A stretch of 64,000 bases of DNA, taken from contig CM017567.1 of NCBI GenBank assembly GCA_007844125.1, positions 39,139,440 through 39,203,439 of the forward strand, given 5' to 3'. The notes below the pieces were generated by a model, which was not told the origin of the DNA, searched no databases, and saw only the letters and a program-made list of their open reading frames with translations. Below are positions 1-64,000 of the stretch, one piece after another (position 1 is the first letter of the stretch; each line of letters begins with the position of its first letter). Both the position numbers and the translations under genes were made by a program. The stretch comes from Sinonovacula constricta (taxonomy: Eukaryota > Mollusca > Bivalvia > Cardiida > Solecurtidae).

Positions 1-208
1 GTGTTCATTGGTGGACTAAATCTTTGTGAACATTGAAGCATAATTCCCCACTTGTCATTGTCAACAGGTATATTTATCAGAGAAGGCAACATGGCCATTT
101 AAATTTTTTGACGATGTGATTTTAAGGGTTACTCTTGGTAAAAGTTTAAAATGAATGCGTGTTATGACAATGAAGGCAGCACGATACATGAAACTTTGTG
201 ATTTTCAG

Positions 209-3187
209 GGGTTGCTCGTGGTGGGGCTGGCGATGGGTGACAGTTTATTACTACCAGCAGATGTGTGCCCCTGGGTGGAGACACAACGGGAACTACTACT
301 GCAACATTCGTAAGTGTTGTTAATACTTCTTGCTTTGCTTATTTGTCGGGCTTATCGCCCGGCTTCTGACTCTTTGTGTTATATCCCCATCGATAACTTA
401 TAGCGAGGTCTTCTCGTTGACCTGCGGTTGATCGTGGCTCTACCAAAACATTTTGTTTGGGTTCTTTATCCACATAGATAGTTGAGCACCGCTGTAATGA
501 CCATGGTAGTGTCGTTGTGGTGCATTTCTAAAATCTAAGTGCTGAAATGCGCTGTTTGTGGGTGTGAGTTAGTCTTTAGACAGATATGCCGAGACGACCT
601 CTGTCATAAATAAAGCGGTAGAGAGCCAGACAGGCTGTCTGGCGCGCGCAGGAAATATCTCGCAGATATCTCTGCTTAGTACATAGAGCAAGACTCTGCA
701 TTTCATTGACGTCGCGCCGAAGTGCGGAGTCTTCTTTGGTCACGTTTGCTGATTGCCACTGCAGAGTCATGTGACCAGGATGTTTACCGATAGGATCTAA
801 GCGGTAATCAGAAATACTGTTCATCATATTCTGCCTATGTTCATTTATACATTTATGTTTTTATTTTTTTGCCATATCTCTTTTACTGGTATAATACATA
901 CTTTTTCGTCGTCTTTGATGCTTTGCAAAAGCATCAATGTTTTTCTTATGTATATCTGAATTGCACAATAGAATCACTTAAAATTCTTGTTCAAACAGTT
1001 TACAATGTTAATATTAACATTTAAAGCATGCCTGGACACAAGGCGTCTAGTCTCCTTCGACATACATATTGGTTTCTGTACACGTACTACTACTAAACAG
1101 GCATGACGATTGACCGCGAGTAGGCACGGTCATGCAGGGTCAATCCTTCGTGTTTCCGAAATTCCGCTTTCTTATAACTCTGAACGGTGTGGCTTCTCAG
1201 TTATTTAGAGTCGGTGTCCATTTAAGCAGGATAAAGTGTGGTCTTAACAGTGTATACCTGCCATGATACCACAACCAATCAAGTGACACCGGGTGTGCCA
1301 GTCATGTCAAATCCTCACTTTTGCTTGAGCATTAGCCGGAGAAATATACCAATACCATTTTAATGACTTGCGCATGTCTCTGTCAAGGTATGAACTCTGG
1401 GCGACCCATACTCGGAGGAGATGATATGATGTAAAGTATTTTATTTATTTCTATAATTCTTTTTAAAGCCATATGCCGACCAAACTGTTTGAATCAAGGC
1501 AGATGCACCAATCCAAACGTCTGCACGTGCCCATCGACATCTACAGGTCCAATCTGCGGCTCATGTAAGTGTGTTGATGACGTCACAAATCTCAGTCGTC
1601 ACAACAGTGGTTATTATCTCATTATATTCGAATAGTTCTCAAGGGGAGATTCTAGATGAAGGTTAGAACAGAATCACTCCTGGTGAAGTCTTATGTCCCA
1701 TCAGCAGTACGTGTTCGTGTATGTGGTGCGGGATGGTGGTGGTGGGGTTGGGGTAAACGGGTTTTTTTTTTTTTGGATGTTCAAATTCAATGATTAGCAG
1801 TTAGGGGTAAGTGTATGTGGATGGGGGACTCTCTTTGGACTTTACGTTCTTTGAACAACCAAAATGAACTTAAAGTTTCATAAACCGCATCAACCATCGG
1901 TTTATTCCATAAATCAACACCTATTAAAGTCGATTTGTTAACGGTGGTAACCCACAGTTTGGACCGGACTATTTTATCAAACAGTCATATAAAATATTGT
2001 TACCTGAAAAGATTCGGCGAAATACCATTTACTGAGGACCTACATCTATGTGAGAAGTGAAGCATAAAACCCCACACACCGTTACAAACAGGAATAGATA
2101 GTTTCCATGTGATGTCATAGGCACTGATAAGAGAGTTTAAGGCCGCCATCTTTGAAGGCAAAAGCTAATGCAGGCCGAAATCTGGAAATATGTGTTGTAT
2201 TCTACTCACCACTGTTTTTCTATTTTTTCTGAATTTTAATAAATTTAACAGCTTTTATGAAGTATTTTAAATATCAAAACTATATTTTGATATTTTGAAA
2301 GGTAAAAACAAAATACAACCATAAAAAATACACTGTTCATTTTGTTTAAGGATGAGCCAATAATTTTATTTATTTCCGTGTATTAAGTCTTTGTGCATTT
2401 ATCAATTTTATAAAAATATTATATTTTAAAAATATGAATTTCAAGAGCTTTCCAATGGTGTATAGCTTATAATTTTTGGACCACAAATTAAGAAATTACA
2501 GGAAATTAAAATTTACGCTTCTATAAATTCATCTGAAAATCCCTTGAAGTTGCCATCAAAGATGGCTGCCAAGATAAAATATTTTCATTAATGTGAAAAC
2601 TATCTATTTAAGCCACGCTGCATTGTTAGCTATTTTTAAATTAAGAAAACCATGTGACTACTTACCTTTGACATCTGATAATGCCACTATCCGTATTAAT
2701 CAGCTTTGACGTCGATATCTATTTTTAGCTTTTATCGTGTCTTTTTATAGATTTGAAAATAATTTAAAGCGATATATTTCACGATTTCAACTGTCTATCA
2801 AATATGGAATGTTATGCACAGCCGGTACTATAAGCATACTGCAGTTAAGCACACAATCAGGGGTAAAATGTTGTTACGTGTATTAGATGTAAGACGGATA
2901 TCACATTAAACACATTCCCTTAGTGAGCAGATAAAGGGGAGGTCACTTACCATGACAATATTTAATATGAAGCCCTATTATGACGTTTCAGTGACCTGTT
3001 CCTACCAGAGGCCATGCTACCCCGGGGACTGTGTTGATGGTACCACGTGTTCCTGTGATGATATGTTCTCATACGTCAATTCCAGCGAGGGGTGTACAAA
3101 ATGTACGTGAGCTTATTTGTGTATCTGTGTAGTGATTTGTACAATGATGATGAGGGATGATACGAGATAATGCTTGATGACGATATT

Positions 3188-3231
<44 letters not shown>

Positions 3232-3247
3232 TACAATAGTAATATTG

Positions 3248-3285
<38 letters not shown>

Positions 3286-3348
3286 TATTATTATTATTAT
3301 TATTATTATTAATATTATTATTAGTATTATTATTATTATTATGATAAC

Positions 3349-3387
<39 letters not shown>

Positions 3388-4805
3388 AACATACAATATA
3401 TATATATATTATTTTAAATCTTTTTTTTCTTTGTCCAACAGTCAATGACCCTAGCCTCGAGCCTATTATATCCAAGAGCCTTGTGACCCTGTCGAATGTC
3501 AGGAGAGTTGACAACCTGGCCAACTTTATGTTCATCCTGGATGGTACAAACAAAACAATAGACGATGTTATCTGGATGTAAGAGTCTTTGCAGATTAATT
3601 TTTCTTATTATTTGGCCAGATTTATTCTACAACAAGCGTACGGTAGCCGTACGTTAGTCGTACGGTTGTCGTACGTCACCATAAAACTAGTGACTCATTT
3701 GGGGCAACAGAAAATCGTCGACGGTTGCCGTGGGTCGTACCCTTATTTTTTCAGTTGTAGGTGTAAACATGGAACTAAAACTTTATAGTTTTCACAATTA
3801 TGTTCACCATGGAGACTGATCAATAAAATACAATCACGGCAAGCGGAAGTAGGAAGTGGACTTGCGTTTGCCAATTGCTTACCCTAAATCTTTAAAAAAA
3901 ATCAATTTACATTGCTCTGTTTCGGATCGAAGAAGTCACTTGATTTATTTTCTATTGTACGTTATCTAACATGTAGCGAGCGAACATGTTCTTTCTGACG
4001 GTGATGAAAATACAGATTGTGTCCTTTTTTATGATGCTTCGAATTTCAAATATATACTAAACACTTTTACATCGTGCTCCAGCTTTCATACGTAAACGGT
4101 CTTTTCTTAACCTAGAACGTATACAACAGTTACAGTTAAGATTATCAGTTAAATCTGTGCAGCTGAGCAACAAAGACATACCTTCATTAAGTATATTTAA
4201 TGTTGCCTCATAAAAATCGCCTTTGTAGCAACCAGAGAACGTTTAACAACATAACGTTTGAGATGGAGTCGACATTTAACCAGCCAGAGGGCCTACCGGA
4301 CAGACCAAACTACGTGCATGATGCTAAAATGGGCATCACGCTCAGTCGTATCTACATACGCATCAGTAGCATTGCCAGAGGAGGTTTGTATATTGTGATT
4401 CCCTTGAAGATATGTATCTTGATCATCTATCATTAAGTTTGTAAATGGCTCTTTTTCGAATAATTGAAAACAATAGCGACCATCACTTTCTTTTTTGCTT
4501 AGTTTCGATTCTGGTTGCATAAACTCAATGATTTGGTTGTATTATTTCATTTTATTTCATATTTAAACAAAATTTAAATTATAATAAAAATGTTTTTTAT
4601 ATTACCATGACTTCTTTGACTAATTTAACCAAGTCATGACAAGCACACAAAGCAAAGTACATTTGTAAATAATATCTTTGCAGTGAGTATGAAATAAAAA
4701 TACCTTAATAATACAATTTAAGCAAACATATTTTAAACTAAGCGCAGAAATGTAATGGCCGCTATTTTTTCCAGTTAATCTGAATCTCCCCAACACACAC
4801 ACACA

Positions 4806-4838
<33 letters not shown>

Positions 4839-7800
4839 GAACGCACGCACGCACGCACACACACAAACACACACCAAATATCAATGTACAATGAAGTGCC
4901 AATAAAGTGATACGCTCTACGTAAATCGTTCAAGCGTAACATTACGTTATATTTACACTATAGCAGGACGTAAAGTGATAAATGCAGAATGTATATGGCG
5001 AAAATAAGTGCAGGACAGTGGTAAATAAATGTACGTGTACGAGGTAGTAAGGGTATAGCGATACACTAGCAGTAAGTGTAAAGGTGGTACACTAGCAGTA
5101 AGTGTATAGGTGGTACACTGGCAGTAAGTGTAAAGGTGGTACAATGGCAGTAAGTGAATAAGTGGTACACTGGCAGTAAGTGTATAGGTGGTACAATGGC
5201 AGTAAGTGTATAGGTGGTACAATGGCAGTAAGTGTATAGGTGGTACAATGGCAGTAAGTGAATAAGTGGTACACTGGCAGTAAGTGTATAGGTGGTACAA
5301 TGGCAGTAAGTGTATAGGTGGTACAATGGCAGTAAGTGTATAGGTGGTACACTGGCAGTAAGTGTATAGGTGGTACAATGGCAGTAAGTGAATAAGTGGG
5401 ACACTGGCAGTAAGTGTATAGGTGGTACAATGGCAGTAAGTGTATAGGTGGTACAATGGCAGTAAGTGTATAGTGGTACACTGGCAGTAAGTGTATAGGT
5501 GGTATACCAGCAGTAAGTGTAAAGGTGGTATACTGGCAGTAAGTGTATAGGGGTACACTGGCAGTACGTGTAAAGGTGGTACACTGACAGTAAGTGTATA
5601 GGTGGTACAATGGCAGTAAGTGTATAGGTGGTACAATGGCAGTAAGTTTATAGGTGGTACAATGACAGTAAGTGTATAGTGGTACACTGGCAGTAAGTGT
5701 ATAGGTGGTATACCAGCAGTAAGTGTAAAGGTGGTATACTGGCAGTAAGTGTATAGGTGGTACAATGGCAGTAAGTGTAAAGGTGGTACAATGGCAGTAA
5801 GTATATAGTGGTACACTGGCAGTAAGTGTATAGGTGGTATACTAGCAGTAAGTGTATAGGTGGTACACTAGCAGTAAGTGTATAGTGGTACACTGGCAGT
5901 AAGTGTATAGGTGGTATACCAGCAGTAAGTGTAAAGGTGGTATACTGGCAGTAAGTGTATAGTGGTACACTGGCAGTAAGTGTATAGGTGGTATACCAGC
6001 AGTAAGTGTAAAGGTGGTATACTGGCAGTAAGTGTATAGGTGGTACACTGGCAGTAAGTGTAAGGGTGGTACACTGGCAGTAAGTGTATAGGTGGTACAA
6101 TGGCAGTAAGTGTATAGGTGGTACAATGGCAGTAAGTGTATAGTAGTACACTGGCAGTAAGTGTATAGGTGGTACACTAGCAGTAAGTGTATAGGTGGTA
6201 CACTGGCAGTAAGTGTATAGGTGGTACACTGGCAGTAAGTGTATAGGTGGTAGACTGGCAGAAAGTGTATAGGTGGTAGACTGGCAGTAAGTGTATAGGT
6301 GGTAGACTGGCAGTAAGTGTATAGGTGGTAGACTGGCAGTAAGTGTATAGGTGGTACACTAACAGTAAGTGTATAGGTGGTACACTGGCAGTAAGTGAAT
6401 AGGTGGTACACATGCAGTAAGTGTATAGGTGGTACACTAGCAGTATGTGTACAAGTGGTACACTAGCAGTAAGTGTATAGTTGGTACACTAGCATTTAGT
6501 GTATAGGTGGTACACTGGCAGTAGGTGTTTATTAATAAAACAGTTTGTGTGTTTGTTTATTGGGCTTATCGTCCCACCAACAGCATTTCTGTTATATGGA
6601 GACGGTGTTCAAATGAAGCAGATATAGTGCTGTCTTCACTGTGTATAGCGTGCCGTGAACACCTGGCATGATACCACACCCAGTCACATTATCCCGACAC
6701 CGGGCCAACCAGTCGTGGAACTACCCTTATATTTGCTTGAGCGTTAGCAAGGGAGCTATACCACTACCGTTTTCAACGATTTTGGTATGTCGCGGCCCGG
6801 AATCGGTCCCGGGCCTCCCGTACCTGAAACCGACGCTCTACCGATTGCGCTGCCAAGTCCGGAGAAAGGAAATATGTTATATTCTGAAACCTTGTTGTTT
6901 TATGATGAACCCCAGCAGTTATACAATGTATATAAATGTAATGAAGACATCATCCTACTTTAAAAGTGTGAATACCATTGAAGCTGTATGAAGTGCTAAA
7001 AGTCTTCGTCCGTTGGAATGAAATACGTTATTACTGATAGAAAGTGACATTAGTCTTCATCTATTTAAAAATGAACACATAATAAATTATACCATATCTG
7101 TAATATATATTTCTATTGCATTTGTAGCTGGCAACTTTACCGAAGATAATCAACCTCGCGACCTGGCGTTAAACAGTACGTATTCGTGTAATAACGGAGA
7201 GTCACGGGAGAACCCTGCGGTGGAGAAGGCCACGTGCACCGTCATCGACGACCAGTTCAAGACGGCCATTGAACACGGAGACTGGTAGGTCATTAACATT
7301 AACAAGTTTCCCATGTCTCACCCGAGACTGACAAACCAACTGCAGAGTGGATAAGTTGATATCTTCTGTGAATTATATAATTATACTAAACGAAAGCAAT
7401 TTGTTTAGTATATTTCATTATTGCATAGGTACATATAATTTCAACAGTTCTGGGGTTATGGTTCTCTCCAGGTGTTGCTAGAATCTTTCTCAGATGAATG
7501 AACGTCATAATGATAAAAAAACAACAAACAACAACTGCAACAACAACAAACAGACGTAAAATCACAATGTCTTACTAATGTAAAATGCATAAATGTAAAA
7601 TGCCACGCGATTCAATTGACGTTAAACCTTCATATTGTCTAAGTAATGAAAAACATATTTTTTTAGTCTTATTAATGCAATCGTAATATGTCACTTTAAA
7701 CGTCAAAAAAGGAAAATAATATAAACATCTACGAAATCAAACCGCCTCATCATGACAGTAATGTTCAACGTCACGTGGTATAAGATTCGTAAAATGTCAC

Positions 7801-10800
7801 GTTAACTAGGTTACGCAACACCTTACGAGGTTTAAGAAACGTAAAACGACTTATTGTCTCTGCAACGTTAACGTTAATCAGACGCATTGAAAACAGGCAG
7901 TTCCGTGGGCAAAAGGTCATGTTTTATTAGCATTTGTTGGGAAAAGATAAAATAACCACAAAACGCATGCTAGTCACATGTTATAGATTGACATTATAAT
8001 TTTTTGATACTCGGTCTCCGTTTTGGCTATGTAAATAGAAGTTGTTCAGCTTTGTTTGTAATATTTTATAAAAACAATAGAGAAACATGCATACACGCAA
8101 AAATAATGTACAAGTGTTCAGTGTGACGGGTTTCTTAAATAGACATGCATTCTTAACGTTTGATTTCTGTCGTTTTCTTTGCAATAAATAGATAAACCCA
8201 TCATGTTTCCCCCATGAGGGGACCTTTGCTGTGAAGAATATGCTTATAAGTATGATACACTGGGGGTCATGTAAAAAGTGACAAAACGTCAGCTACTTAA
8301 AACGTCACATGGTTTAAGAATAGATAGATCCCACATCAATGAAGATCCCGTATCTTGACAGCCATCTTTGATGGCAACTTCAAGGGATTTTCAGAAGAAT
8401 TGTATAGAAGGGTAAGTTTTTGTGTGTGTAATTTCTTCATTTATGGTCCAAAAATTAAAAGCTACACACCATTGGAAAGCTCTTAAAATTCATATTTTAG
8501 AATACAATTTTTTTTTTAAATTAATAGATACAAAAAGAAATAATACAAAGAAATAAATAAAATCATTTGCTTATCCTTAAACAAAATGACCTTTTTGGGG
8601 TTGTATTTTTAACCTTTTAAACTATCAAAATAGAGTTTTGATATTTAAAATACTTCATAAAAGCTGTTAACTTTGATATAAAATTCAGTAAAATAAAAAC
8701 CTAAAAAATAAAAACACAGTGGTGAGTTTAATACAGAATATATTTCCAGATTTCAGCCTGCATTAGTTTCTGATTTCAACGATGACTGCCTTAAACTATC
8801 TTATCAGTGCCCATGACATCACATGGAAACTATCTATTGATAAACTTTTTCAGGATGACGTTGACGTTCCAGACGTTCAGTGGAGGTTACCAGAAGCTGG
8901 TGAATATTGACTATCAAAGTAGGCCCTACGCCACCAGATACTACAGGGGCTATGAGGATGTCACGCAGGTAATCATGGCATTGTAAAATCAATTTATTTA
9001 AATCATGCTAATTTGTAAAGCAATTTAAAGGTGTTATTCGTCATTTTGGACCAAAATATATTTTCTTAAATGACAATAAATTAGTGTTACCTGAACAGAT
9101 CCGGTGAAATGCTGCTTATTGATGTCCAAAATCTAGGTAACAACCCCTTGTCATTACAAACATGTTTGTATTTCCTATCTGAGCCACGCTACACAGTCAG
9201 CCATTTTTAAAATTAGAACACCACGTGACCACTTCCTTTTAAGATCACGTCATATGATCATCCGGGTTATCATCTTTGGCGTCGATATAAGTTTTAGCTT
9301 AAATCCGCATTGTGCTTGTTTATAGATTTGGAAATTAGGAACATTCAAACGATATATTTCACGATTTGTTCTGTTTGATAATTTAGGCAATAGCATTTAC
9401 AACCTTTACTTAAACTATAGTATAAGGTTATGATAAAGCTATAAACACATTCTTCAGAACATGGGTAAGATATTGTTATATGTTTAGATAACGGCAAAAT
9501 GCCAGATACCTTTAACATTTTTTCATACGACTGACTCTCTTAAAAATCTTTTAGATCGATTAATCTAGATGTCAAAGAAATATATTTTATATATTTTTAC
9601 ATTTAACATATATTAATTACATACTTCTGCAAATATACAGTGAATTTTAAGCATTTGCATTGTATAGTTTTGTAGTTTTGCTTTAAATTCAGCATGACAT
9701 GTATTCATGTTTTGACAACAACACTATGACGTAGCAAACGTTTGCTCTAGAGCACACACAATAACGTCTCACCGAATAACGTCTTTAATCTAGTCTGGTT
9801 ACCGTATTATTCGACGGAAACGGTTATTATACAGGCTAAGGCAGGGTACCAATGGTAAAATCAAATGCAATTTTCTATCTCTATTTATGGATTGACCGAT
9901 AACCACCAACCCCTTTAAATATATCATGATATTGACTGGCTGGAATTGTTCCAGCGTCCCAGCCAATGTAAATGCGTCTATTAATAGTTGAACCTGTTAC
10001 ATATTATTTCTAGGTCCGATTTAAGTTTGATTTCCGCGCCCCAACTCACTGTTCAGAGCCCAATGCGTACAATCCAATATGTCCCTCTAAGGCCACTATC
10101 CTGGACATCGGGAGTGCATTTACGAAGGTATGGCAGTGTTAAATAACATATTAATTTCGGGATCCATTGTTTTTTCAATAAACAATAATATAGCAACTGG
10201 ATCAGTTTTGATTTTATTTTTTATCGATTTAGCTATTTTGTTTGATTATAAGTCAATGTATGGACATTGATCGCATCAGGTCAGCTGTACATTGATCTCA
10301 ACATTGACCTTGACCTAAATATTTGAAAGCCGGACTAGTCCTTACACCGAAATTTCTTTTTTACTTTTGTGTCACTATCAGACCAATCAGTGTAGCGTGT
10401 ACGAGTGACGTATGCACGTGACGCGCATGCGCGCAAGCTCAGTTTGATTGTGTAGGTCGTGTTTTATCGATTTAATAACATTGCATCTCGTTACAACACG
10501 TTTGATTCTGCCAACTGTCAAGCCACGTTTAAACTTTAAAAATATCTGAGACTCACTAACTGTGCATTATATTCTTTTGATAATTTATGAAATCAGTTAT
10601 GAAGAGTTACACACTTTTTGCCGTTTTATTAGAATGCGATAACACCTCGTTGGCTCGGCTGGGTGGACGATCTCTCGGGTATATGGGAATATTATGTCGA
10701 AGTTTTCCGATTGGGTCCGAATTTTAACGGAATGTTGACCGAGCTGACGCCGATTAATCCCGAATACACTGCCCTGATATCACACAACGACAGAGCCATT

Positions 10801-13800
10801 AACTATACCAGCTATACACCTACCGAGCCGGGAATGTACAGGTAAGTAAAAGGAACTTATGCATGCTAACAGGTATCAGGTACATACTGGTGATATAGGT
10901 TACGGGTGGTTAAGACTGGAAGTGGGGAGTATCTGACGGTGGGGTGGATATGTGTGGTAAATACAGAAGTGGGGAGAAACTGATGGGAGAGGTGGTTACG
11001 ATGGTAGCGGTGGTTACGGGTGATGAAGGCTTGAAGTGGGGTGCAACAGATGGTAGAGGTGATTACGGGTTGTGAAGGTTGGACGTGTGGAGTAATTGAT
11101 GGTAGCGGTGGTTACGGGTGGTAGAGGCTGGAAGTGGGGTGCAGCTGATGGTAGCGGTGGTTACGGGTGGTAAAGGCTGGAAGTGGGGTGCAGCTGATGG
11201 TAGCGGTGGTTACGGGTTGTGAAGGTTGGAAGTGGGGTGCAGCTGATGGTAGCGGTGGTTACGGGTTGTGAAGGCTGGAAGTGGGGTGCAGCTAATGGTA
11301 GCGGTGATTACGGGTGGTAGAGGCTGGAAGTGGGGTGCAGCTGATGGTAGCGGTGGTTACGGGTGGTAAAGGCTGGAAGTGGGGTGCAGCTGATGGTAGC
11401 GGTGGTTACGGGTGGTAAAGGCTGGAAGTGGGGTGCAGCTGATGGTAGCGGTGGTTACGGGTGGTAAAGGCTGGAAGTGGGGTGCAGCTGATGGTAGCGG
11501 TGGTTACGGGTGATGAAGGCTTGAAGTGGGGTGCAACTGATGGTAGCGGTGGTTACGAGTGGTTAAGGCTGGAAGTGGGGTGCAGCTGATGGTAGCGGTG
11601 GTTACGGGTGATGAAGGCTTGAAGTGGGGTGCAGCTGATGGTAGCGGTGGTTACGGGTGATGAAGGCTTGAAGTGGGGTGCAGCTGATGGTAGCGGTGGT
11701 TACGGGTGATAAAGGCTGGAAGTGGGGTGTAACTGATGGTAGAGGTGATTACGGATTGTGAAGGTTGGACGTGTGGAGTAATTGATGGTAGCGGTGGTTA
11801 CGGGTGGTAAAGGCTGGAAGTGGGGTGCAGCTGATGGTAGCGGTGGTTACGGGTGGTAAAGGCTGGAAGTGGGGTGCAGCTAATGGTAGCGGTGGTTACG
11901 GGTGGTAAAGGCTGGAAGTGGGGTGCAGCTGATGGTAGCGGTGGTTACGGGTGGTAAAGGCTGGAAGTGGGGTGCAGCTGATGGAAGCGGTGGTTACGGG
12001 TGATGAAGGCTTGAAGTGGGGTGCAACTGATGGTAGAGGTGGTTACGGGTTGTGAAGGTTGGACGTGGGGAGTAATTGATGGTAGCGGTGGTTACGGGTG
12101 GTAAAGGCTGGAAGTGGGGTGCAGCTGATGGTAGCGGTGGTTACGGCTGGTAAAGGCTGGAAGTGGGGTGCAGCTGATGGTAACAGTGGTTACGGCTGGT
12201 AAAGGCTGGAAGTGGGGTGCAGCTAATGGTAGCGGTGGTTACGGGTGGTAAAGGCTGGAAGTGGGGTGCAACTGATGGTAGCGGTGGTTACGAGTGGTGA
12301 AGGCAGGAAGTGGGGTGCAGCTGATGGTAGCGGTGGTTACGAGTGGTGAAGGCTGGAAGTTGTGAATAACTGAGGTTAGAGGTGGTTACGGGTGGTAAAG
12401 GCTGGAAGTTGTGAATAACTGGTTAGAGGTGGTAACGGGTGGTAAAGGCTGGAATTAGGGATGTTAGAGGTGGACTAGAAAGCAGATTTTACTGACGGTA
12501 GAGTTAGTAAAGATTAAAAATGGATGGAAATTGGGAATAAATATATGGTAAAGTTAGTCCAGGGTCGCATTAGATTGAAATGCGAATTAACAGATGACAG
12601 AGTTTGTAAAAGGTCACAACGGCGGGTAATCGAAATTAACAGATGACAGAGTTTTTAAGGGTCACAATGAATGGAAATGGGAATTAACATATGGAAAAGG
12701 TGATAAAAGGTGATTGTGGATGGATATTGTTATTTACAGATGGTTGGGGTGGTACATGTACCAAGAGGTGAAGCGTGGTGGTGGATGTCGTGGTCGTTCA
12801 GAGATGACACATGAATGGTATCGGTTAAACGATGTAGTTACAGGTAGCGCAAATAAGCGTTGAGGTGATAATATAAATTGTTAATAGGTGGGAAACGGTA
12901 GCAATAGCTGGTAGGGGTGGTAGCAATAGCTGGTAGAGGTGGTAGCAATAGCTGGTAGTGGTGGTAGGAACAGCTGGTAGTGGTGCTAACGGCTGGAAAG
13001 CTAGGGAGGTAAGGTAGTTTCTTGGTACATGTAGAAGTGGTATACATATTGAGGAACGGTAGATAAAGTAACTAATGTCTGTTAGTGATTGATGTAATAA
13101 TCTCCATGGTTAATTGCTAATTACGACATTATTCTTATTTTTCCCAGTGTCCTCATGGAAACACGTGACGTAGCCAACAACTCCAGAACTTCCCGACGGT
13201 TGGTCTTGTATGATCCAATATCGAAAATCGACATCAACAAAAGCAATGAAAGTAAGCTCTATGCGGCTTCAGCCGTCGCAGAAACTGGTTACACATGGCA
13301 GACTGGCTCATCAGACGGTAAACCAAGTTGTTTTTATTATCGAGACTACGCCATTTGCATTATACATGTATTAAAATTTATTTTTAAGTGACATCTAAAT
13401 TCCATTTCTGTCATTGCTATGTATTGTTTATATCTGTTCAACATGTTTATGACAAGGAGATTTCAAGAAATGCAAATGTTAAGACGTTCAAAACTTGTTT
13501 GAAAACCAGGGGCTAATTGTATAAACAGTGGCTAAATTTTAACCAATGGTTAAAGTTTGGTTACCTAATATATTTTGGTTAACCTGCTGCTTAGCTATTG
13601 TATAAATGTTTTCGTTAATTTAATCTGTTTCAATTTAAACCATTTTGATTAACTTTAACCATTCTCCAAGTGGTCTGTAAAAATTATAATCAAAAATAAA
13701 AATGGCCGGTTATTTAGCAGAACCAACTAGAATGTTGCATTGTGGGATACTTTGGTTAATTTAACTTTTGGTAAAAAATTTAACAGTTTGATTAAGTAAC

Positions 13801-15476
13801 AAAACAGTTAACTGCATTTATACAAATAGATAATCACTTTTGTTAACTAACCAAGGCAGTTAAAGTTATCCAATAGTAAGGGAATAACCAAATGTTAATC
13901 TTAACCAGTGCTGATATTTATTGTCAGTGTTGTAAAAGATTTCAACATGCAGTTTCGACTCCAAATAGAGCGGGCATTTTGTAAATACAATATTAATAAG
14001 CATCGACAAAACATCCGTACCCGGATTCATTGTGAAAACGCTAGAAAGGTCATTTTGTAAAACGTATATTTTAAACAATTATCAATAAAGTTCAGTTTGT
14101 ACCTCGACTTTTGCTAACTCAAATAAAATCAACTTGTACCCACATTTCCCAGGTACTAATGTGCAATTTCGACTACGATGGAGCGGTCATTTTGTTAACA
14201 AGATTCACGAAGAGGGAAAGCTACTGAACGCCGTCCTGCCCTACCCTATCCAGTTTAAAGACATCCAAGATGACGGCGTACTTTACAGCGAGAAGTGAGA
14301 ACATAGTGAATGATATACACCACAAACTCATTATTGGTTATAAAACAATAAGATTCCAAAGTTTCTGAACACACACATATACACACACGCACGCACACAT
14401 ACACACGTACGCACGTACACACTTGTGTTTTGTTATGAGGTGTAAAGCACACAGTAAATAACTTTTAAAGTTTTAAACAAATGGAGCCAATCGGTAAAAT
14501 AGCGGTCATGTGACATAGCTGCCCAACTACTTACATATAATAGTACAGTGTACCTCGTATGTAATTCTGTTGTATTGGTGCATACATTATTGAGTATGTT
14601 CTCTCTGAAAGGTTTGTCAACGCCTCGCTGGACGCTCCTACAGAATACATAGAGGGACAACGTACCCGAGCTGCCATCACAAACTTTCATGGGATAGTGA
14701 AGTTTGAGACAGGCAAAGTACTGGAAGAAAAGGACACTGAGCCGGATCAATGGGACGCCGTACAACCATTAGCTGAAGAAAGGATAATCAGCATGTCTCT
14801 GAGAGATGGTGAGTTGCAGCTATTGATTGATCTCTTGAGAGCGGTGACTCTTATGGAATGCATTTTGTTATGGGGACGATAGTGTAGCCGAAAATTACAA
14901 GAAATCGCAACTGTTCTGTGAGTCCGATAAAAAAATAAGAAAAAAAAACTTTTTTTTTTCTAAAAATGTAATTTGCAACAATAAAATTTAGCTTGTACTT
15001 ATGAAAAAGAAGCAGCCATTTTTAAGAAGTCGTTGCTCTGAGAGTTTGTAGGTTGTAGCTATTGACTAAATATTGGTGCCGCGCTTATGAACGGTGCCTT
15101 TTATGGAATGCATTTTGTTATGGGGACGATAGTGAAGTGGACAAAAACCGGAAATCGCAGCTGTTTTGTGAGACTGTTTTCAGAAAAAAGAGCCGGATAT
15201 TCCGTTTTTTGTTACAGTGTAGCCTGCAACAATAAAGTGAAGCTTGCAATTATGAAAAGGTAGACGACATTTATGTTACCTCCCAGTTGTTGGGCGACGT
15301 TTTGTTTAACAAAAGAAACTGAGTATGTTGTTGTTAACAATGCAGCTTGTAAGCAAGTCTAGTTTCCATTAGAGTCACGGTTCGTTACTCTAAAATATTT
15401 AAGCAACGAATCCCCAGTTTAACAGAGTCTTTATCACACAGCCTAGCCATTATCTCGTTTAAAGCGCATGCTCTCA

Positions 15477-15548
<72 letters not shown>

Positions 15549-18500
15549 GCGGCGCCTTGGGTTTCTCACGTCATGTTTTTTTCTTTGTATGTAAAATGTT
15601 TCTGTGGTTTCTGTGGCGGCCATTGCCAAACTGTTAAAGTCATCGATTCATTGCCACTTACAGCCTCCCGTGAGCACGCACATATGACGTGGATGCACAT
15701 GTGCGTTGTGCTTCCCGCTCGTTGTGTTAATGCCTCTCGCTAGGCGCGGTATGCGCTTCCGCCGTAGTTCTGCATTGTTACGCGTGTTTGGAATGCTTAT
15801 TTAAGAAAACATATCTCACAATTATATTAAATGAAGAAGATGAAGATGATGATGAAGAAGAAGAAGAAGAAGAAGAAGAAAAAGAAGAAGAAGAAGAAGA
15901 AGAAGAAGAAAAAGAAGAAGAAGAAGTAGAAAAAGAAAAAAGAATAAACGATGATGATGATATTTGTGATGATGATAATGATTATGATGAGAATGATATT
16001 TCTGCTCAATAAACAGGAGACAAAGTCAGACTGTGGGTACGAGCGACAGACATCATGGGTAACAAGGTGACTGACAAGACAATCGTGGGTATTGACCGTA
16101 CTGCCCCAACGATGTCTGACAGTTCATTTACCAGGGCACAACATTCGTTCACGGAGAATGTGAAAGATTCCTCATTTGTTTTTAGCTCCAAGTAAGTAAA
16201 CTGCAATATATATCTATGTATACTTTTGGGTTACATGTCACAATGCTTTCAGTATTTTGATCATACTCAGCATTTTTCATTTGTTGATTTTAGACACCAC
16301 TTTAGTTCTTTGCTTTTACATAAACCCCTCAGAACATTGATAATAAAATGTAATTTGATAATACACAGTCCTTTAAGCACTTTGATTATATAATTTCAGT
16401 GTCAAGGTGGCAACGTCTGACGATGAGAGTGGAGTGTACCGTATTGACTTCAAGATCTGGATGACCATCAATGGTCGGGAATTTCTACACAGTCGATGGT
16501 CAGAGGATGCCAACTCTGCCCCTGTGAGACGTTTTATCGTATACATGTATTTTAAAATGCAGTACATTTTAGTAAGGCAGTAAACTGAAATTTACCATGA
16601 ATACAAACTATGTTACGTTTTATTCTTTTAATTTGATCTATTGAAATTTGTCTATATGTATGTCTTGGTTGTTTGGTTCCATTTCAGATACCAAATCCTA
16701 ACTGCAAAGGAACTTTTGGGAACAGATGTTTTATTCCCCAGCAATCAATCGACATCGACAACTGTCGCTTCATAGTCAACAAAACTGACCTGGACAATGC
16801 CTCGGCGCGGCTGGAGGTTGCCGGTGTGAACCAAGCTCTTCTCTCAACGTCCACCAACTTCTCAGTAAGCCGATCAAGTTGTGGTCGTTGTAATTCTCGT
16901 CAGAATCGTCCGTATCCATCACATCGAGCATCATCGCAAGCATTATCGCTAAAGTCAGCGTTTTCTGTTAGCACTTTGATCTTTGATTTTACACAGAACT
17001 CTAAGCACTTTGATTTAGAATGCTAATCCTATTATGTTCTTGCATAATCTTGGTATCAAAATTTATGTGTTGGTGTTTTGTAGGTTGGACCTGTTAACAA
17101 ACTAGGAGGACTGGAAAAATGTAAGTGGACTTTATTTTCGTTTTCTTCCGTCCTTTGAAATTCAACTATCAGTTTGTGTATGTAATTGTATTTGTATCGT
17201 ACCAGGTCACTTACGTTCTTCAGCGAAGATATTATTGTATGCTTATCTTTCTAATCTTTCTAATGCTACTTGCAGTGTTACTCGATTAGATAACATTGGG
17301 TTCCAGTCATATTATCATGGTGTTGGCCTACAAGCACATGAATTGCATTTACTTTAGGGTAATAATTAAATATCAAACACTAACCATAATGTTTTTCAAA
17401 ATGTCTTTGTATGTCTTAGGAATGGAAATTGTGCGTTTGCTTTCATTGATACTGGCGTTGGTGTTTTGTCGTGTACGTTGAGCTACATAAATATTGCTTT
17501 ACCGACAAAGCGGCTACACATGTCATTTTAGCAATGTTATACTCTTATACTCTTATGACAAGTAGATCGGTTAATAAGTAAGTAATTTAATATGTGTACT
17601 TACTGTTCTTGTTCTAGATTCGGGTCCGACTAATATCCGGACAGAAAATCCGACGGCTAACGGCTTTCGGGTCAGATGGGATTTACCGGAACACCCGTCG
17701 TGTTACGGCATCGCTGACATTGTCATTATTATCATCAAAACCGTATGTTATCATGATTATTACACCTTGATTAAAATATTCTATATCAACCGATTCAACT
17801 TAATAGTATGTACATCTTCCGTATTCCTCATTGTCTTGCGTTTCTGGCAATTCACGGTTTAAACACAGGTTCTTGTCCAATTATCTATCTGTAGTGGGTT
17901 TGTTTTGTTTTTGTTTATACCGCAGCGACCAATTATGATCATTATAGCAATGTCCAGGTTTGTGGCGGAGGAATATCCCAGACAAATGTCAGGGTAGAAC
18001 CATCGGCGCACCGTAAATCAGCTGAAAGACCTTCGATCCGAACGGGACTCGAACCAACACGGTGAGAGTCTAAGCTGTCAAGGAGTTACAAATCGGCGAC
18101 TCTAGAACTATGCCACTGACGCCCCCGTAGTGGGTTTGACCAAACCGTTTTGCCCAATGTTACATGTACGATCGGTGTCGCTATATAAGTTTATTTATAA
18201 AATGGCACGTTTACTAAACGACGAAATGGTGTAACAGAAAAAACAGGCCAGCAACAAACTAGTACAAAAATGTTTTATTTTAATAAACAATTAAATCTAT
18301 GGCGTAATAAAACAATTACAAATAAATGAGACAAAATTTTTATAAATCAAAATAAATGTTAGCTTACAGTTTGTCCCTTTAGGAGTTGTCCCTTTAATAG
18401 TCCAATTAATAATCCAACGTCGAATAATCCTGAAGAGTTTTCGGTAGAATGACATCGTAGATAAGCACAGTTGAAATAATCCAAAGGTAGAACAATACAC

Positions 18501-21500
18501 GAATGTAAATTATATAATTCCAAATCCAACACAATAATATTTATATCACTGTAGAATATAGTAAGTCCACGTAATTTTCAACACAGAAAGATTTAAGATA
18601 GAAGCTGCAAGTATTTCCAAACTATATGTCCAATCTCTAAAGCAAACTTTATATCCAAACTTCCAAACATAACTTTTGATCGGCAAACACGCCCTAATAT
18701 ATACACAAAAGAATTTCCAGAACATTCAGGAACCCAGAACATTCTCGAAAATCAGTTAAAAATAAACAATTGAACTTTCTAGCATGATCCTTTTCTTCTA
18801 GCAGTTACGCGAATGCTACGTCATCAAAACCACAACGGTAAACAACCCTTAACCAGACTAGCGTTACCTTAAACGCTGGTATACTATTATACATAACACC
18901 AGAAACAATAGATGCTTTTTTCCCGTGACATGACTTCGGTTACCTTCCTTTACTGCAGGATGCCACCGGAAGAGATGTGCAGGAGGTCTATTCAACTTCT
19001 GGCACAGCGACATACTTCGACATCTTGGGCCTTGAGCCAGAAACAACTTACTCACTCAAATTTAGCGTGAAAGGCATCGGAGATTCCGAAACAGACTTCA
19101 AAGCACAGACGGGTTTGTGAACATATGTTTGTAAACATTTGTTTGAACAAACTGATATGACTCTTTTCGTTAATAAGGACAAAAACTTCAATCCCTTTGG
19201 GGTATATATTTGTTAGATATGTATAGTTACTGTATATTTTTCTTCTAATGTTTTAATATTGAAAAAGCTTTAGACTGCAATTTGCCCAACGAATAACCAA
19301 TAAACGACTAGACCCAAAAATAGAAACTATTCCACCGGATTTGACCATCTCAAGGACGCTATCAATTGACACATTTTAAAATGTTAACATTTAACAGATT
19401 CGACATACAGAGAAATTATAATAGCCTATTTTCTATTGCTTTATACCCATAACTTTACAATTTGTTTGTTGGGTTTATCGTCCCACCAACAGTATTTCTG
19501 TTATCTAGAGACGGTGTCCACTTGAAGCAGATACAGTATTGCCTTCACTGTGTATAGCATGCCATGAACACCTTGCATATTACCACACCCAGTCACATTA
19601 TCCTGACACCGGGCCAACCAGTCGTTGAACTACCCTTATATTTGCTTGAGCGTAAGTAGCGCTATACCATTACCATTTTAACGACTTTGGTATGTCGCAC
19701 CCCGGGATCGAACCCTCGGCCTCCCGTACCTGGAGCCGACGCTATTCCGAGTGCGCTACCAGGACCGGTAAACTTAACAGTACAATGCATCATCGACAAA
19801 ACTGATCCCAATTGCAGGCAACAGATTTTCAGGCATATGGCAGTTAAATGTTTATCGGATATGCCCATTGACCTCCCGGGGGGTGTGGTTAAATTTGCTC
19901 TATCGATCGGACAGTTCTATTTTGCGAAATAAGTTAAAAATAAATAAATATGGATATGTGTTGTGAGAAAAAGAAACAACAACTCATAAACAAAGTATAA
20001 AGATGAAATGTGATTATTCTAATACAAAGTAAATAAAAAACACTCTACACAAAAGAGATTACTTAAACGTATCAACACGAAAAGCATGAAATCACGAAGA
20101 AAGTTGAATGTGTTGACATTACATGCAACATGACATCGTCATTGACATCATGTTTTGCTAACGGAAGACAAATTCTACTTGACTTGAAAATTGTTTTCTC
20201 TTTTAATCGATTGTTGCAAAAATAGTTTTATTTTGAAACTACGGAAAAATAGACAATTTTATGGATATGAAGTGGCAACATACATGGTAGGCATGAATGT
20301 CCTTGGGAAATGGCAGGTAAAATGCACCAAATCACTTGACCTATGTGGTGTTCGTTGTTCTTTATTTTCATCAAGTATGAGATATGATTAAATACAAAAC
20401 TATGATATGTGTAAATTATTTGTTCTGAATATATTTTTTCAGAATATGGGATGTTATTTAACCGCCAAAAATATGCTTTCTACAACATTTGGTTTGCATG
20501 TGAATACCGTTTTCCAGCGCCTTTTCAAATTTTCGTATATGTTGCAAAACTAGCAGAAATTTGCCATATTCCTTATTCATGATTACAACAATGTTACCTG
20601 TGTATTGTGGCGGTCGTCAAAAATCTCCCAGTGCATGTAATCTATGTTGTCATTTAATTCATCCCATGAAGATTGTAACGTGTCCTTTTCTTTGATGGGC
20701 ATTTGACTTTGGTTCCTTCATTCCATCTACAAATAAACCAAATATTACAACCATTTGTACTTCCCTGGTATTTTTTTCTATGATTCTAAAGGTAATTCAT
20801 TTAAAAAATTACTATCTTCCATTTTGTGTAGTTCTTCTAATGGAAATGATACTTCCCTCTCTTCTAGATACCACGTGGACATTATTTTTTAATTACGTCA
20901 CTGACGACGTCATATCTTATCTATGAAAAGGTCAGCGCTTGGACATTTTTTATTCCAATAGATCGGTTTTCTTTTCATTCCTTGTATTTGAGAAACCCCT
21001 CAGGAAGTGGGAGATTAGAGCTCTGTAAAACCGGTTTAAGCACCCACTTTTGCCGACTGATCGTTCCAAGGCGTTAACTGTTGGGTTCGCTCTTTTTGTT
21101 TAGAACGTCGGGAGGTCGCGGGTTCAAACCCCGGCCGGGTAAAACCAAAGACTTTAAAGTTGGTAGTAGTGGCTTCCCTCCTAACGCTCTGGGCTAATGG
21201 GACAGCATTACGCCTGACTCGCTGGTGTTAGTGTAATGGACCGGCTCAATCCCTGGGCACCTCATAAGTGCCCCAGTGCTATAATGATAGAAATATTGCT
21301 GCACAGTATCTGCAAAAATTTTGTTTAATGACTCATCACAACTTTGTTCTTGATATTACATTTGACTTGTTTGTCCTGTGTCAGATTTTGGTAGAATACC
21401 TTCGTCCTGTGCCATTTCAGATTTTGTTAGAATACCTTCGTCCTGTGCCTTTTCAAATTTTGGTAGAATACCTTCGTCCTGTGCCTTTTCAGATTTTGGT

Positions 21501-24500
21501 AGAATACCTTCGTCCTGTGCCTTTTCAGATTTTGCTATATATTGAAATGCTTATAAGACTTATATTGCCTTATTATTAAGAATGTTACGTTCATTGATTG
21601 TTTTTCCCGAACCTTAAAATCCATTGTTAACTGTATTTCTAGGATCACCACCATCCGGAGGCATTGGTACGGGAGCCATCGTGGGTGTGGTTGTGGGTAG
21701 GTGACCTTTTTTTTTTTTAAAAAAAAATATTGATTAGTTGTAACGTTGTTCTATCGTTAGTCACATTGTTGTTGCTGCTTCTGATAATGATGACATTCTT
21801 ATGATGGTGCTCTTCACAGGTCTTCTTTTGGCATGTTGTCTGGCTGTCGCCGTGCTGTTTGTACTGATGAGGAAGGGGATAATCCATCCTCAGGAAAGAG
21901 CGAGAGAAATCCGACGTGCCGTCACTGTTAAAGCTCGGTCCATGCGTAGACGGACAAACCAGCACGTCTTTGCTAACGCCGGATATGAGGTCAGTTGACG
22001 CCTAAATGCCGTAATCTGGAGTAAACTGTTAAATGGTTAGCAAACATGTAACATACAAACACACATTTAACTAGCATTTTATAAATGAAGAGGTACATTC
22101 AATACGTTCGGACCCTACGTAGACGGACACTCCAGCACGTCTTTGCTAATATGAGGTCAGTTGACGTCTACGTGTGGCTGGCGTGAACTTTCACACGCGT
22201 TGATATTAACAAGGGAGTTAATTTTAAAAGCGCTGATACTACGCATTGCTAGTATAAATAGCAGATACATTTCATTGTTTCCATTAAACTAATATTTACA
22301 TAAAACTATGATGTTTTGAACTGGAAATATGACAAAGTCCTATGAGCATTGCAACACAATAATTGAAAAGGTACAGGACTAAGGTATTCTCATGAAAGCC
22401 AAATGTAAAAGTCAGAAGAAATCTGTGACGAGTCATTAAGCAAATTGAGCAAACCCAACAGTAACCGCATTGAAACGGTCAATCGGCAAAAGGGACCGAC
22501 TGAGGTGCTTAAACCGGTTTTACAGAAAACATGTATACTTTATGTAACTAGCTTCTCTATTGAAGTAATTGTGTACTTCAGTATTGTTTATAAATAGATG
22601 AGAAAGTTTATGAGAAAGTTAAGAACATTATGAACCGTCCATAGACTTGAGCGAACCCTGTTATCTGGAAGTACGACCGGCCGCAATAGCTCAGGTGGTA
22701 GAGCGTCGGCTTGCGGATCGGGAGGTCGTGGGTTCGAACCCCGGCCGGGTCAAACTAAAGACTTTAAAGTTGGTAGTAGTGGCTTCCCTCCTAACGCTCG
22801 GGGCTAAAGGGACAGCATTACGCCTGATTCTTCGGTGTCAGTATAATGGACCGGCCGGGTTCAGACCTTGGGCACCTCATAAGTGCCCCTGTGCTATAAT
22901 GATAGAAATGTCGCTGCGCAGTATCGGCAAAAATGCCGGCTTGTCCCATCCATCCCATCCCTGTACCGTATGTTCCGTGTTATAATCCGCAATTGAATAT
23001 AAGACAACAATGCCTTTTTCACTATTTATTCAGCAATGGTGCTTTCACACTGCATACTAAACTTACATTTCCAGAATTAATTCGTGTAACTGCTGACAGT
23101 GACCCTTTCTTTTCTATCCGCATTTCAGGCCCGCCAGAGTGACTTGTATACATACGGTATTGAGGATGTCGAAGGCTGTACACAATGGCAACTCGACCGG
23201 AATGACGTCACCTTAGAGTCCCTACTCAAGGCCGGTCACTTCGCCAACATCTACACCGCCCGAATGAGAAGTTATAAATACAAGGTCGTTGCTAAGTTGT
23301 TGAAAGGTGAAGGTCAAGCTTGGTCTTTTTGTTTTTATTGTAGTACTTTATTAAAAATATAAACTGTTATCGTTGATGTGATAGCTTTCAATTGGCTTAA
23401 ACGATTTTGCGTTATGAAATTGTTAAAAAATGAAATTGATACATTTCATATCACATAGATTTTTAGACACGGTACACATTTTAACAATTAAACTAAAGTG
23501 TGATGTATTTGTTTTCGAAACGGTGATTGTTTACATTTTCAAGATACAACAAAAAACATTTTCCGTCCGTCCGCCAGTTATATATTTAGCAACTGTTAGA
23601 AAGCAGTTCATCGCCATGAAACCTCGCACAATCAGCGATAACCATTTGCAAATTTTGACATACTGGTCATGTTGTAAAACAAAGGTCAATGTCGCTGTTC
23701 AATGTTAAAGTCATATTGCTGTTGCCATTTTAATACTGTAAATGATTTCACGGAACATAAGAGGTATATCTTCCTGGAACCCTTATAGTCACACTGCACA
23801 CTCCGATAGATCACAGGAATGTTGTTAAACATGCTTCATCAGCATGATCAACAATAAAGGGGAAGATCGCATTTCAAAGACATACGTCTGTGTAACACCA
23901 TTTACATAGGATGTTATTTAGCTTTTAATTTCAAATTCTTTAAATAGTACATGTATGAGTGCTTGAAATTAAGTATTAAAATTAAAGAGCCAACGTCATA
24001 TTGTAGTTTAAATACGTGACGGAGAGAACTTTATTTATTTTTAAATTATTGTCTCACGTTCGATCTGACGTAAATACTTAATATTCTGTAATTGCACTTG
24101 GCGATGTTCTATACTTTGAGATTATAACGTCTTAAAAAAGCTGAACGCCGTCGCGACAAAGATATTTTTCATCTTAAGACAATCCAATAAGTGGAGAGAC
24201 ACGTTGTATACATATAAAGTGATGATCGGAGCGATTCATTGAGAACTAATATTCATTCTTTAGTGTGGTTCATGACAGTTTGTGATTATTTGATCTTCAA
24301 TTAAAAATAACAAAAAAGACATTTTGCTAACTGTCGACTCAGTCGCTATAGGATAAGTAACTTCTTACAGAAAACTTCACGGCTGAAGACACCACCGTGA
24401 TGAGAGCAAAGATGAACTTCGCCGGCAAGAAAGTTGGAGACCATCCGAATATTCTCAAGTTTTTAGGCGGGGTCGTGAGCGACACAACACGTACGTCTAT

Positions 24501-27500
24501 ATGGCATTGTGTTTCTTTGCCTTCGCCATTTGGAGTATTGTTGAAGTGCATTATAGTATACCCATGTCCTCTGTGTGTCCGCTGTGCGTCCATGGAATTT
24601 TCTTCTCCGATCGATAACTTATGCTGGACATATTCGATTAACATCGCAAGTCAGCTGGAAGACCTTCCCACATTAAGTCCTTCGCCCCGACCGGGACTCG
24701 AACCCACGCGGTGAGAGGCGAATAAGTCAGAGGAGTAACAAATCGTCGATTCTACCACTACGAAAAACGGGCACCACCACCCCCACTCTATCTGTTTTTA
24801 TAAGACCTTTTTCTTATTATCCTTATTCAATGCTTTCAAGCTTACATTTACCGTGTATATACCGTCAGCCTTAGAGTTATCGCAGACTTTGATGAAGCAT
24901 CTTTAAAGGACATTCGGTGTTTCCACATATTGCATGTACTCCATGAAGGTAATATCATACATAATGGTAATTTTATATAAATATATTATTTAAAAAGTTT
25001 TACCATGTGTTTGCAATATTTTTGAATCAGAGACCTCGAGTTTATTGCGTGCGGTTGGGCTAAAAAAATTCCAAAATGCCCCTGAAACGCCATTGTTTCA
25101 TAACATTTTCAATATTTTTAATAGTTGAGTGTTCTACGGATAATACTCGAGACACTGGATAAAATATATTATTCAGGACTGTTTTATATTGTTAACACAT
25201 TTCTTAATTCAAATCCACTGTATTTGAGTCATAATCCAGCATTTGATTCTTTCTATAAGGCATATTAAATGTTCCTAGTATTATTGATACTTGTTTTTAT
25301 ACTTATTTAAGTTGATAATAATTTATTTTGAACCTGGCCTGTTTCCAGTGGGACCATTCATCTTATATGAGTACTGCGAGAAGGGTACGCTTCGAGACTA
25401 CCTGGTCAGCAACCAAGGCAAAGTGACTGTGGACGTCCAGGAGAATCTGTTCCGATTCTGCCTAGAAATTTGTAAAGGCATGTCGTATTTAGCCAGCAAC
25501 CAGGCGAGTTTATTACATTAATATTGTTTTTTAAATAAATTTACGTTATTAGTCCTATAAAAAAGCCCCTGCCACGTTCAATAACACGACGGCCTGCTTT
25601 AAATCAGTGCCAATATCAATATCACTTTTTCGGCGCCGGGAAATATTGTCAATTTTCAAACATTCACGGCATAAATTGGAAGTGTTTAGCCGAATGTGTC
25701 ATTTTACAACGTGTAGATTTCACAAAAACACAAACACGCATTTTATGACTTGGATAAATGCAAAACTAAGTATTAAATGTGAAATGTTATAAGCACATGT
25801 AATTATTATTTAATAAAAGTGTCAATAAATAAGTGATTTGATATTTGCCCTGTTATCTGCCCGCATCACTTATCACTTATTTATTAACATATAATAAAAA
25901 CTTTCGTGTGTATGCCTCCGTTGCCGAATTGGAAGTTATTTGTTACATCACGACCTCTTAAAATGTTTGTTTCCTGATTGGATGAGGCCTTTTGTGAGGT
26001 GATCAGCCCCCAGTTCTATGGTTCGCCGGATTTCGCTCAGATTGTGAAATAGGGTTCAATACCGTCAAAGTTGCTTGCAAATATGTGAACTTCTAGCTCC
26101 TAATTGTTGATAAACTTCATTCTCTTACTCAAAAATCTTAGGATGGATTTATCCGAAGTTCTTTATCCTTTATATATTTGCTTATCGCTTGCCTTGTTGT
26201 TGTTTCAACAGATTGTGCATCGGAGACTGGCGGCCCGAAACATTCTACTGACGCTGACGAACGAAGTAAGGATTTACGGATTTGGTCCTCAGCCTAACGA
26301 GGAAGATGGCGCCGACGCTGAAACCGCCAAGAAAGTTGGTCTCACATAAAGTTTTGTTGTTGTTTGATTTTATGTATATTTTAATGTTCGTCAGTTTGCT
26401 CTAAGTAGACCTCGAATATGCATGTATGTTCAAGTGTACGTGCATGTGTGAGTGATAGTATTTGTATCTTCTTTTTTATTATTGTGATATATTTTTATTA
26501 TAAGTGACACAATTGTTGCACCATAACCTGTGACAAAGTTGGCATGCCTTCGTTCAATTTCAAACGCATTATTTAAATATGAAATCACTACGTAAATTGT
26601 TTAATAATTCCTAAAAGTAAACCCAGGGAAGGTTTGTGCTTGATAGTATACTCAAATCCTAACTGATATAAAATTCTAAATATGCCATCCAAAATAATGT
26701 TATATACGTAACTTAAAGCCAGTCTGCGGTGGAGCAGCGGAAAATACAAAAGTTCCTCGGCCTGATCTGTATTTTTAGTCAAGCAGTCAAACAGACGTTT
26801 TACTCTTTACTAAACACAATCATGTTTCATCTTAATTAACTATACACTCTTATGTCCGATTCGAAATTAACCAAGCCATTGCTCTATTGCCCAGGAACGA
26901 ATATTTCAAACTTTGAATTATTCGATATAAACCAAACATCCGTTGCTGTATTTCCTAGGAGCGGATCCCCATCAAATGGATGGCACCGGAGTGTATGATC
27001 TCAACTAAAGACGCCTCAGAAAAGAGCGACGTCTGGTCATTTGGAATCGTCGTGTGGGAGATCTTCAGTCTAGGTAATGGCTGGTGCTGTTGTCGATATT
27101 GTGGTTGATTATGTTATAGATGTTTCCAGCGTTTGGCAACTTTTGTTTTAATTTTGATAGTTTTAATTGATATCAGAATCTCACTTTTGCATCTATAGCT
27201 AAGGGACACATATTCTACAAAGTGCAATTACGCTTGTTATTTATCGTTGAAAACTGTGGTACACCGTCATAGTATGCATTATAAGCTTATACATTATAGA
27301 TATACAAGCAGTAAGTTTAAATGACGAATGTATTGAATATATGTACACAGGCCAGAACCCGTTCGAGAACATCCGGAGCAAGGACCTACCATCTCGAGTC
27401 AAGAAAGGAGAACGTCCCGCCAAACCGGAACAAGCAGACGACACGTACGTTGATTTATAAATACATTTATAGATCTTGACGTTTCTGTATTTAAGTTGCC

Positions 27501-27945
27501 TCTACAGTTAGAAGTATTTCATTCGCATTGTGTTTCTATGCTTTCACGTTATAAATAAATATGTTTCCAAAATACCAGATTAACTTTGTACACTGTAAGC
27601 GATAATTAAATATCCAGTGCATTGACTGTTGGATTAATAAACGTATAATTTTTTTTTTATTTAATGCTAATATTTGCATATGATATTTACTTTTAAACGT
27701 TGTTTTCCGTTGTTTTGTTTACACTCACTTTATTTGTTGTCTTTTCAAACGATATTAAATGTGTACATATTTACTTATTTATCAACATGGCTCTTTTTCG
27801 TTTCATGTTTAGTTGGTATGGTATCATGACGCGTTGCTGGACCTACGAACAGCGGAAGCGACCGAAATTTGCCGACATTTGTCCGGAAATCGAAGGCCTT
27901 TTCGTAGCACCCTCCGGGGATGACAACTACTACTATCAGCGTTAG
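209..27945 (+). CDS. Receptor-type tyrosine pseudokinase with EGF-like/FN3 ectodomain (gene 1, 5' end outside window)
   Basis: Single-pass membrane receptor predicted to bind an extracellular ligand and signal through a kinase-like but probably inactive cytoplasmic domain. Twenty-seven exons with GT-AG borders (one GC-AG) sum to 3,637 nt: one base completing an upstream codon, then 1,211 codons and TAG at 27943-27945, every junction keeping phase. Order: Cys-rich segment (residues about 1-34, counted from the first complete codon), EGF-like (34-66), second Cys-rich (66-102), long ectodomain (103-738), FN3-like (739-831), transmembrane (about 838-866), juxtamembrane (867-925), kinase-like domain (926-1198) and a short tail with three adjacent Tyr. 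By comparison with gene 2, two 5' exons (signal peptide and one Cys-rich exon, about 55 residues) lie upstream. Exons are listed in the domain entries. The architecture is known from invertebrate receptor kinases; I cannot assign a named subfamily. Gene-model confidence is high, exact edges slightly less so. Confidence 0.86.
1190..1430 (-). mobile_element. Decayed SINE, family 1 (fragment)
   Basis: Shares the body of the family seen at 6551-6862: a GTCGGTGTCC-like start, TGTGTATA, CATGATACCACA, GACACCGGG, TTTGCTTGAGC and TACCATTTTAATGACTT. The tRNA-like head is heavily degraded. It lies in a gene 1 intron in reverse orientation. Confidence 0.6.
1935..2810 (+). mobile_element. Interspersed element B, interrupted by element A
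   Basis: Segments 1935-2093 and 2608-2810 together match the uninterrupted copy at about 9020-9400: TTGTTACCTGAA and CCGGTGAAAT-like on the left; AGCCACGCT, ACCACGTGAC-like, GCGTCGATAT and CGATATATTTCACGATTT on the right. No ORF. The corresponding intron of gene 2 (61251-61769) lacks it. Superfamily unknown. Confidence 0.65.
2094..2607 (+). mobile_element. MITE-like element A, nested inside element B
   Basis: About 514 bp, non-coding and AT-rich. The ends are inverted: ATAGATAGTTTCC at the left and AACTATCTAT at the right, with a subterminal CATCTTTGAAGG / CCATCAAAGATGG pair. A second copy lies reversed at 8319-8838. The uninterrupted element B at 9020-9400 supplies the empty site. Non-autonomous DNA transposon inferred. 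Confidence 0.65.
3175..3391. repeat. Compound triplet microsatellite in gene 1 intron
   Basis: Successive ACA, ATA, TTA and GAT tracts fill most of the 339-bp intron between exons 2992-3102 and 3442-3577. The equivalent intron of gene 2 is 336 bp and also rich in GAT triplets. Long ORFs through here are low-complexity shadows. Confidence 0.9.
4794..4876. repeat. (ACGC)n / (CA)n microsatellite
   Basis: Alternating purine-pyrimidine ACAC and ACGC units in a gene 1 intron. Such tracts can adopt Z-DNA; no function is implied. Confidence 0.88.
5060..6530. repeat. 26-bp minisatellite, about 55 copies
   Basis: Unit close to GGCAGTAAGTGTATAGGTGG plus TACAMT, 26 bp, with sporadic 25-bp variants that lose one G (TATAGTGGTAC). 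It occupies about 1.47 kb of the intron between exons 4229-4383 and 7128-7284. Every unit carries GTAAGT, the ideal metazoan 5' splice-site hexamer. Several overlapping minus-strand ORFs here are repeat artefacts. Confidence 0.92.
6551..6862 (-). mobile_element. tRNA-derived SINE, family 1
   Basis: About 310 bp. Read on the minus strand, it begins with a tRNA-like head (box A-like GCGCAATCGGTAGAGCGTCG; a box B-like region near 6800) and ends near GGGACGATAAGCCCAATAAA. Further copies: 19461-19768 (-), 54165-54478 (+), 56806-57102 (-), 57711-58021 (+). In a gene 1 intron. Confidence 0.78.
8319..8838 (-). mobile_element. MITE-like element A, second copy, abutting an exon
   Basis: Reverse-orientation copy of 2094-2607, with shared stretches such as TTAACAGCTTTTATGAAG, ATGCAGG.TGAAATCTGG and CACCACTGT. 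The right end (GGAAACTATCTAT) lies about 15 bp before the exon starting at 8854, so the branch-point region of that intron must fall at the element edge or inside it. Confidence 0.68.
9020..9400 (+). mobile_element. Interspersed element B, uninterrupted copy
   Basis: Matches 1935-2093 plus 2608-2810 across the element A insertion point: ACAAACATG runs directly into the CTATCT..AGCCACGCT segment here. Lies in the gene 1 intron after the exon at 8854-8968. No ORF. Confidence 0.62.
10900..12480. repeat. 49-bp G-rich minisatellite, about 32 copies
   Basis: Consensus unit starts GATGGTAGCGGTGGTTACGG and continues GTGGTAAAGGCTGGAAGTGG then GGTGCAGCT, 49 bp. Copies vary at a few positions (TGATGAAGGCTTG, GTTGTGAAGGTTG) and the edges are more divergent. 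It fills most of the intron between exons 10633-10841 and 13148-13317. A related short array of 'GGTAGCAATAGCT' units lies at 12890-12990. Confidence 0.92.
12890..12990. repeat. Short 'GGTAGCAATAGCT' tandem repeat
   Basis: About four units of a ~21-bp motif (AGCTGGTAGNGGTGGTAGCA) next to the 49-bp minisatellite, probably of common origin. Confidence 0.75.
13508..13880. mobile_element. Possible AT-rich fold-back MITE
   Basis: Inverted relationships are visible: TTGTATAAA on the left against TTTATACAAA on the right, and repeated GGTTAA/TTAACC motifs throughout. No ORF. The boundaries and target duplication are unclear, so this is tentative. Lies in a gene 1 intron. Confidence 0.35.
14812..15290. 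repeat. Imperfect tandem duplication, ~252-bp offset
   Basis: Two adjacent units share TATGGAATGCATTTTGTTAT followed by GGGGACGATAGTG (14852-14884 and 15104-15136) and then weaker similarity (AAATCGCA.CTGTT.TGTGAG, GCAACAATAAA). The first unit begins at or just after the 3' splice junction of exon 14612-14808. Confidence 0.75.
15476..15545. repeat. (CT)n microsatellite
   Basis: About 70 bp of uninterrupted CT dinucleotides in a gene 1 intron. Confidence 0.95.
15832..16005. repeat. (GAA)n / (GAT)n triplet tract next to an exon
   Basis: Purine-rich GAA run followed by GAT units, ending 12 bp before the exon at 16017-16191. The acceptor (ATAAACAG) therefore has almost no pyrimidine tract, which is unusual. 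Confidence 0.9.
17618..19112 (+). other. Gene 1 FN3-like module split over two exons
   Basis: Exons 17618-17742 and 18959-19112. The first carries [20 protein letters not shown], matching the FN3 B-C strand pattern with the core Trp. The second carries [19 protein letters not shown], the FN3 'L.P.T.Y.f.V' signature around the E-F loop and F strand. Length is about 93 residues, normal for FN3. The 1,216-bp intron between them holds a SINE at about 17920-18130. Membrane-proximal FN3 domains are common in receptor tyrosine kinases. Confidence 0.82.
17920..18130 (-). mobile_element. tRNA-derived SINE, family 3
   Basis: On the minus strand the head reads GGGGGCGTCAGTGGCATAG, box B-like GGTTCGAGTCCCG, then a body shared with 54577-54815 (+) and 24640-24780 (-). 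Lies between the two FN3 exons of gene 1. Confidence 0.7.
19461..19768 (-). mobile_element. tRNA-derived SINE, family 1
   Basis: Same body and tRNA-like head as 6551-6862 (box B on the minus strand GGTTCGATCCCGG). In the gene 1 intron before the transmembrane exon. Confidence 0.78.
20930..21075 (-). repeat. Interspersed repeat, family 4
   Basis: Carries the reverse complement of AAAACCGGTTTTACAGAG.. and GGTCAGTCGGCAAAAG-like sequence; related to 22435-22520 (+), 40395-40535 (+) and more weakly 42405-42495 (-). No ORF; class unknown. Confidence 0.6.
21090..21320 (+). mobile_element. tRNA-derived SINE, family 2, 5'-truncated
   Basis: Begins inside the tRNA-like head (GGGTTCAAACCCCGGCCGGG) and then follows the body of the full copy at 22676-22970: AAAGACTTTAAAGTTGGTAG, GGCTTCCCTCCTAACGCTC, GGCACCTCATAAGTGCCCC. 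In a gene 1 intron. Confidence 0.75.
21379..21535. repeat. 36-bp tandem repeat, 4.4 copies
   Basis: Unit TTTTCAGATTTTGGTAGAAT plus ACCTTCGTCCTGTGCC, 36 bp. Being a multiple of three, it keeps one frame open (repeated [12 protein letters not shown]), but it lies in an intron of gene 1 and is not part of its coding model. Confidence 0.9.
21643..21989 (+). other. Gene 1 transmembrane and juxtamembrane exons
   Basis: Exons 21643-21696 and 21820-21989. The joined product has a Gly-rich lead ([15 protein letters not shown]), then [15 protein letters not shown] followed by a basic stop-transfer MRKG. This is one hydrophobic helix of about 25 residues with a GxxxG-like N-terminal half, a pattern known to favour helix-helix contact. 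The juxtamembrane segment is strongly basic ([18 protein letters not shown]) and ends near a Tyr (NAGYE). Topology inferred: type I, N-terminus outside. A short degenerate duplicate of the end of the second exon lies downstream near 22118-22170. Confidence 0.86.
22105..22172 (+). pseudogene. Degenerate partial copy of a gene 1 juxtamembrane exon end
   Basis: CGTAGACGGACACTCCAGCA, then CGTCTTTGCTAA and ATGAGGTCAGTTGACG, repeats the end of exon 21820-21989 with its donor and following intron bases, minus CGCCGG. The reading frame is not maintained as an exon. Local duplication offset about 175-180 bp. Confidence 0.75.
22435..22520 (+). repeat. Interspersed repeat, family 4
   Basis: ACGGTCAATCGGCAAAAGGG, then ACTGAGGTGCTTAAACCGG; sister of 40395-40535. 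In a gene 1 intron. Confidence 0.6.
22676..22970 (+). mobile_element. tRNA-derived SINE, family 2, full length
   Basis: The head resembles a tRNA: CCGGCCGCAATAGCTCAGG with box A TAGCTCAGGTGG, an anticodon-arm region, then box B GGTTCGAACCC and a closing stem CCGGCCGGG. The body ends in a short CCATCC repeat (22948-22962). Pol III-type internal promoter inferred; not a functional tRNA because a ~200-bp SINE body follows and is shared with 21090-21320. Confidence 0.82.
23129..27945 (+). other. Gene 1 tyrosine-kinase-like domain lacking catalytic residues
   Basis: Exons 23129-23306, 24371-24490, 25349-25503, 26212-26334, 26959-27073, 27351-27444 and 27813-27945. The fold landmarks are present: VVAKLLK with the subdomain II Lys, [44 protein letters not shown] (tyrosine-kinase type P+1 loop), [17 protein letters not shown] and [13 protein letters not shown]. 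The catalytic set is broken: glycine loop reads [11 protein letters not shown], the alphaC Glu position aligns with Met (KMNFAGKK), HRD reads HRR and DFG reads GFG. The gatekeeper position reads Tyr. No Tyr lies between GFG and APE. The tail DDNYYYQR offers Tyr that another kinase might phosphorylate. Phosphotransfer is therefore unlikely; scaffold or allosteric signalling is the inference. A sequencing error would need to hit several codons independently. Confidence 0.88.
24640..24780 (-). mobile_element. tRNA-derived SINE, family 3 (partial)
   Basis: On the minus strand: GTCGATTTGTTACTCCTCTG-like sequence then GGGTTCGAGTCCCGG. The same family as 54577-54815. In a gene 1 intron. Confidence 0.65.
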
Positions 27946-28095
27946 ATGTACGAACTCGTGAACGAATATGCGGACAAACTCCGCAGCAGACCGTGCAGTA
28001 GTAGGAAAATATGGACTCTATAAACATTAAGGAATTAAAAACTTTGATTTAAAATTGTTTTATAAGGCGGTAAAACATTAAAAAGGAGGTACGTC

Positions 28096-28116
28096 AATAA
28101 ATTAACAAAAAATAAA
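28096..28116 (+). terminator. Polyadenylation signals of gene 1
   Basis: Two AATAAA hexamers at 28096-28101 and 28111-28116, about 150 nt after the gene 1 stop codon. They are the first canonical signals on the plus strand after the stop and imply a short 3' UTR of roughly 170-190 nt. The cleavage site itself cannot be seen. Confidence 0.6.
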
Positions 28117-28890
28117 ACCAGTATTTTGGTGATTGTTTTTGCACATATAGTAGCTAATATATGTGTACTAGCTACCAAAAGTCAAGGATTAAAATATGAC
28201 AAAGCAAGACAGCAGTAAACTGGTACTCACACATTTAAGACAATAATCACAAACCGCAGAGATTGTTTGGTCTTAAGCACGGAAATCCTGGTTCTTTGAC
28301 CAGTTTTTAAACAGTTAATCTTAGAAAATCAAAGCTAACAAAATAACGAAAAACAGATTTGTATTTATAAGCACATTGACAATGATATAATTGTTACTGT
28401 CTAAGTAATGCTATATTTGTATTTGCTTGAATGACATTTGCAAGTAATAACAATAATAACATAAAAAGTACAAGAATGTTATTTCTAATAGTTTATTTTT
28501 GTGTTATTTTTGTGACATTTCGAAAAGATTGATTATCTAAAATATCGTTGTAACAAGTTTGAAACTTAGTTTTGTTGATGTCAATTTTAGGTCATGAAAA
28601 ATAAAAACAAAGACAAATTCAAAAACTTTTAAGTAAGTTATCATATGAATAATGGCAACGAAATGGACTGATCCCTGTTTTAAATCAGAAAAATGTACAG
28701 AATAAAATATAAAATTAAATGAATTTAAATTAAAATTTTAATATGTTCTAAGTGTCTTTTATTAACTGCATATAAACTTTGTTTTTTTTTGTTTTTATTA
28801 AACTATAATGCTGCTTCTAAAGATGTAACCATATTATCAATTATTAAATTGTAATTGTTCTTTTGGCGGTTATTTGCTTCCTGCAAGTCT
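28117..28890. other. AT-rich intergenic DNA, no feature seen
   Basis: No ORF with coding character, no repeat shared with the rest of the window, and no promoter-like cluster that I can recognise. Confidence 0.6.
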
Positions 28891-28896
28891 AATGTA

Positions 28897-29021
28897 CAAT
28901 CGGAGCACCTCGGACATATTTCGCAATAAACCTCCGAGAAGTGTAGTTTTTCTGGATGTTCATTCGGAGTGCCTCTGTGATTATGATGTAGAATTGCGGA
29001 ATTACCAGAGGGGTTCCGACT
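28897..29021. mobile_element. Short MITE with CAATCGGA termini
   Basis: Left end CAATCGGAGCACCTCGG; right end CCAGAGGGGTTCCGACTG, its imperfect reverse complement. A larger relative with the same ends lies at 59993-60400 inside gene 2. About 125 bp, non-coding. Confidence 0.6.
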
Positions 29022-29667
29022 GAAAATGTTGGAAGAAGCAGCAGAAAAAGAAGGGAAGATGAGTCATGAAGAAAGTTGAGTAGAGAAGTTATAATCATTT
29101 TATTTGTGATAATATTTTATATCATTGTTTTTTTCATTATGTACTGAAATATCACCAAAGATCCATACGCACTTGCAGAGGCATGTGCGATTACATTATT
29201 TGTCTTTTTATTTTGTTGATTTTTATTTTATGTATCTATTAAACGTCGTTTTTTATGAGTACATTGTCGCTTTTATTTTTGTTGATTTTATCTTTACTTA
29301 TCTTTTAAGCATTCTATTCCTTCTAAACACATGTGCGTTTTACAGGAAGCATGATTATCTGTATATTTTAGTTTACAGTTTATTATGATTATATTTTTTC
29401 GCAAACACATGTGCGTAGTTTAAAAAAAAACGTAGACTCGTGTCTTAAGTTATTAGTTAATATTAATCGTTGCGACAAGTTTGAAACTTATATATTGTAT
29501 TAGCTTGTTATCTCCATTTTTACATTAGACTGTTATGTTTATATTATATACTTATTTTGTATATTTTATTTATTGCAGTTATGTTTAGTCTTTGTTATAT
29601 AAGCCTTCTATTATTATTTTATTGAAGTGAAAAAATACATTGATGAGTGTTTTTCTTCAGGTCTAAT

Positions 29668-29833
29668 ATATTATTATTATTATTATTATTATTAGTAGTA
29701 GTAGTAGTAGTAGTAGCAGCAGTAGTAATAGTAGTAGTAGGAGTAGTAGTAGTAGTAGTTGTAGTAGTAGTACTATTATTATTATTAGTAGTAGTAGTAG
29801 TAGTAGAAGTAGTAGTAGTCGCAGTAGTACAAC

Positions 29834-29871
<38 letters not shown>

Positions 29872-29902
29872 GTAGTAGTAGTAGTAGAAGTAGTAGTAGT
29901 AG

Positions 29903-29934
<32 letters not shown>

Positions 29935-30050
29935 GTAGTAGTAGTAGTAGTAGTAGAATTATTATTATTATATTATTATTATTAGTAGTAGTAGTAGTAG
30001 TAGTAGTTGTAGAAGTATTATATTATTATTATTATTATTATTATTATTCG
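29668..30050. repeat. (TTA)n/(AGT)n triplet satellite
   Basis: Alternating blocks of TTA and AGT triplets over about 380 bp in the region downstream of gene 1. The long ORFs on both strands are low-complexity artefacts. Confidence 0.95.
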
Positions 30051-31533
30051 TTTCGCTCATGCAATATTGTAATTTTATATCATATGTTAGTTATGTTAAG
30101 TTTGCTACATGTTCTTTTCATCATTATAACATGGTTTCTATAACATTTCTTATTGAAATTAACTGTGTATGATTGTGCTAGAATAAACGGTGATTACATA
30201 TTTCTTTGTGTGTATGTGTCTTTTTTAAGTTTCCATAAAATATAATTGATAAATTAAGATGAAAATGTGGATGAGGATAAGTAGTTCGTTATTGTAACTT
30301 CTGCGAACAACTTTGTCTCCTGGGTAACCACGGCCAGTTTTGGGTGGTAAGTTTCTATCTTTAAACGAATTTGAAATAAATTAAATTATTTGTGAAATGA
30401 AATGTATATTATGTAGAAAACAATTGGTAGAAAAATGCCAGTTTGCATAGAGTTCTAAAAATTTCACAACAATACACGAATAAGATTGATATTGGTACAT
30501 GGTGAAATAAGATACATATATGTGCACATGTATAGCCGTAATAACCACATTGTTTGAAATACAATTGTCGCGGTATACCGGTATATTGCGATACTAGGTA
30601 AAGTCAATACAGTACTGCGGCACACAATGACCATACCGGGCTTTTACATGTACGATAATTTGCAACTTTGGTTGTTGAAACCGTTTCGTGCATTCAAAGT
30701 CAAAAGATGCTCGTTTTAATGACAAGCGATCGCCGAAAACCGACTGAAAATGTAGTCTAGGGTCAAATACATGGTAGGGGAGGTCATTCTAAACCAATCG
30801 GGAAATGCGGCGTACTCGATTTGCATTTGCTGTTTTCATTTCAATAATGCGATCAACATTTCTTAGTTATATTTACGTCAAAGATATCACTTTTTTAAAA
30901 AAATACGTTTGCAAACAAGGAAAATTGGCAAAACATTAATAGAAGTTAGTTATTTTGTAGTTTGCTTTAACCTGTCAAATTATCCATACACTTTCCCGGC
31001 TGATCGCACAATGAATTAGTAGTCGGGCAACTCCGCTTACCTAATATAAGTTAAACCATATCGCGATAGGTTCATGTTTATATAGGTTCATAATGTTTAT
31101 TCGGAACGCGCACCCCAAAGGTGTTCTCGGTGCAATGGTTAAAACGTTTGATTTGAAAACTACAGTTCGCGGGTACACACAAATATATATTTACGCCAAG
31201 TCTCGAACAGTCTAACCTCAAGTTCTCAAGCCATAAGCAGTAACCACTGAGCCAAGCGGACATTGTAGGGAATGTCTCTATTGAAGCAATGATATCATGC
31301 TATTTTTATCGAGAGTCTTCCGATAACTAATTAATTGTGCGCCTAATCGTGAAATCGTATGGATATTTTGATAGGTTCAAAAAAAGACTGCACTAAACAT
31401 GAAGTATATGTTCACAATAAATCTTAGTTTCATGTGTCCCTGTTACAAGACGCAGTATCAGCGCTTGTAAAATTTGGTTCTCGCTAATATCAGCGCATGT
31501 AAATTTATCAGCGCATGAAATAATTTCTGTTGA
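30051..31533. other. Intergenic DNA, possible decayed tRNA-like segment at 31195-31262
   Basis: Mostly featureless. On the minus strand 31195-31262 reads like a decayed tRNA/SINE head (GTCCGCTTGGCTCAGTGG, then a box B-like TGTTCGAGACTTGG). Too degraded to call. Confidence 0.35.
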
Positions 31534-31732
31534 CTTACCTATGGCGTACCTTTAGGGTCTTTATTGCATGACCCTGTATCATGCTAAAACATTCAGCATC
31601 ATGCTTAAACTTATAGCATGATACAGGGTCATGACAACTGATTTTTCAGGTAGATGCTGTATCATGCTTAAAATAATTTAGACCTTTTGGTGCGTAAGTG
31701 AACGTCCCTGCATCTAACAAATATAGTTTTAG

Positions 31733-34104
31733 TAGGTATAGGAACGACTTTTTGAAAATAAAATAATTTCATTGATCTTATAGCATTTATTTGTAGCTAT
31801 GGATGTGAGAAACTCAATAAAAAAAATTTCATCAAATTCCATCAATAAATGGCAAAGTTATGGTCACTTCTGTACCATCATAAAAGCAAGCCGTTGTCAA
31901 CGTTTTTTTAAAAAAGTAAGAAAATTTGGTTCCCAACATTTAAATTGATACATTTTTATGAGGAAGGGCTGTTTTGTGTTGAAAACTTTGCATATTCATA
32001 ATTTCAGTTGAAATAACACATTTTTTGTGAAAACAATATGAAATTTTAAGAAAAAAATGTGAAACAAGTATCATTATCATTCACAAAATAAGCAAAAATA
32101 TGACCACCAAGACAATCAGAAACATTTCTTTCTCAAAAATTTATGTTATTTGCTATTTTTTGTAGCATGTTTGTGATAACACAAAATATGAACCATTTTA
32201 TTCCTATTAATCCAATTTTATTGTGTAATATTATCACCTACAATATATATATATATTTATAATATATTAAATATATATAATAATGTATGATATATCACGA
32301 CATGAAACAAGGCTCTGGTCAGCAAAGTATTAGCTACTTAAGTGAAGTTTTGTTAAACTTATTAACTGCTTAACTCTTCTAAATCTTCACAAGGGGAAAG
32401 TATATTTTCAACAAGGATTTCAAAACTCAACACAAAGTTCACTGTTTACAGGTATACTTAAGCCCAAGATTCAAACTATCAAGATTCAAGTACACAAGTT
32501 TATTAATCTCACTAACAGTTTAACTCTTTTTCATTTAACTAGTTATGTCAAAGATGCAAACTGTCAATAGTTGTCATCTGCTTCAAGGAAAAGCCTAAGT
32601 CAACACATATTCTTCAATGATCAATGGTTTACTTAAGTCCACCATCCAAACTGATCTGAACTGATCCAACCACTTAAGTGTTTGTTTTACTATAGTCAAA
32701 ATACAAACCATGTCAATATTCTCAAACACTCCTCAGCACAAGTTCATTGGTTATTAGTAATTTCTTAATACTAATCATTATTTCAACAAGTTTTTTTAAT
32801 AATGGTCATGTTTTATTGGTTTACACAAGCCAATGATCCAATCTGATTCAATTCTTACTAAAGTCAAAGATGCAAACTATTTCAGAAGTACATTTTTGTT
32901 AATTTCCTCTACACTGACAAGTTAACCTTTTACTGGTTTGCAAACTTGTGATGTAAGGAAATGTCTTATTTATCTTGCTGACTTGCCTCTTCCTTCTAAT
33001 GGCCTTTAAATACATATGTAAATCAATCCACTGAAATTTGTTTAAAGCAGTTTAGCAATTTAAAATGTAACATTAATTATTCAAATGTATTTATTTACAA
33101 ATAAAAGCATTTTTTTTTACTAACTAAAAACCTGATACCAAATAAAATACTGCAATACTTATTATTTCTAAATCTCCATTCACATATTCTTCCAAAAGAT
33201 TATATGTGTACACATTTTCATCATTTGCACTGTCAGAAATCTGATTAAAAAAAAAACTAAATAAGCTAGAAGGCGGGGAACAGGTGAGAGGGGGTTGTCG
33301 AGATGATGCTTTGTAAGACTAAGTTTGAAATTAATCAAACAGGTCATTGACAAATAGCTGTGGTGAAAAAAATCACCAAAATCAACATTTTACATGGATA
33401 ACAGTTTGTTGATTGACACAATAGATATTAATAATCAGGAAGAGTAGTTCGTTTTTTTTATTTCGGGATAAATTTCACGGGAAAAAGTTACCTAGACACC
33501 GGTAAAATAATCATATGTTTTTGCATAATATCATTTGTTTGCATCTTCAATACTCAAATATGTTCTATATAAATCAGTAAAGAATTCACTCATAACCATT
33601 GTTTCCACTAGGAATCCTTTTGAATATGCAATGTGAGGCACATACGCACATAAAATTAAAATCTTTGCAAAATCACCGGGTAAAAAGTTATGGCTACACC
33701 GGCGGACGAAAACAAATATAAGAGTCTACAGTGTGGTTGAAATTAATTAGCATACGGATTGGCGGTATCGAAAATAGTTGCAAATACAACTGATAATAGT
33801 TTAAAAGGGTACTGAGCATAGGAATATGACCGTTTTTTGAGAAAAACGCCATTAAATCAGTTTTTATTTATTTTGAGAAAAATTTACTTATAGTTTTAAT
33901 TAAGTGGCAATGATCCGTTCTCCCTCAAAATTTTTGGTCATGTCCTCGGAACATTCCTTAAACTGGTTTAGTAAGTTTTTTTGCTAAAGCAGACCATTTT
34001 CATAGCGTAAAACAGCGTAATCCAAACACACTATTTCGGAACCAAAAAATGCGCCGTGACAAGGGCAACAGGAAGAGTTACCTCCCCTGCCGTTCCTATC
34101 GCTA
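31733..34104. mobile_element. TIR element inserted in the left arm of the fold-back element
   Basis: Ends read TAGGTATAGGAACG at the left and CGTTCCTATCGCT at the right, imperfect inverted repeats. AGTTTTAG occurs directly on both sides (31725-31732 and 34104-34111). The right arm of the host element gives the uninterrupted sequence across this point. The 8-bp duplication and TAG-type ends suggest a hAT-like non-autonomous element; no coding capacity is visible. Confidence 0.65.
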
Positions 34105-34570
34105 GTTTTAGCATGTTACTAAAAATATTGCACTACCCAGGGTCTTGCTAATTCCGATTGGTCGGTTTTAGCATGATGCTAAAAGATTATTGCACTACCC
34201 AGGGTCATGCAAATTCCGATTGGTCAGTTTTAGCATGATGCTAAAAGATTAATGCACTACCCAGGGTCATGCAAATTCCGATTGGTCGGTTTTAGCATGA
34301 TGCTAAAAGATTAATGCACTACCCAGGGTCATGCAAATTCCGATTGGTCGGTTTTAGCATGATGCTAAAAGATTAATGCACTACCCAGGGTCATACAAAT
34401 TCCGATTGGTCAGTTTTAGCATGATGCTTAAAGATTAATGCACTACCCAGGGTCATGCAAATTCCGATTGGTCGGTTTGAGCATGATGCTAAATGTTAAA
34501 TGCACTAGCCAGGGTCATGCGAATTCCGATTGGTCGGTTTAAGCGTGAGGCTAAAATGAGTTTAAGTATG
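34105..34570 (+). repeat. 62-bp palindrome-bearing array, forward
   Basis: About 7 units of GTTTTAGCATGATGCTAAAA plus GATTAATGCACTACCCAGGG, TCATGCAAATTCCGATTGGT and CG. TTTAGCATGATGCTAAA is a perfect palindrome around one base. Each unit also has ATTGG, the reverse of a CCAAT motif. Confidence 0.9.
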
Positions 34571-35129
34571 TGGGTAAATGATTAGCCTTGGGTGAAATAA
34601 ATTTTATTGCACAGTGCCTCTGTATTAGTTTCTCCAAATTTAATTCGTCTGCAGTTTTTTAGATGGGCGAGACATCGAAATTTTATGGATGATTGACAGT
34701 AAAATGCTTCCTTCGACTAAATAGCTAATTAGTGAAGTGTCATTTCCTGGGTTGGGCACATGATATTTTGTTTTGACCTTTACCCTGTAGATTTTTTAAT
34801 GAAATAGACAAAAATTTCCGACAGTGTTTCAGTTGCTACATATCGTTCGCTAAGTACAGACGCGTTTTGTTTTTACAATTTAATTTTCTTGCAATTGATG
34901 TTTGTGTCATGAGTGCCTGGGATTGCCGAAGAACTTCGTCCGAATCGTTAGTTCTCAGTGTCCTTGTTACAGAACCAAATATATTCCTTGCACCTTGTAG
35001 AGACACTTCTAAATTCATAATTTTCTTTTGTAATAAACAAACGAAAACGAACAATATGGCTTCCAACACATGTATGTTTGTCCGCTTCATTCTATTGGTT
35101 AAATACGCAGAGGTGCATTGTGGTAATGA

Positions 35130-35640
35130 TATCTTAGCCGCATGCTAAAAGGAACCAATCAGAATTTGCATGACCCAGGGTGATGCAATTATTATTTAGC
35201 ATCATGCTAAAACGGACCAATCAGAATTTACATTACCCTGGGTAGTGCATTAATCTTTTAGCATCATGCTAAAACTGACCAATCGGAGTTTGCATGACCC
35301 TGGGTAGTGCATTAATCTTTAGCATCATGCTAAAACCGACCAATCGGAATTAGCAAGACCCTGGGTAGTGCATTAATCTTTTAGCATCATGCTAAAACTG
35401 ACCAATCGGAGTTTGCATGACCCTGGGTAGTGCAACTCTTATTTAGCCTCATGCTAAAACCGACCAATCGGAATTAGCAAGACCCTGGGTAGTGCATTAA
35501 TCTTTTAGCATCATGCTAAAACTGACCAATCGGAATTTGCATGACCCTGGGTAGTGCAATAATCTTTTAGCATCATGCTAAAACCGACCAATCGGAATTA
35601 GCAAGACCCTGGGTAGTGCAATATTTTTAGTACCATGCTA
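35130..35640 (-). repeat. 62-bp palindrome-bearing array, reverse
   Basis: About 8 units of the same repeat in reverse orientation (CCGACCAATCGGAATT, ACCCTGGGTAGTGCA, TTTTAGCATCATGCTAAAA), running directly into the right TIR. Confidence 0.9.
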
Positions 35641-35836
35641 AAACTATATTTGTTAGATGCAGGGTCGTACACTTACGCACCAAAAGGTCTAAATTATTTT
35701 AAGCATGATACAGCATGTACCTGAAAAATCAATTGTCATGACCCTGTATCATGCTGAAAGTTTAAGCATGATGCTGAATGTTTTAGCATGATACAGGGTC
35801 ATGCAATAAAGACCCTAAAGGTACGCCATACTTACC

Positions 35837-36764
35837 AGCATATCTTCAGAGCAACAAATAGGTAGCATTGCTACATGATTTTTTTAAAATAATTTAATTA
35901 CAAAACTAACTTGTTTTCTGGTATCGGATATGTTTTCTGTTTATAACAGTGCAAAAATAATTAAAAAATGTCAAACCATAGAGGAGTTAAAGCTGTTTTT
36001 GTACACACCCCGTCAGCGTCATCAAAATCTTGAAATAAAAAAAACCTGAAACGAGAAAGATAGTATTGATAGTATTGTTCTCCAAACTTGGGTTTTATCC
36101 TTTTTAGTAAATGATGTTAAATATAATTTCTTATCTGTAATGAATAATAATGAATATGAGTAAGTTTAGCAAACTGAACAAAATTGTCAATTTTAAGACC
36201 ATCTAAATGCTCAAAATTGAGTACAATTTATTCACATTAATGCAACAAAACTAAACTGAAATAACACAATTTCCAATTATTATTCTATTATTCTACTAAA
36301 TTTCAGTCAAGTAACATTGTTTGCTGCATCTGAAAAATGAAGTCATGCAATGTAAACGAAATTTAAACTATCTCTATAACGGCTGAAGAACTCATTCCAA
36401 AATCTAGAAGCTGAACTGGTGCAAAGCAAAACTATTTTAAACAGGAGGGCATTCTTCATCTGAAAGCTAAGATTTTAAAGCTTTTTTTAAACAAGGGGAA
36501 TCAAACTGGGTTCTATTTTTTGCGTTAACTGTGCTTACATGATAAAATTGATCACTTCTTCAGCATGTGCAAAATCAACATTGAAAATCTGGAGAACATG
36601 TTGGACAACAATAATTGCATAAACTTTGAAACTGTCGTTACTGCAGTTTCAGAACTATTCACACTTTTATCAATTTCAGAAGTCTTACTTCCATAATGTC
36701 ACATAGGGGAAATGTATTTTCAATGATAATAATATCAGTTAACTACAATCTGGACATCTCCTTT
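35837..36764. other. AT-rich intergenic DNA, no feature seen
   Basis: No repeat match within the window and no coding ORF. It may hold the 3' region of the decayed transposon gene that ends near 36765 on the minus strand. Confidence 0.5.
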
Positions 36765-39670
36765 TTAATTTTTTTTTTTAAAATTAATTTTTTTTTTCAA
36801 ATTTGATACATATATGGCTTCATCACCTTCATATTTCACATTATACCAATATGGAAATCCTGGCGCAATATTTATAACTTTACCTCTATATCTTTTATCC
36901 TCAAACGTATGATTGAGAGTTTTATCTACAAAAAGAGGGATTTTACCTTCCTTAACATTCAGAGACATCTACCTCTGCAGTACTTAGTACAAGCTCTTCA
37001 TTGCTAAGTTTTTTAACATTTTCCAGTATCATTCTTTTTTGAAAAAAAAACTGTAAAATTTCTTTTAAGCTGGCTTTTGGTGAAGTAAGTTTTTTCTGAA
37101 TAGGAGCTGAGCTTTAAGGGCAGCTTCAATCTCCTATTTGTCATTAGAAAGTGCCGTCAAACCTTCTTCATTCTGTTCTCTCGACTGCCAGAGCCCATAG
37201 TAACAAACATCACTTGAAAGTACTTCAGCCTTTCTTAATCTTTCTTGTTCCTTTCTTTCGACTCCTGCCTGTTTCTTTCTCTGTTGTTGTTACCTTGTCT
37301 CCTGATTGTTTTAAATTCTAGCTTTGAATGTCTCTCTGATTTTTCTTTCTTCTTTTCTTGAGTCAACTATATATTTATTCTTCTCCTCGTCTGGTAAGTT
37401 GTCTAACCATTGTGAAGTCTTATTAAAAGAATACATGATGTATGCTTCATTCACCAGCAAGAAAGCAAGTGGTCTAGCTGTGAAAAAGATAAATTCGGGC
37501 ATCTTATTGTGTTTTTTCGCAGATTTTGTCTTTTCAAGAAGCGACTTGCCTGGTTAACAGAACTTTCCACAAGGTAAGTGTTCAGGAACCATTCATATGA
37601 GCATCTGTTTCATGGCTGTGAACAGGTTTTGTAGCATAGGTAGTGTAATCTCATCTACAGTACTAGATTCTGTAAGTTTCTTCATGATAACATCAGTGTT
37701 GTCAATGGTTGTCTGGAATGGTGTAACTTCACCGGTCCTGAATTGGCTTGATGCTTCTGCATCATTGGCTTCTAAGTCAAAGAAATCAGTCAGGGTTTTT
37801 AAATGTTGATTCATGTCCATAACTTAATCAACCTCCACAAGGGTGCGGTAATGAACTTGGATAGTAAACCCAGTGTCTTTGCCCCAGCAACATACAGCTT
37901 TTCCTTGACATCAAGAGCAACAGCTTTAAACAGGTCATTGGATGTGCCACGAACATTTTCTAAGAAGTCTGCGCGGTCTTCAGCTTGGAAATATACTGCA
38001 CCATCAACCATACATACCATATCAAAACGATTTTGTCAAAACCGCAGTACATAGTTTTTCAAGTTTTTTTTGCTTAGGTACGTCTTCCATGGCAGGTGTG
38101 CACCACTTTTTCATCTTCCCCAGCAGCACAAACTTTGCTGCAAGTTCGAAACAACCTCAGACAACCACTTTCCGACTTGTGATAACGCTTGAGATGTGCA
38201 TTTGTTGCTGATCCTATATCTTCAGGCTCATTTTTTTCATTTTTTAATGAAGATTCACAAACATCTACCATAGCAACAAGTTAGTGCAGTCCACAAAAAA
38301 TTGTTGATTTTTCCACAAATGTCCTTTTGGTTATCTGTAAGTTCATCATAATTGTCAAAACCTAATGGTAAGCATTCGTTTCTATAGGAATTAAGTTAAT
38401 TATTGAACTTTTTTTCAGTGCTTGCATGATCAGACATGGTATTTTCAATATTTTTCAAAATTTCATTTCCGACATCAAAATTAGAGTCACTGCAGTGGTC
38501 TGAAAGGATTTCCTTTAAAGTACCAATTGTGGTGGCCCAACTTTTATAAGCCATTTCTCTTTATCATAGAATGTATGAATTTTCTTGATCACTGATGATG
38601 TAAGTCTCACAGGTTTGTCCATGCTTTCTGGTTTCATTGGTATAAAGTGTTGTGTTGGTAGAACTAGCAATTTGACTAATTTGTTTGTGTGCCAGCGCAA
38701 CTTTTCGATCAAAAAATTGTCCCCTGCTTGTCTAGATGGGATGTTTTTGACATTTTTTCCACAGAGTTTAGCCACGTCTTTGATAACCGGGCAAAATTTC
38801 TCGTAGCAACTTTCAAATTTGTTAAATTGATGGCACATTCAACAACCTCATTGGAATAAGAATTTGAGTGTAATAAATCGACACTTTCACTGTCACCTAA
38901 CAATGCCTTTACATATCTTAAACTCGTGTTCAAATCTTCATTTGTCTTCTTCATTGATTATGTCTTTTCTACATATTCATTTATGGTTTCATCCGACCTT
39001 TCAATTTTGATTCGAAGATAATTGTTCTCTTTCGTCACAGCTTCTAGCTGTCACGATTTCACTTGTTTCCTTGTATTCTTCAGCATTTCAGTTTTTATTT
39101 CATCTTAACAGTGCAATTGAAAGTTTACGTGTTGATGTTTGCAATTCTTCGAAAGCTAAAATGCTTTTCTTTTTAAAAACTTTTAACTTCGAACCCTTGT
39201 TCTTTTTTTAGCATTTTCTTCAATATTTTTTCTCGTCTGTCTAATTTTCTTTTAAGCTGTTTATTTAGTTCTCTAAATTGCTCAACCTTTTGTCTTCTAT
39301 CTTTTAATGCTACTTCTAACGATTCAGTTTTCAAGTCTTCCAATACAGGGCTGTGTTGTGCTTCAGAAGGGAATGTAAATGTGTCAGTTAAAGTTATAGA
39401 TGACGGGGTCTCGGTTGGAATTGTGAAAATGTGTGTTTTGACATTGTCCCTCGCTCTTCCTCTTGTTTCTTTGTCTTGTTTAATTATCCGATTAATTTTG
39501 GCAATGCATGCTTTTGAAGCAATATTTTCTGTTTTTGTTATTTTTGCTACAATTTTAACAATTGCCTTTGTGTCAAATTTTTTTAATTGACAAAAGTCAA
39601 AAATTTCAATAAAAGAACCACTGGTTAAATGTCTTACATAAGGATAATCAAACGAGAGAACATCTGTCAA
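36765..39670 (-). pseudogene. Decayed multi-copy transposon-type gene
   Basis: Eight minus-strand ORF pieces lie in collinear order, split by frameshifts and stops: 39173-39670 (165 aa, coiled-coil C-terminus), 38709-38954, 38515-38838, 38074-38271 (with VVHTCHGRRT), 37811-38020 (VCMVDGAVYFQAEDRADF, then TAPLWRLI), 37593-37820 (MDMNQHLKTLTDFF), 37311-37502 (NKTSQWLDNLPDEEKNKY) and 36765-36968 (GKVINIAPGFPYWYNVKYEG, a chromo/Tudor-like look). From memory, this combination resembles a multi-copy family with no confirmed function in cnidarians, molluscs and fish that is usually treated as a transposon. I cannot name the superfamily. It is clearly non-functional here. Confidence 0.6.
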
Positions 39671-41270
39671 ATTAAAATCTAAATCTGTGCAGTAAGGACC
39701 CGTGGTTGATTTACGGACTACCTCAATTATTCAAAAACAAGTTTGCTCAACTAATAATTGAATGGCCTGATACCACAGTCATAGTTGTGTGTTTTTTTTT
39801 TCATTTTCACCAACACATTCGACTAATGAGTTTTCATATACCAGTGATGAAGTATTTGCAATTAAGTGCACAGTAATTACTGTTTGACATTCATGATTTC
39901 TTATGAGTCTTTTCCTTTTTCAGTTTACCTTGTCTTTGTGAAAAACCTGTGGAAGTACTCTGAAAAAGAATGTATTTTTATACAATACAGTGAAACCCTC
40001 CACAAAGACCACCTGGAAATTAAGACTACTCCGCCATTAAGTCCACTACCTCATGTACTTATATACTTTAATTTTTCACCCTGAAATTATAATCTCCCTA
40101 CTATAAAGATATTTTTAGCCAAGTCCATTAGGTAAACTTTGTGTTGGGTTTCAATGCAAATACATATAAATATAAATAAATATTTCTATATTTGAATTTA
40201 TGTTGAAGTGTGCCTCTATTTTAATTCAACAGGCAACGTAGTCAACCCAAAAGTTATATTGACAGTATAGTATATGACAGGGATTAAACAATAGGTAAAT
40301 AAAAAAAGGTCCTATCAAAATTTTCACAGATATTTAAATTTTATCTACCTGCAGACCAAGGCAGACAAGGTAAATGTAAATGTGACAAAAAACACAGAGA
40401 CGAGACATAACACATAAAAAGAAAAACCATCAGTTACCGCCTTGGAACGGTCAGTCGGCAAAAGGGCCAACTGGGGTGCTTAAACCTGGTTTGTGGAGCG
40501 CTCCAACCTCGCACTTCCTGACGGTTTTTCTATCAAACAAACAGTGTAAATAAAAGTATCCCGTCAAAGTGACACAACTAACAGTAAGCACCTGCATCGG
40601 GAGTTAAAACAGATATAATGAACATATGTACAGTATTTACAGTAGATAAAAGCCTCGGCAACCAAAAAATTCCAAATGAGAGAGTAGTTTAAAATAAAAT
40701 AAAGCAGTACAAGCGCTGATATATTATAAGAACCATATATTGACGTCATAAATGCCATGACGTCATATGCCAAAAGTGTCAAAAGTGAAATGTAAACAAT
40801 ATGGAAGAAACAATAGAATTTTAGAAAATCAACAAAATAAAACGTAGTATTGTTTAGAGTTAATCGTTTAAAAACATATTATAAACGCCGAGGATTTATC
40901 CGCAGTTGACATATTATATATGATAAAGATTAAAAAAATTCCCGATGTTATACCTACTGTGCAATCTCACGTAAAGGGTATGGAGACTGCTCAAGTTGTC
41001 CCACCTATATAGGGCACGACTGGAGAAAGCAACATAATGCATTAAACAACCATAAAACCTGTATCAATCAACAGCCTCCTCGCCTGTACATGTATAGACA
41101 TGGACGCATAATCAGATTAGAAAGGTAGCCCCAATAAAACTTATTATTTACATGCAACACAGATAACAATTATTAACCAGCAAAGTTATGTAATGATGTT
41201 TTGGCTCAGTCATTCACTATGATTTAATCAGGAATTATAGAATTTGTAATTTTTAGTAAATGCAAATTAC
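39671..41270. other. Non-coding interval with one family-4 repeat
   Basis: Contains the family-4 repeat at 40395-40535 (GGTCAGTCGGCAAAAGGGCC, then GGTGCTTAAACC). Around 39990 is ACAGTGAAACCCTCCACAAA, reminiscent of Tc1/pogo-type termini, but no partner end was found. Otherwise nothing recognisable. Confidence 0.45.
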
Positions 41271-42020
41271 CTGCAGAAATTCTTCAGGTGGACGCTTTCG
41301 ACAACTGTGAGCACTGACTCTTAAAAGCTTGCAAAAATATAACATTTCATAATATAGTGCATACCAACTGATTTTCTCATAATATATATTCATTAAAAAT
41401 CAATTTTATTGTTTATTAAATTACTGTAATGTTTAGATTCTTGTAAAAGAATACTGAAAAAATCCACAACAAACTGCAACCTTTAGCAGTAGCAAAATAC
41501 TTACGTCTTGAGTTTCAAATCCAAGGCCAATGTGTTCTAACAAATTAGAGCTGTCATCTGGTGGTTCCGATAGAGATTAAGAGGTATCCTGAAATTTTGA
41601 GATATAAATAAAATGGTTAAGTACTAATTGACAAAAAAAAAACGCGGTTTTAAAGACTTCATTGCAAATTACCTGTGGAAATTCTTGACCGTATTGTTTC
41701 CGAGAACTGACAGGTGCTGAAAGATCAATTGTGTAAGCATCTAATTTCTTTAAAGCCTGCAAAACATTTAAGAAAACAAAGATTTTAAATTTATTCATGT
41801 AATATTAATATGTGTAATTGTAATGTTTAAAAAGATATCATTAATTCTTTTAAAAAAATTCAAATTTTGTGTCTTACCTTTGAATCTTAAAGTCATACAA
41901 GCAGCTACAACCTTCAGTAGTATGAAAGTTAGCTTGAATTTTAGTTACTTCTTGAGCTTCAAATCCAAGGACGACGTTTTCTAATGTGTTACTGTCACCT
42001 TCAGGACGAGAAAAAGACCT
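41270..42020 (-). pseudogene. Exon-like minus-strand fossils with a repeated motif
   Basis: Three or four short minus-strand open stretches end at GT-type donors. One encodes NTLENVVLGFEAQEVTKIQ (about 41880-42020) and another NLLEHIGLGFETQD (about 41470-41590); VSSRKQYGQEFPQ (about 41672-41757) resembles CRKRPPEEFLQ (near 41275-41330). The repetition suggests a duplicated exon pair. Frame does not carry across the junctions, and one piece has an internal stop, so I treat them as decayed. Function unknown. Confidence 0.3.
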
Positions 42021-43080
42021 GAAGATATGACCTCTCAACCCCGGCTATTGACTGACCGTTGAGAGAATACACAGCATCTAATAACCTCTTGCGCTGTGAT
42101 AACAAACCGTATTAGATGTTTTGTCCATCTGACCAGTCGTTTCTGTGACATCCCTGACTGACAGCCACTCTTCGTCTCATGATACCTCAATCCACGATAG
42201 GGATCCACGATAGAGATACTTTCAGGTAAAACTGTATGTATGAAAACAGAATGCGAATCAAAATGTAATTTTAAGTTGTTAGAAAGATGCATTTCTAATT
42301 CGTGATAATAGGTTCGCTAGAATGGATGTCTTCATACTGTTAATTCGTTTATAAATGGTATTCCTTTCCATTACTTTTCTCTTAGTGATATGTTATGTTC
42401 ACTTTATTTTCAAGGTTAGATCTCTGTAAAACGATGCAAGCATCATAGATTGCCATTTTGACGTCTGACCATCCCAAAGGGGTTAACTGTTTTTTCCCCT
42501 TCTATTTGTGTTAAGTCTCGGCTCAGTTTTTACTTTTATACATATATTTGCGTATCAATGTCAATGTCGGTTTGTTGTACTTCTCATTTGTTACTCTGTT
42601 ACTTTATTTGTTTAATGACTCACATATTTGTTCTCACTTTTACATTTGGCTTGCTTGACCTGTTTAATGTATGTTGCAATGCTCATATGACTTTTTATTT
42701 TTCCCAATTCATAATACATTGACATATTTTCCTATTCGTGTAAGACGATCGATAAATAAAATATAAACGCACATGTCCATAGATACTTTGATATCAATGC
42801 GTCTTTATTATATACGAATATAAAAGTCCATATTCTTATACTTGTACTTTGCTCATGGAATTTGAATTCTAAGAATATAGGTAACAATTAGACGTCACAA
42901 TTCCATACCTGTGCATGTAAACCATCAATAACAAGAACAGAGGTAGCAGTAATGAATTCAAGATGGCAAAATTAAAACATGAAATATATATTCTCGGAAA
43001 AACTAAACATCATTATATATGTCTCCTAATATAACGACCAGAACCATTCTTGTAGTCGGACTACAACTCAGTTATTATAC
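42021..43080. other. Non-coding interval, weak family-4 repeat
   Basis: 42405-42495 resembles a decayed reverse copy of repeat family 4 (TCTGTAAAACGATGCAAGCA). Nothing else recognised; the ORF at 42035-42292 has no coding character. Confidence 0.45.
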
Positions 43081-44918
43081 TCATAAAATCTTCCATTCCT
43101 GAGTATTTACGTCGCTGATTAAGGAATAATGTATCTTGGATAAGTGCTCTTTTGCTTTCGATGTCCGTGATCTCTTTCTTATCTGGTGTTGTTTGCAGAC
43201 GGCAGATGGTGTTGTGATCACTGTCCTTTGCCCATCCCGAGATACGACGACGTTAACTTTCGTTCTAAATTTGTCGCTCTTAAATGTCTTTTCTCTTACC
43301 CTGCGTCCTTCTTGTGATAAGTTAGCCCATACATCAATATCAATTTCATGATGTTGAATGCTGCTTAAAATTTCCTCTTCCCCGGATAGCGCGACAGCGT
43401 TCTGTTTGTTGACCAACTATGATTTTGTACAACGTATCTATGAATGTAAGAAGCTCCTGTTTTTTTCCAAGCGTATGCTGACTTAAGAATGTGGTTTGCT
43501 GATTCGCAATTGTTATTTGTCCAATTTGAACTAATTTTGCCGTTTCTCTTGGGTTCGATGAAATAACGCTGAAGACTAGGTCAAAAGTCTATTGTTAAAA
43601 TAGTTAGTAAATTTGTTATTGACGTCTATTGCCAGAATATCTTTTTGCAGTTCTGACAACCTGTATTCAAATGTGTCAACATCAGTCGTGTTAAGCAAAC
43701 CATCGTCTCCATAAATGGTATTTGTGTACACCAACATTGTCTTCCAAAAACTTTGCAGTATTTTGCCTTAAATGCCGTGTACAAAGAACATGGCACGCAC
43801 CCTTAAAACAGCGACTAATTGCAATTTTAAAAGATTGTTCTTCATCTGAACCAATAACTAAATTTGTGATTTCTTTGTTTGAAAGTTGATCTGCAATTTC
43901 ATGAAAGCAACCCTTCATTGAAGTAGCTGAAGAACTGGTATGTATAAATGTTGGACCCAGAACTATTGGGTGCTGATTTGTTGATCTTTTTAATACGGAT
44001 AAATCTATGTAAACAGTTGGAGTTAGAAAGAAATCTCCAAGATTGTAAGTTTTGTTTACTCCAAGAACGGTTCTGCCAGTACCACAAAAACGTTTGATAT
44101 CTGTGAATGTAGTCTATACATAGTGTTATAATCGGGTGCCCTGAGTGTTCGGCATGGTGTTTTACGCTGTATACGAAGTTTCCATCTTTGACCATTTCTT
44201 CTACAGATCTTGTTTGTTCTGCGGCATTGCATGCGGTTTAATTTCGTGATTTCTTGAGGAGATGTTTCGTGTTTCTTAATTGTTTTTCATTGCGCTGTTT
44301 CTTAAAATCATCTGAGACGGTTACATTTATTTCATTTTCTACTTTTTATACAGATTGGTGTTTAATTGCTCCCTGACCCTTTCAATAAAATTCGGTTTCG
44401 TTCTTATGTAATCTGAGCGTTGCTGGTCTTGCTCAGGCGGTGTTTTGTCCGTCCCTGGAGTTTACCGATATACTCAACAAAAGCTTGATATGCTGACACA
44501 CGGGGCATTGTTTCGGGGACATTAAGTATGTTAGTGCAGAGTCTCTTTAATTGATCTGGTCCACTTTGGCAATTAGCACGAACATTGTATAGCCTCTTGA
44601 TGATCAAATTTTGATTTTGACGGTTGTGGTTCAAATGGTTCATACAATGTTTTTCTGTTTATCATTTAATCAACACAATAAAGGCCGTTGCGTTTGTGTA
44701 CACTAATTAGTTTATTTTCTTGCTCAAAAGTTGTAAAGGTAGGCGAGTTCATTTTGGTCCATGTACCACAGTCGTCCCAAAAGCTGTCTGTTATGCCGCC
44801 GTTCAGAATTGTCATTATTATTTAGTAGAAAGTAGAATCCATCTTTTTGCCCAGTCGGGATTTCATCCAACGAAGCATGTGTACCACTTGATCTTGTCAT
44901 TGTTTCCTTTATGTCCAT
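43081..44918 (-). pseudogene. Decayed MULE-type transposase
   Basis: Pieces on the minus strand from about 44918 to 43081 across several frames. The diagnostic part is 43691-44100: GVNKTYNLGDFFLTPTVYID, then, after an overlapping frame, NLVIGSDEEQSF, AISRCFKGACHVLCTRHLRQ. The order 'aspartate, about 20 residues, C..H' and the GVNKT..LG..FLT strand match Mutator-like transposases known from animal genomes. Upstream pieces (44404-44643 and 44724-44918) and the downstream piece (43081-43416, ending NTQEWKIL) are compatible in strand and order. Multiple frameshifts show it is dead. Termini were not found. Confidence 0.65.
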
Positions 44919-45436
44919 GAATTTCTTCCCCAGCTCTCCAGGTACAAAAACAAATTTGTCCCTATCTTAATTATTTAACGTAGCTGGCGAAGAGTTAAGA
45001 TCAGAATGCTCCTCAGGCTCACAGTCAGTATTCGAATCAGTTATATAAGGGCAGTTATGAGACTTGTCATTTTCTTTTGCCGAATGATTTTATGTTATTT
45101 ATGCCAACAAGTCCAGTATTCAAATGTTAACGACTCAACCTCTCTTTAATTCTTGAAGCTGTTCAAAAATTACATGTACTTGCGTAATAACTTTTTTATT
45201 ATGCATGGTAGTTACATAAAAATACATGATTGAAAACGATTTTTGAGTCTGTGCGTTCGGGCATCGTTGAACTGCAGGTCGTTGAATACACCGAGGGTAG
45301 CGTTACCGGCCAGCATCTCCGACGTCATTGACGTCGTTGACATTACGACGTCATCGGCGTGTATCGTGAAGCACACTGTGCGTGCGACTTACTGCGTGTC
45401 TGTCATGTCTTCTTGATGCGATTTACGGCGTGTCTT

Positions 45437-46662
45437 TCATTTCTTCTCGAAATGGCTTCCGCTGTACTCTACGCATCGTTGGTGCCGCTTTGGCCGTTTT
45501 TGGAAGAAAACGTTTTCAAAGTATTCTCGTGGAAGAGCGCGGAGTAGCACGTTCGTGGTAGTCTGGAGTTCTGCGATGCTCCCGAACTTCTGTCCTTTCA
45601 ACTTTAGTTTCAAATCAGGAAATATGGCAAAATCGAAAGGGGCCAAATCCGGCTTGTAGGGTGAGTGGTCAAACAGCGGAAGAACAAGTACAGCTAACGC
45701 CAGCTGAGTGGAAGCGGCCGTGTGAGGCGGTGCGTTGTCTTGGTGCAAAACGAACTGGTCTACTGGGATTCCCAGACGTTTCTTCCGACGCGCGCGAAGA
45801 AGGTTGCGGCTTAGAACCTATAAAAATAAAAACGAATGAGTTACCCTTCTTGTATAGTTCTATCAAATAATTGTATTCATGATATTTATATAATCAGACT
45901 TTTTTTCTGAAATAAAAACAACCCCGAACATATTTTGCTTATTTAGTATCCGTTCAAAAGTTACTATTATTATTATTATTATTATTAGTCTTACTTCGGA
46001 ATAGTACTTTGCGTTGACGGTTTTATCAGTAGACACCGCATGACACAGGATAATCCCTCAACAGTCTGCGAACATGATGAACATTTGTTTGCCGGCCGAC
46101 CTCGCTGTTCGAGCTTTCTCGGGTGGCGGAGATCCGGCCCTCTTCCACACAGCAGACTGCTCCTTTGTCTCGGGGTCATGGAGGTATAGCCACGTCTCAT
46201 CAGTCGTAATTACTGTCTCAAGAAAGGCGGGGTTGCGCTCGTACTGTTTCAGGAAACTCTTCGACATCATCAATCGTCTCTCGCGCTGGTGGTACTTCAA
46301 GATATAGGGCACCCAACGTGCGTGGACCTGAAATCAACCAACTAACGATAATATTTTTTAAATGTCAAAAAATAACATTCGCTATAATATTCTTCTATAT
46401 GACGGTCACAACTTGCAACCTCGGCTAACTCTCGCACTGTCATCCGCGGGTTGTCTTCTAGCGCTTTCTTCAACGACGTCACATGACGTTCACCGATAAC
46501 CGCATGTCTCCCTCGACCCTTATCGTCTTTTAAGGATTCTCGGCGTCTTCAAACTGGTAAAACCATTTAAAAACAAGTGTCCGACTGACTTTACTTCCTG
46601 CTTATGTTGATCTTGCAAAATTTTATGTTTGCGCGAATTTCGACGCGCTCCTGCTGTTGCAT
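45437..46662 (-). pseudogene. mariner transposase relic with a putative intron
   Basis: DDE transposase that once moved a mariner element by cut-and-paste. On the minus strand from ATG at 46662: helix-turn-helix remnant (RGRHAVIGERHVTSLKKALE), catalytic block VITTDETWLYLHDPETKEQ, then HQDNAPPHTA and YKPDLAPFDFAIFPDLK, so the three Asp of the D,D34D triad are visible. Breaks: stops and frameshifts in the N-terminal part and a TGA in FADC*GIIL. Between NAKYYSE and VLSRNLLRARRKKRL lies 177 bp (45994 to 45818) with GTAAGA and TATAG ends; its removal restores the frame. Terminal repeats were not resolved; GACGTC-rich segments at 45322-45360 and 46735-46780 may mark the ends. Confidence 0.82.
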
Positions 46663-46799
46663 TTTTGACGTTGTTTGTTACGCTATCCCTATGACTCAAA
46701 CGTTGTCTATTCTAATTCGCAACATTCAAATGACGTAAGATTCGCACACGACGTCATTCTTACGTCGTGAGACGTTTTTGCGGAGTTTTAGAAATTTGG

Positions 46800-47520
46800 C
46801 GCGTCAAACAAATAAGCTATAGAGAATACAACTTGACGTTACTTTATTTAACTGACACCCGGGCCGGTAACGTGTTTCTATGATTACGTAACGTTCCACT
46901 GTGATTAAGTTTGTAGATGTGGAAGAATGAAAGTGCCTGATTTGAATAGAAAACAAAATTATCTTTATCAAAATACCAAATATAAAAGGTTTTGTCAATA
47001 GAATAAAAAAACTGGCGCAAGTACACGTAATTCTTGAACAACCGTCGTATACATCACTAAATTGGATCCAGATTTATTCATGGAGCTTATCATTGGAGGT
47101 ATGTTGTACAGTGGATAGCACAGTTGCTGTATCGGCATTTTGATCATGTGTTCCGGGCCTTTCCGAACAAAGAGGGAAACTTTGGGTACTTATAGCCACG
47201 TCCGGCGAGGCACAGCTACTTTCTTTGACTTCTTTTGAAAGCAGCAATTGGGCTAAGTGGAATCACTTGTCAGATCAATGCAAATGACTTCACCGTTGTC
47301 AATTACTGGCACAAAATGATTTGGCAACCAAAGTTTATTCTTTGAAATCGATGGGCTTGTGCTTTTCGAAAGTAAAACTACTTGTTTTTTTTTTGTTTTG
47401 TGTGTGCCCATCGGTGAGAATGTATCTTTTACGATTTCTGCAGCTTTGTCAAACAATCCATTCACTGGAGGGGGCGGGGTGGTGGGGGTGGGGCGTAGGT
47501 ATATGGACCTAATCGGACTT
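46800..47520. other. Intergenic DNA with one weak minus-strand ORF
   Basis: 47253-47465 (-) encodes 70 aa ending HFVPVIDNGEVICIDLTSDS, which has a protein-like look but no recognised domain, start context or continuation. I do not call a gene. Confidence 0.35.
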
Positions 47521-49179
47521 TGTATTACAGATGCTGGATCCTGGTGGTTGAGGTCTTTGTTGGCTTGTCAGGATATTGGCATGTAAGTCAACCATGACCA
47601 ACACACCACTTTGGCCTTAAGTTGTGGGGTAGACGGGCGGGGTGCTGGTCCTGTATCCCCAATCGACTAACCCCTCGGCCGGTGCTGGGTTATCTTTTAC
47701 TCCCTTTCGTCCCACTATCTTGCCTACGACTTTCCACTCCTTTTCTCTCTTTTCTTTCATCAAATATACCGTGTTTCGTAAATTCATTCTCCCATGTTTT
47801 CCCCTATTAACTATAACCCAGCTGCCGGTCGACACCCCCTTAACGGATCAATCTGGCATTTTGTATGGTTTATTGTATATTTTATGTCGGAGTATCGCAT
47901 CCTGGTATCACTGGCGTTGGGAGGTCGGAGATCCACTCCCATAAGACGCCCCCCTTGTTGAGCTCCGCGGTGGGTGGCCAGCCAGGATGCTGAATTATTA
48001 TAAGAATCCCTCATGGAACGAAAACGTAAATGCAAAGACCCGATCCCTACTTTATCGTCAGAAGATTCCGATACCGAAACACCCACAACCACATGCTTTC
48101 CTAACATCATTGTTGTTGAATCGACCGAGAAAGAAACCGATATCCAAAGTATCCCCTTTTGTGAGAGAAAAATCCATCAAAGGCCTTTCTGGCAGTGTTT
48201 TGCCAGTAAAAGAAACTTAAAAATGACTGCTTACTAATTGAAACTGATTGTAAAACCTATCAGATAAACTTCTAAAACTCACAGACTTTTGTTCTTTAAA
48301 AGTAAATCGAAAGGCGTAATTCGATGCCCTGACCTTGCTGGTGTCTATGAAAAGGATATCCTTGGGGAACTCACGCCATAGGAGGTGTGTGGTGTCCGCA
48401 GGATTTCATTCCTGAGGGACGGCCGGCGAGTTCCGACAAATACTTTTGTTTTAACTTTCGCCAACCCGTCTCTCCCTACTTCTATTAAGGTCGGTTACCT
48501 CAACGGGAAAGTGCAGGTGTTCATTCCAAATCCACTTAGGTATTTCCATTGTCAGAAGTTTGGCCATCACGAGTCCCAGTTCAAGGACGACGACCATTGC
48601 CCACGTTGCGGTGAAGTGTCCGCCCAGCACAGGGAAGACGTATGTCCCAACCCACTTAAATGTGTTAATTGTTTTGGACCACATGAGACCAAATCCAGGG
48701 ATTGCCCTGCCTGGAAACTGGAAAAGGAAGTACTAAAAATAAAGTACACAAATAACATCTCCTTTCCAGAAGCCAGGAAGTTGGCAAGAGACAAGGCAAC
48801 TCCTGCTAGAGGCGCAACATATGCCTCAGCATCCAAAAAAGCATCTCAGAGCACAAGGACAATTTCACTCAGTATGAGGTCCCGACTGGTGACCAAACTG
48901 CTAACAAAATTACAATTCCTTCAAAATACAAGGTATCGGAATCTTCTCAGACTCAAATTTCTTCCTCAATCAAAAACACTGCCCCTTCAAGTAATTCTGT
49001 ACAGAATAATGCAAAGGCACAAAACAAGCCTGCAGCCAAGGACCAAGTCTCCTCTAAGGAGACATCTGGTCCTTCGGGGCAGAGGAGAGGACATAGTCCC
49101 CCACTGCTCAAAACACTCGGGTAATAAACACCCATCAAAACAAATTCGAGTGTCTAATGGAGTCTCCATCGGACACTAA
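47520..49179 (+). pseudogene. Jockey-type LINE: 5' region and decayed ORF1 (gag-like)
   Basis: After a CT-rich leader, ORF1 opens at 48013 (MERKRKCKDPIPTLSS), is frameshifted, and resumes at 48385-49179. ORF1 proteins of this clade bind RNA through Cys-His knuckles. Here RYFHCQKFGHHESQF has lost two of four ligands (Cys to Tyr and Cys to Phe), whereas CPRCGEVSAQHREDVC and CVNCFGPHETKSRDCP are intact, followed by the typical WKLEKEVLKIKYTNNISFPE. Several frameshifts show it is inactive. Confidence 0.8.
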
Positions 49180-49299
49180 AAACCACCAAGGTCACCTGTA
49201 AGAGCACCTAAAATATAGTCTAAAAAAATTAAGTTTAATAATCCCATGAGTAATAGAATCATTCAGTGGATCTGACGAGGTCTTAAGGACCATTACAAT

Positions 49300-50178
49300 G
49301 AAATACTTATTTTATTATCTACACTAAACCCTGCTTTGCTTTGTCTTCATGAAACCTTTTTTTAAAGACTCTGATATGTTTGATTTTAAGGGCTATACTT
49401 GTTATTATCATATACATACGGCTTGTCTACGCCAAATTGCCACACTCTCAAGTCGAACTTGACACGAACATACAAGCTGTTGCTATTCATGTAACCCTAC
49501 ATAAAGTTGTAACTATTTGCTCTGTCTATCTTCTACCGAATTCAAATGTATCTAAGGATGATTTAGATAATCTTATTAACCAGTTGCCTTCTCCTTATAT
49601 ACTCGTTGGAGACGTCAATGGTCATAACCCGCTATGTGGATGTTGTGACTTTAATAATATGGGCAAGACGATAGAAAACTTTATTGCCCATAATGACATA
49701 TGTCTGGCCAATAATAAAAAGTCAACATACTTGCACCCCGCATCTGGGCACTATTCATCATTAGACCAAACATTGTGTCACCCCTCTGTATATTTAGATT
49801 ACACTTGGGATGTACACGATGACCTTTGTGGAAGTGATCACTTTCCTATAATCCTTAAAAACTACACTACGCCAATAGGCGACGATAATCCTCGTTGGAC
49901 GTTTGACAGAGCAAACTGGGACCTGTTCTCAGCACTTTGTTCTGCAGAACTTGTCCCAACTTCACTTCACAACTTTCAAACACTTTGCACAATATTGCAG
50001 AAAGGTGTATACCTAAAACCTCGACTAAATCAAAACATAATAAGCCTTGGTCTAATGAAGAGTTTAAAAAATCGATTCGTAAACGTAGGGCGGCATTAAA
50101 GCAATTTAATGTTCGACCTACTGATACAAATCTTAATAACCTTAAAAAAGAAGGTGCTCAAAGTCGCCGGACCTTTAA
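49300..50178 (+). pseudogene. LINE ORF2 endonuclease part
   Basis: AP-type endonuclease segment: ILVGDVNGHNPLCGC (Asp/Asn of the catalytic core), STYLHPASGHYSSLDQTLCH and a GSDHFPII terminus. The 5' part is in a different frame. These enzymes nick target DNA for target-primed reverse transcription. The ORF is interrupted at 50179 by another transposon. Confidence 0.8.
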
Positions 50179-51425
50179 GGTTCTGGACCTGTAACTAACT
50201 TCGGTAAACATCGGCACTCGGTATGATCCGGTTTCATTTGAATAGCATTCGTCGTCAAGTTTCGTATTTGCTATTTTTAGTAATTTTTCACCACGTGATA
50301 GGGATTTTTCATGACGTCATTGGGTTACCCATTTCTCCAAAATGGCGGAACCGGAAGCTCAACAGCGTGATCGTCGAGGGCGATATTGTAAAAATAGTGG
50401 TTTACCGATAGCAAAGTCATGTTAAGTTGAAGTGGATCGTAACTATTGTGTTGGTTCCCTGTGTACTGGTAAAAAATGCACTGTTTCATCTTGTGTTTGC
50501 AATTTAAATTTGCCTTCGCATGTTAACCGCGAGAGTTGACGACATAGACGAAGAATTGTTGAATTGGAAGTTTTATTGTCAAGTCTTCAGTCATGTTCCG
50601 AATTTTTCTCGGGCCCATTCCACTTTCGATGCACACTGTTGTAGGAGAGTTGAAGAAAGAGTGCTTGACTCGGTTATTCCTAAACTGTTAGAATTTTTTA
50701 TGAATAACGTGTAAAGTGGTTAATTTCAAATATTTCACTCAAGCCAGCCAAAATCAGTAAAGAGGTTTTCATGTGATAATGCAGAGTTTTACATACATAT
50801 TTCCATCTCCAATACCAACTGTAGGTGATTTTTTGTATAAAGAAGTATAATCTGTAATTGACCATTTTGACGTTATTTTTCGCTACAAATACTCTTGCAG
50901 TTTCATTAAAGTAACATTTACAAATTCTTATAAATTTTATTAGGAACGGTAGAATGCCTTTAAAATCTTATATTATGGGCAGTTCATACTGCAGAAAAGT
51001 TTAAAACTAGTTGTATGTGTCTAACTAGCTCCAAACTTGAGATATTTGCTTTTATAGATAGAGTAAATTTTTAAACACACCCAAAAAACACGGATTTTTG
51101 CTTGGGGGTACATGTATGCAAAGCTCTGTATTTTTATAAATATATGTCCAAAGTGTAATCGTATTGTTCTGATTTATCATGACATGATTGTGTAACAGGA
51201 ACATTGGTTAAAATTTGAATATAGAACAGTAGAATTTGAGAAAATAGTACTTTTTCATTTTTTGTCCTAGCACAATTTACGATGGTTTTGAAAATCAAGG
51301 GTCACTTTATAAAAATGCACATAACTTTCTTAAAGAATTCACCATACGATTTGTTTTATAGTATAGATTCAAGAAACAGTATCATTATAAGGATTGTGGA
51401 AGGTCACCATTACAGGTCCAGAACC
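50179..51425. mobile_element. TIR element inserted in the LINE
   Basis: Ends read GGTTCTGGACCTGTAA at the left and TTACAGGTCCAGAACC at the right, a perfect 16-bp inverted repeat. Removing the element reconnects the LINE ORF2 sense between SRRTFK and NRKHAKRSSWQKY. TAA lies at both flanks, with one extra G at the right, so a 3-bp target duplication of PIF/Harbinger type is possible. About 1.25 kb without a transposase; non-autonomous. Confidence 0.78.
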
Positions 51426-53058
51426 GTAAACATGCCAAAAGATCATCTTGGCAAAAGTATGTTTCAAAAATAAATGGCAAGACTTCCATCAAAACGTTTG
51501 GTCTGCTATTAAAAAGATTAGCGGTAAACCATCATTTTCAATGGTGTTAACCACCTTAAAACAAATCGCACCCTAGTAACAGATAAACAAAACATTTCGA
51601 ACACACTGGCTGAAAATTTTGCAAAAAATTCCTCATCGGCCAACTACACGCCTCAATTTCAAACCTTTAAACTGTCCGCTGAAAGGGAAAAGGTTAATTT
51701 TAAATCTAATAATAACAAAACTTACAATCAATCCTTTTCCTTGAAAGAGCCTAAAGATGCTCTAAATAAATCGCATGATACCGCTGCTGGTCCAGACGAC
51801 ATACCGTTTCAATCATTAAAACATTCAACAATTTGATCTCTAAACTTACTTCTGTCAATCTTTAATGAAATTTGGATATCCGGTAAAGTACCCGATTCTT
51901 GGAAAAATGCCTTCATTATTCCACTTCATAAACAAGGTAAGGACCCAACCGATCCTCAAAGCTATAGACCTATTGCTTTGACGAGCTGTATTTGTAAAAC
52001 CTTAGAAGCAAAGATCAATAAAAGACTTTTCTGGTATCTTGCGTCCAACAACTTAATTTCAGAATATCAAAGTGGATTCAGACACCAACGTAGCACAGTC
52101 GATCATCTTGTTCGTTTATAAACACTCATTCGTGATGCCTTCATCAAGAAGGAACACCTTGTAGCTGTTTTTTTCGATCTTGAAAAGGCTTATGACACGG
52201 CTTTGAAACATGGGATTTTAAAGGATTTAGGTGACCTTGGTCTCAGGGGTCGTTTACCAATATTTATTGACAGCTTCCTTTAAATTTTTAGGTCAAGATT
52301 GGGTCCAGCCTGTCATCTGTTCATAAACAGGAACAAGGTGTCCCCCAGGGTAGTTTTCTATCTGTTACCCTTTTTAACATAAAAATAAATAATATTGTAA
52401 AAACCCTTCATAAAGGGGTTGACTATTCACTTTTTGTGGACGATTTCGGTATTGGTTACCGCTCTAAAAATATGAGCACAATTGAAAGACAATTACAACA
52501 ATGTCTTAATAAATTGCAAAAATGGAGCAACACCAACGGTTTCGAATTTGCTCCCACCAGAGAAAGTCGACGAGAAGACGTAGCTCTTACCCGCTGTCGC
52601 ATTGGACATACTGGATTAACTCATTCATATATTTTAAGAAGAGAAATTCAACCTCTATGTGTTCCTTGCCAGGAACCACTGACAGTCAACCATATTTTAT
52701 TACAATGTATCGACACAGACCACATTCGGTCGAAGTATTTTAATGTCAATAACATGTACGAACTATTTAGGACAGTGTTGGATTCTTACCTTGTTTGCTT
52801 CTTGAACGAGATTAGTTTTCTTAGTTATAAATTTTTAAAATGTTTTTTTTTTTTACCAATCGTTATACTTTTTTCAAACGTTTTATGTGTTGACCTTGAC
52901 CTGTTTTCAATTATAATTTGTCTTTTTAACCTGATAGTTTTTTATATTTTACTTGCGTAATTTGGTTTTTACCTGATTACGCTCTATTCACATTTAACTT
53001 TGTATTCGGCGCCGTATGACCTGTTAAGTGTCGGTGTGCCGTAAAACCCAAATAAATA
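51426..53058 (+). pseudogene. LINE ORF2 reverse transcriptase and 3' end, internally deleted
   Basis: RT motifs in order: TAAGPDDIPF, IIPLHKQGKDPTDPQSYRPI, SGFRHQRSTVDHL, VFFDLEKAYDT, and FVDDFGIGYRSKN (active-site FVDD). Stops occur after HSTI, after DHLVRL and in the palm. After NTNGFEFAP the sequence jumps to a C-terminal RNase H/tail segment (LTRCRIGHTGLTHSY, CVPCQEPLTVNHILLQC), so most of the RNase H is deleted. The 3' end has GGCGCCGTATGACC and AAATAAATAAATAA. The clade resembles animal Jockey elements. Confidence 0.82.
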
Positions 53059-53840
53059 AATAACCTTTCTCTTGATTTCATTTCAGAGCAACATGGTGAT
53101 AAATTTGTATTGTTAACCGACTCTTTCTCAGGTTTGCAGTCTATTAAAAATCTTGTTTTTTCCAACCCCCAAATTGGAGATTTGCTCTTGAAACTTGATG
53201 ATGTTTCGCTTAATAAGAATATTGTTTTCTGTTGGCTACATAGTTATGTAGGCATTCGAGGAAACGAGGATGTAGATTAGAGTGCAAAATCTGCTTCAAC
53301 CCTTACTGAGACAGATCTTTGCATCCAACACACAGATTTTAATCACTATTTAATCGATATATTTTAACCAAATGGCAAATAACTTGGGACAATACTATTT
53401 TTAACAAATTACACGTAATTAAACATAAGGTCGGTGCCTATCTCTATTTGCAGAGAAAATATACGGTAAGACAGTAAACCATATTTTAATAAATTGTATT
53501 GACACAGACCATAATTATTCGGTCTTAGTATTTTAATGTCAATAACATGTACGAACTATTTAAGACAGTATCCGATTCTAAGCTTGCTTTCTTTCTAAAC
53601 GAGATCGGTATTCTTAATTATAACTTTATAATATTTTTTTTAAAGTAACGTTATACATTTTTAACTGTCTAATATGTTAACCTGTGTTTACTTATAATTC
53701 ACCTTTTTAACCAATTAGATTTTTATATTTCTACTTACGTATTTTAGTTCTAACCTGATTATAGTCTATTGTCGCTAAACTTCAATGTATTCGGCGCCGT
53801 ATGAACTACAAGTGTCGGTGTGCCGTAAAACACAAAATAC
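53059..53840 (+). pseudogene. 5'-truncated second LINE copy
   Basis: Begins within the RNase H domain (KFVLLTDSFSGLQSIKNLVF; IVFCWLHSYVGIRGNEDVD), the part missing from the upstream copy, and then repeats the tail (HILINCIDTDH) and the 3' UTR ending in GGCGCCGTATGAAC and AGTGTCGGTGTGCCGTAAAA. Stops throughout. 5' truncation is typical of LINE insertion. Confidence 0.8.
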
Positions 53841-54164
53841 TTATACAAATATTTTAATTTTAACCAAATTATACCCTATTTACGTTAAATTGTATACTTC
53901 ATACCCAAAATACAGCGGCCTATTTATAACATGTCTATGTTGCTTTTCGGTGCGGCTGTCTTACCTCGGTTGTGATCTACTTACAAATGCGGACTATGTC
54001 AACCAGTCGAATATTAAAGTGAGGCGTATTGGTAGAAATTTTATCATCATATAGTTATCAATACAAGAAATACATGGTTTATTAACGCCCTATACACACA
54101 TTTGGTGTAAATGCCGTCAGTAATCACTCTAGGTTACATTTTTCTACAAGTATTAATCACTGTA

Positions 54165-54478
54165 TTACGTAGCGCAATCGGTATAGATTCGGCTTCAGGT
54201 ACGGGAGGCCTCGGGTTCGATCCTGGACCGCAACATACCAAAGTCGTTAAAATGGAAGTGGTATAGGCCCTTTGCTGACGCGCAAGCAAGTATAATGGTA
54301 GTTCCACGACTGGTTAGTTCAGTGTCAGGATAATGTGACTGGGTGTGGTATCATGCCAGGTGTTCATGGAATGCTATACACAGTGAAGGCTGCACTATAT
54401 TTGCTTCGAGTGGACACCGTTTCCAGGTAACTAAAATACTGTTGGTGGGACGGTAAACCTAGTAAATAAATAAATAAA
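54165..54478 (+). mobile_element. tRNA-derived SINE, family 1
   Basis: Head TAGCGCAATCGGTATAGA with box B GGTTCGATCCTGG, body CATACCAAAGTCGTTAAAAT, and tail TAAATAAATAAATAAACC. Best-preserved plus-strand copy in the window. Confidence 0.8.
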
Positions 54479-54576
54479 CCATTTCGTTTAGACTAACAGA
54501 AACCTCCGTGTGCCGATATGCCCCGTGGGTGCACTTGCAAACAATATTCTGTTGCCTTAAAATTTAAGTCAAGGCA

Positions 54577-54815
54577 GTGGGGCGCCCGTTGCGTAGTGGC
54601 AGAGTCGCCGATTTGTAATACCTCTGACTGCTTAGCCCCCCATCGCGTGGGTTCGAGTCCCGTTCGGGGCGATGAACTTAATGTGGGAAGGTTTTCCAGC
54701 TGATCCGCGCTGCGCCCGTGGTTTTACAGATACATTTGTCTTGGGCCGTCCTCCACAAATAGCTGGACGTCGCTATAATGATCATAATTGGTCGCTGCGA
54801 TGTATCTCAAAACAA
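54577..54815 (+). mobile_element. tRNA-derived SINE, family 3
   Basis: Head GGGGCGCCCGTTGCGTAGTG with box A GCGTAGTGGCAGAG and box B GGGTTCGAGTCCCG. The body includes TGGGAAGGTTTTCCAGCTGA and GACGTCGCTATAATGATCAT. Relatives at 17920-18130 and 24640-24780. Confidence 0.78.
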
Positions 54816-56090
54816 AACTTAAATCAAGGCACTGAAGAAACTGAATATGCGGTTTTGATTGTTTTATTACTTCCTCGTTTGTCTCCGCCAGTAAGAAGGA
54901 AGTTTATAATGACCCTAGTACTTATGTGACACTTTATCCTAATTATGTTATCTTTTGATGCTCAATGTTGCGCTGTGTTTCTTTTTATTTTCAACTCAGG
55001 TGAGGCTGTCCACAAGAGAACTTTGTAATTATTGCTTGTAAGTTTTATGTATTTATGGTACATGCGCTTAAAATAGTAAAACAAATATAATCTGATAGCA
55101 CGGTTGTTGTTGTTGTTGTGTGTGTGCGTGCGTGCGTGCGTGCGTGTGTGTGTATGTGTGTGTGTATGTGTGTTTTGTGTTTTTTCTTTCTGTTAAATGA
55201 ATGAAGAACCAATTCACTGAGGATTCAAAACCACAAGACGTGATGATTTTTTTCTGTTGTGACATGTTATTATGTATATCTCATAATTCCATATGAAATG
55301 ATGTATATATCATTTCAAAAACTGTGTTTTTGTGGCATCTGTCCAAGTTTTCTGTTCAGTCATTTCAGTTTCTACTTACGGACTGTTGAACAAACGTGTC
55401 TACATTTTGTTTCAATCCATTTACAGTATTTTTTCGCCTTTCAAATGTATTCATAGATGCACGGTTACTGAAGTTTTAACATACTAATTCAGTGCATACG
55501 TTTGAAGTACTCTCTGCCACCACCCCACCAAAAAACCTACAAGCAAACAACAACAATAAACAAGAACAAAAACACAAAAAACAAGAAACAAACAAACACA
55601 AAAAAACATCCCTACGCCCATCCCACAAAAAAACACCAACAACTAAAGACAACAAAAACAACCAAAAAATGTATATATATATGTATGTACTTTTCGGTGT
55701 CAAACACATACATGTATAGTATTTTGCATAAATCAACTTCTACAAGCTAAATATAGCTTGTACTTGGCTGCAGATGTTTTTAGCCGGTTGCATCTTTCTC
55801 ACGTACAAGGAAAAAATCATCGCCAATGTCAATTCAAGCACTTCAGATTTTCGAACCGCCACCCCAAAATGTACATGACATTGACGTTAAGGTACAATGT
55901 ACCTACCATCTACTTTTATGTTCATGTTTATCTGATTTGTCACCAGTATCCATGTCGCGATATACATTACCAAAAATAACCTGTATGGAAGGATGCTGTA
56001 CTTGATTGGTCCGTTTGTCTGCATCATCGCCCAGATTTCGGCTACCCTAGAAGAATTGTCTTCCTCCTTTGCGGGTTCGGACAGTATAAA
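54816..56090. other. Upstream region of gene 2
   Basis: Contains a TGTG/TGCG microsatellite at 55111-55175 and an A-rich stretch at 55545-55670. No coding ORF. The last few hundred bases before 56095 may hold gene 2 regulatory sites, but I recognise none except the core promoter. Confidence 0.5.
55111..55175. repeat. (TG)n/(TGCG)n microsatellite
   Basis: Alternating purine-pyrimidine GTGT and GCGT units, about 65 bp. Confidence 0.9.
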
Positions 56091-56094
56091 AGAG

Positions 56095-56133
56095 CGTCCC
56101 GGGACATCCGCCCAGACTCCGCAGTATTCAGTC
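56095..56133 (+). promoter_or_regulatory. TATA box and initiator of gene 2
   Basis: TATAAAAG begins at 56095, and an initiator-like TTCAGTC sits at 56128-56134 with the A about 35 bp downstream of the TATA start. The ATG follows at 56141, so the 5' UTR would be very short (about 11 nt) if this initiator is used. Spacing and order match a metazoan TATA/Inr core promoter. Inference from sequence only. Confidence 0.6.
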
Positions 56134-56140
56134 TTCCAAC

Positions 56141-56390
56141 ATGGCACATGCCGGCAAATGTGTATGCGCATTATTATTATGCGGAATCGTTCTGGTTCTA
56201 AATACGGAGACTGCTGAGGGCCAGACTTACACGGGGTGAGTTGTTATAAGTTAAGATAATTTTAAAAGTATTTATGTCTGGTAAGAACGATTTTTCCTTC
56301 ATCGATTTTTGTCAAAACGCCAATAAACTTGATTAAATAAGATGCCGTTAAGTGTTAATCAAAACATTTTATAGACGAAATTTTAAGCTT

Positions 56391-56481
<91 letters not shown>

Positions 56482-59400
56482 TGTGAACTTTATTGTGATA
56501 CAATTTGATAAAATAATGACTTCATAAAAATAATGATATTTTAGTATTTCGATACTCTCAATTCCCGCGGTAAAACGAAAAAAAGATTTGGGTTGGATGC
56601 TCAAGGACGGATGAAATGTGTGGTCACCGCCAACTAGTCATACTGCATTTACCAAGGATTAGCATCAATATATACCAAATATTTTATTGTTTTTACAAGA
56701 AACTGATTGTCAATAGATAAACATGTATATGAATGGCTTAATTAATAAGTAATTTATTTTTTATTTGAAGGTGTATCAAAGGAATTTATACATACCAGCA
56801 TTTTATTGTTTATTGGGATTATCGTCCAACTTAACAGCATTTCAGTTATCTGGGGAATGTGTCCACTTGAAGCAAATATAGTGCTGCCTTCACTGTAAAT
56901 AGCATGCCGTGAACACATGGCACAATACCAGACCCAGTAACATTATCATGACACCGGGCCAACCAGTCGTGGAACTACTCTTATATTTGCTTGAGCTTTA
57001 GCATGGGAGCTATACCATTACCATTTTAACAACTTTTGTATGTCGCGGCCCAGGATCGAAACCGAGACCTCCTATACCTGGAGATGACGCTCTACCGATT
57101 GCCAGCATTTTAGTATGCCAAAATGATATATACATTTTAAATGAATATGTTGAATGGAAACTATTAAATATGATTTAAAAGTAAATATATATAAAAATAA
57201 CAAAAATATATGACTGTTTAGAGGATTCTATGTTGGTTAATTAAAGTAATCTTATCAGACACGGCTAAGACAAATCAAAGTCGCGAAACTTGCCGATTTT
57301 CGTGTCTTTATTTAGCACATTTTTAATTATACTACACCTACATCGTGTTTATATATCCTATCATCTATTCTATTAACAAAAGCTTTGAATAACGCTGAGA
57401 ACTAAATTGATTTTAGATAAATGAATTCGCGTTCGAGCGTCGAGCATGGATGTTAAATTTATAAAACTATAAAATTACTAACCGTCAATAAAAGATTATC
57501 CGTAACGAACATGGGTAAAGTTTAACTTACTGGTAGCCAAAGATTCTAAAACTTCACAGACGGTAAATCGCCGTGTCATCAACCTATAAACTTTACCATG
57601 GGTGAGTGGGGTAGACAGTCAAAATATTTATGTTTCTCGGGACCACTGGTTCAGGTCTCATCTAATACTGTTCTCCGCGATAAAAATGCAAATGTTCATT
57701 CTATCACCACCGGACCTGGTAGCGCAATCTGTAGAGCGTCGGCACCAGGCACGGGGGGCCCCGGGTTCAATCCCGGGCCGCGACATACCAAAGTCGTTAA
57801 AATGGTAGTAGTATATCTTCCTTGGTAACACTCAAGCACATATAAGGGTAGTTCTATGACTGGTTATCCCGGTATCAGGATAATGTGACTGGGTGTTGTA
57901 TCATGCCAGGTGTTCACGGCATGCTATACACAGTGAAGGCATCAATATATCTGCTTCAAATGGACACCGTCTCTAGATGACTGAAAAACTGTTTGTGGGA
58001 CGATAAATCCAGCAAACAAAAATTCAATTTTCGCAACTCACTTTTTGATAAAGCACACTTTTATTCGTAGTTGGAACTATCCGTGTATGGATTTTTTTTA
58101 TTTTAAGATTTGTTTTCTTGGCATTTTGCATATTATATATCGCTCATTTGGGACCATGCAACGTATGCATCGAAAACCCGCCATTTAATATTCGTTTCTT
58201 CAGTACGCTGTGTCAATGCTTTCTATGTGTTTTTCTGAAATCGTTACATGTAGTTAAAAGAATTTAAATACAAAATTTCAAACAGCTCAGGCAGCTTTTT
58301 CAACGGGTATAAAAAATTATAGCAATAAAGATAAACTGTATCAATATCATGCTTGTATTTAAAGAAGTCGTAAGAGCACTTGTTGCAACGTTTGCAAGCC
58401 AGCCTCCACCCCCACCCCCACACCCCCACTCCCCAAAGAAAAATGTTAGCAATAAGTATTTCTCAATTTGATATGACCTTGCAAGCCACATATAGTTGAA
58501 CATTCGTACAATGGAACATAACTATTTCCGTATTTAATTTTATCTCTTAATGTCCTCCTTTATTCAATGTAATATGTCCTTCTTTAAATGCAATAAAACG
58601 AATTTAAGTTCCGCATGAAATCAATATTATGAACTGTTATTACTATTACCACTCTGACTGGCTTTATCTTGGGAAACATGATACAATTTAGATCAATCAA
58701 TCAGTCATTCTATCAATCAATCAGTCAATCTATCAATCAATCAGTCAATCTATCAATCAATCAGTCAATCTATCAATCAATTAGGCAATCAGTCAATCTA
58801 TCAATCAATCAGTCAATCAATCAATCAATCAATCAGTCAATCTATCAATCAATCACTCAATCTATCAATCAATCACTCAATCTATCAATCAATCAGTCAA
58901 TCAATCTATCAATCAATCAGTCAATCTATCAATCAATCACTCAATCTATCAATCAATCAGTCAATATATCAATCAATCAGTCAATCTATCGATCAATCAG
59001 TCAATATATCAATCAATCAGTCAATTTATCAATCATTCAGTCAATCTATAAATCAATCAGTCAATCATCATCATTTTCATTGTACCAATGTCACTTCATT
59101 TTAGTGTTATTGTTATTGTTATTGTTGCACCGGTGCTCCATTATAGTTGTAGTAATACATGTATATCACGATTGCTTCATTATGTTTTATCATCGTATCA
59201 TCGTTTCACATGAAACAATAATAATGAATCTATATTGATGAAATAGTATATTTATATTATACTAACATGAAGCAACATTATATAGATTTATGATTTCACG
59301 ATGCCTTCATGATATTTTACCAGATTTTTGTAATATTTTTGTTTCAGAAACATTGCCAGGTCTCTCCGGAATAGACTAGTTTTGAGGTATTACTGTGCAT

Positions 59401-60941
59401 GTTGGTATATGCGCTGGTAAGTCTTTAAATATTTGACGTATTGCTAAGTCTGTCTTAAAGGTGGTATCCAACAGTTCGTCTGTATAAAATACACGTACTA
59501 ATCTAACCACTGCTTTCGGGAATTTGGTCAATTTTTTGTTTAAACGTATGCTTTAGTCGTAATAATGACGATTTTGAGCACTAACTTTATTGTTAGACTG
59601 TACTTATCGCAAAATAATTACTCTCAATATTCAGTCTTTCCAACGATATAAAAATCGCTACTGCTAAACATAGACATCATTGGCAGAAATTAACAGTATT
59701 TTGCAAGACATTTTCATTTACCAACGACTTAAAACCAATTTTTGACAAAACTCTCAGATACCACCTTTAAGCCGAAAACGTATCAATAACAGGTCTCTCT
59801 TGTGATTCTTGTGATGTTTTAGTTCAACTAATCTCTTTTTTTTTGACAGTATTCAACTTAGTTGGGTAAATAGTTGTGAATAATACACACTTATAACCGT
59901 ATCTCTGCCTTTTCTTTCATATCACTTTATGTAGTTACGTAGAACTATTTTTCTATGCGCTAAATACAGGTGTAAATTGTTTGTTAGGGGGGCAATCGGA
60001 ACACCTCGGATAATTCAGGAATCATCTCTCGGATGCATGTAGGTATTCGAATAACCTCGGCCATTTCCCTAAATGGGACTACTTTTTTGACAGACGTCAA
60101 AACAAAGATGGCATCTCGGATGACAGCTCACTACAGTATGATGCCTGTTAAACTTTAATTTTTGGTGGCTTGAAATTTAAACATCCACTTTTAATTTACC
60201 CAGCGCAGCAGACACACAACTGTCTAACGATGTCATTGTTTATGTTTTGTACGAACTGCAGTTTAGACATATTCTTCTTCCAACTTCCGGCGAACAAAAC
60301 GATCGTGATATCTGTAAGTATCATTGCATAAGAGATATGATTGTCCCGAGGACGGAATTACCCGAGAAGTTCCGATTGGGTCGGGGATTTCCCTTACATT
60401 GGTAAAACGAAACTCCGACATCAAGTATTTTAGTTAAGGCAGCTTGACCGTTATACACTGCGAGTCAACATTTTTGATTTTAGTAGTTGCTTTTGGCTTT
60501 AGTAAAAGCTGAATGCTTATTAAAATAACAAAGGCTACACAAAACCGAAAACTTTTTGTTTATTTTCAGGTATTGCTCTTATTCCAAAGTTTACTGGGCG
60601 ATAGAATATTACTACGGATGGAGATGTGCCAGAGGGTGGACGCACAACGGGGACTACAATTGCGTTATTCGTAAGTGCTGTTGTTCTTTAACCTGCTACA
60701 GAAAGCAAACAAACGGACGTTTGGAGTAATATCAGTTGATGTCAATCGCACTAACAACTAGTTAAATGTTCTTATTTAGTTGGTACATGAACACGGTACT
60801 GTTGCCTCTGATACTGCTTCTGCTGCTGATGATGGTGATGATTATGATGGTGATGATGATAATACTGATGTAGGTGATAATGAGGATGATGATGATGATA
60901 CTGATGATGATGACAATGATGTTAATGATGATGATGATGAC

Positions 60942-60981
<40 letters not shown>

Positions 60982-60990
60982 GATGATGAC

Positions 60991-61044
<54 letters not shown>

Positions 61045-62352
61045 CGATGATGATGGTGATGATGAGGATGATACTGCTGATGATGGTGATTACGTTGGTA
61101 ATAATGATAAGAAGGATGAGGATGATAACTATAATTTTTAAATTTTCTCAACAGCCATTTGTCGACCAAGCTGTTTGAATCAGGGTAGGTGTACATATCC
61201 AAACACGTGCAAGTGCCTAACAACATCTTCTGGGCCATTTTGCGGTTCATGTAAGTCCTTGTTTTTGACATCTCAAATTGCGCGGGCACAACAGTGGTTA
61301 TTTTCTTTAAATTGCGAATTTTTGCGATTTTTTCTGAAGGAAAGATCCTATGGCTGTTAGGTTGCATAGCACCACAACCGAAGTCTGCCGTGAAAATATG
61401 CATATTAAGCTCATAACGCTTCAGATGGTAAATATGCGGACAATATAGTAGCAAAAAGACGTCCAATATAATCAGGCCTTTACAAGTTTAAACATATTTC
61501 ATTGCCAGAATTCGACGATACATATAAGATATTATAAATATGAAAATTCGGCATTGAGCCTGGAATGCAATATATCAGCATATTTATATTTATTTACTGT
61601 TAAAGTCAAAGACAGGTTATGGGAATCATGAAAAAAAAATTCCCGAGATTTGACTTCCGTTTATATTAACGCTTATCACCCCCAAAAAATTATCATGCAA
61701 GCAGAGAGAAGATAAGAGGACAAATAGTTACCATGGCAATACCCAATATTCAATCCAATTATGTTTCAGTGACCTGCTCTTACAGGAAACCATGCTACCC
61801 CGGGGACTGTGTTGGTGGTACCACGTGTGAGTGCGAACAGAAGTTCTCCTACGTCAATGACACCGAGGGATGCACACAGTGTACGTGAACTTGTATGTAC
61901 CTCGATGTGTTGATTTGCAAAGAAAGATGATGAATGATGTTTATAGTGATGATGAGCGATTATAAGTGCTGATGATTGATGATATTATAACAAAAGATTA
62001 AACAATAATATATCATTATTATTAGAATGGTGATGATGATAATGATGATGACGGGGATGATGATGTTGCTGCTGCTGCTGCTGCTGATGATGATGATGAT
62101 GACAATGAGGATATGCTGATATTGATGATGATGTTTTGCTACTCCTGCTCCTGTTGATGATGATTATAGTGGACATGTTTTTTTTAATATTTTTATACAT
62201 CTTCTTTGACCAACAGTCAATGACCCTAGCCTTGAGCCAATCATAACCAAGAGCTTCGTGACCCTGTCGAATGTCAGGAGAGTGGATAACCTGACCAACT
62301 TCATGTTTGTGTTGGAGGGTACAAACAAATCGTACACAGATGTTGTCTGGAT
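56141..62352 (+). CDS. Paralogue of gene 1: secreted/membrane EGF-like protein, probably receptor kinase-like (gene 2, 3' end outside window)
   Basis: Six exons: 56141-56235, 59348-59416, 60570-60670, 61155-61250, 61770-61880 and 62217-62352, all GT-AG and in phase. Exon 1 encodes a signal peptide (MAHAGKC, then CALLLCGIVLVL and a polar cleavage region near TAEG). Exon 2 gives RYYCACWYMRW. Exons 3-6 equal the first four gene 1 exons in size and phase, with about 70-80% residue identity in exons 4-6 (25/33, 27/37, 35/44). The start is chosen because it follows a TATA/Inr pair and opens a hydrophobic leader. The exon matching gene 1 4229-4383 is not in the remaining 1.6 kb, so the gene continues past the right edge. 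That it ends in a kinase-like domain is inferred from gene 1 only. Confidence 0.82.
56396..56478. repeat. (AT)n microsatellite in gene 2 intron 1
   Basis: About 83 bp of uninterrupted AT dinucleotides, cruciform-prone. Confidence 0.95.
56806..57102 (-). mobile_element. tRNA-derived SINE, family 1
   Basis: Same family as 6551-6862, reverse orientation, in gene 2 intron 1; the head is slightly truncated (ends at CTCTACCGATTG). Confidence 0.75.
57711..58021 (+). mobile_element. tRNA-derived SINE, family 1
   Basis: Head CCTGGTAGCGCAATCTGTAG with box B GGTTCAATCCCGGGCC, then the family body, ending CGATAAATCCAGCAAACAAA. In gene 2 intron 1, opposed to the copy at 56806. Confidence 0.8.
58693..59065. 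repeat. (TCAA)n tetranucleotide satellite
   Basis: About 370 bp of TCAA/TCAG/TCTA units in higher-order blocks of about 24 bp in gene 2 intron 1. The 189-aa ORF (repeated INQS) is an artefact. Confidence 0.93.
59454..59771. mobile_element. MITE with TTAA target site
   Basis: 318 bp with perfect 15-bp ends CTTAAAGGTGGTATC and GATACCACCTTTAAG. Read as TTAA target duplications around AGGTGGTATC ends, this fits piggyBac- or Kolobok-type non-autonomous elements. Starts 37 bp after the donor of gene 2 exon 2. Confidence 0.75.
59993..60400. mobile_element. MITE with CAATCGGAAC termini
   Basis: Left GCAATCGGAACACCTCGG, right CCCGAGAAGTTCCGATTG, imperfect inverted repeats about 400 bp apart. A shorter relative lies at 28897-29021. 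In gene 2 intron 2. Confidence 0.62.
60800..61130. repeat. (GAT)n triplet satellite in gene 2 intron
   Basis: Long GAT/GATGGT tract in the 484-bp intron between exons 60570-60670 and 61155-61250, ending about 25 bp before the acceptor. ORFs on both strands here are low-complexity artefacts. Confidence 0.93.
62030..62165. repeat. (GAT)n/(GCT)n triplet repeats in gene 2 intron
   Basis: Interrupted GAT and GCT units in the 336-bp intron homologous to the triplet-rich intron 3103-3441 of gene 1. Confidence 0.88.
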
Positions 62353-64000
62353 GTAAGAGTTTCTTTTGTTTGTGAAAATAATTTTAGTCATTATAGCTTT
62401 TTGGTGGAGGAAGACCTAATACAAGTGTCAGGGTAGAACCAGTGTTTGTGCAATAAAGTAAAAACAGTAAAAGAAAATCATGGGTCCTTAATCATTTAAG
62501 AAAGTTTTGGTCATGTGCTTGTTTTTCTTCTAGAAATGGTTTTTGATAAAAATGCCTATTTTCATTTTTTTCTGACAAAAACATTAAACTTTATTTAATT
62601 ATTAAACTTCTAGTAGTTAAAATTGAAATAGTTAAAAACAATAAAGTGTAAAGATATAATTGATAAATGACAAAGAGATTAAAAATGATAGTTTTAAATA
62701 CATTTTTGTTTACATTTTCCTACCCACCTTGTTTTACATAGGATAATAAGAAAAAGTAATTACTACATATATTAAAATTTAAACTCTAGACAAATTCAAA
62801 GAGGCTGAACGTAAAAAGGACAAAACATTGCTCACAGAGACCAGACATTTCATTGATATGAGTTATTGTATCATGACTTCTTAGTTTTTCTTAAGTCCTT
62901 AAGAATTATTGCATACAATCTAAAAATAGCATCAATAGCAACAAAACCCACATAAATATTAACATACAACAATATTTATTCCCCACAGGAACATGCAACT
63001 TAATATTCACATCTAATTGATATCTTCCATGTTTAAATGTCCTCAACAAACAATTACTATAACTATTTAATCAAACACAATATTTAAACTGCACAAATAT
63101 GTGTATTGTGCAGTCTTCAATAAACAACCATGTGTGTCTTCATACAATTTACATGTCTAATTAACTTGAGGTTCCTGTTTGTAGCTGCATTTTTTTTAAA
63201 AAGTGCGTTGAACTTCCCAAGAGGGGTTTTGATTAATAATTGTATACCATAATATGGCACACAGGATAATTTATTTGCCTGACCTGTGTTTGAGAAATGA
63301 GCACCAAGGACACTCAACTTATCGCAGTTAACAGAAAACGCCCCAAACAGACGTACAACGTATGCAAAGATACATATGCAAAAATGAAAAAAAAATCTAA
63401 ATTCTTTTATACACTTCATTCAATACGATTACTTTTAAAATATAAGTTCAATTTGAACTTTACAGCTACACCCGCCTATTTGTATACAGATGTACAAATA
63501 GATATACGCGAACTGTTGATGTGATTATTGGTCTTACAAAGAAGTTCAGTAGTTCAAGGTTCAAAATCAAGTTTCGTTCACATCAGACTATAAAAGATGT
63601 TCTTAATCAAATTTCTGCTTTGATGATCATGATAATAGCAACGATTGCGAAAAGTTACAATAGAATCACTAATTTTGATCATAAGACAGTTGTTGTCAAT
63701 CAGCAAATAAATATCTACTGTCACAAAGCTTTTACAAATAATTATGTGTAAAATATACAGCATATCAAGAAAACTAAATACATATAACCTATATGATATT
63801 TTAAAATAACTGCGAGTGTTTGTTCCAAATGGTAAGAAAACAACAGAGGTTATCTAATGAAAAAATACAGACATTACCCCACCCACTTAATTAAACACAG
63901 TAAGTTCAGAAACATGGCTGCCTGATGCATGTTTGGAAAATTAACTTTATGTTTAAATATACGCACTGAAGTAATAAAGTCCGTACAATCCATGATCACT
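62353..64000. other. Gene 2 intron running to the window edge
   Basis: No match to the gene 1 exon 4229-4383 was found here. 62395-62455 carries a fragment (AGTGTCAGGGTAGAACCA) also seen at 17975-18005, probably the tail of SINE family 3. The rest is AT-rich without recognised features. Confidence 0.55.

Follow-up and report, generated by a model that had tools for sequence, protein, structure and literature searches.

A probable receptor tyrosine pseudokinase of Sinonovacula constricta and its relatives in molluscs

Gene model and surroundings

The window, i.e., the whole stretch of 64,000 nucleotides of Sinonovacula constricta DNA that was analysed, contains most of a receptor gene and, downstream of it, the beginning of a second tandem copy. 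Seven exons between 23129 and 27945 are spliced in frame, as the earlier note had described, into a tyrosine-kinase fold of 305 amino acids followed by a stop, and this part matched Pfam PF07714 with 229.7 bits (E 4.9e-68), the curated cut-off being 23.1 bits. Spliced alignment of three Mercenaria/Ruditapes relatives (P0093, P0095 and P0099) gave 27 consensus exons without a stop inside the window, with some splice ends and small extra exons varying among the three templates, and the left flank taken from the animal's own genome added two more, the start exon and exon 2. The 29 exons joined together form an open frame of 1266 amino acids with a single terminal stop; that is to say, the frame is intact as had been claimed, and the earlier count of 27 exons holds for the window, the other two lying in the left flank. 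Among the 28 introns of the whole gene, 27 are GT-AG and one is GC-AG; five of the former and the latter make up the six introns of the kinase part. The GC donor, CAG/GCGAGT at 25503, is the sole non-GT donor.

The exons are given below in window coordinates. Exons 3 to 22 were placed by spliced alignment and exons 23 to 29 by direct splicing, and exons 1 to 22 were also supported by the full frame.

-9335..-9241, exon 1 of 29, start exon (left flank; tblastx counterpart in the second copy)
-241..-173, exon 2 of 29 (left flank)
209..309, +, exon 3, Cys/Trp/Tyr-rich N-terminal ectodomain (start 204 or 209 by template)
1469..1564, +, exon 4, EGF-like by its cysteines, by eye (to 1568 in one template)
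2992..3102, +, exon 5, EGF-like by its cysteines, by eye
3442..3577, +, exon 6, ectodomain
4229..4383, +, exon 7, ectodomain (3′ end 4383 or 4394 by template)
7128..7284, +, exon 8, ectodomain (5′ end 7128 or 7177 by template)
8854..8968, +, exon 9, ectodomain
10014..10127, +, exon 10, ectodomain
10633..10841, +, exon 11, ectodomain
13148..13317, +, exon 12, ectodomain
14153..14294, +, exon 13, ectodomain
14612..14808, +, exon 14, ectodomain
16017..16191, +, exon 15, ectodomain
16400..16523, +, exon 16, ectodomain
16688..16864, +, exon 17, ectodomain
17084..17120, +, exon 18, ectodomain
17618..17742, +, exon 19, start of the fibronectin-III-like domain (fn3 from some relatives)
18959..19112, +, exon 20, fibronectin-III-like domain (3′ end varies by template)
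21643..21696, +, exon 21, stalk and start of the transmembrane helix
21820..21989, +, exon 22, transmembrane helix and juxtamembrane part (3′ end differs in one template; helix from the model of relative P0097)
23129..23306, +, exon 23, juxtamembrane LYTYG, glycine loop KAGHFA, beta3 VVAK (also family alignment)
24371..24490, +, exon 24, alphaC without Glu, VMRAKMNF (also MAFFT and hhalign)
25349..25503, +, exon 25, hinge with Tyr gatekeeper; GC donor
26212..26334, +, exon 26, catalytic loop HRRLAARN and GFGP (also family alignment)
26959..27073, +, exon 27, IPIKWMAPE to SDVWSFG
27351..27444, +, exon 28, C-lobe
27813..27945, +, exon 29, end of the C-lobe, tail DDNYYYQR, stop (also tail count)

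The start exon encodes a signal-peptide-like sequence (by eye), which is conserved in the second tandem copy, and a hydrophobic segment, also seen by eye, lies before the intracellular tyrosine-kinase fold, the latter being supported by Pfam and by the AlphaFold models and fold search of relatives. In the ectodomain, the EGF-like exons are followed by a beta-rich part, and the fibronectin-III-like domain comes last. The Pfam search of nine ORF pieces outside the kinase part gave nothing above the cut-offs, and the longer ORF piece in the region of exon 5 had no Pfam match; NCBIfam gave nothing beyond generic kinase matches and one weak domain match, all far below the cut-offs. The gene product is an intact single-pass receptor, from the ectodomain through the transmembrane helix to a tyrosine-rich tail.

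The second copy spans 60565-81578 (loci L010 and L011), with matches to nearly all exons, and its start exon lies further upstream. The parts of it located inside the window are as follows.

56141..56235, +, start exon, beginning MAHAGKCVCALLLCGIVLV (tblastx match to the left-flank exon; same length as exon 1 of the first copy)
60574..60666, +, coding core matching exon 3 (sequence match; the copy runs on to 81578, past the window)
61157..61249, +, EGF-like exon matching exon 4 (sequence match)
61772..61879, +, EGF-like exon matching exon 5 (sequence match)
62219..62350, +, exon matching exon 6 (sequence match)

In both copies, TATAAAAG was seen by eye 56 bases 5′ of the ATG (609-616 of locus L009 for the first copy, 56085-56092 of the window for the second). 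A third copy is inverted and runs from 113394 down to 93432, its N-terminal exons being outside the searched stretch or not found. Decayed fragments lie between copies 2 and 3 at 86099-88673 in window coordinates, reading HRGMACPN with YGFCP and HRTLTSQN with VY-stop-FGP.

The window also contains repeats and remains of mobile elements. Tandem arrays at 5046-6528 and 11000-12454, with units of 26 and 49 bases in 57 and 30 copies, respectively, are located in receptor introns, as are two of the copies of a dispersed repeat of about 300 bases (6552-6862, 19461-19769, 54169-54470, 56806-57102 and 57709-58020; 83-85% identity in the pairs compared). By eye, non-LTR retrotransposon remains could be recognised at 48382-53277 (+), with CCHC zinc knuckles and endonuclease-like and reverse-transcriptase-like frames containing stops, a Mariner-like transposase remnant across several frames at 45440-46548 (-), and a frame like a MULE-type transposase at 43694-44113 (-).

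Catalytic residues in the window domain and in its relatives

In kinases, the Asp of HRD is the catalytic base, and the catalytic-loop Asn and the Asp of DFG bind Mg. In the domain of the window, HRD is replaced by HRR and DFG by GFG, the gatekeeper is Tyr, the glycine loop has kept its middle Gly and lost the first and third, and the activation segment has no Tyr; these features and the tail DDNYYYQR had all been noticed before and were confirmed by direct reading. The earlier note had put Met at the position of the alphaC Glu, which has to be corrected, for both MAFFT and hhalign profile comparison place there the Lys of AKMNF, one residue before that Met, the register being uncertain by about one residue within a stretch (M-R-A-K-M-N-F) that holds no acidic residue. 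The statement that all motifs except the subdomain II Lys are altered is too wide: beside the beta3 Lys (VVAK), the domain retains the catalytic-loop Asn (LAARN), the middle Gly of the glycine loop, APE and the alphaF Asp. Because the HRD Asp has become Arg, DFG has become GFG and the alphaC Glu has become Lys, phosphate transfer by this kinase fold appears very unlikely from its residues; since the beta3 Lys and the catalytic-loop Asn are kept, nucleotide binding would be possible, and by its sequence the domain might have some residual or unusual chemistry.

Other origins of the altered motifs were considered. As for a splice error or an alternative exon restoring HRD/DFG, a six-frame pattern scan of the window gave one unrelated match (- strand, 2395), and the scan for HRDxxxxN-like and DFG-like patterns over the window and its flanks gave two matches. 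A chance origin of the substitutions was rejected, as identical changes recur in relatives.

The first protein search gave 92 matches, of which the named ones among the best 23 were from molluscs; the best 120 of 330 matches were taken from a full-length search, and an ectodomain search gave 38 matches, 29 of them already collected. Altogether, 221 proteins were collected; 217 matched the window domain, and 212 (at least 60 bits) were aligned with it, nine being left out. Family membership was decided by similarity to the window domain (at least 150 bits), which gave 140 rows (the window and 139 database proteins); these include paralogues, isoforms and gene-model fragments and do not count as 140 independent observations. 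In the MAFFT alignment, Asp was found at the HRD position in 0/140 family rows and at the DFG position in 0/139 non-gap rows, so that relatives with HRD and DFG at these codons, which the earlier note had named as a refutation, did not turn up among the 140 aligned domains. Pro follows GFG in 139/139 non-gap rows, the alphaC column is Lys in 132/133, the beta3 Lys is kept in 130/132 and the catalytic-loop Asn in 140/140. The other 73 kinase rows, four of which are family fragments below the cut-off (P0037, P0215, P0216 and P0221), have the HRD Asp in 63/68 and the DFG Asp in 57/68 non-gap rows. An activation segment without Tyr occurs in 131/136 family members versus 23/68 other kinases. Moreover, 20 columns set the family apart, each being at least 90% fixed within it and occurring in no more than 20% of the other rows; among them are three positions of AKINF (Lys, Asn and Phe), two of GFGP (Gly and Pro) and the Cys that follows APE.

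The family hallmarks can be summarised as H-x-[RHK]-LAARN, GFGP, AKINF, an acidic Tyr tail and a shared ectodomain, which the window protein fits with AKMNF for AKINF. All family rows with a species name come from bivalves or gastropods. EGF, fn3 and, in Mytilus P0153, von Willebrand A domains were found in the ectodomains of the scanned relatives; three Mytilus proteins (P0143, P0153 and P0158) have about 800 residues with a von Willebrand A domain and EGF repeats outside the dead kinase of the family, according to the precomputed Pfam column and, for P0153, also by direct scan. Several relatives come from short contigs, e.g., P0094 (1107 residues, longest contig 5225 bases) and P0111 (1149 residues, 4600 bases); single frames of more than 1000 codons in such short contigs suggest spliced transcripts, provided that these genes have introns resembling those of the window gene.

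The same pattern is seen in the 1.22-Gb assembly that contains the window. The APE exon has matches of at least 50% identity at 22 places (six on C13, one on C16 and 15 on C3), some of which may be assembly duplicates or decayed. Among the fetched loci, 14 distinct family-like catalytic exons were matched, two being the decayed fragments, and neither Asp is present in any of the 12 undecayed ones, ten of which read HRR, one HKR and one HNR, with GFG throughout; L040 and L041, both among the 12, read identically and may be one gene assembled twice. Of the other kinase loci of the animal, L001 and L002 keep HRD and DFG; L003 and L004, on C3, keep HRD and have HMC in place of DFG, and we take this kinase to be PTK7-like by sequence likeness.

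A tree was built with the catalytic and other trait columns removed, the other kinases in it being those that the search returned and not a balanced RTK set. In it, 47 mollusc rows stand on one side of a branch with support 99/97, and 48 pseudokinase rows on one side of a branch with support 97/79. The additional row is a partial protein of the annelid Capitella teleta (P0037), which lies below the family cut-off and has HRRLAARN, GFGP and an acidic tail with Tyr; it sits on a long branch and is most nearly identical to a Monosiga kinase (48% over 143 columns). The best-supported split leaves Capitella with the other kinases, its union with the molluscs (97/79) being short of the tool's star, so that its kinship to the mollusc family would rest mostly on shared motifs. 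The loss of both Asp is not particular to the window gene and was inherited from an older common ancestor; the relatives form a large, apparently undescribed receptor family across clams, mussels, oysters and snails.

Selection, predicted structure and the tyrosine tail

The dN/dS values (Nei-Gojobori) were calculated among the window copy and its two neighbour copies, which are paralogues and not orthologues. The last two columns below refer to codons common to the three copies.

Copy pair; pseudokinase, 300 codons (bootstrap); ectodomain (675/851 codons); pseudokinase with tail
1-2; 0.134 (0.083-0.205); 0.270; 0.138
1-3; 0.149 (0.091-0.231); 0.290; 0.157
2-3; 0.066 (0.022-0.134); 0.252; 0.066

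No bootstrap sample of the 300-codon pseudokinase values reached 1; a ratio near 1, which would have pointed to a dying gene, was not found, the paralogues being used in place of other individuals. The bootstrap intervals of pseudokinase and ectodomain are separate in pairs 1-2 and 2-3 and overlap slightly in pair 1-3, and the four ectodomain exons with both copies inside the window gave 0.29 (0.18-0.45). For the 57 transmembrane-juxtamembrane codons, values of 0.507, 0.408 and 0.332 were obtained; their intervals are broad, and two of them extend beyond 1. A lowering of dS by gene conversion is conceivable, dS being 0.05-0.11 in this part versus about 0.4 elsewhere (pairs 1-2 and 1-3). The dead kinase domain is under strong purifying selection, and its constraint exceeds that of the ectodomain.

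The model of P0001, a Dreissena relative (59 rows aligned), has a mean pLDDT of 81.7; values mostly exceed 90 in the kinase part and are low in a portion of the activation segment. The model matches the domains of FGFR, Eph, Met, KIT and VEGFR, among others (Foldseek, VIA-align). An RTK fold is predicted for this close relative. No title among the best 50 VIA-align rows names a pseudokinase, which is no evidence against one. In the full-length model of P0097 (Mactra), the outer part is beta-rich, and residues 816-841 form a helix.

An acidic Tyr cluster is conserved at the C-terminus of most family members. Tails were located in 126 of the 140 family rows, and the 124 of 20-60 residues were counted: the last 14 residues contain at least two Tyr in 117/124, at least three in 107/124 and at most one in 7/124, with a mean of 3.17 versus 0.6 expected from the overall Tyr frequency of 4.5%, and YY occurs inside the last 20 residues in 112/124.

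Comparison with known receptors and proposed function

HER3/ErbB3 is like the window domain in its altered HRD, its lost alphaC Glu and its kept beta3 Lys and catalytic-loop Asn (PMC13259870, Table 2), but HER3 has HRN with an intact DFG, whereas HRR and GFG in the window mean that both Asp are lost. No ErbB ectodomain was recognised in the window gene, and the tree held no row named ErbB; in the PDB search, the best row, EGFR, sums two stretches of 115.4 bits, and the next one, the Src-Abl ancestor, has 164 in one. As for Eph receptors, EphA10 shares GFG, and EphB6 has RLG, HRS and Arg at the alphaC position, but in both, unlike in the window family, the beta3 Lys is gone (VAVH, VAIQ), and so is the catalytic-loop Asn (H, S), according to the same table; no Eph ectodomain was recognised in the window gene. 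That paper, a review of 2026 on receptor tyrosine pseudokinases, presents PTK7, ROR1/2, RYK and STYK1 as receptor pseudokinases acting via partners; in its table, all five keep the HRD Asp as HKD where the window domain has Arg, and none of the eight human members given there lacks both Asp and the alphaC Glu while retaining the beta3 Lys and the catalytic-loop Asn. Venus kinase receptors are an invertebrate RTK family in which some members without catalytic motifs were treated cautiously by the authors (PMC3703292, in the part available); they possess a Venus flytrap ectodomain, which was not detected in seven scanned relatives of the window protein.

The domains of FGFR, KIT and VEGFR are among the nearest folds, with 26-34% identity in the rows shown, and are active kinases. 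Some relatives bear the public names 'fibroblast growth factor receptor' or 'angiopoietin-1 receptor-like', without mention of the lost residues. In literature searches, the titles and the beginnings of abstracts of the papers listed revealed no description of a mollusc receptor pseudokinase family. The oyster kinome paper reports 70 TK genes and five TK deemed 'TK-unique', and the word 'pseudokinase' occurs 0 times in the portion of that paper available (PMC4883820).

The gene is probably that of a maintained receptor tyrosine pseudokinase which signals via partners, most likely through phosphorylation of its tail by another kinase. The ectodomain would bind a ligand or partner; the pseudokinase would serve for protein interaction, recruiting an active tyrosine kinase or forming a dimer with it; that kinase would phosphorylate the acidic Tyr tail, perhaps the juxtamembrane Tyr too, and the phosphorylated tail could then dock SH2 proteins. 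The logic would be that of HER3, an inactive receptor with a tail serving as its partner's substrate, and kinship to HER3 is not implied. The earlier suggestion that DDNYYYQR is such a substrate agrees with the conservation of the Tyr tail, and it is this conservation that suggests phosphorylation by a partner. The proposal of a maintained non-enzymatic function gains support from the family-wide Asp losses and the pseudokinase dN/dS of 0.07-0.16.

It is hardly credible that a former receptor kinase lost catalysis recently and is now decaying: true decay does exist in this cluster, where fragments with broken motifs and stops lie between copies 2 and 3, but the window copy is a complete frame, its pseudokinase dN/dS against its two neighbours is 0.13-0.16, and identical substitutions are found in bivalves and gastropods. 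That the domain works as a weak kinase, or in other nucleotide-transfer chemistry by a non-canonical route, is improbable; the near-constant beta3 Lys and catalytic-loop Asn speak for it, and near-invariant new residues (GFGP, AKINF) could in principle form a different site, whereas other residues stand in place of the base, the Mg-binding Asp and the alphaC Glu, basic ones at the first and third of these positions, and the activation-segment Tyr is missing from nearly all members. Somewhat less improbable, yet still unlikely, is a receptor working mainly by its ectodomain in adhesion or as a decoy, with the kinase fold as a passive anchor. The ectodomain is larger and varied among relatives, as the von Willebrand A domain of the Mytilus member illustrates, and 5/38 ectodomain matches have no kinase domain in the Pfam column (P0213, P0214, P0217, P0220 and P0221), although two of the five carry the label partial and P0221 shows a match to the beginning of the kinase part; against this, the pseudokinase has a lower dN/dS than the ectodomain in all three copy pairs, and the Tyr tail is kept.

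The best-known receptor tyrosine pseudokinases are eight human proteins. The mollusc family combines near-fixed replacements, a dead domain held more tightly than the ectodomain and tandem gene multiplication, and it offers many natural paralogues in which to ask why a kinase fold is conserved after catalysis has been lost. For the annotation of mollusc genomes, calling these genes 'fibroblast growth factor receptor' or 'CSK', for example, is misleading if the names are taken to mean active kinases. More speculatively, and with only modest expectation on our part, the receptor tyrosine pseudokinase of the window may belong to an old inactive-receptor family, possibly from the mollusc-annelid ancestor, that was expanded in tandem, with varied ectodomains, a dead kinase and a Tyr tail phosphorylated by a shared cytoplasmic kinase. 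If this were true, it would be an invertebrate recognition repertoire built on ITAM-type receptor logic and made from dead receptor kinases.
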